In this document: piece by piece, positions 1 through 45,057 of the stretch
How the letters are laid out: the number at the start of each line of letters is the position of its first letter
Position numbering within the stretch: position 1 is the stretch's first letter
NCBI GenBank assembly: GCA_016935315.1
Contig: JAFGRD010000066.1
Coordinates: 1-45,057 of the forward strand
DNA length: 45,057 nt
Direction of reading: 5' to 3'
Origin: Pirellulales bacterium
GTDB taxonomy: Bacteria; Planctomycetota; Planctomycetia; Pirellulales; Thermoguttaceae
Program-made: the position numbers and the translations under genes
The notes under the pieces: model-generated
What the model was told of the DNA's origin: nothing
Databases searched by the model: none
What the model saw: the letters and a program-made list of their open reading frames with translations, nothing else

Positions 1-336
1 CCTGCTAAACCTGCCGCCGAAACAGTACGGCCAATGACTTGCCTCAAGGGGAATTCAGAGAAAATCATAGCGAGACGTGCGGAAAGAAAGGTGGAACGCG
101 TCACGGCGGCCCATTTCGGGCAGGTCACGACCGTAGGCGCGAATACCGCAGAAGGGCCCCGGCCTACAGGGTTCCATCGCGCCCCCGACCTCCAGGCCCG
201 CAGCCGGTGTTTCAAAGCCGCCGGTCGCGGGTGCCCGCGATAGCTCGGCTATCGGGCTATCCCGCTTGGCGCATGCCTTTCGGATATCACGGGTCTCCAT
301 CTCCTGGCACGTTCCGCGAGGAACCGCTTCAAAGAC
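1..336. other. No gene recognised; hairpin-bearing intergenic DNA
   Basis: Short open frames here have no Shine-Dalgarno sequence and no family resemblance, so I call no gene. Two back-to-back perfect hairpins are visible: CGCGGG/CCCGCG at 226-239 and CGATAGC/GCTATCG at 238-254. I looked for RNase P, tmRNA and SRP RNA landmarks and saw none. It could be the 3' region of a gene left of the window or an unassigned RNA. Confidence 0.4.
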
Positions 337-365
337 TTTACCACGGGTAATCGCCCTGCTAGGAT
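337..365 (+). promoter_or_regulatory. Possible sigma-70-type promoter for the CARDB/repeat protein gene
   Basis: TTTACC at 337-342 and TAGGAT at 360-365 are separated by exactly 17 bases, about 80 bases before the probable start codon. Each box matches consensus at four of six positions, so this is only a moderate candidate. Confidence 0.35.
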
Positions 366-444
366 GCGAGGGCAATAACCATGCTGGCGCGTATTGGTGC
401 CCCGTGAGGTAGACAACCGGTCAGCGCTTCCCATGAGGAGATCC

Positions 445-2217
445 ATGATGTTCACCCGCCGTTTCTCACGATTGCTTCGACTCATTGAGCCAACGCAGCA
501 CTGTTCCCGGTCGAATCGGAACACGGCCTACTCTGCAGCACGGTCACTGCGTGTGGAATCGCTGGAGGCACGTGATCTCTTGTCGGTGGCCGTCGTCTCG
601 GAGACCTTCAAGACGATGGACTTCACGGCCACCGGTCCCTTCAGTGGCACCATCTCCGGGATCGCTCCCTCGGCCGTTACCGTAGCTGGCACCCAGACCG
701 TCAATGGGCAAATCGCCTACACCAGTTCCACACAGGGTAGCGGCAGCGGAACGGCAAACGGGTCCGGCAACGCTGACGTTCCAGGCACCGGTACGGTTCC
801 GATCACTTTTACGGCAAGCGGTACGCTGAATGACGATGCCGGCACAATCAGCGGGCCCTGGACCGCGGACACGTTCAACGGGAGTCCGCTGGGGGAATCG
901 ATGAGCGGCGCGGGCACGTTCGACGTTTCAGATTTCTCCGTGCAGATCGATTCAACCTCCGCGAATTGGGACTTGACCTGGAACGGTACCATCGTGCCGA
1001 CTTCCACGGAAGCGTTTGACATCGCCATTGCCTCCGCGTCATGGATTGTAGGCGGGGTTCAGTTTGCGTTTGAAGTAACCGGGCCGGTGCAGAGCGCTAC
1101 CGATCACAGCACATCCATTACTGACGTGAAGTTGTACTACGCCGCCGGAACCGACCTAGGGGACATCCTTGGCAGTTCGCTGGGGTCGGTGCCAGTATAC
1201 TGGAATCAGGCAGGGGGAACGGCTTCCGACACGGCTATGGCAGCAGCGCCCAGCGGAGCCACTCACGTGCTGGTAGTTGCCGACCAGGCCGACTCGGTCA
1301 GCGAATCGAATGAGGGGAACAATGTGTTTGCTTTGGCACTTCCCGGTGACCAGAGCACGATCGGCCTCTACAACCCGGCCACCTCGGTCTTCTACTTGAG
1401 AAACTCCAACGACACGGGAACGGCTGATCTCACGTGTGCGTACGGTCCCGGAGGTCAAAGCTGGCAGCCGGTCGTCGGCGACTTCAACGGCGACGGAGCC
1501 GATACGATCGGACTCTACGACCCGAGTACGTCGATTTTCTACTTGAGGAATACTAATGACACGGGGCAGGCTGATCTTACGATCGCTTACGGGCCCGGCG
1601 GCCAAGGTTGGCATCCGATCGTCGGCGACTTCGATGGTGATGGTACGGATACCATCGGGCTTTACGATCCGTCCACGTCGATTTTCCATCTGCGGAACTC
1701 CAACGACAGCGGTCTGGCCAATCTGACAGTTGCCTACGGCCCGGGCGGATTGGGCTGGCAGCCGATGATCGGCGACTTCGATGGCAACGGTACCGACACG
1801 ATCGGTCTCTACGATCCCTCCGCCTCGGTGTTCTATTTGAGGAACTCCAACGACACGGGCGTGGCGGATCTGGTCGTTGCCTACGGGCCGGGTAGTCTGG
1901 GATGGGACCCAATGATTGGCGATTTCGACGGCGACCAGACCGACACGATCGGACTGCACAACCCGGACAATGGGAAGTTCTATTTGAGGAACTCCAACAG
2001 CAACGGCACGGCCGACCTGACCTTCGCTTACGGCCCTGCCGCGTCGGACTGGGTGCCGCTGACCGGCAATTGGACCGGGGCTGCCACGGCTACTGACAAC
2101 CTGCTAGCGGCAATGGCTGCCGAATTGGAGAGCCTTTCGGCCAAAGGGCTGACGAGTGGTTCCTCGCAGTCGGGCCTCAGTGCGGCCGAGGTAGACGCCC
2201 TGTTTGGTCAGATCTGA
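445..2217 (+). CDS. Secreted CARDB plus tandem-repeat (FG-GAP/VCBS-like) surface protein
   Basis: The product is about 590 residues. AGGAG at 436-440 supports a start at 445 or 448; the frame is open back to a TTG at 394. After a basic N-terminus comes VESLEARDLLS, the planctomycete extracellular-protein motif also seen in the 5392 gene as EPLEPRRVLDAG. A low-complexity Gly/Thr/Ser beta-rich part follows, then a CARDB-like segment (about residues 221-301, ending in ESNEGNN). Five 49-residue repeats (about residues 305-546) follow, each with TIGLY, FYLRN or similar, AYGPG and a GDFDGDG-type acidic loop likely to bind calcium. A short helical tail ends the protein. Adhesion or matrix binding is inferred from architecture; no catalytic residues are seen. 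Confidence 0.8.
   Translation: MMFTRRFSRLLRLIEPTQHCSRSNRNTAYSAARSLRVESLEARDLLSVAVVSETFKTMDFTATGPFSGTISGIAPSAVTVAGTQTVNGQIAYTSSTQGSGSGTANGSGNADVPGTGTVPITFTASGTLNDDAGTISGPWTADTFNGSPLGESMSGAGTFDVSDFSVQIDSTSANWDLTWNGTIVPTSTEAFDIAIASASWIVGGVQFAFEVTGPVQSATDHSTSITDVKLYYAAGTDLGDILGSSLGSVPVYWNQAGGTASDTAMAAAPSGATHVLVVADQADSVSESNEGNNVFALALPGDQSTIGLYNPATSVFYLRNSNDTGTADLTCAYGPGGQSWQPVVGDFNGDGADTIGLYDPSTSIFYLRNTNDTGQADLTIAYGPGGQGWHPIVGDFDGDGTDTIGLYDPSTSIFHLRNSNDSGLANLTVAYGPGGLGWQPMIGDFDGNGTDTIGLYDPSASVFYLRNSNDTGVADLVVAYGPGSLGWDPMIGDFDGDQTDTIGLHNPDNGKFYLRNSNSNGTADLTFAYGPAASDWVPLTGNWTGAATATDNLLAAMAAELESLSAKGLTSGSSQSGLSAAEVDALFGQI
1357..2085 (+). repeat. Five in-frame 147-bp tandem repeats
   Basis: The units begin near 1357, 1504, 1651, 1798 and 1945, each opening with ACGATCGG or close variants (Thr-Ile-Gly-Leu). 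Units are strongly similar at DNA level, with phrases such as TTGAGGAACTCCAACGAC recurring. This suggests recent duplication or ongoing homogenisation. The last unit is slightly degenerate. Confidence 0.8.
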
Positions 2218-2250
2218 TCGGCTCCGGTGCCGACCGAGACCGTCTTTTCC

Positions 2251-2284
2251 GCAGGCCCGATCTCTGTCGAGAGATCGGGCTTGC
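2251..2284 (+). terminator. Hairpin after the repeat-protein gene, possible terminator
   Basis: A 15-base arm at 2251-2265 pairs with 2270-2284 with one mismatch and a 4-base loop, starting 33 bases after the stop codon. There is no T-tract, so intrinsic termination is uncertain; the stem could equally protect the 3' end. Confidence 0.4.
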
Positions 2285-2305
2285 GGTAGGTGCACGGCGG
2301 GCGTG

Positions 2306-2342
2306 ATGGGTGGAAAGGCGTCTGCGCCGCCTTTCCACCCAT
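2306..2342 (-). repeat. GGAAAGGCG dispersed palindrome, copy 1
   Basis: The arms at 2306-2320 and 2328-2342 form a perfect 15-bp stem with a 7-base loop. Read on the minus strand, its 25-base core differs at one position from the core at 44809-44835. It is therefore a dispersed repeat, not a chance hairpin. It could also act as a bidirectional terminator. Confidence 0.6.
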
Positions 2343-2548
2343 AAGAATGCCCATCTTATTCTTTCACGAGTCCTAAAATGGGGGATCAGCCAGCTTGAAG
2401 TGGCTGCCGGCGTTGCGCACCATCCCCCGAAGAACAAGGCCGCTGGGCGTCCTTGCACTTTCACGTAGGTCCCATTCGTTCTTTTGCGAGAGCCAAGCGG
2501 CGACGTCTTTATCGACGCGGCACCCTCCAGTACACTTGAAGGGTTTTG

Positions 2549-2647
2549 TTGACGCTTGCACACTCAATGCGCGAGGGCGACCAACGGGAGCCCGACCTGT
2601 CCGGCCTCCCGTTGGTCGGCCTGGGTCATTCACAATGCAAAGATCAA
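2549..2647 (+). repeat. 99-bp palindromic element, copy 1
   Basis: The outer arms TTGACGCTTGCA (2549-2560) and TGCAAAGATCAA (2636-2647) are imperfect inverted repeats. The inner arms CGACCAACGGGAG and CTCCCGTTGGTCG form a perfect 13-bp stem. The element ends 28 bases before the GTPase start codon. The 206 bases to its left (2343-2548) contain no recognisable gene, though a short open frame (2469-2552) ends at the TGA inside the left arm. See copies at 12453, 18228 and 37494. Confidence 0.85.
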
Positions 2648-2675
2648 GAATGCCCGTTGCCGGTTGCTCGCTGCC

Positions 2676-3668
2676 ATGCCCGCCAATCTGACCCAGCAGT
2701 ATCTCAAGGCCGAGGAGGAGTATCGTCGGGCGACGACCGTCGATGAGGAGTTGAAGTGTCTGCAGGTGATGCTCCAGGAGATCCCCAAACACAAGGGGAC
2801 CGACCATCTGCAGGCCCAGATCAAGTCGAAGATCGCCAAGGCCAAACGAGAGATTACGGCCGAAAAGAAGGCCGGCAAGAAGACGAGGGGAATCAGAATA
2901 CCCCGCCAGGGAGCGGGGACCGCCATTCTGTTGGGTGGACCCAACGCCGGCAAGAGTCAGTTGGTCCGCAGTCTGACCCGGGCGACGCCCGAGGTGGCCC
3001 CGTATCCGTTTACGACGACCGTTCCCGCGCCGGCCATGATGCCCTGGGAAGACGTGCTGGTGCAACTGATCGATACGCCGCCGATCACGGCCGACTACTT
3101 GGAGACGCACCTGCACGGCCTGACCCGGGCGGCCGATCTGGCGTTGTTGCTGGTGGATTTCGGTAGCGACGACGGCATCGAGCAGTGCCAGGAGGTGCTC
3201 GACCGGCTGGCCACGACCAAGACCCGGCTGGCGGCCACGTCGTATCTCGACGAGGACGACGTGGGGCTTTCCTACACCCAAACGTTCCTGGTGGCCAACA
3301 AGATCGACGACCCCGACGCGCCCGCCCGGCTGAAGTTGTTTCACGAGCTTTGCCCGCTGGACTTTCCCGAATTCGTGATCTCGGCCCTGCACGGCACCGG
3401 GCTGGAGGAGTTGCGCAACGCGATCTACGGGGCGATGGACGTGGTTCGCGTCTACACGAAGCTGCCCGCGGCCAAGCAGGCCGACTTCGACCGGCCGTTT
3501 ACGGTCCGCCGCGGCAGCACGCTGCTGGAAATGGCCGGACACGTCCACAAGGACTACGTCGAGGGGCTGAGGTTTGCGCGGGTGTGGGGATCGGCCGTCC
3601 ACGACGGCACGGCCGTCAAGGGCGATTACGTGCTGCGGGACAAAGACGTCGTCGAACTGCACATGTGA
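2676..3668 (+). CDS. DRG/Obg-like GTPase with C-terminal TGS domain
   Basis: This is a 330-residue predicted GTP-binding protein. A charged helical N-terminus (1-75) precedes the G domain: GGPNAGKS P-loop at 87-94, a PFTTT switch I sequence near 111, DTPP (G3) at 133-136, NKID (G4) at 208-211 and an SAL-type G5. The last 65 residues form a TGS domain ending RDKDVVELHM. This order matches the DRG branch of Obg-type GTPases, linked to ribosomes in archaea and eukaryotes; a ribosomal role here is inferred. The frame is open to 2556, but that start lies inside the 99-bp repeat. MPANLTQQYL at 2676 begins the conserved part, although its Shine-Dalgarno is poor. The permease gene follows after 38 bases, probably in the same transcript. 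Confidence 0.85.
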   Translation: MPANLTQQYLKAEEEYRRATTVDEELKCLQVMLQEIPKHKGTDHLQAQIKSKIAKAKREITAEKKAGKKTRGIRIPRQGAGTAILLGGPNAGKSQLVRSLTRATPEVAPYPFTTTVPAPAMMPWEDVLVQLIDTPPITADYLETHLHGLTRAADLALLLVDFGSDDGIEQCQEVLDRLATTKTRLAATSYLDEDDVGLSYTQTFLVANKIDDPDAPARLKLFHELCPLDFPEFVISALHGTGLEELRNAIYGAMDVVRVYTKLPAAKQADFDRPFTVRRGSTLLEMAGHVHKDYVEGLRFARVWGSAVHDGTAVKGDYVLRDKDVVELHM

Positions 3669-3706
3669 CGGGCGGCGGTTGGCCCGTGCGAACAGGAGGT
3701 CGCGAC

Positions 3707-5143
3707 ATGCTTCAGAAGTGGTTCAGACTTTCCGAACACGGCACGACGGTGCGCACCGAGCTGCTGGCCGGGCTGACGACGTTTCTGACGATGGCCTACA
3801 TCATCTTCGTGCAGCCGGCCGTGCTTTCGGGGCAGATGTTCGGCAAGGACACCGGGATGGATTTCGGTTCGGTGACCACGGCCACCTGCCTGGCCGCCGC
3901 GGTGGCCACGCTGATCATGGGCATCTACGCCCGCTATCCGATCGGCCAGGCACCCGGCATGGGCGAGAACTTCTTTTTCGTTTTTTCGGTGCTGCCGGCC
4001 GTGGGCGTGACCTATGCCGCCCAGATCGCGGCCGGAAAAACAACGGCCTGGCAGGTGGGCTTGGGCGTGGTGTTCCTTGCCGGGGTGCTGTTTCTGCTGC
4101 TTTCGGTGCTGGGCGTGCGGGAGAAGCTGCTGGACGCGATCAGCCCGAGCATGCGGAGCGGCATCGCCGTGGGCATCGGCCTGTTCATCGCTTTCATCGG
4201 CCTGCAAAACACGGGCCTGGTCGTTGGCGACCCGGGGACCTGCGTGAAGCTGAATCGCCAGTTCGCCTCGCCCGATTTGATCGTGTTTTTCTACGGATTG
4301 CTGGTTACCGCGGGGCTCTACGCCTTGCGGGTGCGCGGGTCGATCGTCTGGGGCATTGTGGCCGGCACGATACTGGCCGTCTTGCTGAAGCTGGGGTTGC
4401 CCCACTTCCCCGAGTGGATTGCCCAATCCTCGCTGGTGACCGGGTCGAAGCTGATGACGCAGTTCTCGCTGGCCGACGGCGTCGTCTCGTCGCCCCCTTC
4501 GATCCGGCCGACCTTCTGGAAGCTGGATCTGGTCCACGCGCTGTCCTGGTCGATGCTCCCGTTCATCCTGATCTTCCTGTTCATGGATTTGTTCGACACG
4601 CTGGGTACGCTGATCGGCGTGAGCGAGCAGGCGGGGTTGGTCAAGGACGGCAGGCTGCCGCGGGCCAACCGGGCGTTGATGTCCGACGCCGTGGGCACGG
4701 TGGCCGGGGCCGCTTTGGGCACCAGTACCGTGACCAGCTTCATCGAGAGCGCCTCGGGCGTGGAACAGGGCGGGCGGACCGGCTTGACCGCCGTGACCGT
4801 CGGCGTGCTGTTTTTGCTGGCACCGTTCTTCTACCCGGTGATCGCCATGGTGGGCAGCTATCCGCCGATTACCGCCCCGGCGCTGGTGGTCGTCGGCTCG
4901 ATGATGATGCGCAACGTTATCCGCATCAAGTGGTCGAACTACGCCGAGGCGATGCCCACCTTCCTGGTCATCATCGGAATTCCCATGACCTATTCGATTG
5001 CCGACGGGTTGGCCCTGGGGTTTATTGCCTATCCGGTCATCAAACTCACGGCCGGCCAGGGGCGCGACGTGCGATGGCTGATGTACGTGATGGCGGTGGT
5101 ACTGGTGGCGTATTTCCTGCTGGTCCGCATGGAGGTGGGCTGA
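3707..5143 (+). CDS. NCS2-family purine/nucleobase permease (AzgA/PbuG-like)
   Basis: This 478-residue inner-membrane protein has about 12 hydrophobic segments. AGGAGG at 3694-3699, 7 bases before the ATG, fixes the start although the frame is open far upstream. Family hallmarks are ELLAGLTTFLTMAYI near the N-terminus, GQAPGMGENFFF in an early helix, and the substrate-site region FMDLFDTLGTLIGV followed by GTSTVTSFIESASGVEQGGRTGL. In this family a proton-coupled uptake of adenine, guanine or hypoxanthine is known; which base is used here cannot be told. It is probably co-transcribed with the upstream GTPase gene. Confidence 0.9.
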   Translation: MLQKWFRLSEHGTTVRTELLAGLTTFLTMAYIIFVQPAVLSGQMFGKDTGMDFGSVTTATCLAAAVATLIMGIYARYPIGQAPGMGENFFFVFSVLPAVGVTYAAQIAAGKTTAWQVGLGVVFLAGVLFLLLSVLGVREKLLDAISPSMRSGIAVGIGLFIAFIGLQNTGLVVGDPGTCVKLNRQFASPDLIVFFYGLLVTAGLYALRVRGSIVWGIVAGTILAVLLKLGLPHFPEWIAQSSLVTGSKLMTQFSLADGVVSSPPSIRPTFWKLDLVHALSWSMLPFILIFLFMDLFDTLGTLIGVSEQAGLVKDGRLPRANRALMSDAVGTVAGAALGTSTVTSFIESASGVEQGGRTGLTAVTVGVLFLLAPFFYPVIAMVGSYPPITAPALVVVGSMMMRNVIRIKWSNYAEAMPTFLVIIGIPMTYSIADGLALGFIAYPVIKLTAGQGRDVRWLMYVMAVVLVAYFLLVRMEVG

Positions 5144-5145
5144 TC

Positions 5146-5173
5146 GCGAGCCGCCCCGGTAGCGGCCTCTCGC
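5146..5173 (+). terminator. Possible terminator hairpin after the permease gene
   Basis: Outer arms GCGAG (5146-5150) and CTCGC (5169-5173) enclose inner arms CCGC and GCGG, starting two bases after the permease stop. No T-tract follows. Confidence 0.3.
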
Positions 5174-5213
5174 CGTCACCATGCCCGGAAACCCGAGAAA
5201 CGGCACAAGAAAC

Positions 5214-5242
5214 TTGTATGTTCTGCGAATAGCGGGCATAAT
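5214..5242 (+). promoter_or_regulatory. Sigma-70-type promoter for the CotH giant gene
   Basis: TTGTAT at 5214-5219 and CATAAT at 5237-5242 are spaced by 17 bases. The implied transcript starts near 5249 and has a leader of about 140 bases, with a small hairpin CTCGC/GCGAG at 5283-5296. A GGAG at 5382-5385 precedes the ATG at 5392. Confidence 0.5.
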
Positions 5243-5391
5243 GGCCGCACAAGCTTCTGAGGGGGCCGCCTGGGCAGGCACGCTCGCTTTCGCGAGACCG
5301 GGCGAAACGACCGCGCCGCCTTCCGGCCGCTCGATTTCCTTTCGGAGCGTGTTCGCTCGGAACCATCAGACCCGAATCGACGGAGATCGCC

Positions 5392-8300
5392 ATGGGGTCC
5401 ATCCGGACAAAACGACCCAATGCGACGACTGCACGGCGGGCCGCGCGGCGGCCGAAACACCCCGGGCCGAAGACCGTCGCCCACGCCCGGCTTGTCATGG
5501 AGCCGCTCGAACCGAGGCGGGTGCTCGACGCCGGCCCCCTGGTCGTCAGCGAGCTGATGGCGATCAACGAGAGCGTGCATCCCGACGGCGACGGCGACTA
5601 CTCCGACTGGATCGAGATCCACAATCCCACTGATGCGCGGGTGGATCTCGGCGGCTGGTACCTGACCGACGACGCGACGGACCTGATGAAGTGGCAGTTT
5701 CCCGGCGGCCAAGTGGACGCTGGCGGCTACCTGGTCGTCTTTGCATCGGGCAAAGACCCCAACGGTCCGGCGGGCCAGTGGCACACGAATTTCCAGCTCG
5801 ACGGCGACGGCGAGTATCTGGCCCTGGTGCGGCCCGACGGCGAGACCGTCTCGCACCAGTTCGCGCCCGAGTTTCCCGAGCAATTCGAGGACGTTTCTTA
5901 CGGCACGTCGCAGGATGCCACCGCCTTCACGCTCTCGGGCGAGGGGCTGACCTATCGGGTGCCGACGGCCGGCGACGCGGCGTTGGGCACCGCCTGGACC
6001 GCCCCCGGCTTCAACGACTCGGCATGGTCCGGCTTTGCCCTGCCGCCGCGCGTGCTGATCACCGAAGCATGCACCGGCAGTTGGGATTACGCAGAGATCC
6101 AGAACCTGTCCGGCGCAGTGGTCGACACGTCGGGCTGGGTGGTGGCGGCCAACGACGCTACCGGCGACGTGCCGGACATCAACACCGTCCATGCGACCCT
6201 CTGGACCCTGCCCGACTCGATCGGCGCGGACGATGTCCTCTACCGGACCGATAACCCGGACGACCCGAGCCACTACTGGAACGAGAACATCTTTTGGCGA
6301 ACCAGCGGCCCCGGGTGGGTGATGTTGGTCGACGATGCGGGCAACGTGGTCGATTTCGTGGTCTGGGGCTACGGCAGCGAGCAGATCACGTCGCTGGCGG
6401 TGACCATCAACGGGTTCGACGTGACGGCCGACGGGAGCTGGATCGGCGAATCGGTGGGAGTGAACCAGATCAGCGACGCCTCGCTGCAGCGCAGCGGGGT
6501 CAACGACCACGACGACCTTTCCGATTGGACCTTCGTCGCCCCCACGTCGCAAGGCGTGCAGAACGAGGGTCTGACCGTGCCGTTTTCCGGCCGCGGGGCG
6601 CCCGGCATCGGTTTCGAGCTCAGCCCGCCGGGGCTGGAGGGAGTCATCCAGATGGACGTGGCCGACGCGATGCACGGCCGGAACGCCTCGCTGTGGACCC
6701 GGATCCCCTTCGTGGTAGACAACCCGGGCGTGCTCGACACGATGGCCTTGCGGATGCGATACAACGACGGCTTCGCGGCCTACATCAACGGACGGGAGGT
6801 GGCACGCCGCAACGCGCCGGATCTGCTGGCCTTCGACGCCGCGGCCCCCGACGGCCGCAGCGTGGCCGAAACGCTGGTCGCCGAGGAAATCGAGTTGACC
6901 GACGCCCGGGACGCGCTGGTTGCCGGCACCAACGTGCTGGCCATCCACGGCCTGAACGCCGCCGCGACGGACGCGAACTTCCTGGTCTTGCCGGAGCTGG
7001 TCGTCACCAGTGCGCGCTACTTCGTGGAGCCGACACCCGGTCTGCCCAACGGCGCGGGGATCCTGGGATTCGTCGGCGACACGGCGTTCAGCGTCGACCG
7101 GGGCTTCTACCAGAACCCGTTCTTCCTGGCGATCACCACCGACACCCCGGGCACGTCGATCTACTACACGCTCGACGGCTCCGATCCCACCGAGGAGACG
7201 GGCATCCGATACGACGGTCACGTGTACATTTCGCGGACGACGACGGTGCGGGCCGCCGCGTTTCGGTCGGGCTACCAGCCGAGCAACATCGACACGCACA
7301 CCTACCTGTTTCTTTCGGACGTCGTGCGGCAATCGCCCAACGGCGAAGCCGCGGCCGGATGGCCGACCGGGCCGATCAACGGCCAGGTCCTCGATTACGG
7401 CATGGACCCGAATATCGTCAATGATTCCACTTGGGGCCCGCAACTCGCGGAGGCCCTCACCGCGATCCCCACGATGTCGATCGTGACCGACCTGGACAAC
7501 CTGCTCGATCCGGCCACGGGTATTTACACCCATCCGCGCGAGGACGGCGACTTTTGGGAGCGGCCGACGTCGATGGAGCTGATCTACCCGCCGGGCGCCG
7601 AAGGCCCCGGTTTTCCCGACGGGGCCGACGAGGGGTTCCAGATCGACGCCGGGCTGCGGATCCGCGGCGGCTACAGCCGCAGCACCAGCAATCCGAAGCA
7701 CGCCTTCCGCCTCTTTTTCCGCAACGAGTACGGCGACGGCAAGCTGAACTATCCGCTGTTCGGCGATGAGGGGACCGACAGCTTCGACAAGGTCGATTTG
7801 CGGACCGCCCAGAACTACTCGTGGAGCTTCGACGGCGGCAGTGCCAACGCCATGTGCCGCGACGTGTTCGTCCGCGACACCCAGGGGCTGACCGGCAATG
7901 CCTACACCCGCAGCCGCTATTACCACCTCTACATCAACGGCCAGTACTGGGGACTCTACCAGACGCAGGAGCGCAGCGAGGCAGCCTACGGGTCGTCGTA
8001 CTTTGGCGGCGAGCGAGAGAACTGGGACACCGTCAAGGTGACGACCGACGGCTACGTGATCCACGCCACCGACGGCAGCCTGGCCGCCTGGCAAGACGCG
8101 TGGAACCAGGCCAGGGCCGGGCTGGGCACCGACGCGGCGTATTACCGTATCCAGGGCCTGAACCCCGACGGCACGCGAAACCCGGCCTACCCGGTGCTGA
8201 TCGATATCGACAACCTGATCGATTACATGATCATCGTGCTCTACGACGGCGACCGCGACGCGCCGATTTCGAACTTCCTCAGCAACACCAGCCCGAACAA

Positions 8301-11300
8301 CTGGTACGGCATCCGCGACCGAACCGGAGAAGAAGGATTCCGCTTTTTCTGCCACGACTCGGAGCACACGCTGTCGCGTGGGCTGACCAACCGCAACGGT
8401 CCGTATCCCGCCGGCGACACGTTCAACAAGAGCAACCCTCAATGGATCCACCAGGAGCTGATGGCCCATCCCGAGTATCGCTTGCGTTTCGCCGACCACG
8501 TACAGAAGCACTTCTTCAACGGGGGAATTCTCACGCCCCAGGAGGCCTCTTCGCGATTTCGCGCCCGGGCGGCGCAGATCGAGATGGCGATTATCGCCGA
8601 ATCGGCCCGGTGGGGCGACGCCCGGCGAGAGCCGCCGCGGACCAAGAACGACTGGCTCGGCGCGATCAACAACGAGGTGAACTCCTGGTTCCCGGGCCGG
8701 ACCCAGACGGTGCTCAGCCAGTTCCCCAACACGGTGCTCCGCAACGGCACGCCCGCCCCGCTGTATCCCGACGTGGCGGCGCCCGACTACAGCCGCCATG
8801 GCGGCGAGGTTGCCTCGGGCGATCGTCTTTCGATCAGCGCCCCCTCCGGCGACATCTACTACACGCTCGATGGCTCGGATCCCCGGCTGCCCGGCGGCGC
8901 CCTCTCGCCGTCGGCACGGCTGTTCCAAGGCAGCAGCAGCACGACCGGCCTGATCGACGTCGACGACTCCTGGGCGTACGACCAGTCGGGCAACGACCTG
9001 CGGACGGCCTGGCGCGAGCCGGGTTTCGACGACTCGTCGTGGTCCATCGGCGACGCCTTGCTCTACGTCGAGACGTCCTCGCTGCCGGCGCCGACCAACA
9101 CCCCCTTGACGCTCGGACCGATCACCTACTACTTCCGCCGACACTTCACCCTGCACGCCGATCCCCAGGACATCTCGTTGCAGTTGTCCACCGTGATCGA
9201 CGACGGCGCGGTCGTCTACATCAACGGCCAGGAGGCCTTCACATTGGGGATGCCGGCCGGGGAGATCGACTACCAGACCCGGGCGGGCCGCGGCGTGGGC
9301 AACGCCCTCTATGAAGGTCCCTTCACCATCCCCACCGACGCCCTGGTCCCAGGCGATAACGTGATCGCCGTCGAGGTCCACCAGACCAGCAGCACCAGCA
9401 CCGACGTCGTGTTCGGTCTGACGCTCGACGCGGTCGTCGACACCACGAGCAACCCGATCACGCTGGTCGATTCGACGCTGGTCAAGTCGCGCGCGCTCGA
9501 AGACGGCCAGTGGTCGGCACTCACGGAAGCCCAGTTCTACGTCGGCCCGTTCGCCTCGGCCGAGAGCCTGGTGATCAGCGAGCTGAACTACAACCCCTAT
9601 GCCCCCGCGGCCGCCGAAGAGGCCGCCGGATACACGGACAACGACGACTTCGAATTCATCGAGCTGGGCAACGTCGGCAGCGAGACGATCGACCTGACCG
9701 GCGTGGAGTTTGTCGACGGCATTGCGTTCACCTTCGGCAGCCAGGCGAAATCGGCGCCGTTGGTGCAGGCCGACTTCGATTCGGGTGCGGACGGCTTCGT
9801 CTACGCCGACGACGTCTTCAACGCCACCGCCGCGCCCGATCTGGCCGAAGGCACGCTCGAGGCCACCGGCGGTGTCAGCGGCGGTGGGCTGCGCGTGCAA
9901 CTTGGGCCGCACATTACCTACCTGGCTACCTCCGGCGGCTGGTCGCGGAACTTCAGTCTTGCCCGGGCCGACACGGTCCACGTCTCGCTGCAGTTCCGCA
10001 TGGTCCTGGGCGAAGGCCTGGAGACGGCCGAGTACGGCCAGACGATCCTGGAGATCGACGGGGTGCGCTACGGAAGTGACGTCGACAACAGCCTGGTCCA
10101 CCAGGCCGGCGACGGCAACGGCGGCGGAGACGACGACACCGGGTGGCTCTCGGCCAGCTTCAGCGTACCGCTGTCGGCCGGAGACCACGCGATCACGATC
10201 GGGGCGTACAACAATCGGGCCACCTCGGCCGACGAGTTCGTGGAGGTCTTTTTCGACAACCTGTCGATCGCCACTTCCTTAAACCCCATGCGGCTGGCGC
10301 CCGGCCAGCGCGTGGTGATCGGCCGCAGCGAGGCGGCGTTGGCGCTGCGCTACGGCACGGCCGGCATGGTCGTCGCCGGCACGTACGACGGCAAGCTCGA
10401 CAACGCCGGTGAGCGGATCGAACTGGTCGACCGGTCGGGCAGCGCGATCGTCGCGTTTGAGTACAACGACACGGGCGATTGGCCGGGCCGGGCCGACGGC
10501 AAGGGGGCCTCGCTCGAGCTGATCGATCCGGCCGGCGTGCCACCCGACGAGCCGCAGCGGACCGCGTACCTCGAGGACGGCGACAATTGGCGCAGCAGCA
10601 GCGAGTATGGCGGCTCGCCGGGCATCGCGGGCGAGGGGCCTCAAGACGATGTCCTGGTCAACGAAGTGCTCTCCCATACCGATTGGCCCGTGGTCGACAC
10701 GATCGAGCTGTTCAACGCCAGCGACGCGGCCATCGACCTGGGCGGCTGGTATTTGAGCGACTCCGGCACGGACTACCGCAAGTTCCGCATTCCCGACGGC
10801 ACGACCCTTGCCGCCGGTGGATACGTCGTGTTCGACGAGGACGACTTCAACCCGACGCCGGAAAGCCCCGGCCCGAACGACTTCGCGCTGGACGGGGCCC
10901 ACGGCGACGACGTGTGGTTGCTTGAGGCCGACGCGGCCGATCGGCTGACGCGGTTCGTCGATCACGTGGACTTCGGCCCGGCGGCCAACGGCGAGTCGTT
11001 CGGCCGTTGGCCCAACGGCTCCGGCGATCTGGCCCCGATGCGCTGGACCACGCTGAACCCGGTCGCCGGCGAGAACAGCGGGCCGAGGGTCGGACCGGTG
11101 GTGATCAGCGAAATGATGTACCATCCCGACGCGTCCGAAGGCGCCGACGACCTGGAGTACATCGAAATCTTCAATCCCGGCAGGGAAGCGGTCGACCTGA
11201 CCCATTGGCGGCTGGACAACGGCGTCGCGTTCGATTTCGCGGCCAGCACGGTGCTCGAACCCCAAGCGGCCTTGGTCGTCGTGGCGTTCGATCCGGGCGA

Positions 11301-12456
11301 CGCCGAGAAGCTGGCGGCGTTCCGTGATCAGTACGGGATCGACGAGTCGGTGCGGCTGGTGGGCGGATACACCGGCCAGCTCAACGATGACGGGGAGCGC
11401 GTGCAGCTCCAGCGTCCCGACGCCCCGCCGCCCGACGAGCCGGGCTTTGTCCCGCGGTTGGTGGAAGACGAGGTCCGCTACGGCGATCAGCCCCCCTGGC
11501 CGGTCGAAGCCGACGGCGGCGGCCAGTCGCTTCGCCGCGCCGCCGTGGATCTCTGGGGCAACGACGGGCTGAACTGGCTGCCCGCGGATCCGACCCCCGG
11601 CTCGGTCCTGACGGCATGTCCCTCGGTGGTCCATCGCGCGATCTTCTACAACCATTCGGCGTTCGACGGCAACGATGCGGCGGCCGACGCACGCGACGAC
11701 GAGGCGATCGCCATCGACAAGCAGGCCTTGCTGCCGGGCGAGACGGCCACCGCGGCCAACTACACCGGTTACAGCCGCGGCATCAACGGCATCATGGTCG
11801 ACCTGGCGGGTGCCGGGGCCGTCGACGCGGCCGATTTTCAGTTCCGCGTGGGCAATACGAACGATCCGAGCACCTGGCCGCCGGCCCCCGACCCAATCGG
11901 CACGTGGGTGCGCTCGGGCGACGGCCTGGGCGGATCGGATCGGGTGACAATCGTCTGGGACGACTTCGCCATTACGAAGCAGTGGCTGCAGGTAACCGTG
12001 CTGGCGACGCCCGATACGGGGCTGTGCTCGGCCGACGTCTTCTACTTCGGCAACGCCGTCGGCGACGCGTGCAACGCGACGGGCGACGCGCGGGTCAACG
12101 CGACCGATATGCTGCTGGCCCGGAACAACCCCCGCAGTTTCCTCAACCCGGCGCCGATCGATTTTCCCTACGACTTCAACCGCGACGCGCGGGTCAACGC
12201 CACGGACATGCTGCTGGCGCGGAACAACCAGACGCACTTCCTTAATGCGTTGAACCTGATCGCGCCGTCGGAAGCGAAGCCCGGCGAGGAGGTCGCCGCG
12301 GCCGCGGCGTCGGCCGCGAGTGCGGACGGCCTTTCGGCGCCGTACGACTGGGTGTATCGGTACGAGGACCTCAGTGTCCCCAACCACCAGTCCAAGCAGA
12401 GCGACGCCGACACGGACCTCTGGGCCATGCTGCTGGCCGCCGAGGGGGATTCTTGA
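5392..12456 (+). CDS. Giant CotH-kinase/lamin-tail/dockerin-type surface protein
   Basis: The product is 2354 residues and predicted to be extracellular. After a basic leader with the LEPR-type motif EPLEPRRVLDAG (about 37-48) come lamin-tail domains (about 48-150 and 222-330). A chitobiase-C-like module with YYTLDGSDPT (580-640) precedes a CotH-kinase-like domain (about 690-1010, HDSEHTLSRG near 989). A second YYTLDGSDP module lies at about 1154, then a beta-sandwich (1230-1355). Three more lamin-tail domains start near 1393, 1753 and 1900; the first is split by an inserted module. A dockerin-like C-terminus has two GDARVNATDMLLARNN-type calcium loops (about 2225-2285). CotH homologues phosphorylate spore-coat proteins in Bacillus; activity here is unproven. 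The stop codon TGA lies inside the 99-bp repeat. Confidence 0.85.
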   Translation: MGSIRTKRPNATTARRAARRPKHPGPKTVAHARLVMEPLEPRRVLDAGPLVVSELMAINESVHPDGDGDYSDWIEIHNPTDARVDLGGWYLTDDATDLMKWQFPGGQVDAGGYLVVFASGKDPNGPAGQWHTNFQLDGDGEYLALVRPDGETVSHQFAPEFPEQFEDVSYGTSQDATAFTLSGEGLTYRVPTAGDAALGTAWTAPGFNDSAWSGFALPPRVLITEACTGSWDYAEIQNLSGAVVDTSGWVVAANDATGDVPDINTVHATLWTLPDSIGADDVLYRTDNPDDPSHYWNENIFWRTSGPGWVMLVDDAGNVVDFVVWGYGSEQITSLAVTINGFDVTADGSWIGESVGVNQISDASLQRSGVNDHDDLSDWTFVAPTSQGVQNEGLTVPFSGRGAPGIGFELSPPGLEGVIQMDVADAMHGRNASLWTRIPFVVDNPGVLDTMALRMRYNDGFAAYINGREVARRNAPDLLAFDAAAPDGRSVAETLVAEEIELTDARDALVAGTNVLAIHGLNAAATDANFLVLPELVVTSARYFVEPTPGLPNGAGILGFVGDTAFSVDRGFYQNPFFLAITTDTPGTSIYYTLDGSDPTEETGIRYDGHVYISRTTTVRAAAFRSGYQPSNIDTHTYLFLSDVVRQSPNGEAAAGWPTGPINGQVLDYGMDPNIVNDSTWGPQLAEALTAIPTMSIVTDLDNLLDPATGIYTHPREDGDFWERPTSMELIYPPGAEGPGFPDGADEGFQIDAGLRIRGGYSRSTSNPKHAFRLFFRNEYGDGKLNYPLFGDEGTDSFDKVDLRTAQNYSWSFDGGSANAMCRDVFVRDTQGLTGNAYTRSRYYHLYINGQYWGLYQTQERSEAAYGSSYFGGERENWDTVKVTTDGYVIHATDGSLAAWQDAWNQARAGLGTDAAYYRIQGLNPDGTRNPAYPVLIDIDNLIDYMIIVLYDGDRDAPISNFLSNTSPNNWYGIRDRTGEEGFRFFCHDSEHTLSRGLTNRNGPYPAGDTFNKSNPQWIHQELMAHPEYRLRFADHVQKHFFNGGILTPQEASSRFRARAAQIEMAIIAESARWGDARREPPRTKNDWLGAINNEVNSWFPGRTQTVLSQFPNTVLRNGTPAPLYPDVAAPDYSRHGGEVASGDRLSISAPSGDIYYTLDGSDPRLPGGALSPSARLFQGSSSTTGLIDVDDSWAYDQSGNDLRTAWREPGFDDSSWSIGDALLYVETSSLPAPTNTPLTLGPITYYFRRHFTLHADPQDISLQLSTVIDDGAVVYINGQEAFTLGMPAGEIDYQTRAGRGVGNALYEGPFTIPTDALVPGDNVIAVEVHQTSSTSTDVVFGLTLDAVVDTTSNPITLVDSTLVKSRALEDGQWSALTEAQFYVGPFASAESLVISELNYNPYAPAAAEEAAGYTDNDDFEFIELGNVGSETIDLTGVEFVDGIAFTFGSQAKSAPLVQADFDSGADGFVYADDVFNATAAPDLAEGTLEATGGVSGGGLRVQLGPHITYLATSGGWSRNFSLARADTVHVSLQFRMVLGEGLETAEYGQTILEIDGVRYGSDVDNSLVHQAGDGNGGGDDDTGWLSASFSVPLSAGDHAITIGAYNNRATSADEFVEVFFDNLSIATSLNPMRLAPGQRVVIGRSEAALALRYGTAGMVVAGTYDGKLDNAGERIELVDRSGSAIVAFEYNDTGDWPGRADGKGASLELIDPAGVPPDEPQRTAYLEDGDNWRSSSEYGGSPGIAGEGPQDDVLVNEVLSHTDWPVVDTIELFNASDAAIDLGGWYLSDSGTDYRKFRIPDGTTLAAGGYVVFDEDDFNPTPESPGPNDFALDGAHGDDVWLLEADAADRLTRFVDHVDFGPAANGESFGRWPNGSGDLAPMRWTTLNPVAGENSGPRVGPVVISEMMYHPDASEGADDLEYIEIFNPGREAVDLTHWRLDNGVAFDFAASTVLEPQAALVVVAFDPGDAEKLAAFRDQYGIDESVRLVGGYTGQLNDDGERVQLQRPDAPPPDEPGFVPRLVEDEVRYGDQPPWPVEADGGGQSLRRAAVDLWGNDGLNWLPADPTPGSVLTACPSVVHRAIFYNHSAFDGNDAAADARDDEAIAIDKQALLPGETATAANYTGYSRGINGIMVDLAGAGAVDAADFQFRVGNTNDPSTWPPAPDPIGTWVRSGDGLGGSDRVTIVWDDFAITKQWLQVTVLATPDTGLCSADVFYFGNAVGDACNATGDARVNATDMLLARNNPRSFLNPAPIDFPYDFNRDARVNATDMLLARNNQTHFLNALNLIAPSEAKPGEEVAAAAASAASADGLSAPYDWVYRYEDLSVPNHQSKQSDADTDLWAMLLAAEGDS

Positions 12457-12530
12457 CGCTTGCATGCTCAATGCGCGAGGGCGACCAACGGGAGCCCGAC
12501 TTGTCCGGCCTTCCGTTGGTCGCCCCGGCC
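12453..12530 (+). repeat. 99-bp palindromic element, truncated copy 2
   Basis: The left arm TTGACGCTTGCA begins at 12453, so the TGA at 12454-12456 is also the stop codon of the CotH-type gene. The inner palindrome CCAACGGGAG/CTTCCGTTGG is present with one change. The right outer arm is missing; similarity fades after about 12530, shortly before the stop of the convergent Hsp20 gene at 12560. Confidence 0.75.
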
Positions 12531-12559
12531 GCCACTTGGTTGAAGTGTTGTGACGACGG

Positions 12560-13042
12560 CTATTTCACCTTGACTTCGATCCGCTTCGTCGGGGCGGGTT
12601 GGGTCTTTTTCAGGTGCAACGTCAACACGCCGTTGGTGTACTGGGCGTCGACGTTTTCGGCGTCGATCTCGGCCGGCAGCGTCACGCAGCGGCGGAACGT
12701 GCCGTAGCGGCTCTCGCTGTGGTAGAAATCCTTGCCGCAGTCCTCGGTCGATTCTTTCTTCTCGCCCGAGATGACCAACTGGTTGCCGGACACGGACACG
12801 TTGAGGTCCTTCGGATCGATGCCCGGCAGTTCGGCGCGCACGGACACCTCCGCGTCGGTCTCGGCGATGTCCAGCGTCGGCGACCACTTCCCCAATCCGG
12901 CGAAAGGCCAATCGACGGCGCTGAACGGTTCCCGCACGAAGGCGTCGAAGAGCCGATCTACCTCGTGGCGCAACGTGACCAGCGGCGAGGATTCCGTCGG
13001 CTCGCCTTCGCGTTGTTTGGTTCTCCAAGGGATCAGACTCAT
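12560..13042 (-). CDS. Hsp20-family small heat-shock protein (third of three)
   Basis: This 160-residue small heat-shock chaperone is expected to oligomerise and hold unfolding proteins in the cytoplasm. The alpha-crystallin domain spans about residues 50-150: SPTLDIAETDAEVSVRAELP, the SGEKK strand, YGTFRRCVTLP and NGVLTLHLKK. The C-terminal KRIEVKVK carries an I-x-V anchoring motif. ATG at 13042 is chosen because AGGAGGG lies 8 bases upstream; the frame is open to 13186, but that part has no homology and overlaps the preceding gene. It is last in a three-gene Hsp20 operon. Confidence 0.9.
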   Translation of the reverse strand: MSLIPWRTKQREGEPTESSPLVTLRHEVDRLFDAFVREPFSAVDWPFAGLGKWSPTLDIAETDAEVSVRAELPGIDPKDLNVSVSGNQLVISGEKKESTEDCGKDFYHSESRYGTFRRCVTLPAEIDAENVDAQYTNGVLTLHLKKTQPAPTKRIEVKVK

Positions 13043-13115
13043 GGGAAAACCCTCCTTCTCTGAGGTTTGGTGTGTTCGGGTTGGCAAGAGCGTCTTGTCG
13101 CCGAGCGGGCCGCGG

Positions 13116-13517
13116 TCACTCCGTCTTGACGGCGATCTTCCGCGGCCGGACGGCCTCGGCCTTGGGCAAATGGAGCGTGAGGACACCGTCGGCGTACTCG
13201 GCCGATATCTTGCCGGCGTCGACGGCTTCGCTGACCCGGAAGGTCCGGTAGAAGTCCCCCACGCCGTATTCCCGCAGCAAGTATTCGCGGTCGTCGCTTT
13301 GCCGCGGGTCGACTTCGGCGTGGATCGACAGGCTGCCGTCCTCGAACTTCACGTCGATCCGATCGCCCCGGGCACCGGGAACGTCGGCCATCACCAACAG
13401 TTCGTCGGGTTGCTCCAGGATATCGACATGGGGGCGATAGAATCGCCCGCTTCGCGTATGCTCCGCCGCCGCGGCCTCTTCGGCCGCCGGCTTGGTCAAG
13501 GTGGTTTCGTTTGCCAT
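13116..13517 (-). CDS. Hsp20-family small heat-shock protein (second of three)
   Basis: The product has 133 residues. An Ala/Glu-rich N-terminal arm (about 1-28) leads into the alpha-crystallin domain RPHVDILEQPDELLVMADVP through ADGVLTLHLPKAEA, ending RPRKIAVKTE with an I-x-V motif. ATG at 13517 follows an AGGAG Shine-Dalgarno. The 12-base block holding that site (13523-13534) is repeated at 13546-13557, so a second Shine-Dalgarno lies 23 bases further upstream without its own start. It probably acts as a holdase with its two neighbours. Confidence 0.9.
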   Translation of the reverse strand: MANETTLTKPAAEEAAAAEHTRSGRFYRPHVDILEQPDELLVMADVPGARGDRIDVKFEDGSLSIHAEVDPRQSDDREYLLREYGVGDFYRTFRVSEAVDAGKISAEYADGVLTLHLPKAEAVRPRKIAVKTE

Positions 13518-13588
13518 GGTTTGGCTCCTTTCGGACAGGTTGTTCGGCTCCTTTCGGTAGACAGACAATCGCTCGGCAGACCGTGGTG

Positions 13589-14032
13589 TCAGGCCGACAC
13601 GACTTCAATCTTGCGAGGCTTGGCGTTTTCGGCCTTCGGCAGGGTAATCGTCAGCACGCCGTCGCTGAGCTCGGCTTCCACCCGACCGGCGTCGACGTCG
13701 GCCGGCAGCCGCAACACACGGCCAAACGCCCCGACCGGCCGCTCGCGACGGTGGTAGGTGACATCCTCCGGGGTCGGATCGGGGCGCTCGATCTTCAGCG
13801 ACAGCTCGTCGCCGACGACCGAAATGTCGATCTGGTCCTTCTTCACGCCGGGAACCTCCAACTCGACGATCATGGCGTCGGCGTCTTCCCAGAGGTTGAC
13901 CGCCGGGTGGCCGCGACCGACCCCGGGCCAAGGTCCGCCGGACGGTTGGCCAAGGAATCCGGTCAGGAGCCGATCCATCTCGTCGCGGAGCTGGTGCATC
14001 GGGTGACGTGTGTTTCGGTAACGAAAGACCAT
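13589..14032 (-). CDS. Hsp20-family small heat-shock protein (first of three)
   Basis: The product has 147 residues. A basic N-terminus (MVFRYRNTRHPMHQLRDEMD) with typical amphipathic helix precedes the alpha-crystallin domain (about 42-138: VNLWEDADAMIVELEVPGVK, YHRRERPVGAFGRVLRLP, SDGVLTITLPKAE). The C-terminal PRKIEVVSA holds an I-x-V motif. AGGAGG precedes the ATG and sits in a 9-base loop between GTAAG and CTTAC. As the first gene of the operon it lies about 90 bases below the predicted sigma-54 transcription start. Confidence 0.92.
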   Translation of the reverse strand: MVFRYRNTRHPMHQLRDEMDRLLTGFLGQPSGGPWPGVGRGHPAVNLWEDADAMIVELEVPGVKKDQIDISVVGDELSLKIERPDPTPEDVTYHRRERPVGAFGRVLRLPADVDAGRVEAELSDGVLTITLPKAENAKPRKIEVVSA

Positions 14033-14130
14033 GGTAAGTCCTCCTTTCTTACAAACGACCTTGGGCGTGCTTCGCTGGCCGCTAGCCCGCCGCTGGTCCT
14101 GTGTGTGTCAAATCAACCGGATGGGGTAAG

Positions 14131-14148
14131 ATGCAAAGCCTGTGCCAA
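14131..14148 (-). promoter_or_regulatory. Sigma-54 (-24/-12) promoter for the hsp20 operon
   Basis: The minus strand reads TTGGCACAGGCTTTGCAT. TGGCAC and TTGC are separated by 5 bases, the spacing of the RpoN consensus TGGCAC-N5-TTGC. It faces the hsp20 genes, with a predicted start near 14121. About 0.09 exact matches to these ten fixed bases are expected by chance on both strands of a window this size in a uniform model. Sigma-54 use implies an enhancer-binding ATPase activator, which is not in the window. Confidence 0.65.
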
Positions 14149-14171
14149 GAGCGGAGGCATCGCCGTTACCT

Positions 14172-14238
14172 GTTGCCAGATAGTGACTTAGGACGATCTC
14201 TGGCGACGGTCTCCGCGAAGGTTCCTGTCAAATTGGCA
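14172..14238. promoter_or_regulatory. Possible activator-binding inverted repeats upstream of the sigma-54 promoter
   Basis: GTTGCCAGA at 14172-14180 and TCTGGCGAC at 14199-14207 are inverted repeats with one mismatch. TGTCAAATTGGCA at 14226-14238 is a near-perfect palindrome. Both lie 25-100 bases upstream of the -24 box, where enhancer-binding proteins commonly bind. The assignment is by position and symmetry only. Confidence 0.3.
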
Positions 14239-14380
14239 GCCGCTGGCTAGGAGAGGCCGTTCTTGGCCGTCGTTGGGGGCCATTTTTGCGGACGCGGCCC
14301 CCTCTCGGGGCTGCCGGCACAGGGCTAATCCGTTGTGAAAAAACGGGTTACAGTGAATCGTCCACGTCGTGGATTTACGC

Positions 14381-14409
14381 TTGTGGGCGAGTGTTTGGGC
14401 GGTTATACT
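14381..14409 (+). promoter_or_regulatory. Sigma-70-type promoter for the fatty-acid-type cluster
   Basis: TTGTGG at 14381-14386 and TATACT at 14404-14409 are spaced by 17 bases. The implied start near 14416 lies downstream of the longest possible fabZ start (14369), which supports ATG 14477 as the real start. Confidence 0.5.
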
Positions 14410-14476
14410 GAGTCGCTTGAACTTTCCGACCCAGATACACCTTACCCAGATCGATTATCCTGCCAACCACGAGCTC

Positions 14477-14974
14477 ATGCGGTTTTCGCTGATCGATCGA
14501 ATCACCGAACTCGAGCCCGGCGTCCAGATTACGGCGGTGAAGAACCTGACCATGGCCGAAGAGTATCTGGCCGACCACTTCCCCCGTTTTCCGGTCATGC
14601 CGGGGGTCTTGATGCTGGAGGCGATGACTCAGGCAGCGGCCTGGCTGATCCGTGCCGGCGAGGATTTTGCCCACAGCATGGTCGTGTTGCGCGAGGCCCG
14701 CAATGTGAAATACGGCCAGTTCGTCGAGCCGGGGCAGACCCTGACCGTGTCGGCCGAGATCCTTCGAGAGGACGAGCAGGAGACGCGTGTGAAGGCCCAC
14801 GGGCGGGTCGACGGGCGGGTGACGGTCAACGCCCGGCTCGTTTTGGCCCGATACAATCTGGCCGACACCAATCCGAACCACGAAGGCACCGACCGGGCCA
14901 CCCGCAAAGAGCTGCGCGAGTTGTTCACGCTGCTCTACCAGCCCGATAGGGAAGTCTCCAATACATCCGCCTAA
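14477..14974 (+). CDS. fabZ: FabZ-type 3-hydroxyacyl-ACP dehydratase
   Basis: This 165-residue hot-dog-fold enzyme removes water from 3-hydroxyacyl-ACP to give the trans-2-enoyl thioester. The active-site segment DHFPRFPVMPGVLMLEAMTQ supplies the expected His34 and Glu48. The frame is open to 14369, but the extra residues overlap a predicted promoter and show no family similarity, so MRFSLIDRI at 14477 is preferred even though its Shine-Dalgarno is weak. The C-terminus extends some 20-25 residues beyond a minimal FabZ. It is first in the cluster fabZ-fabG-acp-fabZ2-KAS. Confidence 0.85.
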   Translation: MRFSLIDRITELEPGVQITAVKNLTMAEEYLADHFPRFPVMPGVLMLEAMTQAAAWLIRAGEDFAHSMVVLREARNVKYGQFVEPGQTLTVSAEILREDEQETRVKAHGRVDGRVTVNARLVLARYNLADTNPNHEGTDRATRKELRELFTLLYQPDREVSNTSA

Positions 14975-15042
14975 TCCCCCCTTTGCGTCTTGCTTGACTG
15001 CGTCCCGGGGGTCGCCCGGCACCTAAACCGAGAAGAAACTCG

Positions 15043-15795
15043 ATGCGATTCGAAGGCAAGACAGCGTTGGTGACCGGCGGCAGCCGAGGGATTGGCCGTG
15101 CGTGCGTCGCCCGACTGGCGGCCGAGGGCGCCAAGGTGGCGTTGGTCTATCGCGGCAACCGCGAGGCGGCGGAAGGCCTCGTGGCCGAACTGCAGGATGC
15201 GCCGGGCGAGGTTCATCCCTTCCAAGCCGACGTCCGCGACGCCGACCGCGCCGCCGAGCTTGTCGGTCGGTTGTTCGAGGAGTGGGAGCACCTCGACGTT
15301 CTGGTCAACTCGGCCGGCATCGTGCAAGACGGCCTGATGGGGGCCATGACGCGTCAGCAATGGCAGGACGTCGTCGAGACGAACCTGGGCGGGACGTACA
15401 ACTACTGCCACGCGGTGACGCAGCCGATGATGATGCAGCGGCAAGGAAGCATCGTCAATCTCTCGAGCACCGCCGCCGAATTTGCCGCCCGGGGACAGGT
15501 CAACTACGCCGCCAGCAAAGGCGGCATCGACGGGTTGACCCGGGCATTGGCCAAGGAGCTGGCGGCGCGAAAGGTGCGCGTCAACGCGGTGGCGCCGGGA
15601 ATGATCGAGACCGACATGAGCCAGGTGGTGCGCGGGATCGCGGGCGATCAGATCAAATCGGCCATCCCGCTCAAGCGGATCGGAAAGCCGGAGGAAGTCG
15701 CCCACGTGGTGGCCTTCCTGGCCAGCGACGAGGCGGCCTATCTGACCGGCCAGGTGATACGCGTCGACGGTGGGCTGAGCTTGGGCGGATACTGA
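15043..15795 (+). CDS. fabG: FabG-type 3-oxoacyl-ACP reductase (SDR family)
   Basis: The product has 250 residues, normal for the family. It is a Rossmann-fold short-chain dehydrogenase expected to reduce 3-oxoacyl-ACP with NADPH. The nucleotide loop TGGSRGIG is at 11-18. NSAG (about 89-92), catalytic Ser in NLSSTA (about 141) and YAASK (about 154-158) complete the tetrad. The C-terminus YLTGQVIRVDGGLSLGGY is typical of FabG. The start follows fabZ by 68 bases and is likely co-transcribed. Confidence 0.93.
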   Translation: MRFEGKTALVTGGSRGIGRACVARLAAEGAKVALVYRGNREAAEGLVAELQDAPGEVHPFQADVRDADRAAELVGRLFEEWEHLDVLVNSAGIVQDGLMGAMTRQQWQDVVETNLGGTYNYCHAVTQPMMMQRQGSIVNLSSTAAEFAARGQVNYAASKGGIDGLTRALAKELAARKVRVNAVAPGMIETDMSQVVRGIAGDQIKSAIPLKRIGKPEEVAHVVAFLASDEAAYLTGQVIRVDGGLSLGGY

Positions 15796-15950
15796 GAGCG
15801 TGCTGGGAACGGCAAGACGCGTTTAGCAGGGGACGTGGAGGAGTTATCGGAGCAGGGGCCCGATTGATGCAGACAGACGGCTCCCGCCGCGGCAGAACGC
15901 CTGCCGCCGGGCGAGGGGAGCGGACAACGAGATTTGGAGGTTGATTTGAA

Positions 15951-16343
15951 ATGCCGACAAAGGACGAAATCTTCGAGAAGATTCAAGTGGCGCTGGTCGA
16001 CGCGCTGGGTGTGGAAGACGACGAGGTAACCCCCGAGGCCACGTTGGTGGGCGACCTGGGGGCCGAGTCGATCGACTTTCTGGACATTGTCTTCCGCCTG
16101 GAAAAATCGTTCGACATCAAGATTCCCCGCGGTGAGCTCTTTCCCGAAGACATCCTCACCGATTCCCAATACGTGCACGACGGTCGCGTCACCGAGCAGG
16201 GGCTGGCCGAGCTGCGCAAGCGGATGCCGTTCGCCAACCTGGACGAATTCGTGCAGAATCCGGTCGTGCAGGACTTCGGCAATTTATTGACCGTGGCCGA
16301 CATGTGCCGTTTCGTCGAGAGCAAGGTGGAAGTAAGCGGCTGA
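15951..16343 (+). CDS. Acyl carrier protein with an insertion between helices II and III
   Basis: The product has 130 residues, against about 80 for a standard ACP. Ser40 in GDLGAESIDFLD is the expected 4'-phosphopantetheine site, and helix II (FRLEKSFDIKIP) is normal. Between ELFPEDI and the last helix segment LTVADMCRFVESKV lies an extra stretch of about 45 residues (roughly 70-113) with VTEQGLAELRKRMPFANLDEF. GGAGG lies 10 bases upstream of the ATG. It presumably carries the acyl chain handled by the neighbouring FabG, FabZ-like and KAS proteins; the insertion may give partner specificity, which is inference. Confidence 0.88.
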   Translation: MPTKDEIFEKIQVALVDALGVEDDEVTPEATLVGDLGAESIDFLDIVFRLEKSFDIKIPRGELFPEDILTDSQYVHDGRVTEQGLAELRKRMPFANLDEFVQNPVVQDFGNLLTVADMCRFVESKVEVSG

Positions 16344-16389
16344 TTCGCACTTCGGCAAGCGTGCGGATCGGGTCGTCGAGGTTCGTGAT

Positions 16390-16938
16390 ATGCGCTGGTA
16401 CTGGATTGATCGGTTTCTCGAATTCGAGAGTGGACGCTCGGCCAAGGCGATCAAGAACATTTCGCTGGCCGAAGACCACTTGCACGACCACTTTACCAAC
16501 TACCCGATGATCCCCGGTTCGCTGGTGATCGAGGGTCTTGCTCAGACGGGCGGCCTGCTGATCTGCGAGCACGGCCACTTCGAGGAGAAGGTGATTCTGG
16601 CCAAGATCCCCAAGGCGCGATTCCACTGCGATGCCGTACCGGGCGATACCCTCACCTACACCACGAATATCGAGTACGTCAAGGACGAGGGGGCCATGAT
16701 CTCGGGGACCAGCCATAAGGGCGACCAGTTGCACGCCGAGGTGGAAATCGTCTTCGCCCACCTGAACGATCCCCGCCAGGGCGCCCTGTTCGATCCACAC
16801 GTGTTCCTGCGGATGATGCGGCTGCTGGGGGCCTTCGACGTGGGGCACGCGGCCGACGGCGGCCCGCTGCTCCCGCCGCCACGCCTGCTGAAGGCCGACG
16901 ACGGGGACGGCCGGGAACACACTTCTGCGAAGGACTGA
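16390..16938 (+). CDS. Second FabZ-like dehydratase of the cluster
   Basis: The product has 182 residues. The hot-dog active-site segment DHFTNYPMIPGSLVIEGLAQ gives His34 and Glu48, at exactly the same positions as in the first dehydratase. The two proteins are otherwise clearly diverged. A tail of about 50 residues (LFDPHVFLRMMRLLG onward) extends past the core and is proline- and charge-rich at the end. The ketosynthase gene begins 3 bases after its stop, so translation is probably coupled. Having two dehydratases suggests a heterodimer or two successive specificities; neither is shown by sequence. Confidence 0.82.
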   Translation: MRWYWIDRFLEFESGRSAKAIKNISLAEDHLHDHFTNYPMIPGSLVIEGLAQTGGLLICEHGHFEEKVILAKIPKARFHCDAVPGDTLTYTTNIEYVKDEGAMISGTSHKGDQLHAEVEIVFAHLNDPRQGALFDPHVFLRMMRLLGAFDVGHAADGGPLLPPPRLLKADDGDGREHTSAKD

Positions 16939-16941
16939 ATC

Positions 16942-18231
16942 ATGAGACGACGCGTTGTGGTGACCGGAATCGGCTACGTGACGCCTTTGGGTTCCGAGAT
17001 TGAGACGGTTTGGCGTCGAGTGCTCGCCGGCGAGTCGGGAATCGGCTACATCACCCTGTTCGACGCCAGCAATTTCCCCACCAAGATCTCCGCCGAAGTC
17101 CACGACTGGGACCTCTCCGACGTGGGAGAAGACCCCGAAGAGTGGAAGTATCAAGGCCGCCATACCCACTTTGCCATCGGGGCCGCTCGCAAGGCAGTTG
17201 CCGACTCGGGCTTTGAGGACGCCAAGATCGATCCCACCCGCTTCGGCATCTATCTGGGAAGCGGCGAAGGCCAGCAAGACTTCCACCGCTTCACGCAGAT
17301 GATGGTGGCCGGGCTCTCCGGCAGCGAGGGTCTGGACCTGGTCAAGTTCACCAAGACGGGCCTGGAAACGCTGCACCCGATCGCCGAGCTGGAGCAGGAG
17401 CCCAACATGCCGGCCGGGCACCTGGCCAGCCTGTTCGGCGCCGAGGGCCCCAACATCAACTGCCTGACCGCCTGCGCCGCCAGCAGCCAGGCGATCGGCG
17501 AGGCGGTCGAGATCATCCGCCGCGGCGAGGCCGACGTGATGCTCTCCGGCGGGACCCACACCATGATCCACCCCTTCGGTGTGACCGGATTCAATTTGCT
17601 GACCGCGCTGAGCACGCATAACGAAGAACCGAAGAAGGCCTCGCGCCCCTTCGATCGCAACCGGGACGGGTTCGTGCTGGGGGAAGGTGCCGGCATGGTC
17701 GTGCTCGAGTCGCTCGAGCACGCCAAAGCCCGCGGCGCCAGAATCTACGGCGAGATGTGCGGCTACGGCTCCACGGCCGATGCCTTCCGCATTACCGACA
17801 CCCACCCGGAAGGCCGCGGCGCCATCAGTTGCATCAAGCTGGCGCTGCAAGACGCCGGCGTTGATGTCGACGAGATCGACTACATCAACGCCCACGGCAC
17901 CAGCACCAGCGTGAACGACAAGGTGGAGACCTTGGCGATCAAGCAGGTGTTCGGCCAACGGGCGTACCAGATTCCCGTCTCCAGCACCAAGAGCATGATG
18001 GGGCATCTGATCGCCGCGGCCGGCGCCACGGAGGTGATCTTCTGCCTGTTGGCCATGCGCGACAACGTCGTGCCGCCGACGATCAACTACGAAACGCCCG
18101 ACCCCGACTGCGACCTGGACTACGTCCCCAACGTCGCCCGGGAAGTCCCCTGCCGCACGGTGTTGACCAACAGTTTCGGCTTCGGCGGCCAGAACATTGC
18201 GCTGTTGATCAGGCAGTTTGCGGGTTATTGA
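16942..18231 (+). CDS. FabF/KAS II-type 3-oxoacyl-ACP synthase
   Basis: The product has 429 residues and a thiolase fold. It is expected to condense an acyl thioester with malonyl-ACP. The Cys-His-His triad is intact: Cys178 in CLTACAASSQA, His318 in NAHGTSTS and His355 in GHLIAAAGATE. The NSFGFGGQN motif lies near the C-terminus. Several insertions relative to a minimal FabF are visible near residues 60-75 and 110-140, so substrate use may differ from housekeeping FabF. It starts 3 bases after the second dehydratase. Its TGA stop (18229-18231) is inside the left arm of the 99-bp repeat. Confidence 0.9.
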   Translation: MRRRVVVTGIGYVTPLGSEIETVWRRVLAGESGIGYITLFDASNFPTKISAEVHDWDLSDVGEDPEEWKYQGRHTHFAIGAARKAVADSGFEDAKIDPTRFGIYLGSGEGQQDFHRFTQMMVAGLSGSEGLDLVKFTKTGLETLHPIAELEQEPNMPAGHLASLFGAEGPNINCLTACAASSQAIGEAVEIIRRGEADVMLSGGTHTMIHPFGVTGFNLLTALSTHNEEPKKASRPFDRNRDGFVLGEGAGMVVLESLEHAKARGARIYGEMCGYGSTADAFRITDTHPEGRGAISCIKLALQDAGVDVDEIDYINAHGTSTSVNDKVETLAIKQVFGQRAYQIPVSSTKSMMGHLIAAAGATEVIFCLLAMRDNVVPPTINYETPDPDCDLDYVPNVAREVPCRTVLTNSFGFGGQNIALLIRQFAGY

Positions 18232-18326
18232 CGTCTGCACAGTCAAGGCGCGAGGGCGACCAACGGGAGCCCGATTCTTCCGGCCTCCCGTTGGTCGGCC
18301 TTGATCATTGGCAATGCAGATATCAA
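18228..18326 (+). repeat. 99-bp palindromic element, copy 3, shared by two stop codons
   Basis: The left arm TTGACGTCTGCA (18228-18239) contains the TGA stop of the ketosynthase gene. The right arm TGCAGATATCAA (18315-18326) contains, on the minus strand, the TGA stop of the convergent MFS gene. The inner stem CGACCAACGGGAG/CTCCCGTTGGTCG is perfect. It fills the whole convergent intergenic space. Confidence 0.85.
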
Positions 18327-19612
18327 TAGCGTCTCGATTGCCGAAGCCCGGTGGCCAAGAGGACGGCGGAGACAATGACGCCCAACGCGGCGATCGGCAG
18401 GAAGCGAAGGTCCGCGTGGGAGGCGGCAACCCGGTCGACCGACCAGCCCAGCAGCGGCGCGGCCACCGCGACGAACAGGCTTTTGGCCTGCGATTCGATG
18501 CTCAAGACCGTCGCGGTCTGCGCCGAATCGGCATGGGACGCCACGCGGCTGATGAGAATCGGCCGCCAGAAGTTCTGGCAAATCGCAATCAGCACGAACG
18601 CCAGAATGGTCAGCGGCGAGAGGCCCGCCAAAACGCCTGCGCCCATGGCGGCAAACACCAGCAGGTTGACCAGCCAGAGCGAACGGGCGGCCCGGTCCTC
18701 GCCGCCGCACCGCGCCGCCAGGCGGCCGGCGCCGCGCGAGGCGAAACTGCTGAACAGGTGCAGCACGAAGAAGACGACGCCCACGCCCACGGCCACGCGC
18801 TGGGGTTCGGCCAGCGCCAGGCGGTCGCCCAGCGCCAGCATCCACGGCAGCGAAAGGCAGGCCGCCTGGATCACCGGCTGGACGTAATCCCTGCTCGATT
18901 GGAACAGGCCCTCGTAGCCCATCGACTCGACCAGCATCCGGCGCAGCCGCCGGTGCCGCAGACTCTGCGAGACGGCCGAAATCAGCATCCGCAGAATGCC
19001 GCCGACCCGGTCGGGGTGCTCTCGCGGGCCGTCGAGATACGAAGGGTAGCCCAGGAAGTTGATGATGTTCAACGCGTAGGGAACGATGCAGAAGAGAAAG
19101 ACACTCGAGTACTGTTCGGTATAGAGAACCAGGCCCGTGGCGATGACCACGCTGGCCGCTGAGCCGAGCTTGCTCCACGATCGGGTGCGGCCGTAGACGG
19201 CGGTCTTTTGCGAGAGTTGGCCCTGGCGCTCGAGCCAGTCGAAGATCATCGCCTTGTGCGTTCCGGTCCGGAAGGCCTCGCCGAAGGAGAACAGCAGCAT
19301 GGCGGCGAAGAGCGTCCAAACGGGCTGGCAAAGGCCGAAGATGGCGAAGGAGGCGATGTAGGCGACGAAGGAGGCGATCATGGACCGCCGCCTGCCCATC
19401 ACGTCGGCCACCGCGCCGGTGGGGACCTCCAACAGATTGATGCAGATTGCCCGGAACCCGATCAGCACGCCGATCATGCCGAACGAGAGCCCCTTCTGGA
19501 GAAAGGCCAGGACCAGGAACGGGTCGTAGTACTGTTGATTCTTGAGAAACCCGTACAGGCAGAAACGCCAGAGCATCCGTCGTGACTGGCTCAAGACTGT
19601 CGCTCTTTCCAC
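18323..19612 (-). CDS. MFS-family transporter
   Basis: This 429-residue inner-membrane carrier has about 12 predicted membrane segments and a central loop. The major-facilitator loop 2-3 signature is seen as EVPTGAVADVMGRRRSM. The substrate is unknown; similarity is to general drug-efflux or sugar-type MFS proteins. The listed start is a GTG at 19612; ATG at 19576 (MLWRFCLYGF) is an alternative, and neither has a strong Shine-Dalgarno. Its stop codon is provided by the right arm of the 99-bp repeat. Confidence 0.8.
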   Translation of the reverse strand: MERATVLSQSRRMLWRFCLYGFLKNQQYYDPFLVLAFLQKGLSFGMIGVLIGFRAICINLLEVPTGAVADVMGRRRSMIASFVAYIASFAIFGLCQPVWTLFAAMLLFSFGEAFRTGTHKAMIFDWLERQGQLSQKTAVYGRTRSWSKLGSAASVVIATGLVLYTEQYSSVFLFCIVPYALNIINFLGYPSYLDGPREHPDRVGGILRMLISAVSQSLRHRRLRRMLVESMGYEGLFQSSRDYVQPVIQAACLSLPWMLALGDRLALAEPQRVAVGVGVVFFVLHLFSSFASRGAGRLAARCGGEDRAARSLWLVNLLVFAAMGAGVLAGLSPLTILAFVLIAICQNFWRPILISRVASHADSAQTATVLSIESQAKSLFVAVAAPLLGWSVDRVAASHADLRFLPIAALGVIVSAVLLATGLRQSRRY

Positions 19613-19731
19613 CGGCCGGCGAGAAGTGCGGAAACACGACCAGACACGGGCTGCAGTATCGCCGCAGCCGTCTGGCGGCCGAAGGCTTCATCGCCTTCAG
19701 GCTCCGACCCATTTCCGCACGCCGAAGCGGG

Positions 19732-20112
19732 CTATCTGGGTCGATGGGGAACGCAGCCGGCCATCACTGCCTCCGCGCGGTTGCGGTAAGGCAGGAATCG
19801 CTCGTCAAGCCGGCAAGTCCGCAGCACCTTCAGATTATAGGGCGAGAGACCGCACAGCCGCATCACCCCGTCTTGCTGGCGAATCCGGGAGTAGAGCTTC
19901 ACCAACTGGCCGATCAAACGGCTGTTCAATACGGCGATCTGGTCCAGTTCCAGGACCAGACGGTGGGTGAGGTGTCGCTGCATCAACTCCCAAAGGCCGT
20001 CCGCCAACCCCGGGGGGGAATCGGCATCCGAGTCCACACTCTTGACCTTGACCAACAGCCAATCTGGGCCGCGTTCCACGTCCAACTTCCATCCTGGAGC
20101 AACTGTTAACAC
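19732..20112 (-). CDS. STAS-domain protein, anti-sigma-factor antagonist-like
   Basis: The product has about 126 residues. The core RLVLELDQIAVLNSRLIGQLVKLYSRI fits the STAS fold, with a Ser in the NSRLI loop where SpoIIAA-type proteins are phosphorylated; MRLCGLSPYNLKVLRTCRL follows as the next strand and helix. It probably senses or relays a signal by partner switching with a kinase/anti-sigma factor, but none is nearby. Start chosen at GTG 20112 (or 20115) because GAGGAG lies just upstream; the frame continues to a TTG at 20151 with no ribosome site. Confidence 0.72.
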   Translation of the reverse strand: MLTVAPGWKLDVERGPDWLLVKVKSVDSDADSPPGLADGLWELMQRHLTHRLVLELDQIAVLNSRLIGQLVKLYSRIRQQDGVMRLCGLSPYNLKVLRTCRLDERFLPYRNRAEAVMAGCVPHRPR

Positions 20113-20169
20113 CACGTTTCTCCTCAACGCGACAAACACAAAAACCTGCAAACTTTCTTCTCGCGCTCA

Positions 20170-20208
20170 ATCCTACCGGATTCCACGAAATTGGCAAGAC
20201 GTTGCCAA
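20170..20208 (-). promoter_or_regulatory. Promoter with overlapping operator-like palindrome for the STAS gene
   Basis: On the minus strand TTGCCA (20192-20197) and TAGGAT (20170-20175) are spaced by 16 bases. The -35 box lies in a perfect inverted repeat, TTGGCAA at 20191-20197 and TTGCCAA at 20202-20208. A protein bound there would block the promoter, so repression is plausible. The remaining sequence to 20419 holds a hairpin CGCAGCG/CGCTGCG just past the ruvB stop and no gene. Confidence 0.4.
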
Positions 20209-20419
20209 GGGGAAAACGCAGATTTCCGTTCCTTTCCGGCCAGATTCCCCCAGCGCTAAGGACTGCGCGCAGCGCCGCGCTGCGTTGTGCCAGACGGCGT
20301 GGAAGGGCGGCCCGCGATGCATGCGCGCCTTGGCCGCCCGAAGGTCGGTCTAACCCGAAGTTGCGGGGACGGGGTGCCAGCGGGGGGTCGAAACGGCACG
20401 GCCGCCCGGCGGCTGCGAT

Positions 20420-21451
20420 TCAGTCGAACAGCGTTTGCTGCCCACTCTCCTTCGGCTGGGCGGGCACACTCAAGCCCAAGTGGTCAAACGCCTTTGGCGT
20501 AATCTTGCGCCCACGCGGGGTCCGCACGACCAGCTCGCTCCGCAGTAAGAAAGGCTCGACCTCGTCGATCAGCGTGTCGGCGGCCAGGTTCATGGTGTGG
20601 GCAACGGCCTCGACGCCGACCGGGCCGCCGCCGAACACCCGGGCAACGGTCTCCAGGTACTTGCGGTCCTGCGGGTCCAGCCCAAGCTTGTCGATGCCCT
20701 GCATTTGGAGGGCATCGCGGGCGATCGATGTGGTAATTCTGCCGTCGGCCTTGCTCAGGGCATAGTCGCGGACCCAGCGAAGTCGGTTGTTTGCCAAGCG
20801 GGGGGTGCCCCGACTGCGGCCCGCAATCTCCACCGCCGCCACGTCCTCAATCATCACGTCCAGCTTGCCCGCGTTGCGGCGGACGATCTCGGCAAGCTCC
20901 TCGACCGTGTAGAAATCGAGGTGCTCCCGCAACTGGAAGCGGTCGCGCAACGGGGCGGAGAGCAGGCCGGTTCGGGTGGTGGCGCCGATCAGGGTAAACG
21001 GCTTCAGGGGCATGTTGATGGTCCGGGCGTTGATGCCCTCGCCCAGCGTCAGGTCGATGCGAAAATCCTCCATGGCCGGGTAGAGGAATTCCTCGACGTC
21101 CTTCTGCATGCGGTGGATTTCGTCGATGAACAGGATCGAGCGTTCCTCGGCGTTGGTCAGGTAGGGGACCAGGTCCTTCGGGGCCTTGAGCGTGGCGCCG
21201 CTGCCGATTTGGAAGGGGACTCCCAAGTCGCGCGGGATGCAGGTGGCAAACGTCGTTTTGCCCAGGCCCGGCGGGCCGTCGAACAGGATGTGCCCCAAGG
21301 GGTCCCCTCGCTTCGAGGCTGCGTCGACGGCGATCTCCAGCCGCGCGTAGACCTTCCGCTGCCCGACCATGTCCCGCATGCGTTGCGGGCGCAGATCGCG
21401 GTCTTCGTCGCCGAAGACGGCCGGCTGTTGGAGGGTTGGCTCGCGGCTCAT
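20420..21451 (-). CDS. ruvB: Holliday-junction branch-migration helicase RuvB
   Basis: The product has 343 residues. This AAA+ motor drives branch migration with RuvA. Walker A GPPGLGKTT is at 59-67, Walker B FIDEIHR around 108-114, and sensor I region GATTRTGLLSAPLRDRF follows. The sensor II/arginine region SRGTPRLANNRLRWVRDYA and the C-terminal winged helix FGGGPVGVEAVA to RTPRGRKITPKAFDHLG are present. ATG at 21451 overlaps the stop of the upstream zinc-ribbon gene as ATGA, so translation is likely coupled. It is the last gene of the long operon. Confidence 0.95.
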   Translation of the reverse strand: MSREPTLQQPAVFGDEDRDLRPQRMRDMVGQRKVYARLEIAVDAASKRGDPLGHILFDGPPGLGKTTFATCIPRDLGVPFQIGSGATLKAPKDLVPYLTNAEERSILFIDEIHRMQKDVEEFLYPAMEDFRIDLTLGEGINARTINMPLKPFTLIGATTRTGLLSAPLRDRFQLREHLDFYTVEELAEIVRRNAGKLDVMIEDVAAVEIAGRSRGTPRLANNRLRWVRDYALSKADGRITTSIARDALQMQGIDKLGLDPQDRKYLETVARVFGGGPVGVEAVAHTMNLAADTLIDEVEPFLLRSELVVRTPRGRKITPKAFDHLGLSVPAQPKESGQQTLFD

Positions 21452-22587
21452 GCTCTTCTTGGGGGGCCGGGAAACGTGAACGGCTGTTGACTATTTGGGC
21501 GAGTATAGCACAGACTCGGTGAATCGTCAGGGGGCACCACCGGTCGCGCGATCGGCCGCGAAATTGCCGGCGGCCGATCCGTCGGCGTGTTCCGTCCCAG
21601 GCCGCCCACTGCCCCGACGATGCCTGAACAGAGGAGCAATGCCAGCGCCACGGCGATGATGATGGCCGGAATCATCAGGATCTTCAGCCACGAGAAGGGG
21701 GCGTGGCCGGTGGCCTGGCCGGTCTGGCCGTTGACCAGGAACCGGAACAGCCGGTCGCGATACCGATAGGCCATGATCCACACCGGCAGCAGCACCGGCT
21801 CGCTGGAGAGGGCCTCGATGCGGAGGTTGACGTGCACGTTTCGCGACCGGCCCGGCACATAGGCCTGATCGCACGCCTGGGTCTCGAGCTGCTCCAATCC
21901 GGCTCGGGCCAAGGGCCGGGCGTATTTGCGGGGCACGGAGAACTGCTCGACCGTGACGTTCTCCAAATCGACCTCCCCCGGCGGCACGCCCTCGGCGAGG
22001 TTGAACGGGCAGATGTTGGACGTCTCGCCGGGCGAGAGGGCGCCGCTGGCGCCGATCAGCAGATTCGAGTACGTGCCGCGGTGCTCGCCGGAAAGCGGAT
22101 ACCAGTCGCCCCGGGCGCCGCGCGGCGTCTGGCTGGTGTCGGCCGTCCAATGGGTGTGCGTGGTTGCCTGGAACACCCAGTACGGCACGTAGACCGCCCG
22201 CATCTGGACCACGCTGGCCTGCTGCGAGAGATTGCCGGGGCGGAAGAACCCGCGCCCCAGCCACCGGCGCATCGCCGCGACGGCTTCGTCCCGGTCGAGC
22301 CGAAAGGGAACGACCCGCTTGGGAGCGAGGATTCGGGCGTCCTTCTGCTGCACCATGTCGACCGACGCGCAGAACGGACACTGGAGGCTGCCCGCGGTGG
22401 CATCGAAGCTCATCGACGCCCCGCAGCCGGAACACTCGAAGTTGTAGGTGGCCAGCCGGGCGTCGTCGGCGGGGCGCTCGGGTTGTTCTTTGCGTCGCGG
22501 CGCCTCCGTGCCGCAGTTGGCGCAGAACATGTCTTCTTCGTCCAACAGGCTCTGGCAGACTTCGCACTTGGCTAACAGTTCAGACAT
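21448..22587 (-). CDS. Zinc-ribbon membrane protein, coupled to ruvB
   Basis: The product has 379 residues. Two zinc ribbons lead: CEVCQSLLDEEDMFCANCG (about 8-26) and a TFIIB-type CSGCGASM ... CPFCAS (about 53-76). A conserved body follows with VVPFRLDRDEAVAAMRRWLG and MRAVYVPYWVFQATTHTHW. A hydrophobic segment near residue 305-330 (ILMIPAIIIAVALALLLCSG) suggests one C-terminal membrane anchor, after FRFLVNGQTGQATG. It is a diverged paralogue of the next gene, to which it is nearly joined (22 bases). Function is unknown for this family; position between ruvA and ruvB is notable. The tail is proline-rich. Confidence 0.8.
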   Translation of the reverse strand: MSELLAKCEVCQSLLDEEDMFCANCGTEAPRRKEQPERPADDARLATYNFECSGCGASMSFDATAGSLQCPFCASVDMVQQKDARILAPKRVVPFRLDRDEAVAAMRRWLGRGFFRPGNLSQQASVVQMRAVYVPYWVFQATTHTHWTADTSQTPRGARGDWYPLSGEHRGTYSNLLIGASGALSPGETSNICPFNLAEGVPPGEVDLENVTVEQFSVPRKYARPLARAGLEQLETQACDQAYVPGRSRNVHVNLRIEALSSEPVLLPVWIMAYRYRDRLFRFLVNGQTGQATGHAPFSWLKILMIPAIIIAVALALLLCSGIVGAVGGLGRNTPTDRPPAISRPIARPVVPPDDSPSLCYTRPNSQQPFTFPGPPRRA

Positions 22588-22609
22588 CGCATCCGTCGTC
22601 TTTCGTGCA

Positions 22610-23689
22610 TCACATGCTTCCCAGCAGCATCACCAACCCGACCACGGCCGCCACGCCCAACAGGGCCGCTCCCACCGCCAGCGCAATCCGCCAGCCGGAA
22701 AGCGGCTTGTCGCCGGCCACCTTGCCGGTCTGGCCGTTGATCAGGAAGCGGTAAAGCTTTTTCTGGTAGCGGTAGCTCAGCAGGTACACGGGCAGCAGGA
22801 TCAGGTCGGAGTTGACGTCCTCGAAACGCGTGCTAACCCGCAGACCGCTGTGGGTGTCGCCCGGCAGGTGGCCCGCCACGTTCTGCTGCTCGCGGGTGTA
22901 GAACTCTTGCTGGCACATTTTCAGGGCGTCGTCGCGCTGGATCGAATACTCCTCGCTCAGCCAACCGGCCAGGAAGTAGGGTTCGTAGCGCTTCAGCGCA
23001 GGCAGATGGAACGGCTTGATCCGATCGGCGTGCTGCTGGGGCAGCCCCCGGCTGCCGGAGACCAGATAGCCGCTGTAGTAGCGATGATGCCTGCCGCCCA
23101 AGTCCCACCATTCGGTCTTCCGCACGCGGCGGGTCTTGGTCACCGTCTTGCCGTTTTGCCGGGTGGTGTAGGTCTCGGTCTTCCACCAGTATTCGCCGAT
23201 GCTGGCCGACCACTCGCTGCGGGCGAGCATCGAAAACGACCAGAACGGCAGGTAGACCCCTTTGAGCTTCTCTTCGATATGGGCCGATTGCAGATCGCCC
23301 GGCCGGAACCAGCCGTTTTCGGCGAGCCATCGCCGGAACTTCTCTTGGGCCTTTTCCGGGGTCACGGCGAAGCCGATCACGAACTCCGGCGGCTGGCGAT
23401 TGGTCTGCTCGGGCGAGAACTCCATCACGTAGGTCGAATCGCAGAACGGGCAGACGTAGCTGCGCTGGTCGGGATCGACGGCCACTTCGGCCCCGCAGTT
23501 CTTGCAGCGGAAGTACCTCTGCCGGGCCGCTGCCTGGTGGATCTCGGCCGCGGCTGCCTGCTCCTTGCCACACGCGGGGCAGAATTTGTCCAACGCCTCG
23601 ACCGGACAGCCGCACGATTCGCAGGGGGTGGAATGGACGGTCGGCGCATCGTCGTCCATCGTGGGTTCGCTGCTGGTAATCTCGCTCAT
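22610..23689 (-). CDS. Zinc-ribbon membrane protein, paralogue of the following gene
   Basis: The product has 359 residues. An N-terminal double zinc ribbon CESCGCPVEALDKFCPACG (about 23-41) precedes the TFIIB-type CKNCGAEV ... YVCPFCDS (about 62-85). Shared landmarks with its neighbour are FAVTPEKAQEKFRRWLAENG, LKGVYLPFWSFSM and YRFLINGQTGKVAG. A single C-terminal transmembrane segment (IALAVGAALLGVAAVVGLVM) ends the protein. It probably sits in the inner membrane with its ribbons in the cytoplasm. Proteins of this type are annotated only as zinc-ribbon containing; the molecular role is unknown. Confidence 0.8.
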   Translation of the reverse strand: MSEITSSEPTMDDDAPTVHSTPCESCGCPVEALDKFCPACGKEQAAAAEIHQAAARQRYFRCKNCGAEVAVDPDQRSYVCPFCDSTYVMEFSPEQTNRQPPEFVIGFAVTPEKAQEKFRRWLAENGWFRPGDLQSAHIEEKLKGVYLPFWSFSMLARSEWSASIGEYWWKTETYTTRQNGKTVTKTRRVRKTEWWDLGGRHHRYYSGYLVSGSRGLPQQHADRIKPFHLPALKRYEPYFLAGWLSEEYSIQRDDALKMCQQEFYTREQQNVAGHLPGDTHSGLRVSTRFEDVNSDLILLPVYLLSYRYQKKLYRFLINGQTGKVAGDKPLSGWRIALAVGAALLGVAAVVGLVMLLGSM

Positions 23690-23708
23690 AACCCCCCCGC
23701 AGCCAATC

Positions 23709-23732
23709 GTAGCTGAAGTCGCAGGACTTCAG
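23709..23732 (+). repeat. GCAR-loop hairpin repeat, copy A
   Basis: GTAG is followed by perfect 8-bp arms CTGAAGTC (23713-23720) and GACTTCAG (23725-23732) around a GCAG loop. It lies in the 67-base gap between the ruvA stop and the zinc-ribbon start, inside the operon. Related copies are at 30041 and 43350. Confidence 0.65.
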
Positions 23733-23756
23733 ACAAACCGTGACCGAATCGTCCTC

Positions 23757-24380
23757 TCACCTCTGACTCTGCTGATAGATCGCCTGCAGCAGGCTCTGTA
23801 CGTCTCTGTATTTCTGCTTGGCCGCCAGCGCGGCGTCCAACAGCCGGCGGGCGTCGCTCTCGGCGTGGCCCAGCGTGCGGAGCACTTCGTAGGCCTCGGA
23901 AACCACGTCGGGCTGCACGTCGGCCTCGGCGGCCTCTTCCCGAGCGACCATCAGGGCAAACTTGGGCACCTTGCGCCGCAGCTTGGCAATGATCCGTTCG
24001 GCCATGGCGGGCCCGATGCCGGGCAGGGCCGAAAGCGCTTTGGGATCCTGGTCCTCGATGGCCGTAGCCACGTCCTTCACCGGACGGACCATCGCCCGAA
24101 GCGCCTTCCGCACACCCACTCCGTCAACCGAGCAAAACAGCTCGAAAAACTCCCGTTCCACCTCCGTCAAAAACCCGATCAGCCGGGGCGTCATCCGGCC
24201 TTGCATCGGGTTGCCTTCGAGATACTCGATCGTGTGCAGGCTGATGTCCTGGCTCAATTCCTGCTGCAACTGCCGCCGGGTGAACTCGGGAATCAGCACC
24301 TCGTGCTCGAAGGCGCCGATCCGCAGTGTCAGCACGTCGTCTTTCAGCGTGACCAATTGGCCGGTGATCTTGGTAATCAA
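23757..24380 (-). CDS. ruvA: Holliday-junction DNA-binding protein RuvA
   Basis: The product has 207 residues. RuvA tetramers hold the four-way junction for RuvB. An OB-fold N-terminus ([10 protein letters not shown]) precedes two helix-hairpin-helix segments, [10 protein letters not shown] and [16 protein letters not shown]. The C-terminal three-helix domain that contacts RuvB carries [24 protein letters not shown]. The start is a TTG at 24380 supported by GGGAGG about 8 bases upstream; no ATG or GTG fits the conserved N-terminus. It follows ruvC by 45 bases. Confidence 0.93.
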
Positions 24381-24425
24381 CGAGGCACCTCCCCAAAGGC
24401 AACGGCATGGCCGGGCCGGGTGCGA

Positions 24426-24935
24426 CTATTTCCGCAACACGCTCGGTTTGTCTTTAAGATAGTAATGACACAGCGCAATAGCCAGGGCATCGGCCACGTC
24501 GGGGGGTTCAGGCACTTCTCTCAGGCCCAGCTCGTGCCGAATCGCCTGCTGGACCTGCCGCTTGGAGGCCTGGCCGCTGCCGGTGAGAATCCTCTTCACC
24601 TGCGTCGCCGAGTAAGGGAACACGGGGATGCCGGCTTCGGCCGCGGCCAGACAAATGACTCCCCGGGCGTGACCCATCAGGATCGCCGTGCGCGGTCGCT
24701 GGTAGTGCGAGTAGAGTTCTTCCAGGGCCATTGCGGCCGGCCGCAAGGCGGCGATCACGTCGGCCACGCCCCGATGGATCTCGATCAGCCGGGCGGTCAA
24801 CGAGTTGCGCGTCTTGCCGCGGACCACTCCCGCCTCATACAGTCGCGGGGCCCCGCCACCGGTCACCACCACGCCGTAGCCGGTGATGTTCAAGCCCGGG
24901 TCGATGCCCAGAATGCGGTGGTCGGGTGCAGACAT
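24426..24935 (-). CDS. ruvC: Holliday-junction endonuclease RuvC
   Basis: The product has 169 residues from ATG 24935; the frame is open to 24983 but that part lacks homology and would overlap cysS. It is an RNase H-fold resolvase. The first catalytic Asp is in ILGIDPGLNITGYG, the Glu in MALEELYSH, and the closing acidic residue in PPDVADALAIALCHYY. It is 32 bases downstream of cysS and directly upstream of ruvA, so it is expected to be made together with RuvA and RuvB. Confidence 0.94.
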   Translation of the reverse strand: MSAPDHRILGIDPGLNITGYGVVVTGGGAPRLYEAGVVRGKTRNSLTARLIEIHRGVADVIAALRPAAMALEELYSHYQRPRTAILMGHARGVICLAAAEAGIPVFPYSATQVKRILTGSGQASKRQVQQAIRHELGLREVPEPPDVADALAIALCHYYLKDKPSVLRK

Positions 24936-24967
24936 GGTGGATGATCTGTGAGAAACGCCGCGGGCTG

Positions 24968-26509
<1,542 letters not shown>

Positions 26510-26584
26510 GGTAGTGGGAGGCAGGTTGGGGATTCAGAACTCAAGGGAACGGGCTTCCGCGGCGTCGGCAACATCGTGGCCGCG

Positions 26585-27118
26585 TCACCGCGGCAGCAAC
26601 AGGGCCACACACTGGGCAACGATGATCTGCTCCTCGCCGACCGGCCCGACGCCCTCGCCCGTCTTCCCCTTCAGGCTGACCAGTTCCGGGTCGATGCCCA
26701 GGATATCGGCAATCCGCTTGCGGATCGCCTGGCGATGGGGCAGGAGTCTTGGCCGCTGGGCATGGACGATACAGTCGAGGTTGCCGACGCGCCATCCCAA
26801 CGCCCGGATCGCGTCCCGGGCCGCTTCGAGCATCTCGGCCGAATCGCGGCCCCGGTTGGCCGGATCGGAATCGGGGAACATCTGGCCCACGTCGCCCGCC
26901 GCGGCCGCGCCCAGCAGTGCGTCGACCACCGCGTGCAGCAGCGCATCGCCGTCGCTGTGGCCGACCATTTCCCGGTCGTGGGGAATGTCGATCCCACCCA
27001 GCCTCAGCGGGCCCCCGGCGGTCAGCCGATGGGTGTCGTGTCCGATTCCGACGCGTGGTCCGTCCGTAGCTCCGTCTCCTTTTCTGGTGGTTTCGTTGCG
27101 TCGCGAATTATACTCCAA
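26585..27118 (-). CDS. ispF: 2-C-methyl-D-erythritol 2,4-cyclodiphosphate synthase IspF
   Basis: IspF acts in the MEP isoprenoid pathway, releasing CMP to form the cyclic diphosphate. Metal-site GIGHDTHRL and GHSDGDALLHAVVDALLGA are clear, with FPDSDP after them. The usual C-terminal KATTTE-type nucleotide loop reads KGKTGEGVGPVG. The coordinates use the only legal start in frame, TTG 27118, giving 177 residues. That start has no Shine-Dalgarno and lies upstream of a strong -10 box. An AAGGAG followed 8 bases later by an in-frame ACG at 27067 would give a family-like 160-residue protein, so the true start is uncertain. It heads the operon. Confidence 0.88.
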   Translation of the reverse strand: MEYNSRRNETTRKGDGATDGPRVGIGHDTHRLTAGGPLRLGGIDIPHDREMVGHSDGDALLHAVVDALLGAAAAGDVGQMFPDSDPANRGRDSAEMLEAARDAIRALGWRVGNLDCIVHAQRPRLLPHRQAIRKRIADILGIDPELVSLKGKTGEGVGPVGEEQIIVAQCVALLLPR

Positions 27119-27135
27119 GGGGATTGGCGTGACAA
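27107..27135 (-). promoter_or_regulatory. Strong sigma-70-type promoter for the ispF-cysS-ruv operon
   Basis: The minus strand carries TTGTCA (27130-27135) and a perfect TATAAT (27107-27112) with 17 bases between. Predicted transcription starts near 27100. The seven downstream genes are on the same strand with gaps of at most 75 bases, so this promoter probably serves all of them. Confidence 0.7.
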
Positions 27136-27146
27136 CGCGGCTTTCC

Positions 27147-27170
27147 CCCGCCTTCGGCGGGACTTATAAT
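27147..27170 (+). promoter_or_regulatory. -10 box and hairpin in front of the leaderless ABC gene
   Basis: A perfect TATAAT at 27165-27170 lies 9 bases before the ABC ATPase start codon, so transcription near 27177 gives a leader of 0-4 bases. The -35 region is poor. It is occupied by a perfect inverted repeat CCCGCC-TTC-GGCGGG (27147-27161), which sits between the two divergent promoters and may be an operator. Confidence 0.5.
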
Positions 27171-27179
27171 CGATGAATC

Positions 27180-28208
27180 ATGGCGACTATCGAGATCGAA
27201 CGGCTGGCGAAGTCGTACCACGTCTACCAGAAGAGCGAGGGGCTGGCGGCCTCGATTCGCGGTCTCTTCCGGCGTCAATACCGAGAAGTCCAGGCCGTGC
27301 GCGGGATCGACCTGCAGCTCGAGCAGGGCGAATTCGTCGCCTTTCTGGGACCCAACGGGGCCGGCAAGACGACGACGCTGAAGCTGCTCTCCGGAGTAAT
27401 TGCCCCCACCAGCGGCACTGCCCGGGTGATGGGTTTCGTCCCCTGGCACCGAGACAACGCTTATCGCCGCCGGTTCGCCCTGGTCATGGGCCAGAAGAAC
27501 CAGCTTTGGTGGGATCTGCCGGCGCAGGAGTCCTTCCGGCTGCACCAGCAGATCTACCGGATCGAGCCCGACCGTTTCGACCGCACCCGCGACGAGTTGA
27601 CCGGGATGCTTCAGGTGCGTCAACTGCTTTCGCAGCCGGTGCGGGAGCTGTCGCTGGGCGAGCGGATGAAGATGGAGCTGATTGCGGCCCTGTTGCACTC
27701 GCCCGAAGTGCTGTTTCTCGACGAGCCGACCATCGGCCTGGACGTGATCGCCCAGCACAACATTCAGAACTTCCTGCGAGACTACCAGCAGCGCCGCAGG
27801 GTCACGATCCTGCTGACCAGCCACTACATGAAGGACGTGGTCGCCCTGTGCCGGCGGGTGGTGATTATCGCCTGGGGCCGGATCATCTACGACGGCTCGC
27901 TGGAGGGGATCATCGACCGATACGGCGGCCACAAGGTGGTCTCGTTTCAACTGGCCGACGGCCAGATCCCGAGCGACCTGGGACGCTACGGGGAAATGCT
28001 CCCCGAGAAACCACCCCGGGCGAAGCTCCGCGTGGAGCGCAGCGTCGTGACCGACGTGCTGGGCCGCATCCTCGCCAACCATGCGATCAAGGACGTCAGT
28101 GTCGAAGACCCGCCCCTGGAGCAAGTCATCGCCGAGATGTTCAATCAGGCCGACGATCTGCCCAAAGACAAGCTGGCGGAAGTGCCGGAGTTGCTGAGCG
28201 AGGAATGA
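27180..28208 (+). CDS. ABC transporter ATP-binding protein
   Basis: The product has 342 residues. Walker A GPNGAGKTT is at 57-65, the Q-loop is GQKNQLWWD, the signature is LSLGERMKMEL, Walker B is VLFLDEPTIGLD, and the switch His is in TSHYM. A C-terminal domain of about 100 residues beyond the NBD ends with EQVIAEMF. It belongs to the COG4586-type group that pairs with two ABC-2 permeases, as here. The substrate is unknown. No Shine-Dalgarno precedes the ATG, which fits a leaderless message. Confidence 0.9.
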   Translation: MATIEIERLAKSYHVYQKSEGLAASIRGLFRRQYREVQAVRGIDLQLEQGEFVAFLGPNGAGKTTTLKLLSGVIAPTSGTARVMGFVPWHRDNAYRRRFALVMGQKNQLWWDLPAQESFRLHQQIYRIEPDRFDRTRDELTGMLQVRQLLSQPVRELSLGERMKMELIAALLHSPEVLFLDEPTIGLDVIAQHNIQNFLRDYQQRRRVTILLTSHYMKDVVALCRRVVIIAWGRIIYDGSLEGIIDRYGGHKVVSFQLADGQIPSDLGRYGEMLPEKPPRAKLRVERSVVTDVLGRILANHAIKDVSVEDPPLEQVIAEMFNQADDLPKDKLAEVPELLSEE

Positions 28209-28300
28209 CGGGGCGTCCGACAACATGACCAAGAGAAGACCCGCGTCGAGATCCCGCCCACAGCATCCACGTTGACCGTTCTCCCTGGGTTGTTTCTTCC

Positions 28301-29158
28301 ATGTATGCCCGCGTCGCCACCTGCTGGACGATCCTGCGGATCAGCCTCGAAGAGCGGCTGGTTTATCGGGGCGACTTCGCGCTGGGCACGCTGATGCGGT
28401 TCCTGCCGATCGTCACGCAGATGTTTCTCTGGATGGCCGTCTTCGACGGGGCGTTCGGCGCCGGCCGCGGTCCGGGACAGCAGATCGCCGGCTATACCTG
28501 CCATTCGATCATCGCCTATTACCTGCTGACGACCGTCAGCCGGGCGTTCTCCAGCATGCCCGGATTATCCTCGGGCATCGCGCGGGACATCCGCGACGGC
28601 ACCGTCAAGAAGTACCTGATCCAGCCGATCGACATGCTGACGTTCCTGATGCTCAACCGCGTGGCCCACAAGCTGGTCTACTACGTGGTGGCCATCGGGC
28701 CGTTCGCGCTGGTGTTCTACCTTTGCCGCGATTTCTTTCCCGAGCATCCCGGCGGGCTGTATCCCGGTTGGCCCGACGCGGCGACCCTGGCCGCCTACTT
28801 CGCCTCGCTGTTGATGGCCTTTCTGCTCGGTTTCCTGCTGGAAGCCACGCTGGGCATGATCGGCTTCTGGTTCCTCGAGGTCAGCTCCCTGCTGTTCGTC
28901 TACATGCTCTTCAGCTTCTTCTTTTCGGGCCACATGTTCCCGATCGACCTGTTGCCGGGCATTTGGGGCGAGCTGGTGCGGCTGATTCCGCTGCAATACC
29001 TGGCCTACTTCCCCGCCGCCGTGTTTCTCGGCAAGGTGACCGGGCCGGAGTTGACCCACGGCCTGTTGATCCAGTTCGGCTGGGTGGTGTTCTTCTTGGT
29101 GGCGGCGCGGACGGCCTTTCGCCGCGGTGTGCGCCGCTACAGCGGATTCGGAGGATGA
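28301..29158 (+). CDS. ABC-2 type permease subunit
   Basis: The product has 285 residues and about six membrane helices. It resembles the COG4587 permease of a three-part exporter: EERLVYRGDFALGTLMRFLPI near the N-terminus, a GIARDIRDGTVKKYLIQPIDML cytoplasmic loop typical of ABC-2 permeases, and a C-terminal helix pair. It is expected to form the translocation pore with the next gene product. The gap from the ATPase gene is 92 bases without a clear promoter. Confidence 0.85.
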   Translation: MYARVATCWTILRISLEERLVYRGDFALGTLMRFLPIVTQMFLWMAVFDGAFGAGRGPGQQIAGYTCHSIIAYYLLTTVSRAFSSMPGLSSGIARDIRDGTVKKYLIQPIDMLTFLMLNRVAHKLVYYVVAIGPFALVFYLCRDFFPEHPGGLYPGWPDAATLAAYFASLLMAFLLGFLLEATLGMIGFWFLEVSSLLFVYMLFSFFFSGHMFPIDLLPGIWGELVRLIPLQYLAYFPAAVFLGKVTGPELTHGLLIQFGWVVFFLVAARTAFRRGVRRYSGFGG

Positions 29159-29163
29159 GCCCG

Positions 29164-30000
29164 ATGCACACTCGGCCCCACTACTTTCGCGTGTTGCTGA
29201 CGTTTCTGCGCAACAGCCTGGTGCGCGATATGACCTTCCGCGCCAACTTCCTGATCGATACCATCTCGTCGATGTCCTGGGTCTTCATGAACCTGGGCTT
29301 CTACATCCTGGTGTTCCGCTACACGCCCACCATCGGCGCGAACACGGGCTGGGGGAAACACGAGTTCTTTCTGTTCCTGGCGACCACGCTGCTGATCAAC
29401 GGCGTGATTCGCGGGCTGTTTCTCAGCAACGCGATCGAGTTCAGCGAGCAGATCCGCACGGGCACGCTCGACTTCGCGCTGCTGAAACCGATCGACACCC
29501 AGTTCCTCGTCTCGCTGGGGCGAATCGAATGGTCGGCCATCGGGCCGTTCGCCTGCGGCGTGCTGCTGCTGGTCTATTCTCTCTTCCAGGTCCATTACCT
29601 GCCTGGGCCGCTGCAAATGGTGCTGTACGGATTCTATCTGCTCTGCGGCGTGGCCATCTACTACAGCCTGATGATCGCCATGGCGGCCACCAGCGTCTGG
29701 CTGGGCCGCAACAAGACGCTGCTGGATTTCTGGTTCTACATCACAAACTTCTCCCGATACCCGATGGAGATCTACACGGGCACGTACGGCGACCCGATCC
29801 GCTGGGTGTTCACGTTCCTGGTCCCGGTACTGATCGCGGTCAACGTCCCTGCCAGGCTGCTGGTCCGGCCGCTCAGTCCCCAGAGTCGCGAAGACTGGCT
29901 GCTGTTGCCGTTTGCGGTCGCGGCCACGCTGGGCAGCCTGATCGTCTCGCGCTGGGTCTTCAACCGGTCCCTGTTGAGCTATCGCAGCGCCAGTAGTTGA
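29164..30000 (+). CDS. ABC-2 type permease subunit (COG3694/DUF990-like)
   Basis: The product has 278 residues with about six membrane helices. The loop FSEQIRTGTLDFALLKPIDTQFL mirrors that of its partner, as expected for two half-pores. ATG 29164 is chosen since GGAGG (29150-29154) is 9 bases upstream; an in-frame ATG at 29155 overlaps the previous stop as ATGA but abuts the Shine-Dalgarno. Together with the two preceding genes it forms a complete exporter. The cargo is not predictable from sequence. Confidence 0.87.
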   Translation: MHTRPHYFRVLLTFLRNSLVRDMTFRANFLIDTISSMSWVFMNLGFYILVFRYTPTIGANTGWGKHEFFLFLATTLLINGVIRGLFLSNAIEFSEQIRTGTLDFALLKPIDTQFLVSLGRIEWSAIGPFACGVLLLVYSLFQVHYLPGPLQMVLYGFYLLCGVAIYYSLMIAMAATSVWLGRNKTLLDFWFYITNFSRYPMEIYTGTYGDPIRWVFTFLVPVLIAVNVPARLLVRPLSPQSREDWLLLPFAVAATLGSLIVSRWVFNRSLLSYRSASS

Positions 30001-30040
30001 GTGCGGGTGGAGAACCGCTGCACATCTTCGCGGGCGACGT

Positions 30041-30070
30041 GTAGCTGACTTCGCAGGAATTCAGCCGCGT
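30041..30070 (+). repeat. GCAR-loop hairpin repeat, copy B
   Basis: GTAGCTGA begins the element; arms 30044-30052 and 30057-30065 pair with one C/T mismatch around a GCAG loop. The 3' flank CAGCCGCGT matches copy C exactly. It lies between the convergent permease and uvrA genes. Confidence 0.6.
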
Positions 30071-30103
30071 TGTTCTGTCCAGGAGGCCCCCGATCTGAAT
30101 GCG

Positions 30104-30118
30104 TGCGAGTCCAGCTAC
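30104..30118 (-). repeat. Half-copy of the GCAR hairpin at the uvrA stop
   Basis: The minus strand reads GTAGCTGGACTCGCA, the left arm and loop start of the hairpin family, but the right arm is absent. The TAG in it is the uvrA stop codon. Confidence 0.4.
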
Positions 30119-33100
30119 CCGGCGATCGGGGCCTTGCGGCGCTTCCGCACCGCGGCGAGGTGCTCCTTGAGAAACTTCGCCAGATTGCCGCGGGCCAGAT
30201 CGGCGGCGGAGCGGAACTTCAAGTGGATCACGTCGTAGCCGGCGTGCTGGCCGTCGATGTCCGGCTCGTGCCCCAGCCCGGCGATCCGCCCCAGCGGAAA
30301 GCGGTTCTTCGGACCTGTCAAGTGTAAATACACCGCATCGACCTTCTTCGTCTGCACGGCCGCCCAGGGCTCCCGCTGCTCGGCTACGTACCAGGGCACC
30401 ACCTGCTTGTTGTTCCAAAGCGTTTGGGCCTTGGGGGCGGTGGCCGAGAGCAGCTCGCAGAGTTCCTCGAGCAGGTCGGCGCCCCAGGCCACCTTCTTGC
30501 CCAGCGGAAATCCCTTCCGCGCGAGGTGCCACTTCTGCCCCAACTGCTTCCAGGGTTGCAGGACAGCGGCCCCGTGCTGCACGCGCTCGGTGAACGCGGC
30601 GAAACCGGCCACGGCCTGGTCGACAAACTCCCAAAACTCCGGGCGGTCGATCTCCTGGAAGCCGTGGACCCGCAGCTCGACCTCCTGCCACGGCCCGCGC
30701 AGGTTCTTGCAGCGGACCCGCGGCTCGGTGCCGTAGAGCGGCAGCTCGGGCACGTCGTTCAGCGGCTTCAGGTCCAGCCGCCCGATCAACTCTTCGCGGC
30801 GGAAGGTATTGCGCGCGGTGCGGAATTTCAGCTTCAGCAGCCACTCCTCGCCGGTGATGGCGTGGAAGAACCAGCCGTCGGACTTCTTGGCGGCGCGGAC
30901 CTCGACGACCGTGCGATTGCCCCAATCGGTCTCGCTGAACAGACCCTCCTCCTCCTGGATGCGATCGACGATTGCGCCGAGCACCCGCCCGTCCCAGCGG
31001 CACGGATGGCCGGTGCGGCCGACGCGATCGATCGTGTGCCAGTGGCGGCCGTGGATCTGCCAGGGCATTTTGGCTTCGCGCCCGACTTCCGTGATGTCGA
31101 GGTCGCCCGCGCCGGTGGCCTCTTCGGCGGCAAAGTCATGCGGCGTGCGTTTGGCAAACGGTCCGGCAGCCAGCACCGGATCGAGCACTTCGCCCGTGTA
31201 GCTGCGGTGCCGCTTGGCGGCGGGCTTTGCCGGCGACGGCCGCTTCGTCTTCCTCCTCGTCTTCTTCTTGGTGATCTTCTCCTGCGAGGCTTGCCATTGG
31301 CGGCTATGGGCCACGACGTCCTCGGGCGTTCCGGCAACCACCAGGTGGCCGCCCTGGTCGCCCGCCTCGGGCCCCAGGTCGATCACCCAGTCGGCCGTCT
31401 TGATCACGTCGAGATTGTGCTCGATGACCACTACGGTGTTTCCCAGATCGACCAGCCGGTTCAACACGTCCAGCAGCTTGGCCAGGTCGTCGAAATGCAG
31501 CCCGGTGGTCGGCTCGTCGAGCAGATAGAGGGTGCGTCCGGTGTCGGGCCGGGAGAGCTCGGCGGCCAGCTTCACGCGCTGGGCCTCGCCGCCGGAGAGC
31601 GTGGGGGCCGATTGGCCCAGCGTCAGATAGTCGAGCCCCACGTCGCAGAGTGTCTGCAAAATGCGGCGGATCTTGGGGATGTTGGCGAAGAGCTTCACCG
31701 CCTCGCCGCAAGGCATCTCGAGGACGTCGGCGATCGACCGGCCATGGTAGCAAACGGCCAGCGTCTCGGGATTGTAGCGCCGGCCGCGGCAGGTGTCGCA
31801 CTCGACCCAGACGTCGGGCAGGAAGTGCATCTCGATGCGAAGCTGGCCGTTGCCCTCGCATTTTTCGCAGCGCCCGCCCGCCACGTTGAAGCTGAACCGC
31901 CGCGGGGTGTAGCCGCGGAGCTTGGCCTCGGGCAACTGGGCGTAGAGCGAGCGGATCAGGTCGAAGACGCCGGTGAACGTGGCGGGGTTTGAGGTGGGCG
32001 TTTGCCCCAAAGGCTGCTGATCGACGCGAATCACCTTGTTGATCAGCTCGATGCCGTGGATGGCGTCGTGGGCGCCCGCAAACGTGCTCGCCCGGTGCAG
32101 CGTGCGGGCCAGGGCGTTGTAGAGCACGTCCTCGACCAGCGAGCTCTTGCCGCTGCCGCTGGTGCCGGTCACCACGGTGAACGCGCCCAAGGGGATTCGG
32201 GCATGGATGTTCTTGAGGTTGTTGTGCCGGGCCCCGACGGCTTCCAGCCAACCATCCGGGGCGCCATTCGGGGCACCGCCCGCTGCGGCCCCCCCGCCAT
32301 CGGCCGCACGCCGCTCGGCGACCGAGGCCATCCTCCGGTTGGTCGGCACGGCAATCGACTTCTTGCCCGACAGATACGGCCCCGTCACCGACGCGCGGCG
32401 TTTGGCCACCTGGGCGGGTGTGCCGCGGGCGACGATCTGCCCGCCGTGCCGGCCGGCGGCGGGGCCGAAGTCGAGCAGTTGGTCGGCGCTTTCGACCACC
32501 TCTCGGTCGTGCTCGACGACCAACAGCGTGTTGCCCAGATCGCGGAGCTTTTGCAGCGCCCCCAGCAGCCGCCGGTTGTCGCGGGCGTGCAACCCGATGG
32601 TCGGCTCGTCGAGCACGTAGAGCACACCGCACAGTCCGCTGCCCACCTGGGCCGCCAGGCGAATCCGCTGCATCTCGCCGCCGGAGAGGCTGGGAGCGGG
32701 CCGGGCCAGCGACAGGTAGTCCAGGCCCACGTCGACCAGGAACTGCAGCCGGTTGCGAATCTCGCGCAGCAACTCGCCGGCGATTTCCCGTTCGGTGTCG
32801 TCGGGCTGCCATGCCGTGAACTGTTCCAACAGCGACCCCAGCGGCAGCCGGCAGTATTCGTCGATGGCGCGGCCCCGCAGTCGGACGGCCGCCGCGTCGT
32901 CGCGGAGCCGGCTGCCGCTGCACACCGAGCACTCCACCTCGTCGACCAGGTGCTCCAGACGGCTGCGAAACGCCGGCGAAAGCCGGCTGGCCTCTTCCAG
33001 GGCGGGGTAAAGGCCCTTGTATTGGAAACGCAGCACCGGGTGGGGTGACGCCCGCTTGGATCCCCTGCTGTGCCCAGGGCCGCTGCCCGCCGCCGGCAGG

Positions 33101-36100
33101 GGCGCGTCGAACCAGCGGTCGCCCGTGCCGTGCATGATCAGGCGGCGGTGTTTCGCCCCGAGCTGCTCGAAGGGCACGTCGGCGGGAACACCGCTGCCTT
33201 GGGCGAAGGCCTCGAGCATCAGCGGAAACAGGCGGCCGTCGACGTTCGGCCAGATCGCCACCGCCCCCTGGGCCAGAGTGAGCTTGGGATCGCGCAGCAG
33301 GGCGGCCGGGTTGGTGCCGGTCTGGGTGCCCAGCCCCTCGCACGCCGGGCACCAGCCCAGCGAGCTGTTGAACGAGAAGTTGTGCGGCGACAGCGGCTGG
33401 AAGCTCCGCCCGCACCGGTCGCAGGCGAAGTGCTGGCTGTGGACCTCGGTCGGCCAGTCGGGCTCCGGCACGTCGGCCCGGGCGTGGGCCACATGGAGCA
33501 CGCCGCGACCCAAGGCCAGGGCGTTTTCGACACTGTCGGCGATGCGCGAGCGGGCGTCGGGTGCGACCGTCACGCGATCGATCACCACCTCCAGCTCATG
33601 CTTGCGGCGCCGGTCGATCTTCGGTGCTTCGTCGATCGAATGGGTCTGCCCGTCCACGCGAATCCGCACGTAACCCGACGCGCGAATCTCGTCCCAAAGT
33701 GCCTCATATTGCTCGCCCACGTGGATCTGCAACGGGGCCATCAGGTAGAGCCTCGTGCCGTCGGGACGCCCCATCACCTTGGCGATCACCTCGTCGGCCG
33801 ATTGGGTGCCGATCGTCACGTCGCAATCGGGGCAGAAGGGCTCGCCCAGCCGCGACATCAGGATCCGCAGGTAGTCGTAGATCTCGGTCACCGTGCCCAC
33901 GGTGCTCCGCGGGCTGTGGCCGGTGTGCTTTTGCTCGATGGCGATCGCCGGCGAAAGGCCCTCGATGTGGTCGAGCTTCGGCTTCCGCATCTGGCCGACG
34001 AACTGACGGGCGTACGCGCTGAGGCTCTCCACGTAGCGCCGCTGGCCCTCGGCATAGATCGTGTCCATCGCCAGCGAACTCTTGCCCGACCCGCTGGGGC
34101 CGCAACAGACCGTCAGCCGGTCGCGAGGGACCTCGACGTCGACGTCCTTGAGGTTGTGTTGCCGGGCGCCGCGGACCTTGATCGCCTTGGCCAGGGCGGT
34201 GCGGCGGGCCGGTTTGCGGCCCCGCTTCGCCGCCGCGGCGTTCGGCACGACCGCGGCATGGCCGTGGAGCATCGCACGCAGGGCCTTGCCGGTGTACGAC
34301 CGGCGGTTTTGGGCGATCTGCTCGGGCGTTCCGGCGGCCACGATGCGACCACCCTGCTCCCCGCCCTCGGGCCCCAGGTCGACGATCCAGTCGGCCGTCT
34401 TAACCACGTCGAGGTTGTGCTCCACCACCAGCACCGTGTTGCCGGCGTCGACGAAGTCGTGCAACACCTTAAGCAGCAACTGGATGTCGGCGAAGTGCAG
34501 CCCGGTGGTCGGCTCGTCGAGCAGGTAGAGCGTCTGACCGGTGCTTTTCTTGACCAACTCGCGGGCGAGCTTGACCCGCTGCGCCTCGCCGCCGGAGAGG
34601 GTCGGCGAAGGCTGCCCGAGCTTCATGTAGTCGAGCCCCACGTCGTGCAGCGTCTGCAGCTTGTGGCGGATCTTGGGGATGTTCTCGAAGTGGTCGAGTG
34701 CCTCCTGCACGTCCATCTCGAGCACCTGGGCGATCGACTTGCCCTTGTAGCGGATCTGCAACGTTTCGCGGTTGAAGCGGTGGCCTTCGCAGACCGGGCA
34801 GGTCACCCAGATATCGGCCAGGAAGTCCATTTCGAGCCGGTTCGAGCCGTTGCCCTCGCAGCTCTCGCACCGTCCACCCGCCACATTGAAGCTGAATCGC
34901 CCCGGCTTGTAGCCCCGGGCCTTCGATTCAGGCAATCGGGTGTAGAGTGCTCGGATTTCGTCGAGCACCTTGATGTACGTGGCCGGGTTGCTCCGCGGGG
35001 TGCGTCCGATGGGCGACTGGTCGATGGCGATCATCTTGTCGAGGTGCTCGAGGCCGTCGATCCGCTCGTGGCAGCCGGGGTCTCCGATGCCGAAATTCAA
35101 ATCCCGCCGCAGGGCCTCGACCAGGATGTCGCCCACCAGCGAACTCTTGCCCGAGCCGGAAACGCCCGTGACACAGACGAACACGCCCAGCGGAATCTCG
35201 ACGTCGATCTGCTTGAGGTTGTTGTGGGCGGCGCCGCGGACGACGAGCCTCTGCTGTCCGACCGGCCGTCGCCGGGCCGGCACTTCGATCCGCTGCTTGC
35301 CCGAAAGATACTGGCCGGTGACGCTCTGCGGCTCGGCGGCGATCGCCTCGGCCGGTCCGGTGGCCACGACCCGGCCGCCCCGCACGCCCGGCCCCGGGCC
35401 GAAATCGACGATGTGGTCGGCCGCCCGCATGGTGTCTTCGTCGTGCTCAACGACCACGACCGTGTTTCCCTGGTCCCGAAGCCTTGCCAGGGTGTCCAGC
35501 AGCCGGCCGTTGTCGCGGGAGTGCAGGCCGATCGAAGGCTCGTCAAGGATATAGAGCACGCCGACCAGCCCGCAGCCGATCTGCCCCGCCAGGCGGATCC
35601 GCTGCATCTCACCGCCGGCCAGCGTGGGCGCGGTGCGGTCGAGCGTGAGGTAGTCGAGGCCCACATTCCGCAGGAAACGCAGCCGCCCGCGGATCTCCTT
35701 GACGGCCTCGGCCGCGATCACCTGGCCCGTTTCGTCGAGCTGCAGCTCTCGGAAAAACTCCTCGGCGTCGGAAATCGCCAGGGCGCTGAGTTCCGGCAGC
35801 GAGCGCTCGGGCCGGTCGGCGAATTGCGGCGAGGCGGAAGCGATCGTCACGGCCCGGGCCTGGGGATTCAGCCGCTGCCCATGGCAGCGGGCGCAGCCGA
35901 TCACCCGCATGTACTTCTCCAGCTGCCGCCGCTGCGGCCGGCTGCGGGTGTTGCGGTATTGCGAGAGCAGCTTGGGAACGATGCCCTCGAACTGGCCGCC
36001 CCATTTGTAGCCGGAAGGCCCGTCGCGCCAGGTAAACGTCACGTGCAGCTCGCCGGTGCCGTGGAGCATCGCGTCGCGCAACCGCTCGTCGAGCTCTTCC

Positions 36101-37155
36101 CAGGCCGTCTCCAGCACGGTCCCCTTCTCGAAACCGTAGGTCCGCTCCAGGGTTTCCGCCACGCCCCGAAAAATGGTTCGCTTCCAGCGCCCCATCTTGC
36201 GCCAGCGACCGACCAACTCGACGCAGCCCTGCTGGAACGACTTGGACGGGTCCGGGATCAGCCGCTCGGGATCAAAGCCGTAGACCTCGCCTAGACCGCT
36301 GCACTGGGGACACATCCCTTGCGGGCTGTTGAAGCTGAACAACTGCGGACTGGGCGGCTCGAAGCTCAGTTGGCAGTGCGTGCAGGCGTAGTGGGCCGAA
36401 AGCTGGATGTCGGTTGCCGGACCGCGCCCGTCGACGGCCTCGGCCGCGACGATCAGGTTTCCGTCGCCCATCCGCAACGCCAGCTCGACGGCCTCGGCCA
36501 AGCGCGGGCGGATCTTCGGCCCGGCCGCCAGCCGATCGACCACCACCTCGATGTTGTGGCGCATCTGCCGGTCCAGCCGCAGATCGTCGTGCAGCCGCAC
36601 CACGCTGCCGTCGACCCGGGCACGCGCGAAGCCCTGCTTCAACAGGTCTTCGAAAAGGTCGCGATACTCGCCCTTCTGCCCGCGGATCAGAGGGGCCAAC
36701 ACCAGGATCTGCGTGCCGTCGGGCAAGGCCGCGATCCGCTGCAGGATCTGTTCCCGGGTTTGGGCCGTGATCGGCCGCCCACAGTCGGGGCAATGTCCCT
36801 TGCCAACCCGGGCGTAGAGCACCCGCAAATAGTCGTAGATCTCGGTGATCGTCCCCACCGTCGAGCGGGGGCTCTGGCCAGTCGACTTCTGCGAGATCGA
36901 GATCGACGGGCTCAGCCCGGAAATCAGGTCCACGTCCGGCTTGGGCATCTGCCCGAGGAATTGCCGCGCGAAGCTCGAAAGGCTCTCCACATAGCGCCGC
37001 TGCCCCTCGGCATATAACGTGTCGAACGCCAGCGAGCTCTTCCCCGAGCCGCTCACCCCCGTCAGGCAAATCAACTGGTTGCGGGGTAGCCGCAACTCGA
37101 TATCCCGCAGGTTGTGCTCGCGGGCGCCCTTGATGACGATGTCGGAAGCGGCCAT
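30115..37155 (-). CDS. uvrA: Giant double UvrA (excinuclease ABC subunit A) with C-terminal extension
   Basis: The product has 2346 residues, about 2.5 times a normal UvrA. Two complete UvrA units are fused. Four P-loops are intact: GVSGSGKS at 33-40 and about 664, GPSGSGKS at about 1019, GTSGSGKS at about 1664. Signatures are LAGGEMQRIRLA, LSGGEAQRVKLA, LSGGEMQRIRLA and LSGGEAQRVKLA, with Walker B DEPSIGLH or DEPTTGLH/DEPTIGLH. Both units keep the C-terminal zinc finger pairs (CESCEGNG/CPVCEGHR and CEKCEGNG/CDTCRGRR). UvrA recognises bulky DNA lesions and loads UvrB. A Lys/Arg-rich insert (near 1965-1985) and an unassigned tail of about 360 residues follow. ATG 37155 starts the conserved part; the frame is open to 37335. 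Confidence 0.93.
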   Translation of the reverse strand: MAASDIVIKGAREHNLRDIELRLPRNQLICLTGVSGSGKSSLAFDTLYAEGQRRYVESLSSFARQFLGQMPKPDVDLISGLSPSISISQKSTGQSPRSTVGTITEIYDYLRVLYARVGKGHCPDCGRPITAQTREQILQRIAALPDGTQILVLAPLIRGQKGEYRDLFEDLLKQGFARARVDGSVVRLHDDLRLDRQMRHNIEVVVDRLAAGPKIRPRLAEAVELALRMGDGNLIVAAEAVDGRGPATDIQLSAHYACTHCQLSFEPPSPQLFSFNSPQGMCPQCSGLGEVYGFDPERLIPDPSKSFQQGCVELVGRWRKMGRWKRTIFRGVAETLERTYGFEKGTVLETAWEELDERLRDAMLHGTGELHVTFTWRDGPSGYKWGGQFEGIVPKLLSQYRNTRSRPQRRQLEKYMRVIGCARCHGQRLNPQARAVTIASASPQFADRPERSLPELSALAISDAEEFFRELQLDETGQVIAAEAVKEIRGRLRFLRNVGLDYLTLDRTAPTLAGGEMQRIRLAGQIGCGLVGVLYILDEPSIGLHSRDNGRLLDTLARLRDQGNTVVVVEHDEDTMRAADHIVDFGPGPGVRGGRVVATGPAEAIAAEPQSVTGQYLSGKQRIEVPARRRPVGQQRLVVRGAAHNNLKQIDVEIPLGVFVCVTGVSGSGKSSLVGDILVEALRRDLNFGIGDPGCHERIDGLEHLDKMIAIDQSPIGRTPRSNPATYIKVLDEIRALYTRLPESKARGYKPGRFSFNVAGGRCESCEGNGSNRLEMDFLADIWVTCPVCEGHRFNRETLQIRYKGKSIAQVLEMDVQEALDHFENIPKIRHKLQTLHDVGLDYMKLGQPSPTLSGGEAQRVKLARELVKKSTGQTLYLLDEPTTGLHFADIQLLLKVLHDFVDAGNTVLVVEHNLDVVKTADWIVDLGPEGGEQGGRIVAAGTPEQIAQNRRSYTGKALRAMLHGHAAVVPNAAAAKRGRKPARRTALAKAIKVRGARQHNLKDVDVEVPRDRLTVCCGPSGSGKSSLAMDTIYAEGQRRYVESLSAYARQFVGQMRKPKLDHIEGLSPAIAIEQKHTGHSPRSTVGTVTEIYDYLRILMSRLGEPFCPDCDVTIGTQSADEVIAKVMGRPDGTRLYLMAPLQIHVGEQYEALWDEIRASGYVRIRVDGQTHSIDEAPKIDRRRKHELEVVIDRVTVAPDARSRIADSVENALALGRGVLHVAHARADVPEPDWPTEVHSQHFACDRCGRSFQPLSPHNFSFNSSLGWCPACEGLGTQTGTNPAALLRDPKLTLAQGAVAIWPNVDGRLFPLMLEAFAQGSGVPADVPFEQLGAKHRRLIMHGTGDRWFDAPLPAAGSGPGHSRGSKRASPHPVLRFQYKGLYPALEEASRLSPAFRSRLEHLVDEVECSVCSGSRLRDDAAAVRLRGRAIDEYCRLPLGSLLEQFTAWQPDDTEREIAGELLREIRNRLQFLVDVGLDYLSLARPAPSLSGGEMQRIRLAAQVGSGLCGVLYVLDEPTIGLHARDNRRLLGALQKLRDLGNTLLVVEHDREVVESADQLLDFGPAAGRHGGQIVARGTPAQVAKRRASVTGPYLSGKKSIAVPTNRRMASVAERRAADGGGAAAGGAPNGAPDGWLEAVGARHNNLKNIHARIPLGAFTVVTGTSGSGKSSLVEDVLYNALARTLHRASTFAGAHDAIHGIELINKVIRVDQQPLGQTPTSNPATFTGVFDLIRSLYAQLPEAKLRGYTPRRFSFNVAGGRCEKCEGNGQLRIEMHFLPDVWVECDTCRGRRYNPETLAVCYHGRSIADVLEMPCGEAVKLFANIPKIRRILQTLCDVGLDYLTLGQSAPTLSGGEAQRVKLAAELSRPDTGRTLYLLDEPTTGLHFDDLAKLLDVLNRLVDLGNTVVVIEHNLDVIKTADWVIDLGPEAGDQGGHLVVAGTPEDVVAHSRQWQASQEKITKKKTRRKTKRPSPAKPAAKRHRSYTGEVLDPVLAAGPFAKRTPHDFAAEEATGAGDLDITEVGREAKMPWQIHGRHWHTIDRVGRTGHPCRWDGRVLGAIVDRIQEEEGLFSETDWGNRTVVEVRAAKKSDGWFFHAITGEEWLLKLKFRTARNTFRREELIGRLDLKPLNDVPELPLYGTEPRVRCKNLRGPWQEVELRVHGFQEIDRPEFWEFVDQAVAGFAAFTERVQHGAAVLQPWKQLGQKWHLARKGFPLGKKVAWGADLLEELCELLSATAPKAQTLWNNKQVVPWYVAEQREPWAAVQTKKVDAVYLHLTGPKNRFPLGRIAGLGHEPDIDGQHAGYDVIHLKFRSAADLARGNLAKFLKEHLAAVRKRRKAPIAG

Positions 37156-37493
37156 TTGGCGGTTGCGGAAAAGACGATGGTTGCGGCGAATTTGGCAGGG
37201 CGACGGCAAATCTTGAATTCTAGCGCGCCGACGGGCAGCCGCACAGGGAGCCACCGGCCGCAACCCCCGAAAGATCGCCTGTCGCGCCCGGCGATCTCCG
37301 TCCGTCGGATGACGCGCGATTGAATCGAGGGCCAATAAACCCTATTGCAGATTGAACTTACGTCAACCGCATTGAGGCGGCTTCGGCTACAATTGGGCTG
37401 AAATCGGATGCATTGCGAGAAGCGGGCCGTCCTGGCGAGTTATCTTGCGGAAGTCACCTCGCCTGGACAGTGGACAGGTCGCCTGCGACACTA
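37156..37493. other. Divergent intergenic region between uvrA and the acyltransferase
   Basis: No gene can be supported. A 29-codon frame (37408-37497) ends at the TGA in the left arm of the repeat copy, following a TACAAT at about 37389-37394, but it has no ribosome site. A TAGAAT on the minus strand near 37215 could serve uvrA but lacks a convincing -35 box. Confidence 0.35.
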
Positions 37494-37592
37494 CTGACGT
37501 TTGCACAGTCCATGCGCGAGGGCGACCAACGGGAGCCCGATTTTTCCGGCCTCCCGTTGGTCGGCCTTGATCGGTCGCAATGCAAACATCAA
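37494..37592 (+). repeat. 99-bp palindromic element, copy 4
   Basis: Left arm CTGACGTTTGCA (37494-37505) and right arm TGCAAACATCAA (37581-37592) flank the perfect inner stem CGACCAACGGGAG/CTCCCGTTGGTCG. It ends 24 bases before the acyltransferase start, so it would be part of the leader. The arms differ from copy 3 by paired changes that keep the stem. Confidence 0.85.
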
Positions 37593-37616
37593 TAGACACG
37601 GCCGTTCGGTGGTGCC

Positions 37617-38831
37617 ATGAATCGCCAACCGTTCCAGACGCCGCCCTGTTGGTGGTCTCCCAAGCTGAGCCCGACGTGGGTCCGCCTTTGGCGCCCCGTC
37701 CGCCGGCGGATGCAGCGCAGGGAACAGCGGCTCCTGCAAATCGAGGTCCACGGGGCGGAGAACCTCCGCCGGGCCCTCGGCAGAAATCAGGGGGTCCTGG
37801 TCACGCCCAACCATTCCAGCCATGCCGACTGCTATGCCTTCCACGGCGCGGCCGACCAGGTGGGGTGCTGCTTCTACTTCATGATCGCCTGGCAGGTCTT
37901 CCAGCGCGGCAGCCGGCTGCGGCGGCGGGCCCTGCGGCAGCACGGCTGCTTTAGCGTCGATCGCGAAGGGACCGACATGCGGGCGTTTCGCCAGGCCGTC
38001 GAAATCCTCCAGTCCAGTTCCCACCCGCTGGTCGTCTTTCCCGAAGGCGAAGTCTACCACCTCAGCGAACGGATCACGCCCTTTCGCGACGGCCCGGCGG
38101 CCATGGCCCTGCTGGCGGCCAGGAAGGGCCGGCGCCCCGTGGTCTGCGTCCCTTGCGCCATGAAGTACCACTACATCGAGGACCCCACGCCCGAGTTGCT
38201 GCGGCTGATGGACGACCTGGAGCGGGCCGTGTTCTGGCGGCCACGCCGCGACCTGTCGCTGCCCGAGCGGATCTATCGCCTGGCCGAGGGGCTGCTGGCC
38301 CTGAAGGAACTCGAATTCTTCGGAACCACGGGCTCCGGACCGGTTCCCGAGCGGATCGCCGCGCTGATCCGGTGCGTCCTCGGTACACTCGACAACCGCT
38401 ACGGAATCGATTCGTCCGCCTCCACGGTTCCCGAGCGGGTCAAGGCGCTGCGACACCGAGCCATCGAAACAATGGAGAGCTTGTCCGGCGGCGACCCTGA
38501 CCGGAGACAATGCGGCGAGGACTTGGACGATTTGTTCCTGGTGGTCCAGGCTTTCAGCTATCCGGGCGACTACGTATCGCAGCGGCCCAGCATCGAGCGG
38601 ATCGCCGAGACGCTCGACAAGTTCGAAGAAGACGTCTTGGGGGTGAAAACGGCAACGATCCGCGGCGCCCGCAGGGCGACCGTCTGTTTCGGCGAGCCGA
38701 TTGACGTGGAAACCGGTCGCGGCCGGAAGACGGTGGCCGGAGACCTTACGCGGCTGCTCGAGCAACACGGGCAGGCGCTGCTCAATGAGATCGGCCCGCC
38801 CGCCGATCGAGATTTCGGCGACTCGATGTGA
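37617..38831 (+). CDS. PlsC-type 1-acyl-glycerol-phosphate acyltransferase-like protein
   Basis: The product has 404 residues. The acyltransferase block I motif NHSSHAD starts at residue 65 (H-x4-D catalytic pair) and block III FPEGEV at about 141. The family moves acyl groups to glycerolipids or other lipids at the membrane. The C-terminal 180 residues lie beyond the PlsC core and contain charged helices (SQRPSIERIAETLDKFEED) of unknown role. It is transcribed away from uvrA and followed after 95 bases by a hydrolase gene. The exact acceptor is unknown. Confidence 0.82.
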   Translation: MNRQPFQTPPCWWSPKLSPTWVRLWRPVRRRMQRREQRLLQIEVHGAENLRRALGRNQGVLVTPNHSSHADCYAFHGAADQVGCCFYFMIAWQVFQRGSRLRRRALRQHGCFSVDREGTDMRAFRQAVEILQSSSHPLVVFPEGEVYHLSERITPFRDGPAAMALLAARKGRRPVVCVPCAMKYHYIEDPTPELLRLMDDLERAVFWRPRRDLSLPERIYRLAEGLLALKELEFFGTTGSGPVPERIAALIRCVLGTLDNRYGIDSSASTVPERVKALRHRAIETMESLSGGDPDRRQCGEDLDDLFLVVQAFSYPGDYVSQRPSIERIAETLDKFEEDVLGVKTATIRGARRATVCFGEPIDVETGRGRKTVAGDLTRLLEQHGQALLNEIGPPADRDFGDSM

Positions 38832-38926
38832 GATACACGGCCTAGTCCCGTGGTTTCCCCCTCGGAACGCATGCGACAAGGTGCCCCTTCTTTCGCAACC
38901 TCCAAGACAAGAAAACGGATCGAGCC

Positions 38927-40090
38927 ATGATGCAGCACGGGAATCTGTCTCGACGGCAATACCTCGCCTCGTTGCTGGCAGGCTGTTCGTTGCCGAGTTG
39001 GCTTCGGGCCGCGGAGTCGGAGCTTCAAGAGGACGTCTCCTGGTTGGCCGACGTGCAGCGACCGCCCGCCCCGCGGCCGGCCGACGCCCCGAGACTCGGC
39101 GACCTGTTGATCGACGACGACGGCCGGAAGATCACCACGCTCGACGGCTGGAAGCGCCGACGGGACACGATCCGCCGCCGCTGGCACCAGTTCCTCGGCC
39201 CTCTGCCGCGAACCCGACAGGGGCCGCCGCCGTGGGAGGTGATCGCCGAGGACCGCCCCGCTGTTCAAGAAGGGGGCGGCGTGGTGCGGCAGTTGATCCG
39301 CTACGAGGTCGAGCCGGGCCTGCCCGTCGAAGCGTATTTGCTCAAGCCCTCCGAGCCGCGGCCCCGTTGTCCGGGCGTGGTGGTATTGCACTCGACCGTT
39401 CGCCAGACGATCCGCCAGCCGGCCGGCGTGGAGGGCAGCCCGGAAAAGGCCTTCGGGCTGAAGATGGCCCGCCGGGGCTACGCGGCGATTTGCCCCCGCT
39501 GCTTCCTGTGGTCCGACGATCTGTCGATCCCCTACGACGAGCACGTGAAGCGTTTTCGCGCCCGGCATCCGCGATCGAAAGGAATGGCCAAAATGCTCCA
39601 CGACGCCACGGTCGCCGTGGACATTCTGGCCGCGCTGCCCGAGGTCGATCCCCAGCGGCTGGGCGCCGTGGGACATTCGCTGGGCGCCAAGGAGGTGCTT
39701 TACCTGGCGGCCTTCGACGAGCGTGTCCGAGTGGCCGTCAGCAGCGAGGGAGGCATCGGCACGCGGTTCTCCAACTGGGACGCTCCCTGGTATCTAGGCA
39801 AGGATGTCCTCCGCGAAGGATTCACCCGCGAGCACCACGAGTTGTTGGCGCTGGTCGCGCCGCGGCCGTTTCTGCTGCTCGGCGGCGATTCGGCCGACGG
39901 CGCGCGAAGCTGGCCGTTTGTCGAGGCCGTGCTGCCGGTCTACCGACTCTACGGCGGCACGCCGCGCGTCGGCCTGTTCAACCACCGGCAGGGGCACAGC
40001 GTCCCGCCGGAAGCCGCACGGCGCATCGACCAGTGGTTCGACACCTATTGCCGAGCGTCGCCGCAAGTGATGAATCGTGCAAAGAGATAG
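38927..40090 (+). CDS. Exported alpha/beta hydrolase (dienelactone-hydrolase/acetyl-esterase-like)
   Basis: The product has 387 residues. The N-terminus SRRQYLASLLAGC combines a twin-arginine motif with an LAGC lipobox (Cys20), suggesting Tat export and possible lipidation. The hydrolase core has nucleophile elbow GHSLGA (Ser about 252), an Asp in LLLGGDSADG (about 325) and His in GHSVPPEA (about 357). Planctomycete paralogues of this type are annotated as esterases; the substrate is unknown. Shine-Dalgarno is weak. An intrinsic terminator lies about 260 bases downstream. Confidence 0.8.
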   Translation: MMQHGNLSRRQYLASLLAGCSLPSWLRAAESELQEDVSWLADVQRPPAPRPADAPRLGDLLIDDDGRKITTLDGWKRRRDTIRRRWHQFLGPLPRTRQGPPPWEVIAEDRPAVQEGGGVVRQLIRYEVEPGLPVEAYLLKPSEPRPRCPGVVVLHSTVRQTIRQPAGVEGSPEKAFGLKMARRGYAAICPRCFLWSDDLSIPYDEHVKRFRARHPRSKGMAKMLHDATVAVDILAALPEVDPQRLGAVGHSLGAKEVLYLAAFDERVRVAVSSEGGIGTRFSNWDAPWYLGKDVLREGFTREHHELLALVAPRPFLLLGGDSADGARSWPFVEAVLPVYRLYGGTPRVGLFNHRQGHSVPPEAARRIDQWFDTYCRASPQVMNRAKR

Positions 40091-40349
40091 CGACCCCGCA
40101 AGGCCGCAAGCCACTGTTCCCAGCAGTGCTTCGCTGAATTCGATCATTCCTGCGCGTCGGCCAAAGGCAACTCCGAACCGCCGAAGACAGGCAACCGCAA
40201 CACGATCCACTCGGGCTTGAGTGGGATTGCCCGCCGCCACCGGATCGTCGGCCCCCGGTCGTGGCAGCCATCCGAGGGTGAACCCATTCGGCCTCCAGCT
40301 GATTGTCAACCAGCACCCCGCCCGACCTGCTACACCGGCTGGTTGCTCT

Positions 40350-40396
40350 CTCCGTCCGCGGCAAGAACGGCCGCAGCGCCGCCACGGAGTTTTTTT
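40350..40396 (+). terminator. Intrinsic terminator
   Basis: CTCCGT (40350-40355) pairs with ACGGAG (40384-40389), with inner GCGGC (40358-40362) and GCCGC (40370-40374), and seven T follow at 40390-40396. This is the only classical stem plus T-tract I found. It ends the hydrolase transcript or an unidentified RNA in 40091-40349. Confidence 0.65.
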
Positions 40397-41006
40397 CCAG
40401 CCAGCGGTGACTTTTTTGCGGTGAACCGCAAATCCTGTTTCCGCGAGGATTCCTTCGGCTGTTTAAGGTCTTTCCCCCCAGACAGATTCCTTCGCCGAGC
40501 TAAGTGTTTTCCCCCATGCGGCCCCGTGGCTACGGGGGAGTCTTCCAAGGCCGCATGCACCGAGACGTCTTTCCAAAGGCCCTGGGCACAATGCGTTAGC
40601 ACGATCCGTCGCGAGCCGGCAACACGTCCCGATGCACGACCGAATTCCCTGCTCCGCCGCGGGGCGCGCCGTCTTGCCGAAGTCCCGACCAGCCGGGAGA
40701 TCCTGGCAAGCGCATGTCGGTGGTCAAGACCTGCCCAAAAAAATGCGATCAAACGGAACCGCATGCAGATTTGCATGGTAACGTTGTCTGACGGCTGAAC
40801 GGCCGTTTGGGGGGGCAGGCGGATGCGTCCCGAGCAGCCGTGTCGCTCGCGCGGGCCGCTGAGTCGGGTGTGCACCGGCCGCGCGCCGGACGCGCAGTGA
40901 GGCGTCTTCTCCCGTGCATGAGAAGACAGCCTTGGCTGCGTGTTCTTTGGTCGGCTGTCGTGTGCCAAGGACAGTTCAGACGCCCTCTTCAGAAAGGACC
41001 GACATC
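40397..41006 (+). other. Structured intergenic region upstream of the chemoreceptor
   Basis: No gene is supported. Perfect hairpins follow one another: TTTGCGG/CCGCAAA (40415-40432), AATCCT/AGGATT (40431-40451), CATGCGGCC/GGCCGCATG (40515-40557) with an alternative CCCCGT/ACGGGG (40522-40537), and CATGCA/TGCATG (40762-40777). GATTCCTTCG recurs near 40449 and 40485. It may be a long leader or a separate RNA. Confidence 0.4.
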
Positions 41007-43262
41007 ATGAGAATGACTGTTGGCAGAAAGCTCGGTTTCGCCTCTTGTATTCTGGCCCTGTGCGTGGCCGGCGCGATGCTGTTGAGCAGGCACTACTCTT
41101 CCGAGGCCAAAGCGGCCGCACAACGGGCGAAGGCCCACGCAGCCCAATTCGGAAAGTCGCTCGAGGAATTCCGCGGGAAGCACCAACAAGAAGGCGGCGA
41201 GCGGTCTCTGGCGAGACTCCAGGAAATCGACCAGACCGACTTGAACGCGGCCTTGGACGCCTCGATCGCCGGCGCCGACCGTGTGGCCCGATGGAGCCTC
41301 ATCCTGGGCGGCATCGCTCTGCTCGTGTTGGGGTGGGTAGCCTGGGTGCTCTTCCGATCGATGACGCGCAACGTCGGGAAGATCTCCGGCGCATTGGCCA
41401 AGGCCGCCGAAGGCGACTACTCCCAGAGAGTCGGCGTGAAGTCCAGGGACGAGTTCGGCCAGATGGCCGAGACCCTGAACCGGTGCCTTCGTGCGACCGA
41501 GGCGTCGATGGAGAATGCCCGGAAGTGTGTTACCAACATGAACAACCTGCCCACGCCCATCGTGGCGATCGACCGCGATTTCACCATCACGTCGATCAAC
41601 CCAGCCGGAGCCGGCGTGCTCGGCGCCGCACCCGAGCAGTGCGTCGGCAGGAAGTGCTACGATCTGTTCAAGACGCCGCACTGCAATACGCCCGAATGCC
41701 GCTGTGCCCGGGCGATGCAGGAAGACGGCGTTTTCACCGGCGAGACCGTGGCCGATCCGGGAGGGCTGAACCTTCCCATCCGCTACACCGGCGCGCCGAT
41801 CAAGGACACCGACGGCCAGGTCGTCGGAGCCGTCGAGTTCGTGCTGGACCAGACCGAGGCCAGGAAGGCCCTGGAAGAGGCGCAGAGATCCGTCGACAAT
41901 ATCAACAACATCCCCACGCCCATCATGACCGTCGACAAGGAAATGAACGTCACTTTCATGAATCCCGCGGGGGCCGAGACGCTGGGGATGACTCCCGAGC
42001 AGTGTGCCGGCAGGAAGTGCTACGATCTGTTCAAGACGCCGCACTGCAATACGCCGCAGTGCCGCTGTGCCCAGGCGATGAAGGAGAACCGGGTGTGCAC
42101 CGGCGAAACGGTGGCCGACCCGGACGGCCTCAACGTGCCCATCCTCTACACCGGCGCGCCGATCCAGGACGCCCAGGGTCAGATCGTCGGCGCCTTGGAG
42201 TACGTCGTGCCGATCGAGGTTGTCCAGCAGACGGAGCTCGTCCAGAGCGCGCAGCGACGGGCACGGAAGGTAGCCGAGTTCCAGGAGCGGGAGGTCGGCA
42301 AGGTCTCGACACTCATGCGGCAGATCGCCAACGGTGACCTGACGCAACGCTACGCGGTGGCCAAGGCCGACGAGGATACCGCGGGTGTCTTCGAGAGCTT
42401 CTCGGCCATTGCCGAGGCCACCAACGCCACGGTGGACAACCTGCGGTCAATGATCGGCCAGGTGACCGAGAGTGCCGCCCAGTTCAACGAGGGCTCTCGT
42501 GTGATCGCCGAGAGTGCCCAAACCCTGGCTCAAGGCGCGCAAACGCAAAGCTCGAGCGTCGAGGAGATGACGGCTTCCATCGAGGAGCTGGCCCGGTCGA
42601 TCCAAGGCGTCAAGGATAACGCCACCGAGGCAGATCGCGTGGCCAAGCAGACCAGCCAGCTCGCCGAGCAAGGCGGCCACGCCGTGCACATGTCGGTCGA
42701 GGCCATGAGCCTCATCAAGGCGAGCTCCTCTCAGATCAGCGAGATCATCCAGGTGATCTCCGAAATCGCCAGCCAGACCAACCTGCTGGCCCTAAACGCG
42801 GCCATCGAAGCGGCCCGGGCCGGCGAACACGGCATGGGCTTCGCCGTCGTGGCCGACGAAGTCCGCAAGCTGGCCGAACGGTCCAACCAGGCCGCCGGCG
42901 AAATCTCCACCTTGATCCGCGAATCCGCCCAGCGCGTCGAGGAAGGCGTGAGCCTCAGCGACGAGACGGGCAAGTCGCTGCGGGAGATCATCGAGGGGGT
43001 CGAGGGCACCGCAGACAAGATCGCCGAGATCGCCACCACCGCGATCCAGCAGGCCGCCAATGCGGAAGAGGTTTCGCGGGCGATCCAGGGCGTTGCCGAC
43101 GTCACCGAGCAGTCGGCCGCCGGCAGCGAGGAGATGGCTTCCAGCAGCGAAGAACTCGGGGCCCAGGCCGCCGCACTCCGCGAGCTGGTCGATCGGTTCA
43201 AGACCGACCACGGCCACGCCTCCGGCGTCCGCGAAGAGAACGGGTCTTTCGCCCGCGCCTGA
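41007..43262 (+). CDS. Methyl-accepting chemotaxis protein with tandem Cys-rich PAS domains
   Basis: The product has 751 residues. Membrane segments at about 9-28 and 96-116 enclose a short 65-residue external loop; HAMP follows (about 117-170). Two PAS domains start near 178 and 299, each with a C-x8-C-x4-C-x-C cluster inside [16 protein letters not shown] (about 217-235 and 338-356). A second HAMP-like stretch ([20 protein letters not shown]) leads to the MCP signalling hairpin with tip [26 protein letters not shown] (about 585-610). No C-terminal NWETF-type CheR tether is seen. Sensing is probably cytoplasmic through the PAS pair; the cysteines could bind a metal, cluster or haem. ATG 41007 is chosen for AAAGGA 8 bases upstream. 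Confidence 0.9.
41538..42220 (+). repeat. Tandem duplication encoding the two PAS domains
   Basis: The two PAS-coding units are offset by 363 bases (121 codons). The block from 41645 and that from 42008 are identical for over 40 bases around the cysteine cluster, while flanks are diverged. This points to duplication with strong constraint or recent conversion over the cysteine motif. Confidence 0.8.
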
Positions 43263-43349
43263 GCCCAAGAGCCAAGCGGAACCGATCCGGCGCCGAGGCA
43301 CCGCAGCCACGCAGGATGCGTGGCTCGGGTGGCCGGCGGGGAGCTGCCG

Positions 43350-43380
43350 GTAGCTTGGATTCGCAAGAGTCCAGCCGCGT
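43350..43380 (+). repeat. GCAR-loop hairpin repeat, copy C
   Basis: GTAGCTTGGATTC and GAGTCCAGC pair around a GCAA loop with one bulge and one wobble; CAGCCGCGT follows as in copy B. The surrounding 43263-43642 carries no gene I can support. Confidence 0.6.
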
Positions 43381-43642
43381 CGAATGCGTGCTGGCACGCA
43401 TCAGGCACTCTCGCCACCCATGCTCGCGCGGTCGAAGATGATCTCGGACCGTTCCTGAAGCAGCTGGACCCGCCGTTGCACGCCCCAGCACCCCGGAACC
43501 AGCGACGATTCGTGGCATGAGCCCTGTCCACCTTTTCCTATCACGGTTTGAGGGCCTGCTATATCGAATCCCTATGGCGTGATAGCGAAAAGACTTCTGG
43601 AACGAAAGTCGCGGCGCGGTCCCGGCCCCAAACTACCCAGAG

Positions 43643-43671
43643 TTGACTATCTTTCCAAGCATAATTAGAAT
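43643..43671 (+). promoter_or_regulatory. Sigma-70-type promoter for cysK
   Basis: TTGACT (43643-43648) and TAGAAT (43666-43671), each five of six to consensus, are separated by 17 bases in a locally AT-rich patch. The transcript would start near 43678 with a leader of about 118 bases. Confidence 0.65.
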
Positions 43672-43795
43672 TTCACGCGAATGCCGGGCGATAAATGTCA
43701 ATTAAGATGATTGTGATAGTGACCAATCGGGGCCGCCGGCGTCATTCCTGAAACGTCACTTGGCTCTGCTTACCCTTTTCCTTGTGAGGAATGCT

Positions 43796-44749
43796 ATGGC
43801 GACAAGCGGCCAGACTTACGGCGACATCAGCCAGTGCATCGGCAACACCCCATTGGTCCAACTCCGGAGACTTACCGAGGGGTGCGTGGCAACCGTGCTG
43901 GCCAAGATGGAGAACATGAATCCGCTTTGGAGCGTGAAAGACCGAATCGCCCGCGCGATGATCGACGCGGCGGAGCGAGACGGATTGATCCGCGAGGACA
44001 CGGTGATCATCGAACCGACCTCCGGCAATACGGGCATCGGGTTGGCGTTCGTATGTGCCGCCCGGGGATACAAGTTGATCGTGACCATGCCCGAGAGCAT
44101 GAGCGTGGAGCGGCGGCGGATGCTCCGGGCGTTGGGGGCGGAACTGATTCTGACGCCGGCCGCCGACGGCATGCCCGGCGCGGTCCGAAAGGCCGAGGAA
44201 GTCGTGGCCAAAAACGCCAACTACTTCATGCCCAATCAGTTCAAGAACCCGGCCAACCCGGCCATCCACCGCGAGACCACGGGCGAAGAGATTTGGCGCG
44301 ACACCGAAGGGGCCGTCGATATCGTGGTTGCGGGCGTGGGGACCGGCGGCACCATCACGGGCGTTGGCGAGGCCCTGAAGTCGCACAAGCCGTCGGTCCG
44401 CATGATCGCCGTCGAGCCGGCCCGGAGTCCGGTCATTTCGCAGCGCCGCGCCGGGTTGGAGTTGAAGCCGGACAAACACACGATCCAAGGGATCGGCGCC
44501 GGGTTCATTCCCGACGTGCTCAACGTCGAGGGGATCGACGACGTGGTCCAGGTCGAGGACGAGGACGCCATGGAAACCTCGCGGCAGCTCGCCAAGCAGG
44601 AAGGCTTGATGTGCGGGATCAGTTGCGGAGCGGCGGCGTGGGCTGCGTTGCGGGTGGCCCGGCGTCAGGAGAACCGCGGTAAGCTGATCGTCGTGATTCT
44701 GCCCGACCTGGGCGAACGCTACCTGTCAACCAAGCTGTTTCCGGAATAA
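43796..44749 (+). CDS. cysK: Cysteine synthase (O-acetylserine sulfhydrylase)
   Basis: The product has 317 residues. It is a fold type II PLP enzyme making cysteine from O-acetylserine and sulfide. The PLP lysine is Lys48 in NPLWSVKDR, the substrate loop PTSGNTG is at 74-80, the phosphate loop is [10 protein letters not shown], and [11 protein letters not shown] lies near the C-terminus. The N-terminal GNTPLVQL motif is typical. ATG 43796 is preferred over the frame start at 43760 because GAGG lies 6 bases upstream. No cysE or sulfate genes are adjacent. A CBS or cysM relative cannot be ruled out. Confidence 0.93.
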
Positions 44750-44767
44750 CGGCCCCCAAGAAAAGCA

Positions 44768-44852
44768 CTGCACTTTCTGAAAAAACGGCAGTTAGGCCTA
44801 CAAATCAGGGGAAAGGCGGCGCAGCCGCCTTTCCCTCAATTTCGACTTCGTA
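44768..44852 (+). repeat. 85-bp direct repeat, copy 1, with palindrome
   Basis: It opens with CTGCACTTTCTGAAAAAACG and ends TTTCGACTTCGTA. It contains a perfect 12-bp stem GGGAAAGGCGGC/GCCGCCTTTCCC (44809-44835), which may end the cysK transcript although only TCAATTTC follows. A near-identical copy starts 205 bases later. Confidence 0.8.
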
Positions 44853-44972
44853 TCGCTGCATGCCCTGCCATCGGACCCATGATTATTCGCCAACCCGCCG
44901 GCAGGGCCTGAGGCGGGAAAAAACGCCATGAAAGAGCAAAGCCGCTGCGCGCCTTTCCTCCTTCATATAGGT

Positions 44973-45057
44973 CTGCACTTTCTGAAAAAACGGCACTTAG
45001 GCCTACAAATTGGGGGGAAGGCGGCGCAGCCGCGTTTCCCTCAATTTCGACTTCGTA
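44973..45057 (+). repeat. 85-bp direct repeat, copy 2, at the window edge
   Basis: It matches copy 1 over the same 85 positions with a handful of differences. In its palindrome (about 45014-45040) one arm reads CCGCGTTTCCC, which weakens the stem. It reaches the last base of the window, so the array may continue. The 120 bases between the copies hold no gene. Confidence 0.8.

Follow-up and report, generated by a model that had tools for sequence, protein, structure and literature searches.

The 99-nt element at positions 37,494 to 37,592 of a 45,057-nt contig from a Pirellulales bacterium can fold back on itself over almost its entire length, and further copies are present on the same contig (contig C107; this whole stretch is hereafter called the window). 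The locus raises the question of whether the folded form is under selection or whether a palindromic sequence has simply spread. A previous reading, which was based on the sequence only, favoured selection on a folded RNA or single-stranded DNA because both partners of one stem pair had changed together. Here, we conclude with a probability of about 85% that the element is a MITE, i.e. a non-autonomous DNA transposon, of the IS630/Tc1-mariner type that carries a conserved internal hairpin. The family is a large TA-type MITE family of Pirellulales-like bacteria, which is new but ordinary in kind; among the papers listed by full-text literature searches, no title or abstract opening named such an element in Pirellulales.

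The element in the window

The element has a length of 99 nt, or of 105 nt if the flanking YTA and TAR are counted. Thus, it is shorter than 200 bp, and it contains terminal inverted repeats and no transposase gene. A short core hairpin is present in both arms, as GGGC...GCCC in the left arm and as GGCC...GGCC on the other strand in the right arm, and this arrangement generates the long near-palindrome that had attracted attention (Table 1). The copy at 37494 is predicted to fold with -54.8 kcal/mol as RNA (z -7.1) and with -31.5 kcal/mol as DNA (z -6.5), values that none of 200 shuffled sequences reached in either case. However, such an extreme z-score is expected of any near-palindrome.

Most of what had been described for the window could be reproduced. 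The three full copies are all exactly 99 nt long and lie on one strand, the pair at stem position 8 (8/92) is T-A in copy 1, C-G in copy 3 and T-A in copy 4, and pair 7/93 is a C.A mismatch in copy 1 and T-A in the other two. Two statements needed to be narrowed. The inner 13-bp stem is identical in the three full copies, but the truncated copy carries one C-to-T exchange. The common orientation applies to the window, whereas 68 plus-strand and 47 minus-strand copies were counted among 115 full copies in the host DNA examined.

Table 1 Features of the window that are related to the element
Feature	Position	Strand	Remark
Full element (copy 4), subject of this study	37494..37592	+	99 nt
TA of the target duplication, left side (Y-TA)	37492..37493	.	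TA/YTAR statistics, empty sites
TA of the target duplication, right side (TA-R)	37593..37594	.	TA/YTAR statistics, empty sites
Left terminal inverted repeat, copy 4	37494..37514	+	Resembles IS630 ends
Right terminal inverted repeat, copy 4	37572..37592	-	Resembles IS630 ends
Left-arm 19-nt core hairpin, GGGC-GA-CC-AAC-GG-GA-GCCC	37520..37538	+	Sequence; comparison between genera
Right-arm core hairpin, GGCC-GA-CC-AAC-GG-GA-GGCC form	37548..37566	-	Sequence; relatives
Full 99-nt element (copy 1)	2549..2647	+	Flanks TG and GA, not TA
Truncated element (copy 2), 73 nt matched	12453..12525	+	TTGA provides the stop codon of the predicted gene 5497-12456
Full 99-nt element (copy 3)	18228..18326	+	Ends carry the stops of both convergent genes
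TGA stop that the element provides for the ketoacyl-synthase gene (16957-18231), following one extra Tyr codon	18229..18231	+	
TGA stop of MFS-type gene (18323-19576, minus), from the right end of the element	18323..18325	-	
Empty-site copy (single TA) of another dispersed repeat; filled in L054 and L229	44973..45057	.	
Second empty-site copy of the same dispersed repeat, including flank	44768..44892	.	

Copy number and target site

The host genome comprises 7.10 Mb in 172 contigs, of which 1,543,333 bases (1.54 Mb), partly chosen because they contain copies, were searched with a profile derived from the copies in the window and then rebuilt from full copies. This search yielded 137 non-overlapping copies, of which 115 are full length and 99 have exactly 99 nt; their median identity to the consensus is 92%. 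The density of 59 copies in 746,361 bases on four long contigs (C78, C87, C65 and C164), which were picked because the first searches matched them, extrapolates to about 560 copies in the genome.

Beyond a Y-TA at the left end and a TA-R at the right end, the flanks are random, which sets the boundaries of the family. A pyrimidine is found at position -3 in 111 and a purine at position +3 in 112 of 114 full copies, and among the 115 full copies TA precedes the element in 73 and follows it in 76, with 50 copies having it at both ends. In the latter 50 copies, the outer letters are C/G in 16, T/G in 13, C/A in 11, T/A in 8 and G/G in 2 cases. Because these letters combine freely, they look like part of the target rather than of a stem. 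Moreover, two insertions (L054:16008 and L229:12271) reside inside another dispersed repeat, whose uninterrupted copies, including the two in the window, contain a single TA, while in the filled copies the element stands between two TAs or their decayed remnants. Thus, the element inserts at YTAR with duplication of TA, and two paralogous empty sites support this view. This corresponds to the TA duplication of IS630/Tc1-mariner-type transposition, which is reported to have been shown in vitro for ISY100 (PMC2170065).

Several further observations were made on these repeats. The dispersed repeat with the empty sites (44768-44852 and 44973-45057, with related sequence at 2312-2356) contains a GC-rich hairpin (GGAAAGGCGGCGCAGCCGCCTTTCC) and a TTAGGCCTACAAAT part, and it has partial matches at ten other loci of the host DNA examined. 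A third dispersed repeat (GCAAGGCCGCTGCGCGTCCTTGCACTTTCATGTATGCCC; L060:11315-11420, L055:16701-16809, L232, L204, L054 and L216) adjoins the 99-bp element in at least two places. At L037:10991-11389, two copies of the element stand head to tail with a common shortened junction (ACATTATTGACG), showing that tandem forms exist. The flanks of L062 and L063 resemble neighbouring copies in inverted order. Copies at or near the ends of host (G000) contigs C13, C14, C22, C23 and C57 indicate that the family may break the assembly.

Insertion at stop codons

Genes were predicted with a home-made caller (1076 genes, 86% coding). Among the 106 host copies that do not lie at an edge, 98 are intergenic, 6 partly overlap a gene call and 2 are located inside one. 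The neighbours of the intergenic copies are oriented -+ in 28, -- in 28, ++ in 27 and +- in 15 cases. In 30 of the 106 copies, the stop codon of a gene falls on the terminal bases of the element, and the 33 stop-bearing sides read TATTGA (17), CATTGA (7), TGTTGA (3), GATTGA (3) or otherwise (three). This is more than the availability of YTAR would predict, as 124 of 692 stop and intergenic YTAR sites are at stops (p 0.0057 for all 106 copies; 0.0016 if the 30 are set against the 98 intergenic copies). Entry of the element into TAA or TAG regenerates a stop codon, in the form TAT-TGA, by means of the terminal TTGA.

The ketoacyl-synthase gene upstream of copy 3 is an example. The encoded protein, which has the C-terminus ...FAGY, has a match in all 61 sampled genomes, and most of the best-scoring matches listed end at residue 420-423 of 424, some being partial. 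Eight of nine inspected relatives end exactly one codon before the added Tyr, with TAA or TAG as the stop codon in seven of the eight, and the ninth (L288) is longer. Since the relatives end one codon earlier, the insertion at 18228 most likely replaced the stop codon by TAT-TGA; the orthologues thus reveal the conversion of a stop codon to Tyr-TGA by insertion. In relatives of the element in other genomes, gene ends lie on the element on the left in 4 of 39 and on the right in 6 of 25 cases.

The long stem does not covary in the host

Covariation was assessed with the 99 copies of exactly 99 nt, the 16 full copies of other length being set aside, and standard pairs were counted against 2000 trials in which one side of the stem was shuffled. 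At position 8, the copies have T-A (59), T-G (26), C-A (6), C-G (6) or other combinations (2), and 17% of the shuffles gave at least as many standard pairs (p 0.17). C is present on the left in 12 and G on the right in 32 of the 99 copies; they meet in 6 copies, about 4 being expected if they were independent. The meeting of both changes at position 8 is therefore not clearly above chance. At position 7, 62 copies have C.A and 28 have T-A (p 0.98 for standard pairs). Thus, neither pair covaries, and the compensatory change loses its value as a sign of selection on folding: a compensatory pair that is read off three copies of a repeat can be due to chance. The consensus long stem as a whole fares no better in the larger alignment, as 2 of 49 nested pairs (35/65 and 46/54, both with few cells) have p <0.05, which is about the chance level.

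If a folded strand were under selection, G.T should exceed A.C on that strand. Outside the subfamily sites, G.T was found in 98 and A.C in 110 of 3267 cells (p 0.45). With these sites, which had been chosen for omission after viewing the columns, the numbers are 164 and 119 (p 0.009), the excess stemming from sites 8 and 16. A compensated outer stem was hence rejected as evidence of RNA selection in the host. The long stem also has two standing mismatches, G29.G71 in 89 and C43.C57 in 91 of the 99 copies, because each of these bases has its partner in one of the local hairpins (pairs 29-43 and 57-71). Within the local hairpins, none of the 594 cells of either arm shows a double change. Divergence in the host is lower at core sites than at terminal sites (4.3% vs 5.8%, p 0.04, subfamily-like sites omitted), but selection on the core in resident copies was discarded as an explanation, as the difference per base is small for C and G, is carried mostly by A and is opposite for T. 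Altogether, the resident host copies are read as decaying like unconstrained DNA, with no sign of selection for a folded strand.

A 19-nt hairpin is shared between genera

BLAST matches to the element were obtained in 14 of 101 genomes of the family, and a covariance model built from the relatives gave matches under strict filters in 18 of 119 genomes and 14 of 40 genera (host included in both cases). The exact 21-mer of the core occurs in at least 28 stretches of named genomes. Among the matches listed, 25 belong to Planctomycetota, mostly to MAGs titled Pirellulales and many of them to one MAG, and Kitasatospora, Frankia and a rumen Bacteroidales contribute one each. As far as seen, the element is confined to Pirellulales-like planctomycetes. 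Searches for the elements of the relatives started from either the host element or the core, and the matches were then filtered by script for core and ends, so that the conservation of these parts is overstated and elements lacking the core would be missed. The loci L168-L195 were recovered with the exact GGCC form of the core; they contribute six rows (L176 two, L180, L181 two, L189) to alignment A1, which takes elements of exactly 106 nt only, and two rows (L181) to alignment A2.

The 85 matches of the covariance model are 106 nt long in 56, 105 nt in 9 and 107 nt in 4 cases. Most of the relatives shown have the core in one arm only, the other arm being partly complementary or not at all, and the two-armed form is also found in another genus (G044, L110). 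The core that is common to the elements of other genera has the 19-nt consensus GGNC-GA-CC-AAC-GG-RA-GNCC. For the 33 elements that measure exactly 106 nt, pairwise identity averages 90% within the core. The corresponding values are 82% and 95% for the outermost hexamers, 65% and 59% for the remaining terminal repeats and 44% for the middle. RNAalifold predicts the core hairpin as the only consensus structure of these 33 elements. Its six pairs are standard in 99.0% of the cells in this set and in 97.4% in a set of 84 rows, which includes four opposite-strand readings of elements also present and from which an identical row was dropped. In the larger set, pair 3 is C-G in 56, G-C in 23, U-A in 1, U-G in 1 and other in 2 of 83 cases, the innermost pair is C-G in 71, U-G in 6, U-A in 1 and other in 1, and at pair 1 one C-G replaces G-C. 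The 84 rows contain 26 cells with double changes, as many as in none of 500 shuffles, and both this number and the covariation score exceed those of all 500 shuffles and of all slid versions. The number of core pairs with a double change (3 in the 84 rows) was reached by 6 of 500 shuffles, and by 28 of 500 in the small set. A tree computed without the core columns, which is weak, needs at least 3 changes at pair 3. To judge from these alignments, the internal hairpin does look preserved by evolution, its pairs apparently being kept between genera through double changes.

The outer stem also changes in step between genera, position 8 being T-A in 22 and C-G in 9 of the 33 elements. However, this covariation is explained without any fold by one transposase that recognises both terminal repeats. 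A consensus fold of the terminal repeats was not returned by RNAalifold, although counting of pairs shows covariation; terminal inverted repeats can thus mimic RNA covariation between genera. In genome G015, two elements of about 95 bp (L252:1501-1595 and L265:315-409) have a core cut to GGGCGCAGCCC, in which the stem of the hairpin is kept and the inner part is lost.

The core could be a site in double-stranded DNA for a dimeric protein rather than a hairpin, a possibility that we consider rather unlikely. The core is an inverted repeat GGNC...GNCC beside the terminal repeat, the 155-bp element of Neisseria contains an IHF site (PMC2229807), and G.U does not exceed A.C in the core (8 vs 7). 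The tree, moreover, requires as few as 3 swaps at pair 3, so that few events speak for pairing. On the other hand, the symmetric exchanges of G and C with few mixed pairs at pair 3 and the series C-G to U-G to U-A at the innermost pair fit base pairing better.

A more specific idea, which we regard as doubtful, is that the conserved unit is the 19-nt hairpin with its tandem G-A mismatches and that it serves an IS630-type transposase or a host factor as a signal recognised by its structure. It is similarly speculative that this signal would be read as RNA, as single strand or as cruciform; in addition, the ends would render insertion into stop codons safe for genes on either strand. Equally tentative is the accompanying view of the architecture, with the core at a nearly constant 29-30 nt from one end, a nearly constant element length of about 106 bp corresponding to ten helical turns, and a middle that diverges. 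We know of no structure-dependent hairpin signal of this sort for the IS630-type class of transposons. It is a testable puzzle that a short internal hairpin seems to surpass most of the terminal repeats in conservation.

Proposed selection on source elements rather than at each insertion site

In the host DNA examined, the core-like motif has 230 matches within elements and 1 outside. As resident copies are subject to decay and the motif occurs almost exclusively in elements, the hairpin would be kept by selection on the source elements, for mobility or persistence, and not for a job at each insertion site. The earlier alternative between selected folding and simple spread may accordingly be divided: the family has spread as a sequence by transposition, while the notion that folding is selected may be right for the source elements, i.e. 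elsewhere and at another level than had been indicated, as the internal hairpin suggests between genera.

It is improbable that a structured RNA or single-stranded DNA, for instance a stabiliser of 3' UTRs, an RNase III site or a terminator, is selected at each locus. The very stable fold, the stop codons on the element ends, which place it in the 3' UTR of many genes, the covariation of core and outer stem between genera and the G.T excess in host copies when subfamily sites are counted would agree with such a role. An RNA role could also explain the strand of the flanking genes in the relatives, which leans to one side (++ 27 vs -- 14, p 0.06; right-hand neighbours + 41 vs - 22). For these and the G.U counts, six of 85 rows were dropped (three that read the opposite strand, the two of the palindromic L110 and one duplicate), as were six more at locus edges. 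However, covariation is absent from the 99 host copies, and G.T equals A.C outside the subfamily sites. The host copies show no strand bias (++ 27, -- 28), although strand is hard to judge with a near-palindrome, and 28 of the 98 intergenic copies lie between divergent genes. A described RNA family was not found either: Rfam gave no gathering matches in the window, and in six element loci only a tRNA appeared at E <=1.

A REP/REPIN-type palindrome moved by a RAYT (Y1 transposase) would likewise be palindromic, intergenic and present in high copy number, and REPs of the GTAG/CGTC type are reported from planctomycetes (PMC3733652); yet this origin is extremely unlikely, as TA is duplicated at YTAR, the tetranucleotide foot (GTAG or CGTC) is absent, the empty sites speak against it, the element has 99-106 bp with TATTGA ends instead of a REP hairpin of 20-40 bp, and the search for a Y1 transposase in the genome (completeness estimated at 95%) gave a single Y1_Tnp match (35.5 bits), which is part of a larger open frame. 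This Y1_Tnp domain (L009, G000:C97:248-448) follows GRGSGTECGSGTE-type repeats within a long open frame, as though read-through of a repeat array had produced a fused frame.

Candidate partner transposons

As a MITE, the element would be moved in trans by an IS630-type transposase that acts by cut and paste. The ends of the host IS630-type element L068 (type TATTGAC..TCGCAGAAGTAGTGA) share at most 16 of 23 positions with the MITE end (one end of L068/L112 in 16 of 23), and one end of the IS630 fragment L134 agrees in 17 of 23. A related genome, G067, contains a degenerate IS630 (L118) that has HTH domains and is bounded by TATTGATTCCTGTATAGCCAATG and TATTGACCCCTGCGCAATCAATG, which match the MITE end in 17 and 19 of 23 positions, respectively. 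As a control, the best match in 144 element-free 3-kb draws of host DNA was at most 14 in 126 draws and at least 17 in 3. Moreover, a MITE of the relative G033 (L084) has the other IS630 end type, identical in 22 of 24 positions to an IS630 of G026, and nearly the same core. The IS630 copies of G067 and G026 are likewise inserted at YTAR. The resemblance of the ends supports movement by IS630-type transposases but does not prove it.

An intact transposase with closely matching ends was not found in the host. L068, the longest IS630 of the host, was dismissed as an intact autonomous partner, as it has another end type and is split into two parts in different frames, and the other DDE_3 matches in the host are fragments. 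In the 1.54 Mb of host DNA examined, 20 single end-like sites lie outside elements, and no lone matching ends are paired at a distance of 0.6-2.6 kb. In the host, only IS630 remnants with partly matching ends were thus found. The similarity of the core to GAACCAACTGGGAGGG near an end of the degenerate L118 is suggestive, but it is too short to claim homology.

Comparison with known systems

The closest counterpart may be sought in RUP of pneumococcus, which is described (PMC2229807, PMC3049150) as a 107-bp intergenic element that targets TA, has ends resembling an IS630-type IS and is present in 108 copies. Length, intergenic position and target are alike, and the ends partly resemble IS630 ends here as well. 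However, the element described here resides in a planctomycete host, has another sequence, an internal hairpin common to several genera and stop-regenerating ends, and a closely matching intact partner was not found in the host. The Correia/NEMIS elements of Neisseria (about 107 and 155 bp) are also short TA-type MITEs, they give stem-loop transcripts, and the 155-bp form bears an internal motif, the IHF site (PMC2229807). Here, in contrast, the internal motif is a 19-nt hairpin, the inner part of which is lost in L252 and L265. Like our element, BOX of pneumococcus can supply the stop codon of the upstream gene: 36 copies reportedly do so, without strong evidence for truncation (PMC3049150). 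The ends of BOX are compared there with ISSpn2, whereas in our case TA and the adjoining TTGA together form the stop at the very site of insertion. Finally, IS630 and ISY100, which are Tc1/mariner-type IS, duplicate a TA target as the element does (PMC2170065), and a title cited in the same source states that IS630 prefers the target CTAG, a case of YTAR. In contrast to the element, they are autonomous and encode their transposase.

Other features of the window

Two features of the window are independent of the repeats discussed above. A minus-strand open frame of 2347 aa at 30115-37155 has large internal repeats and Walker-A-like motifs, and it may encode a doubled UvrA-type protein. In addition, five tandem 147-nt repeats are located at 1357-2091 within the gene called at 553-2217.
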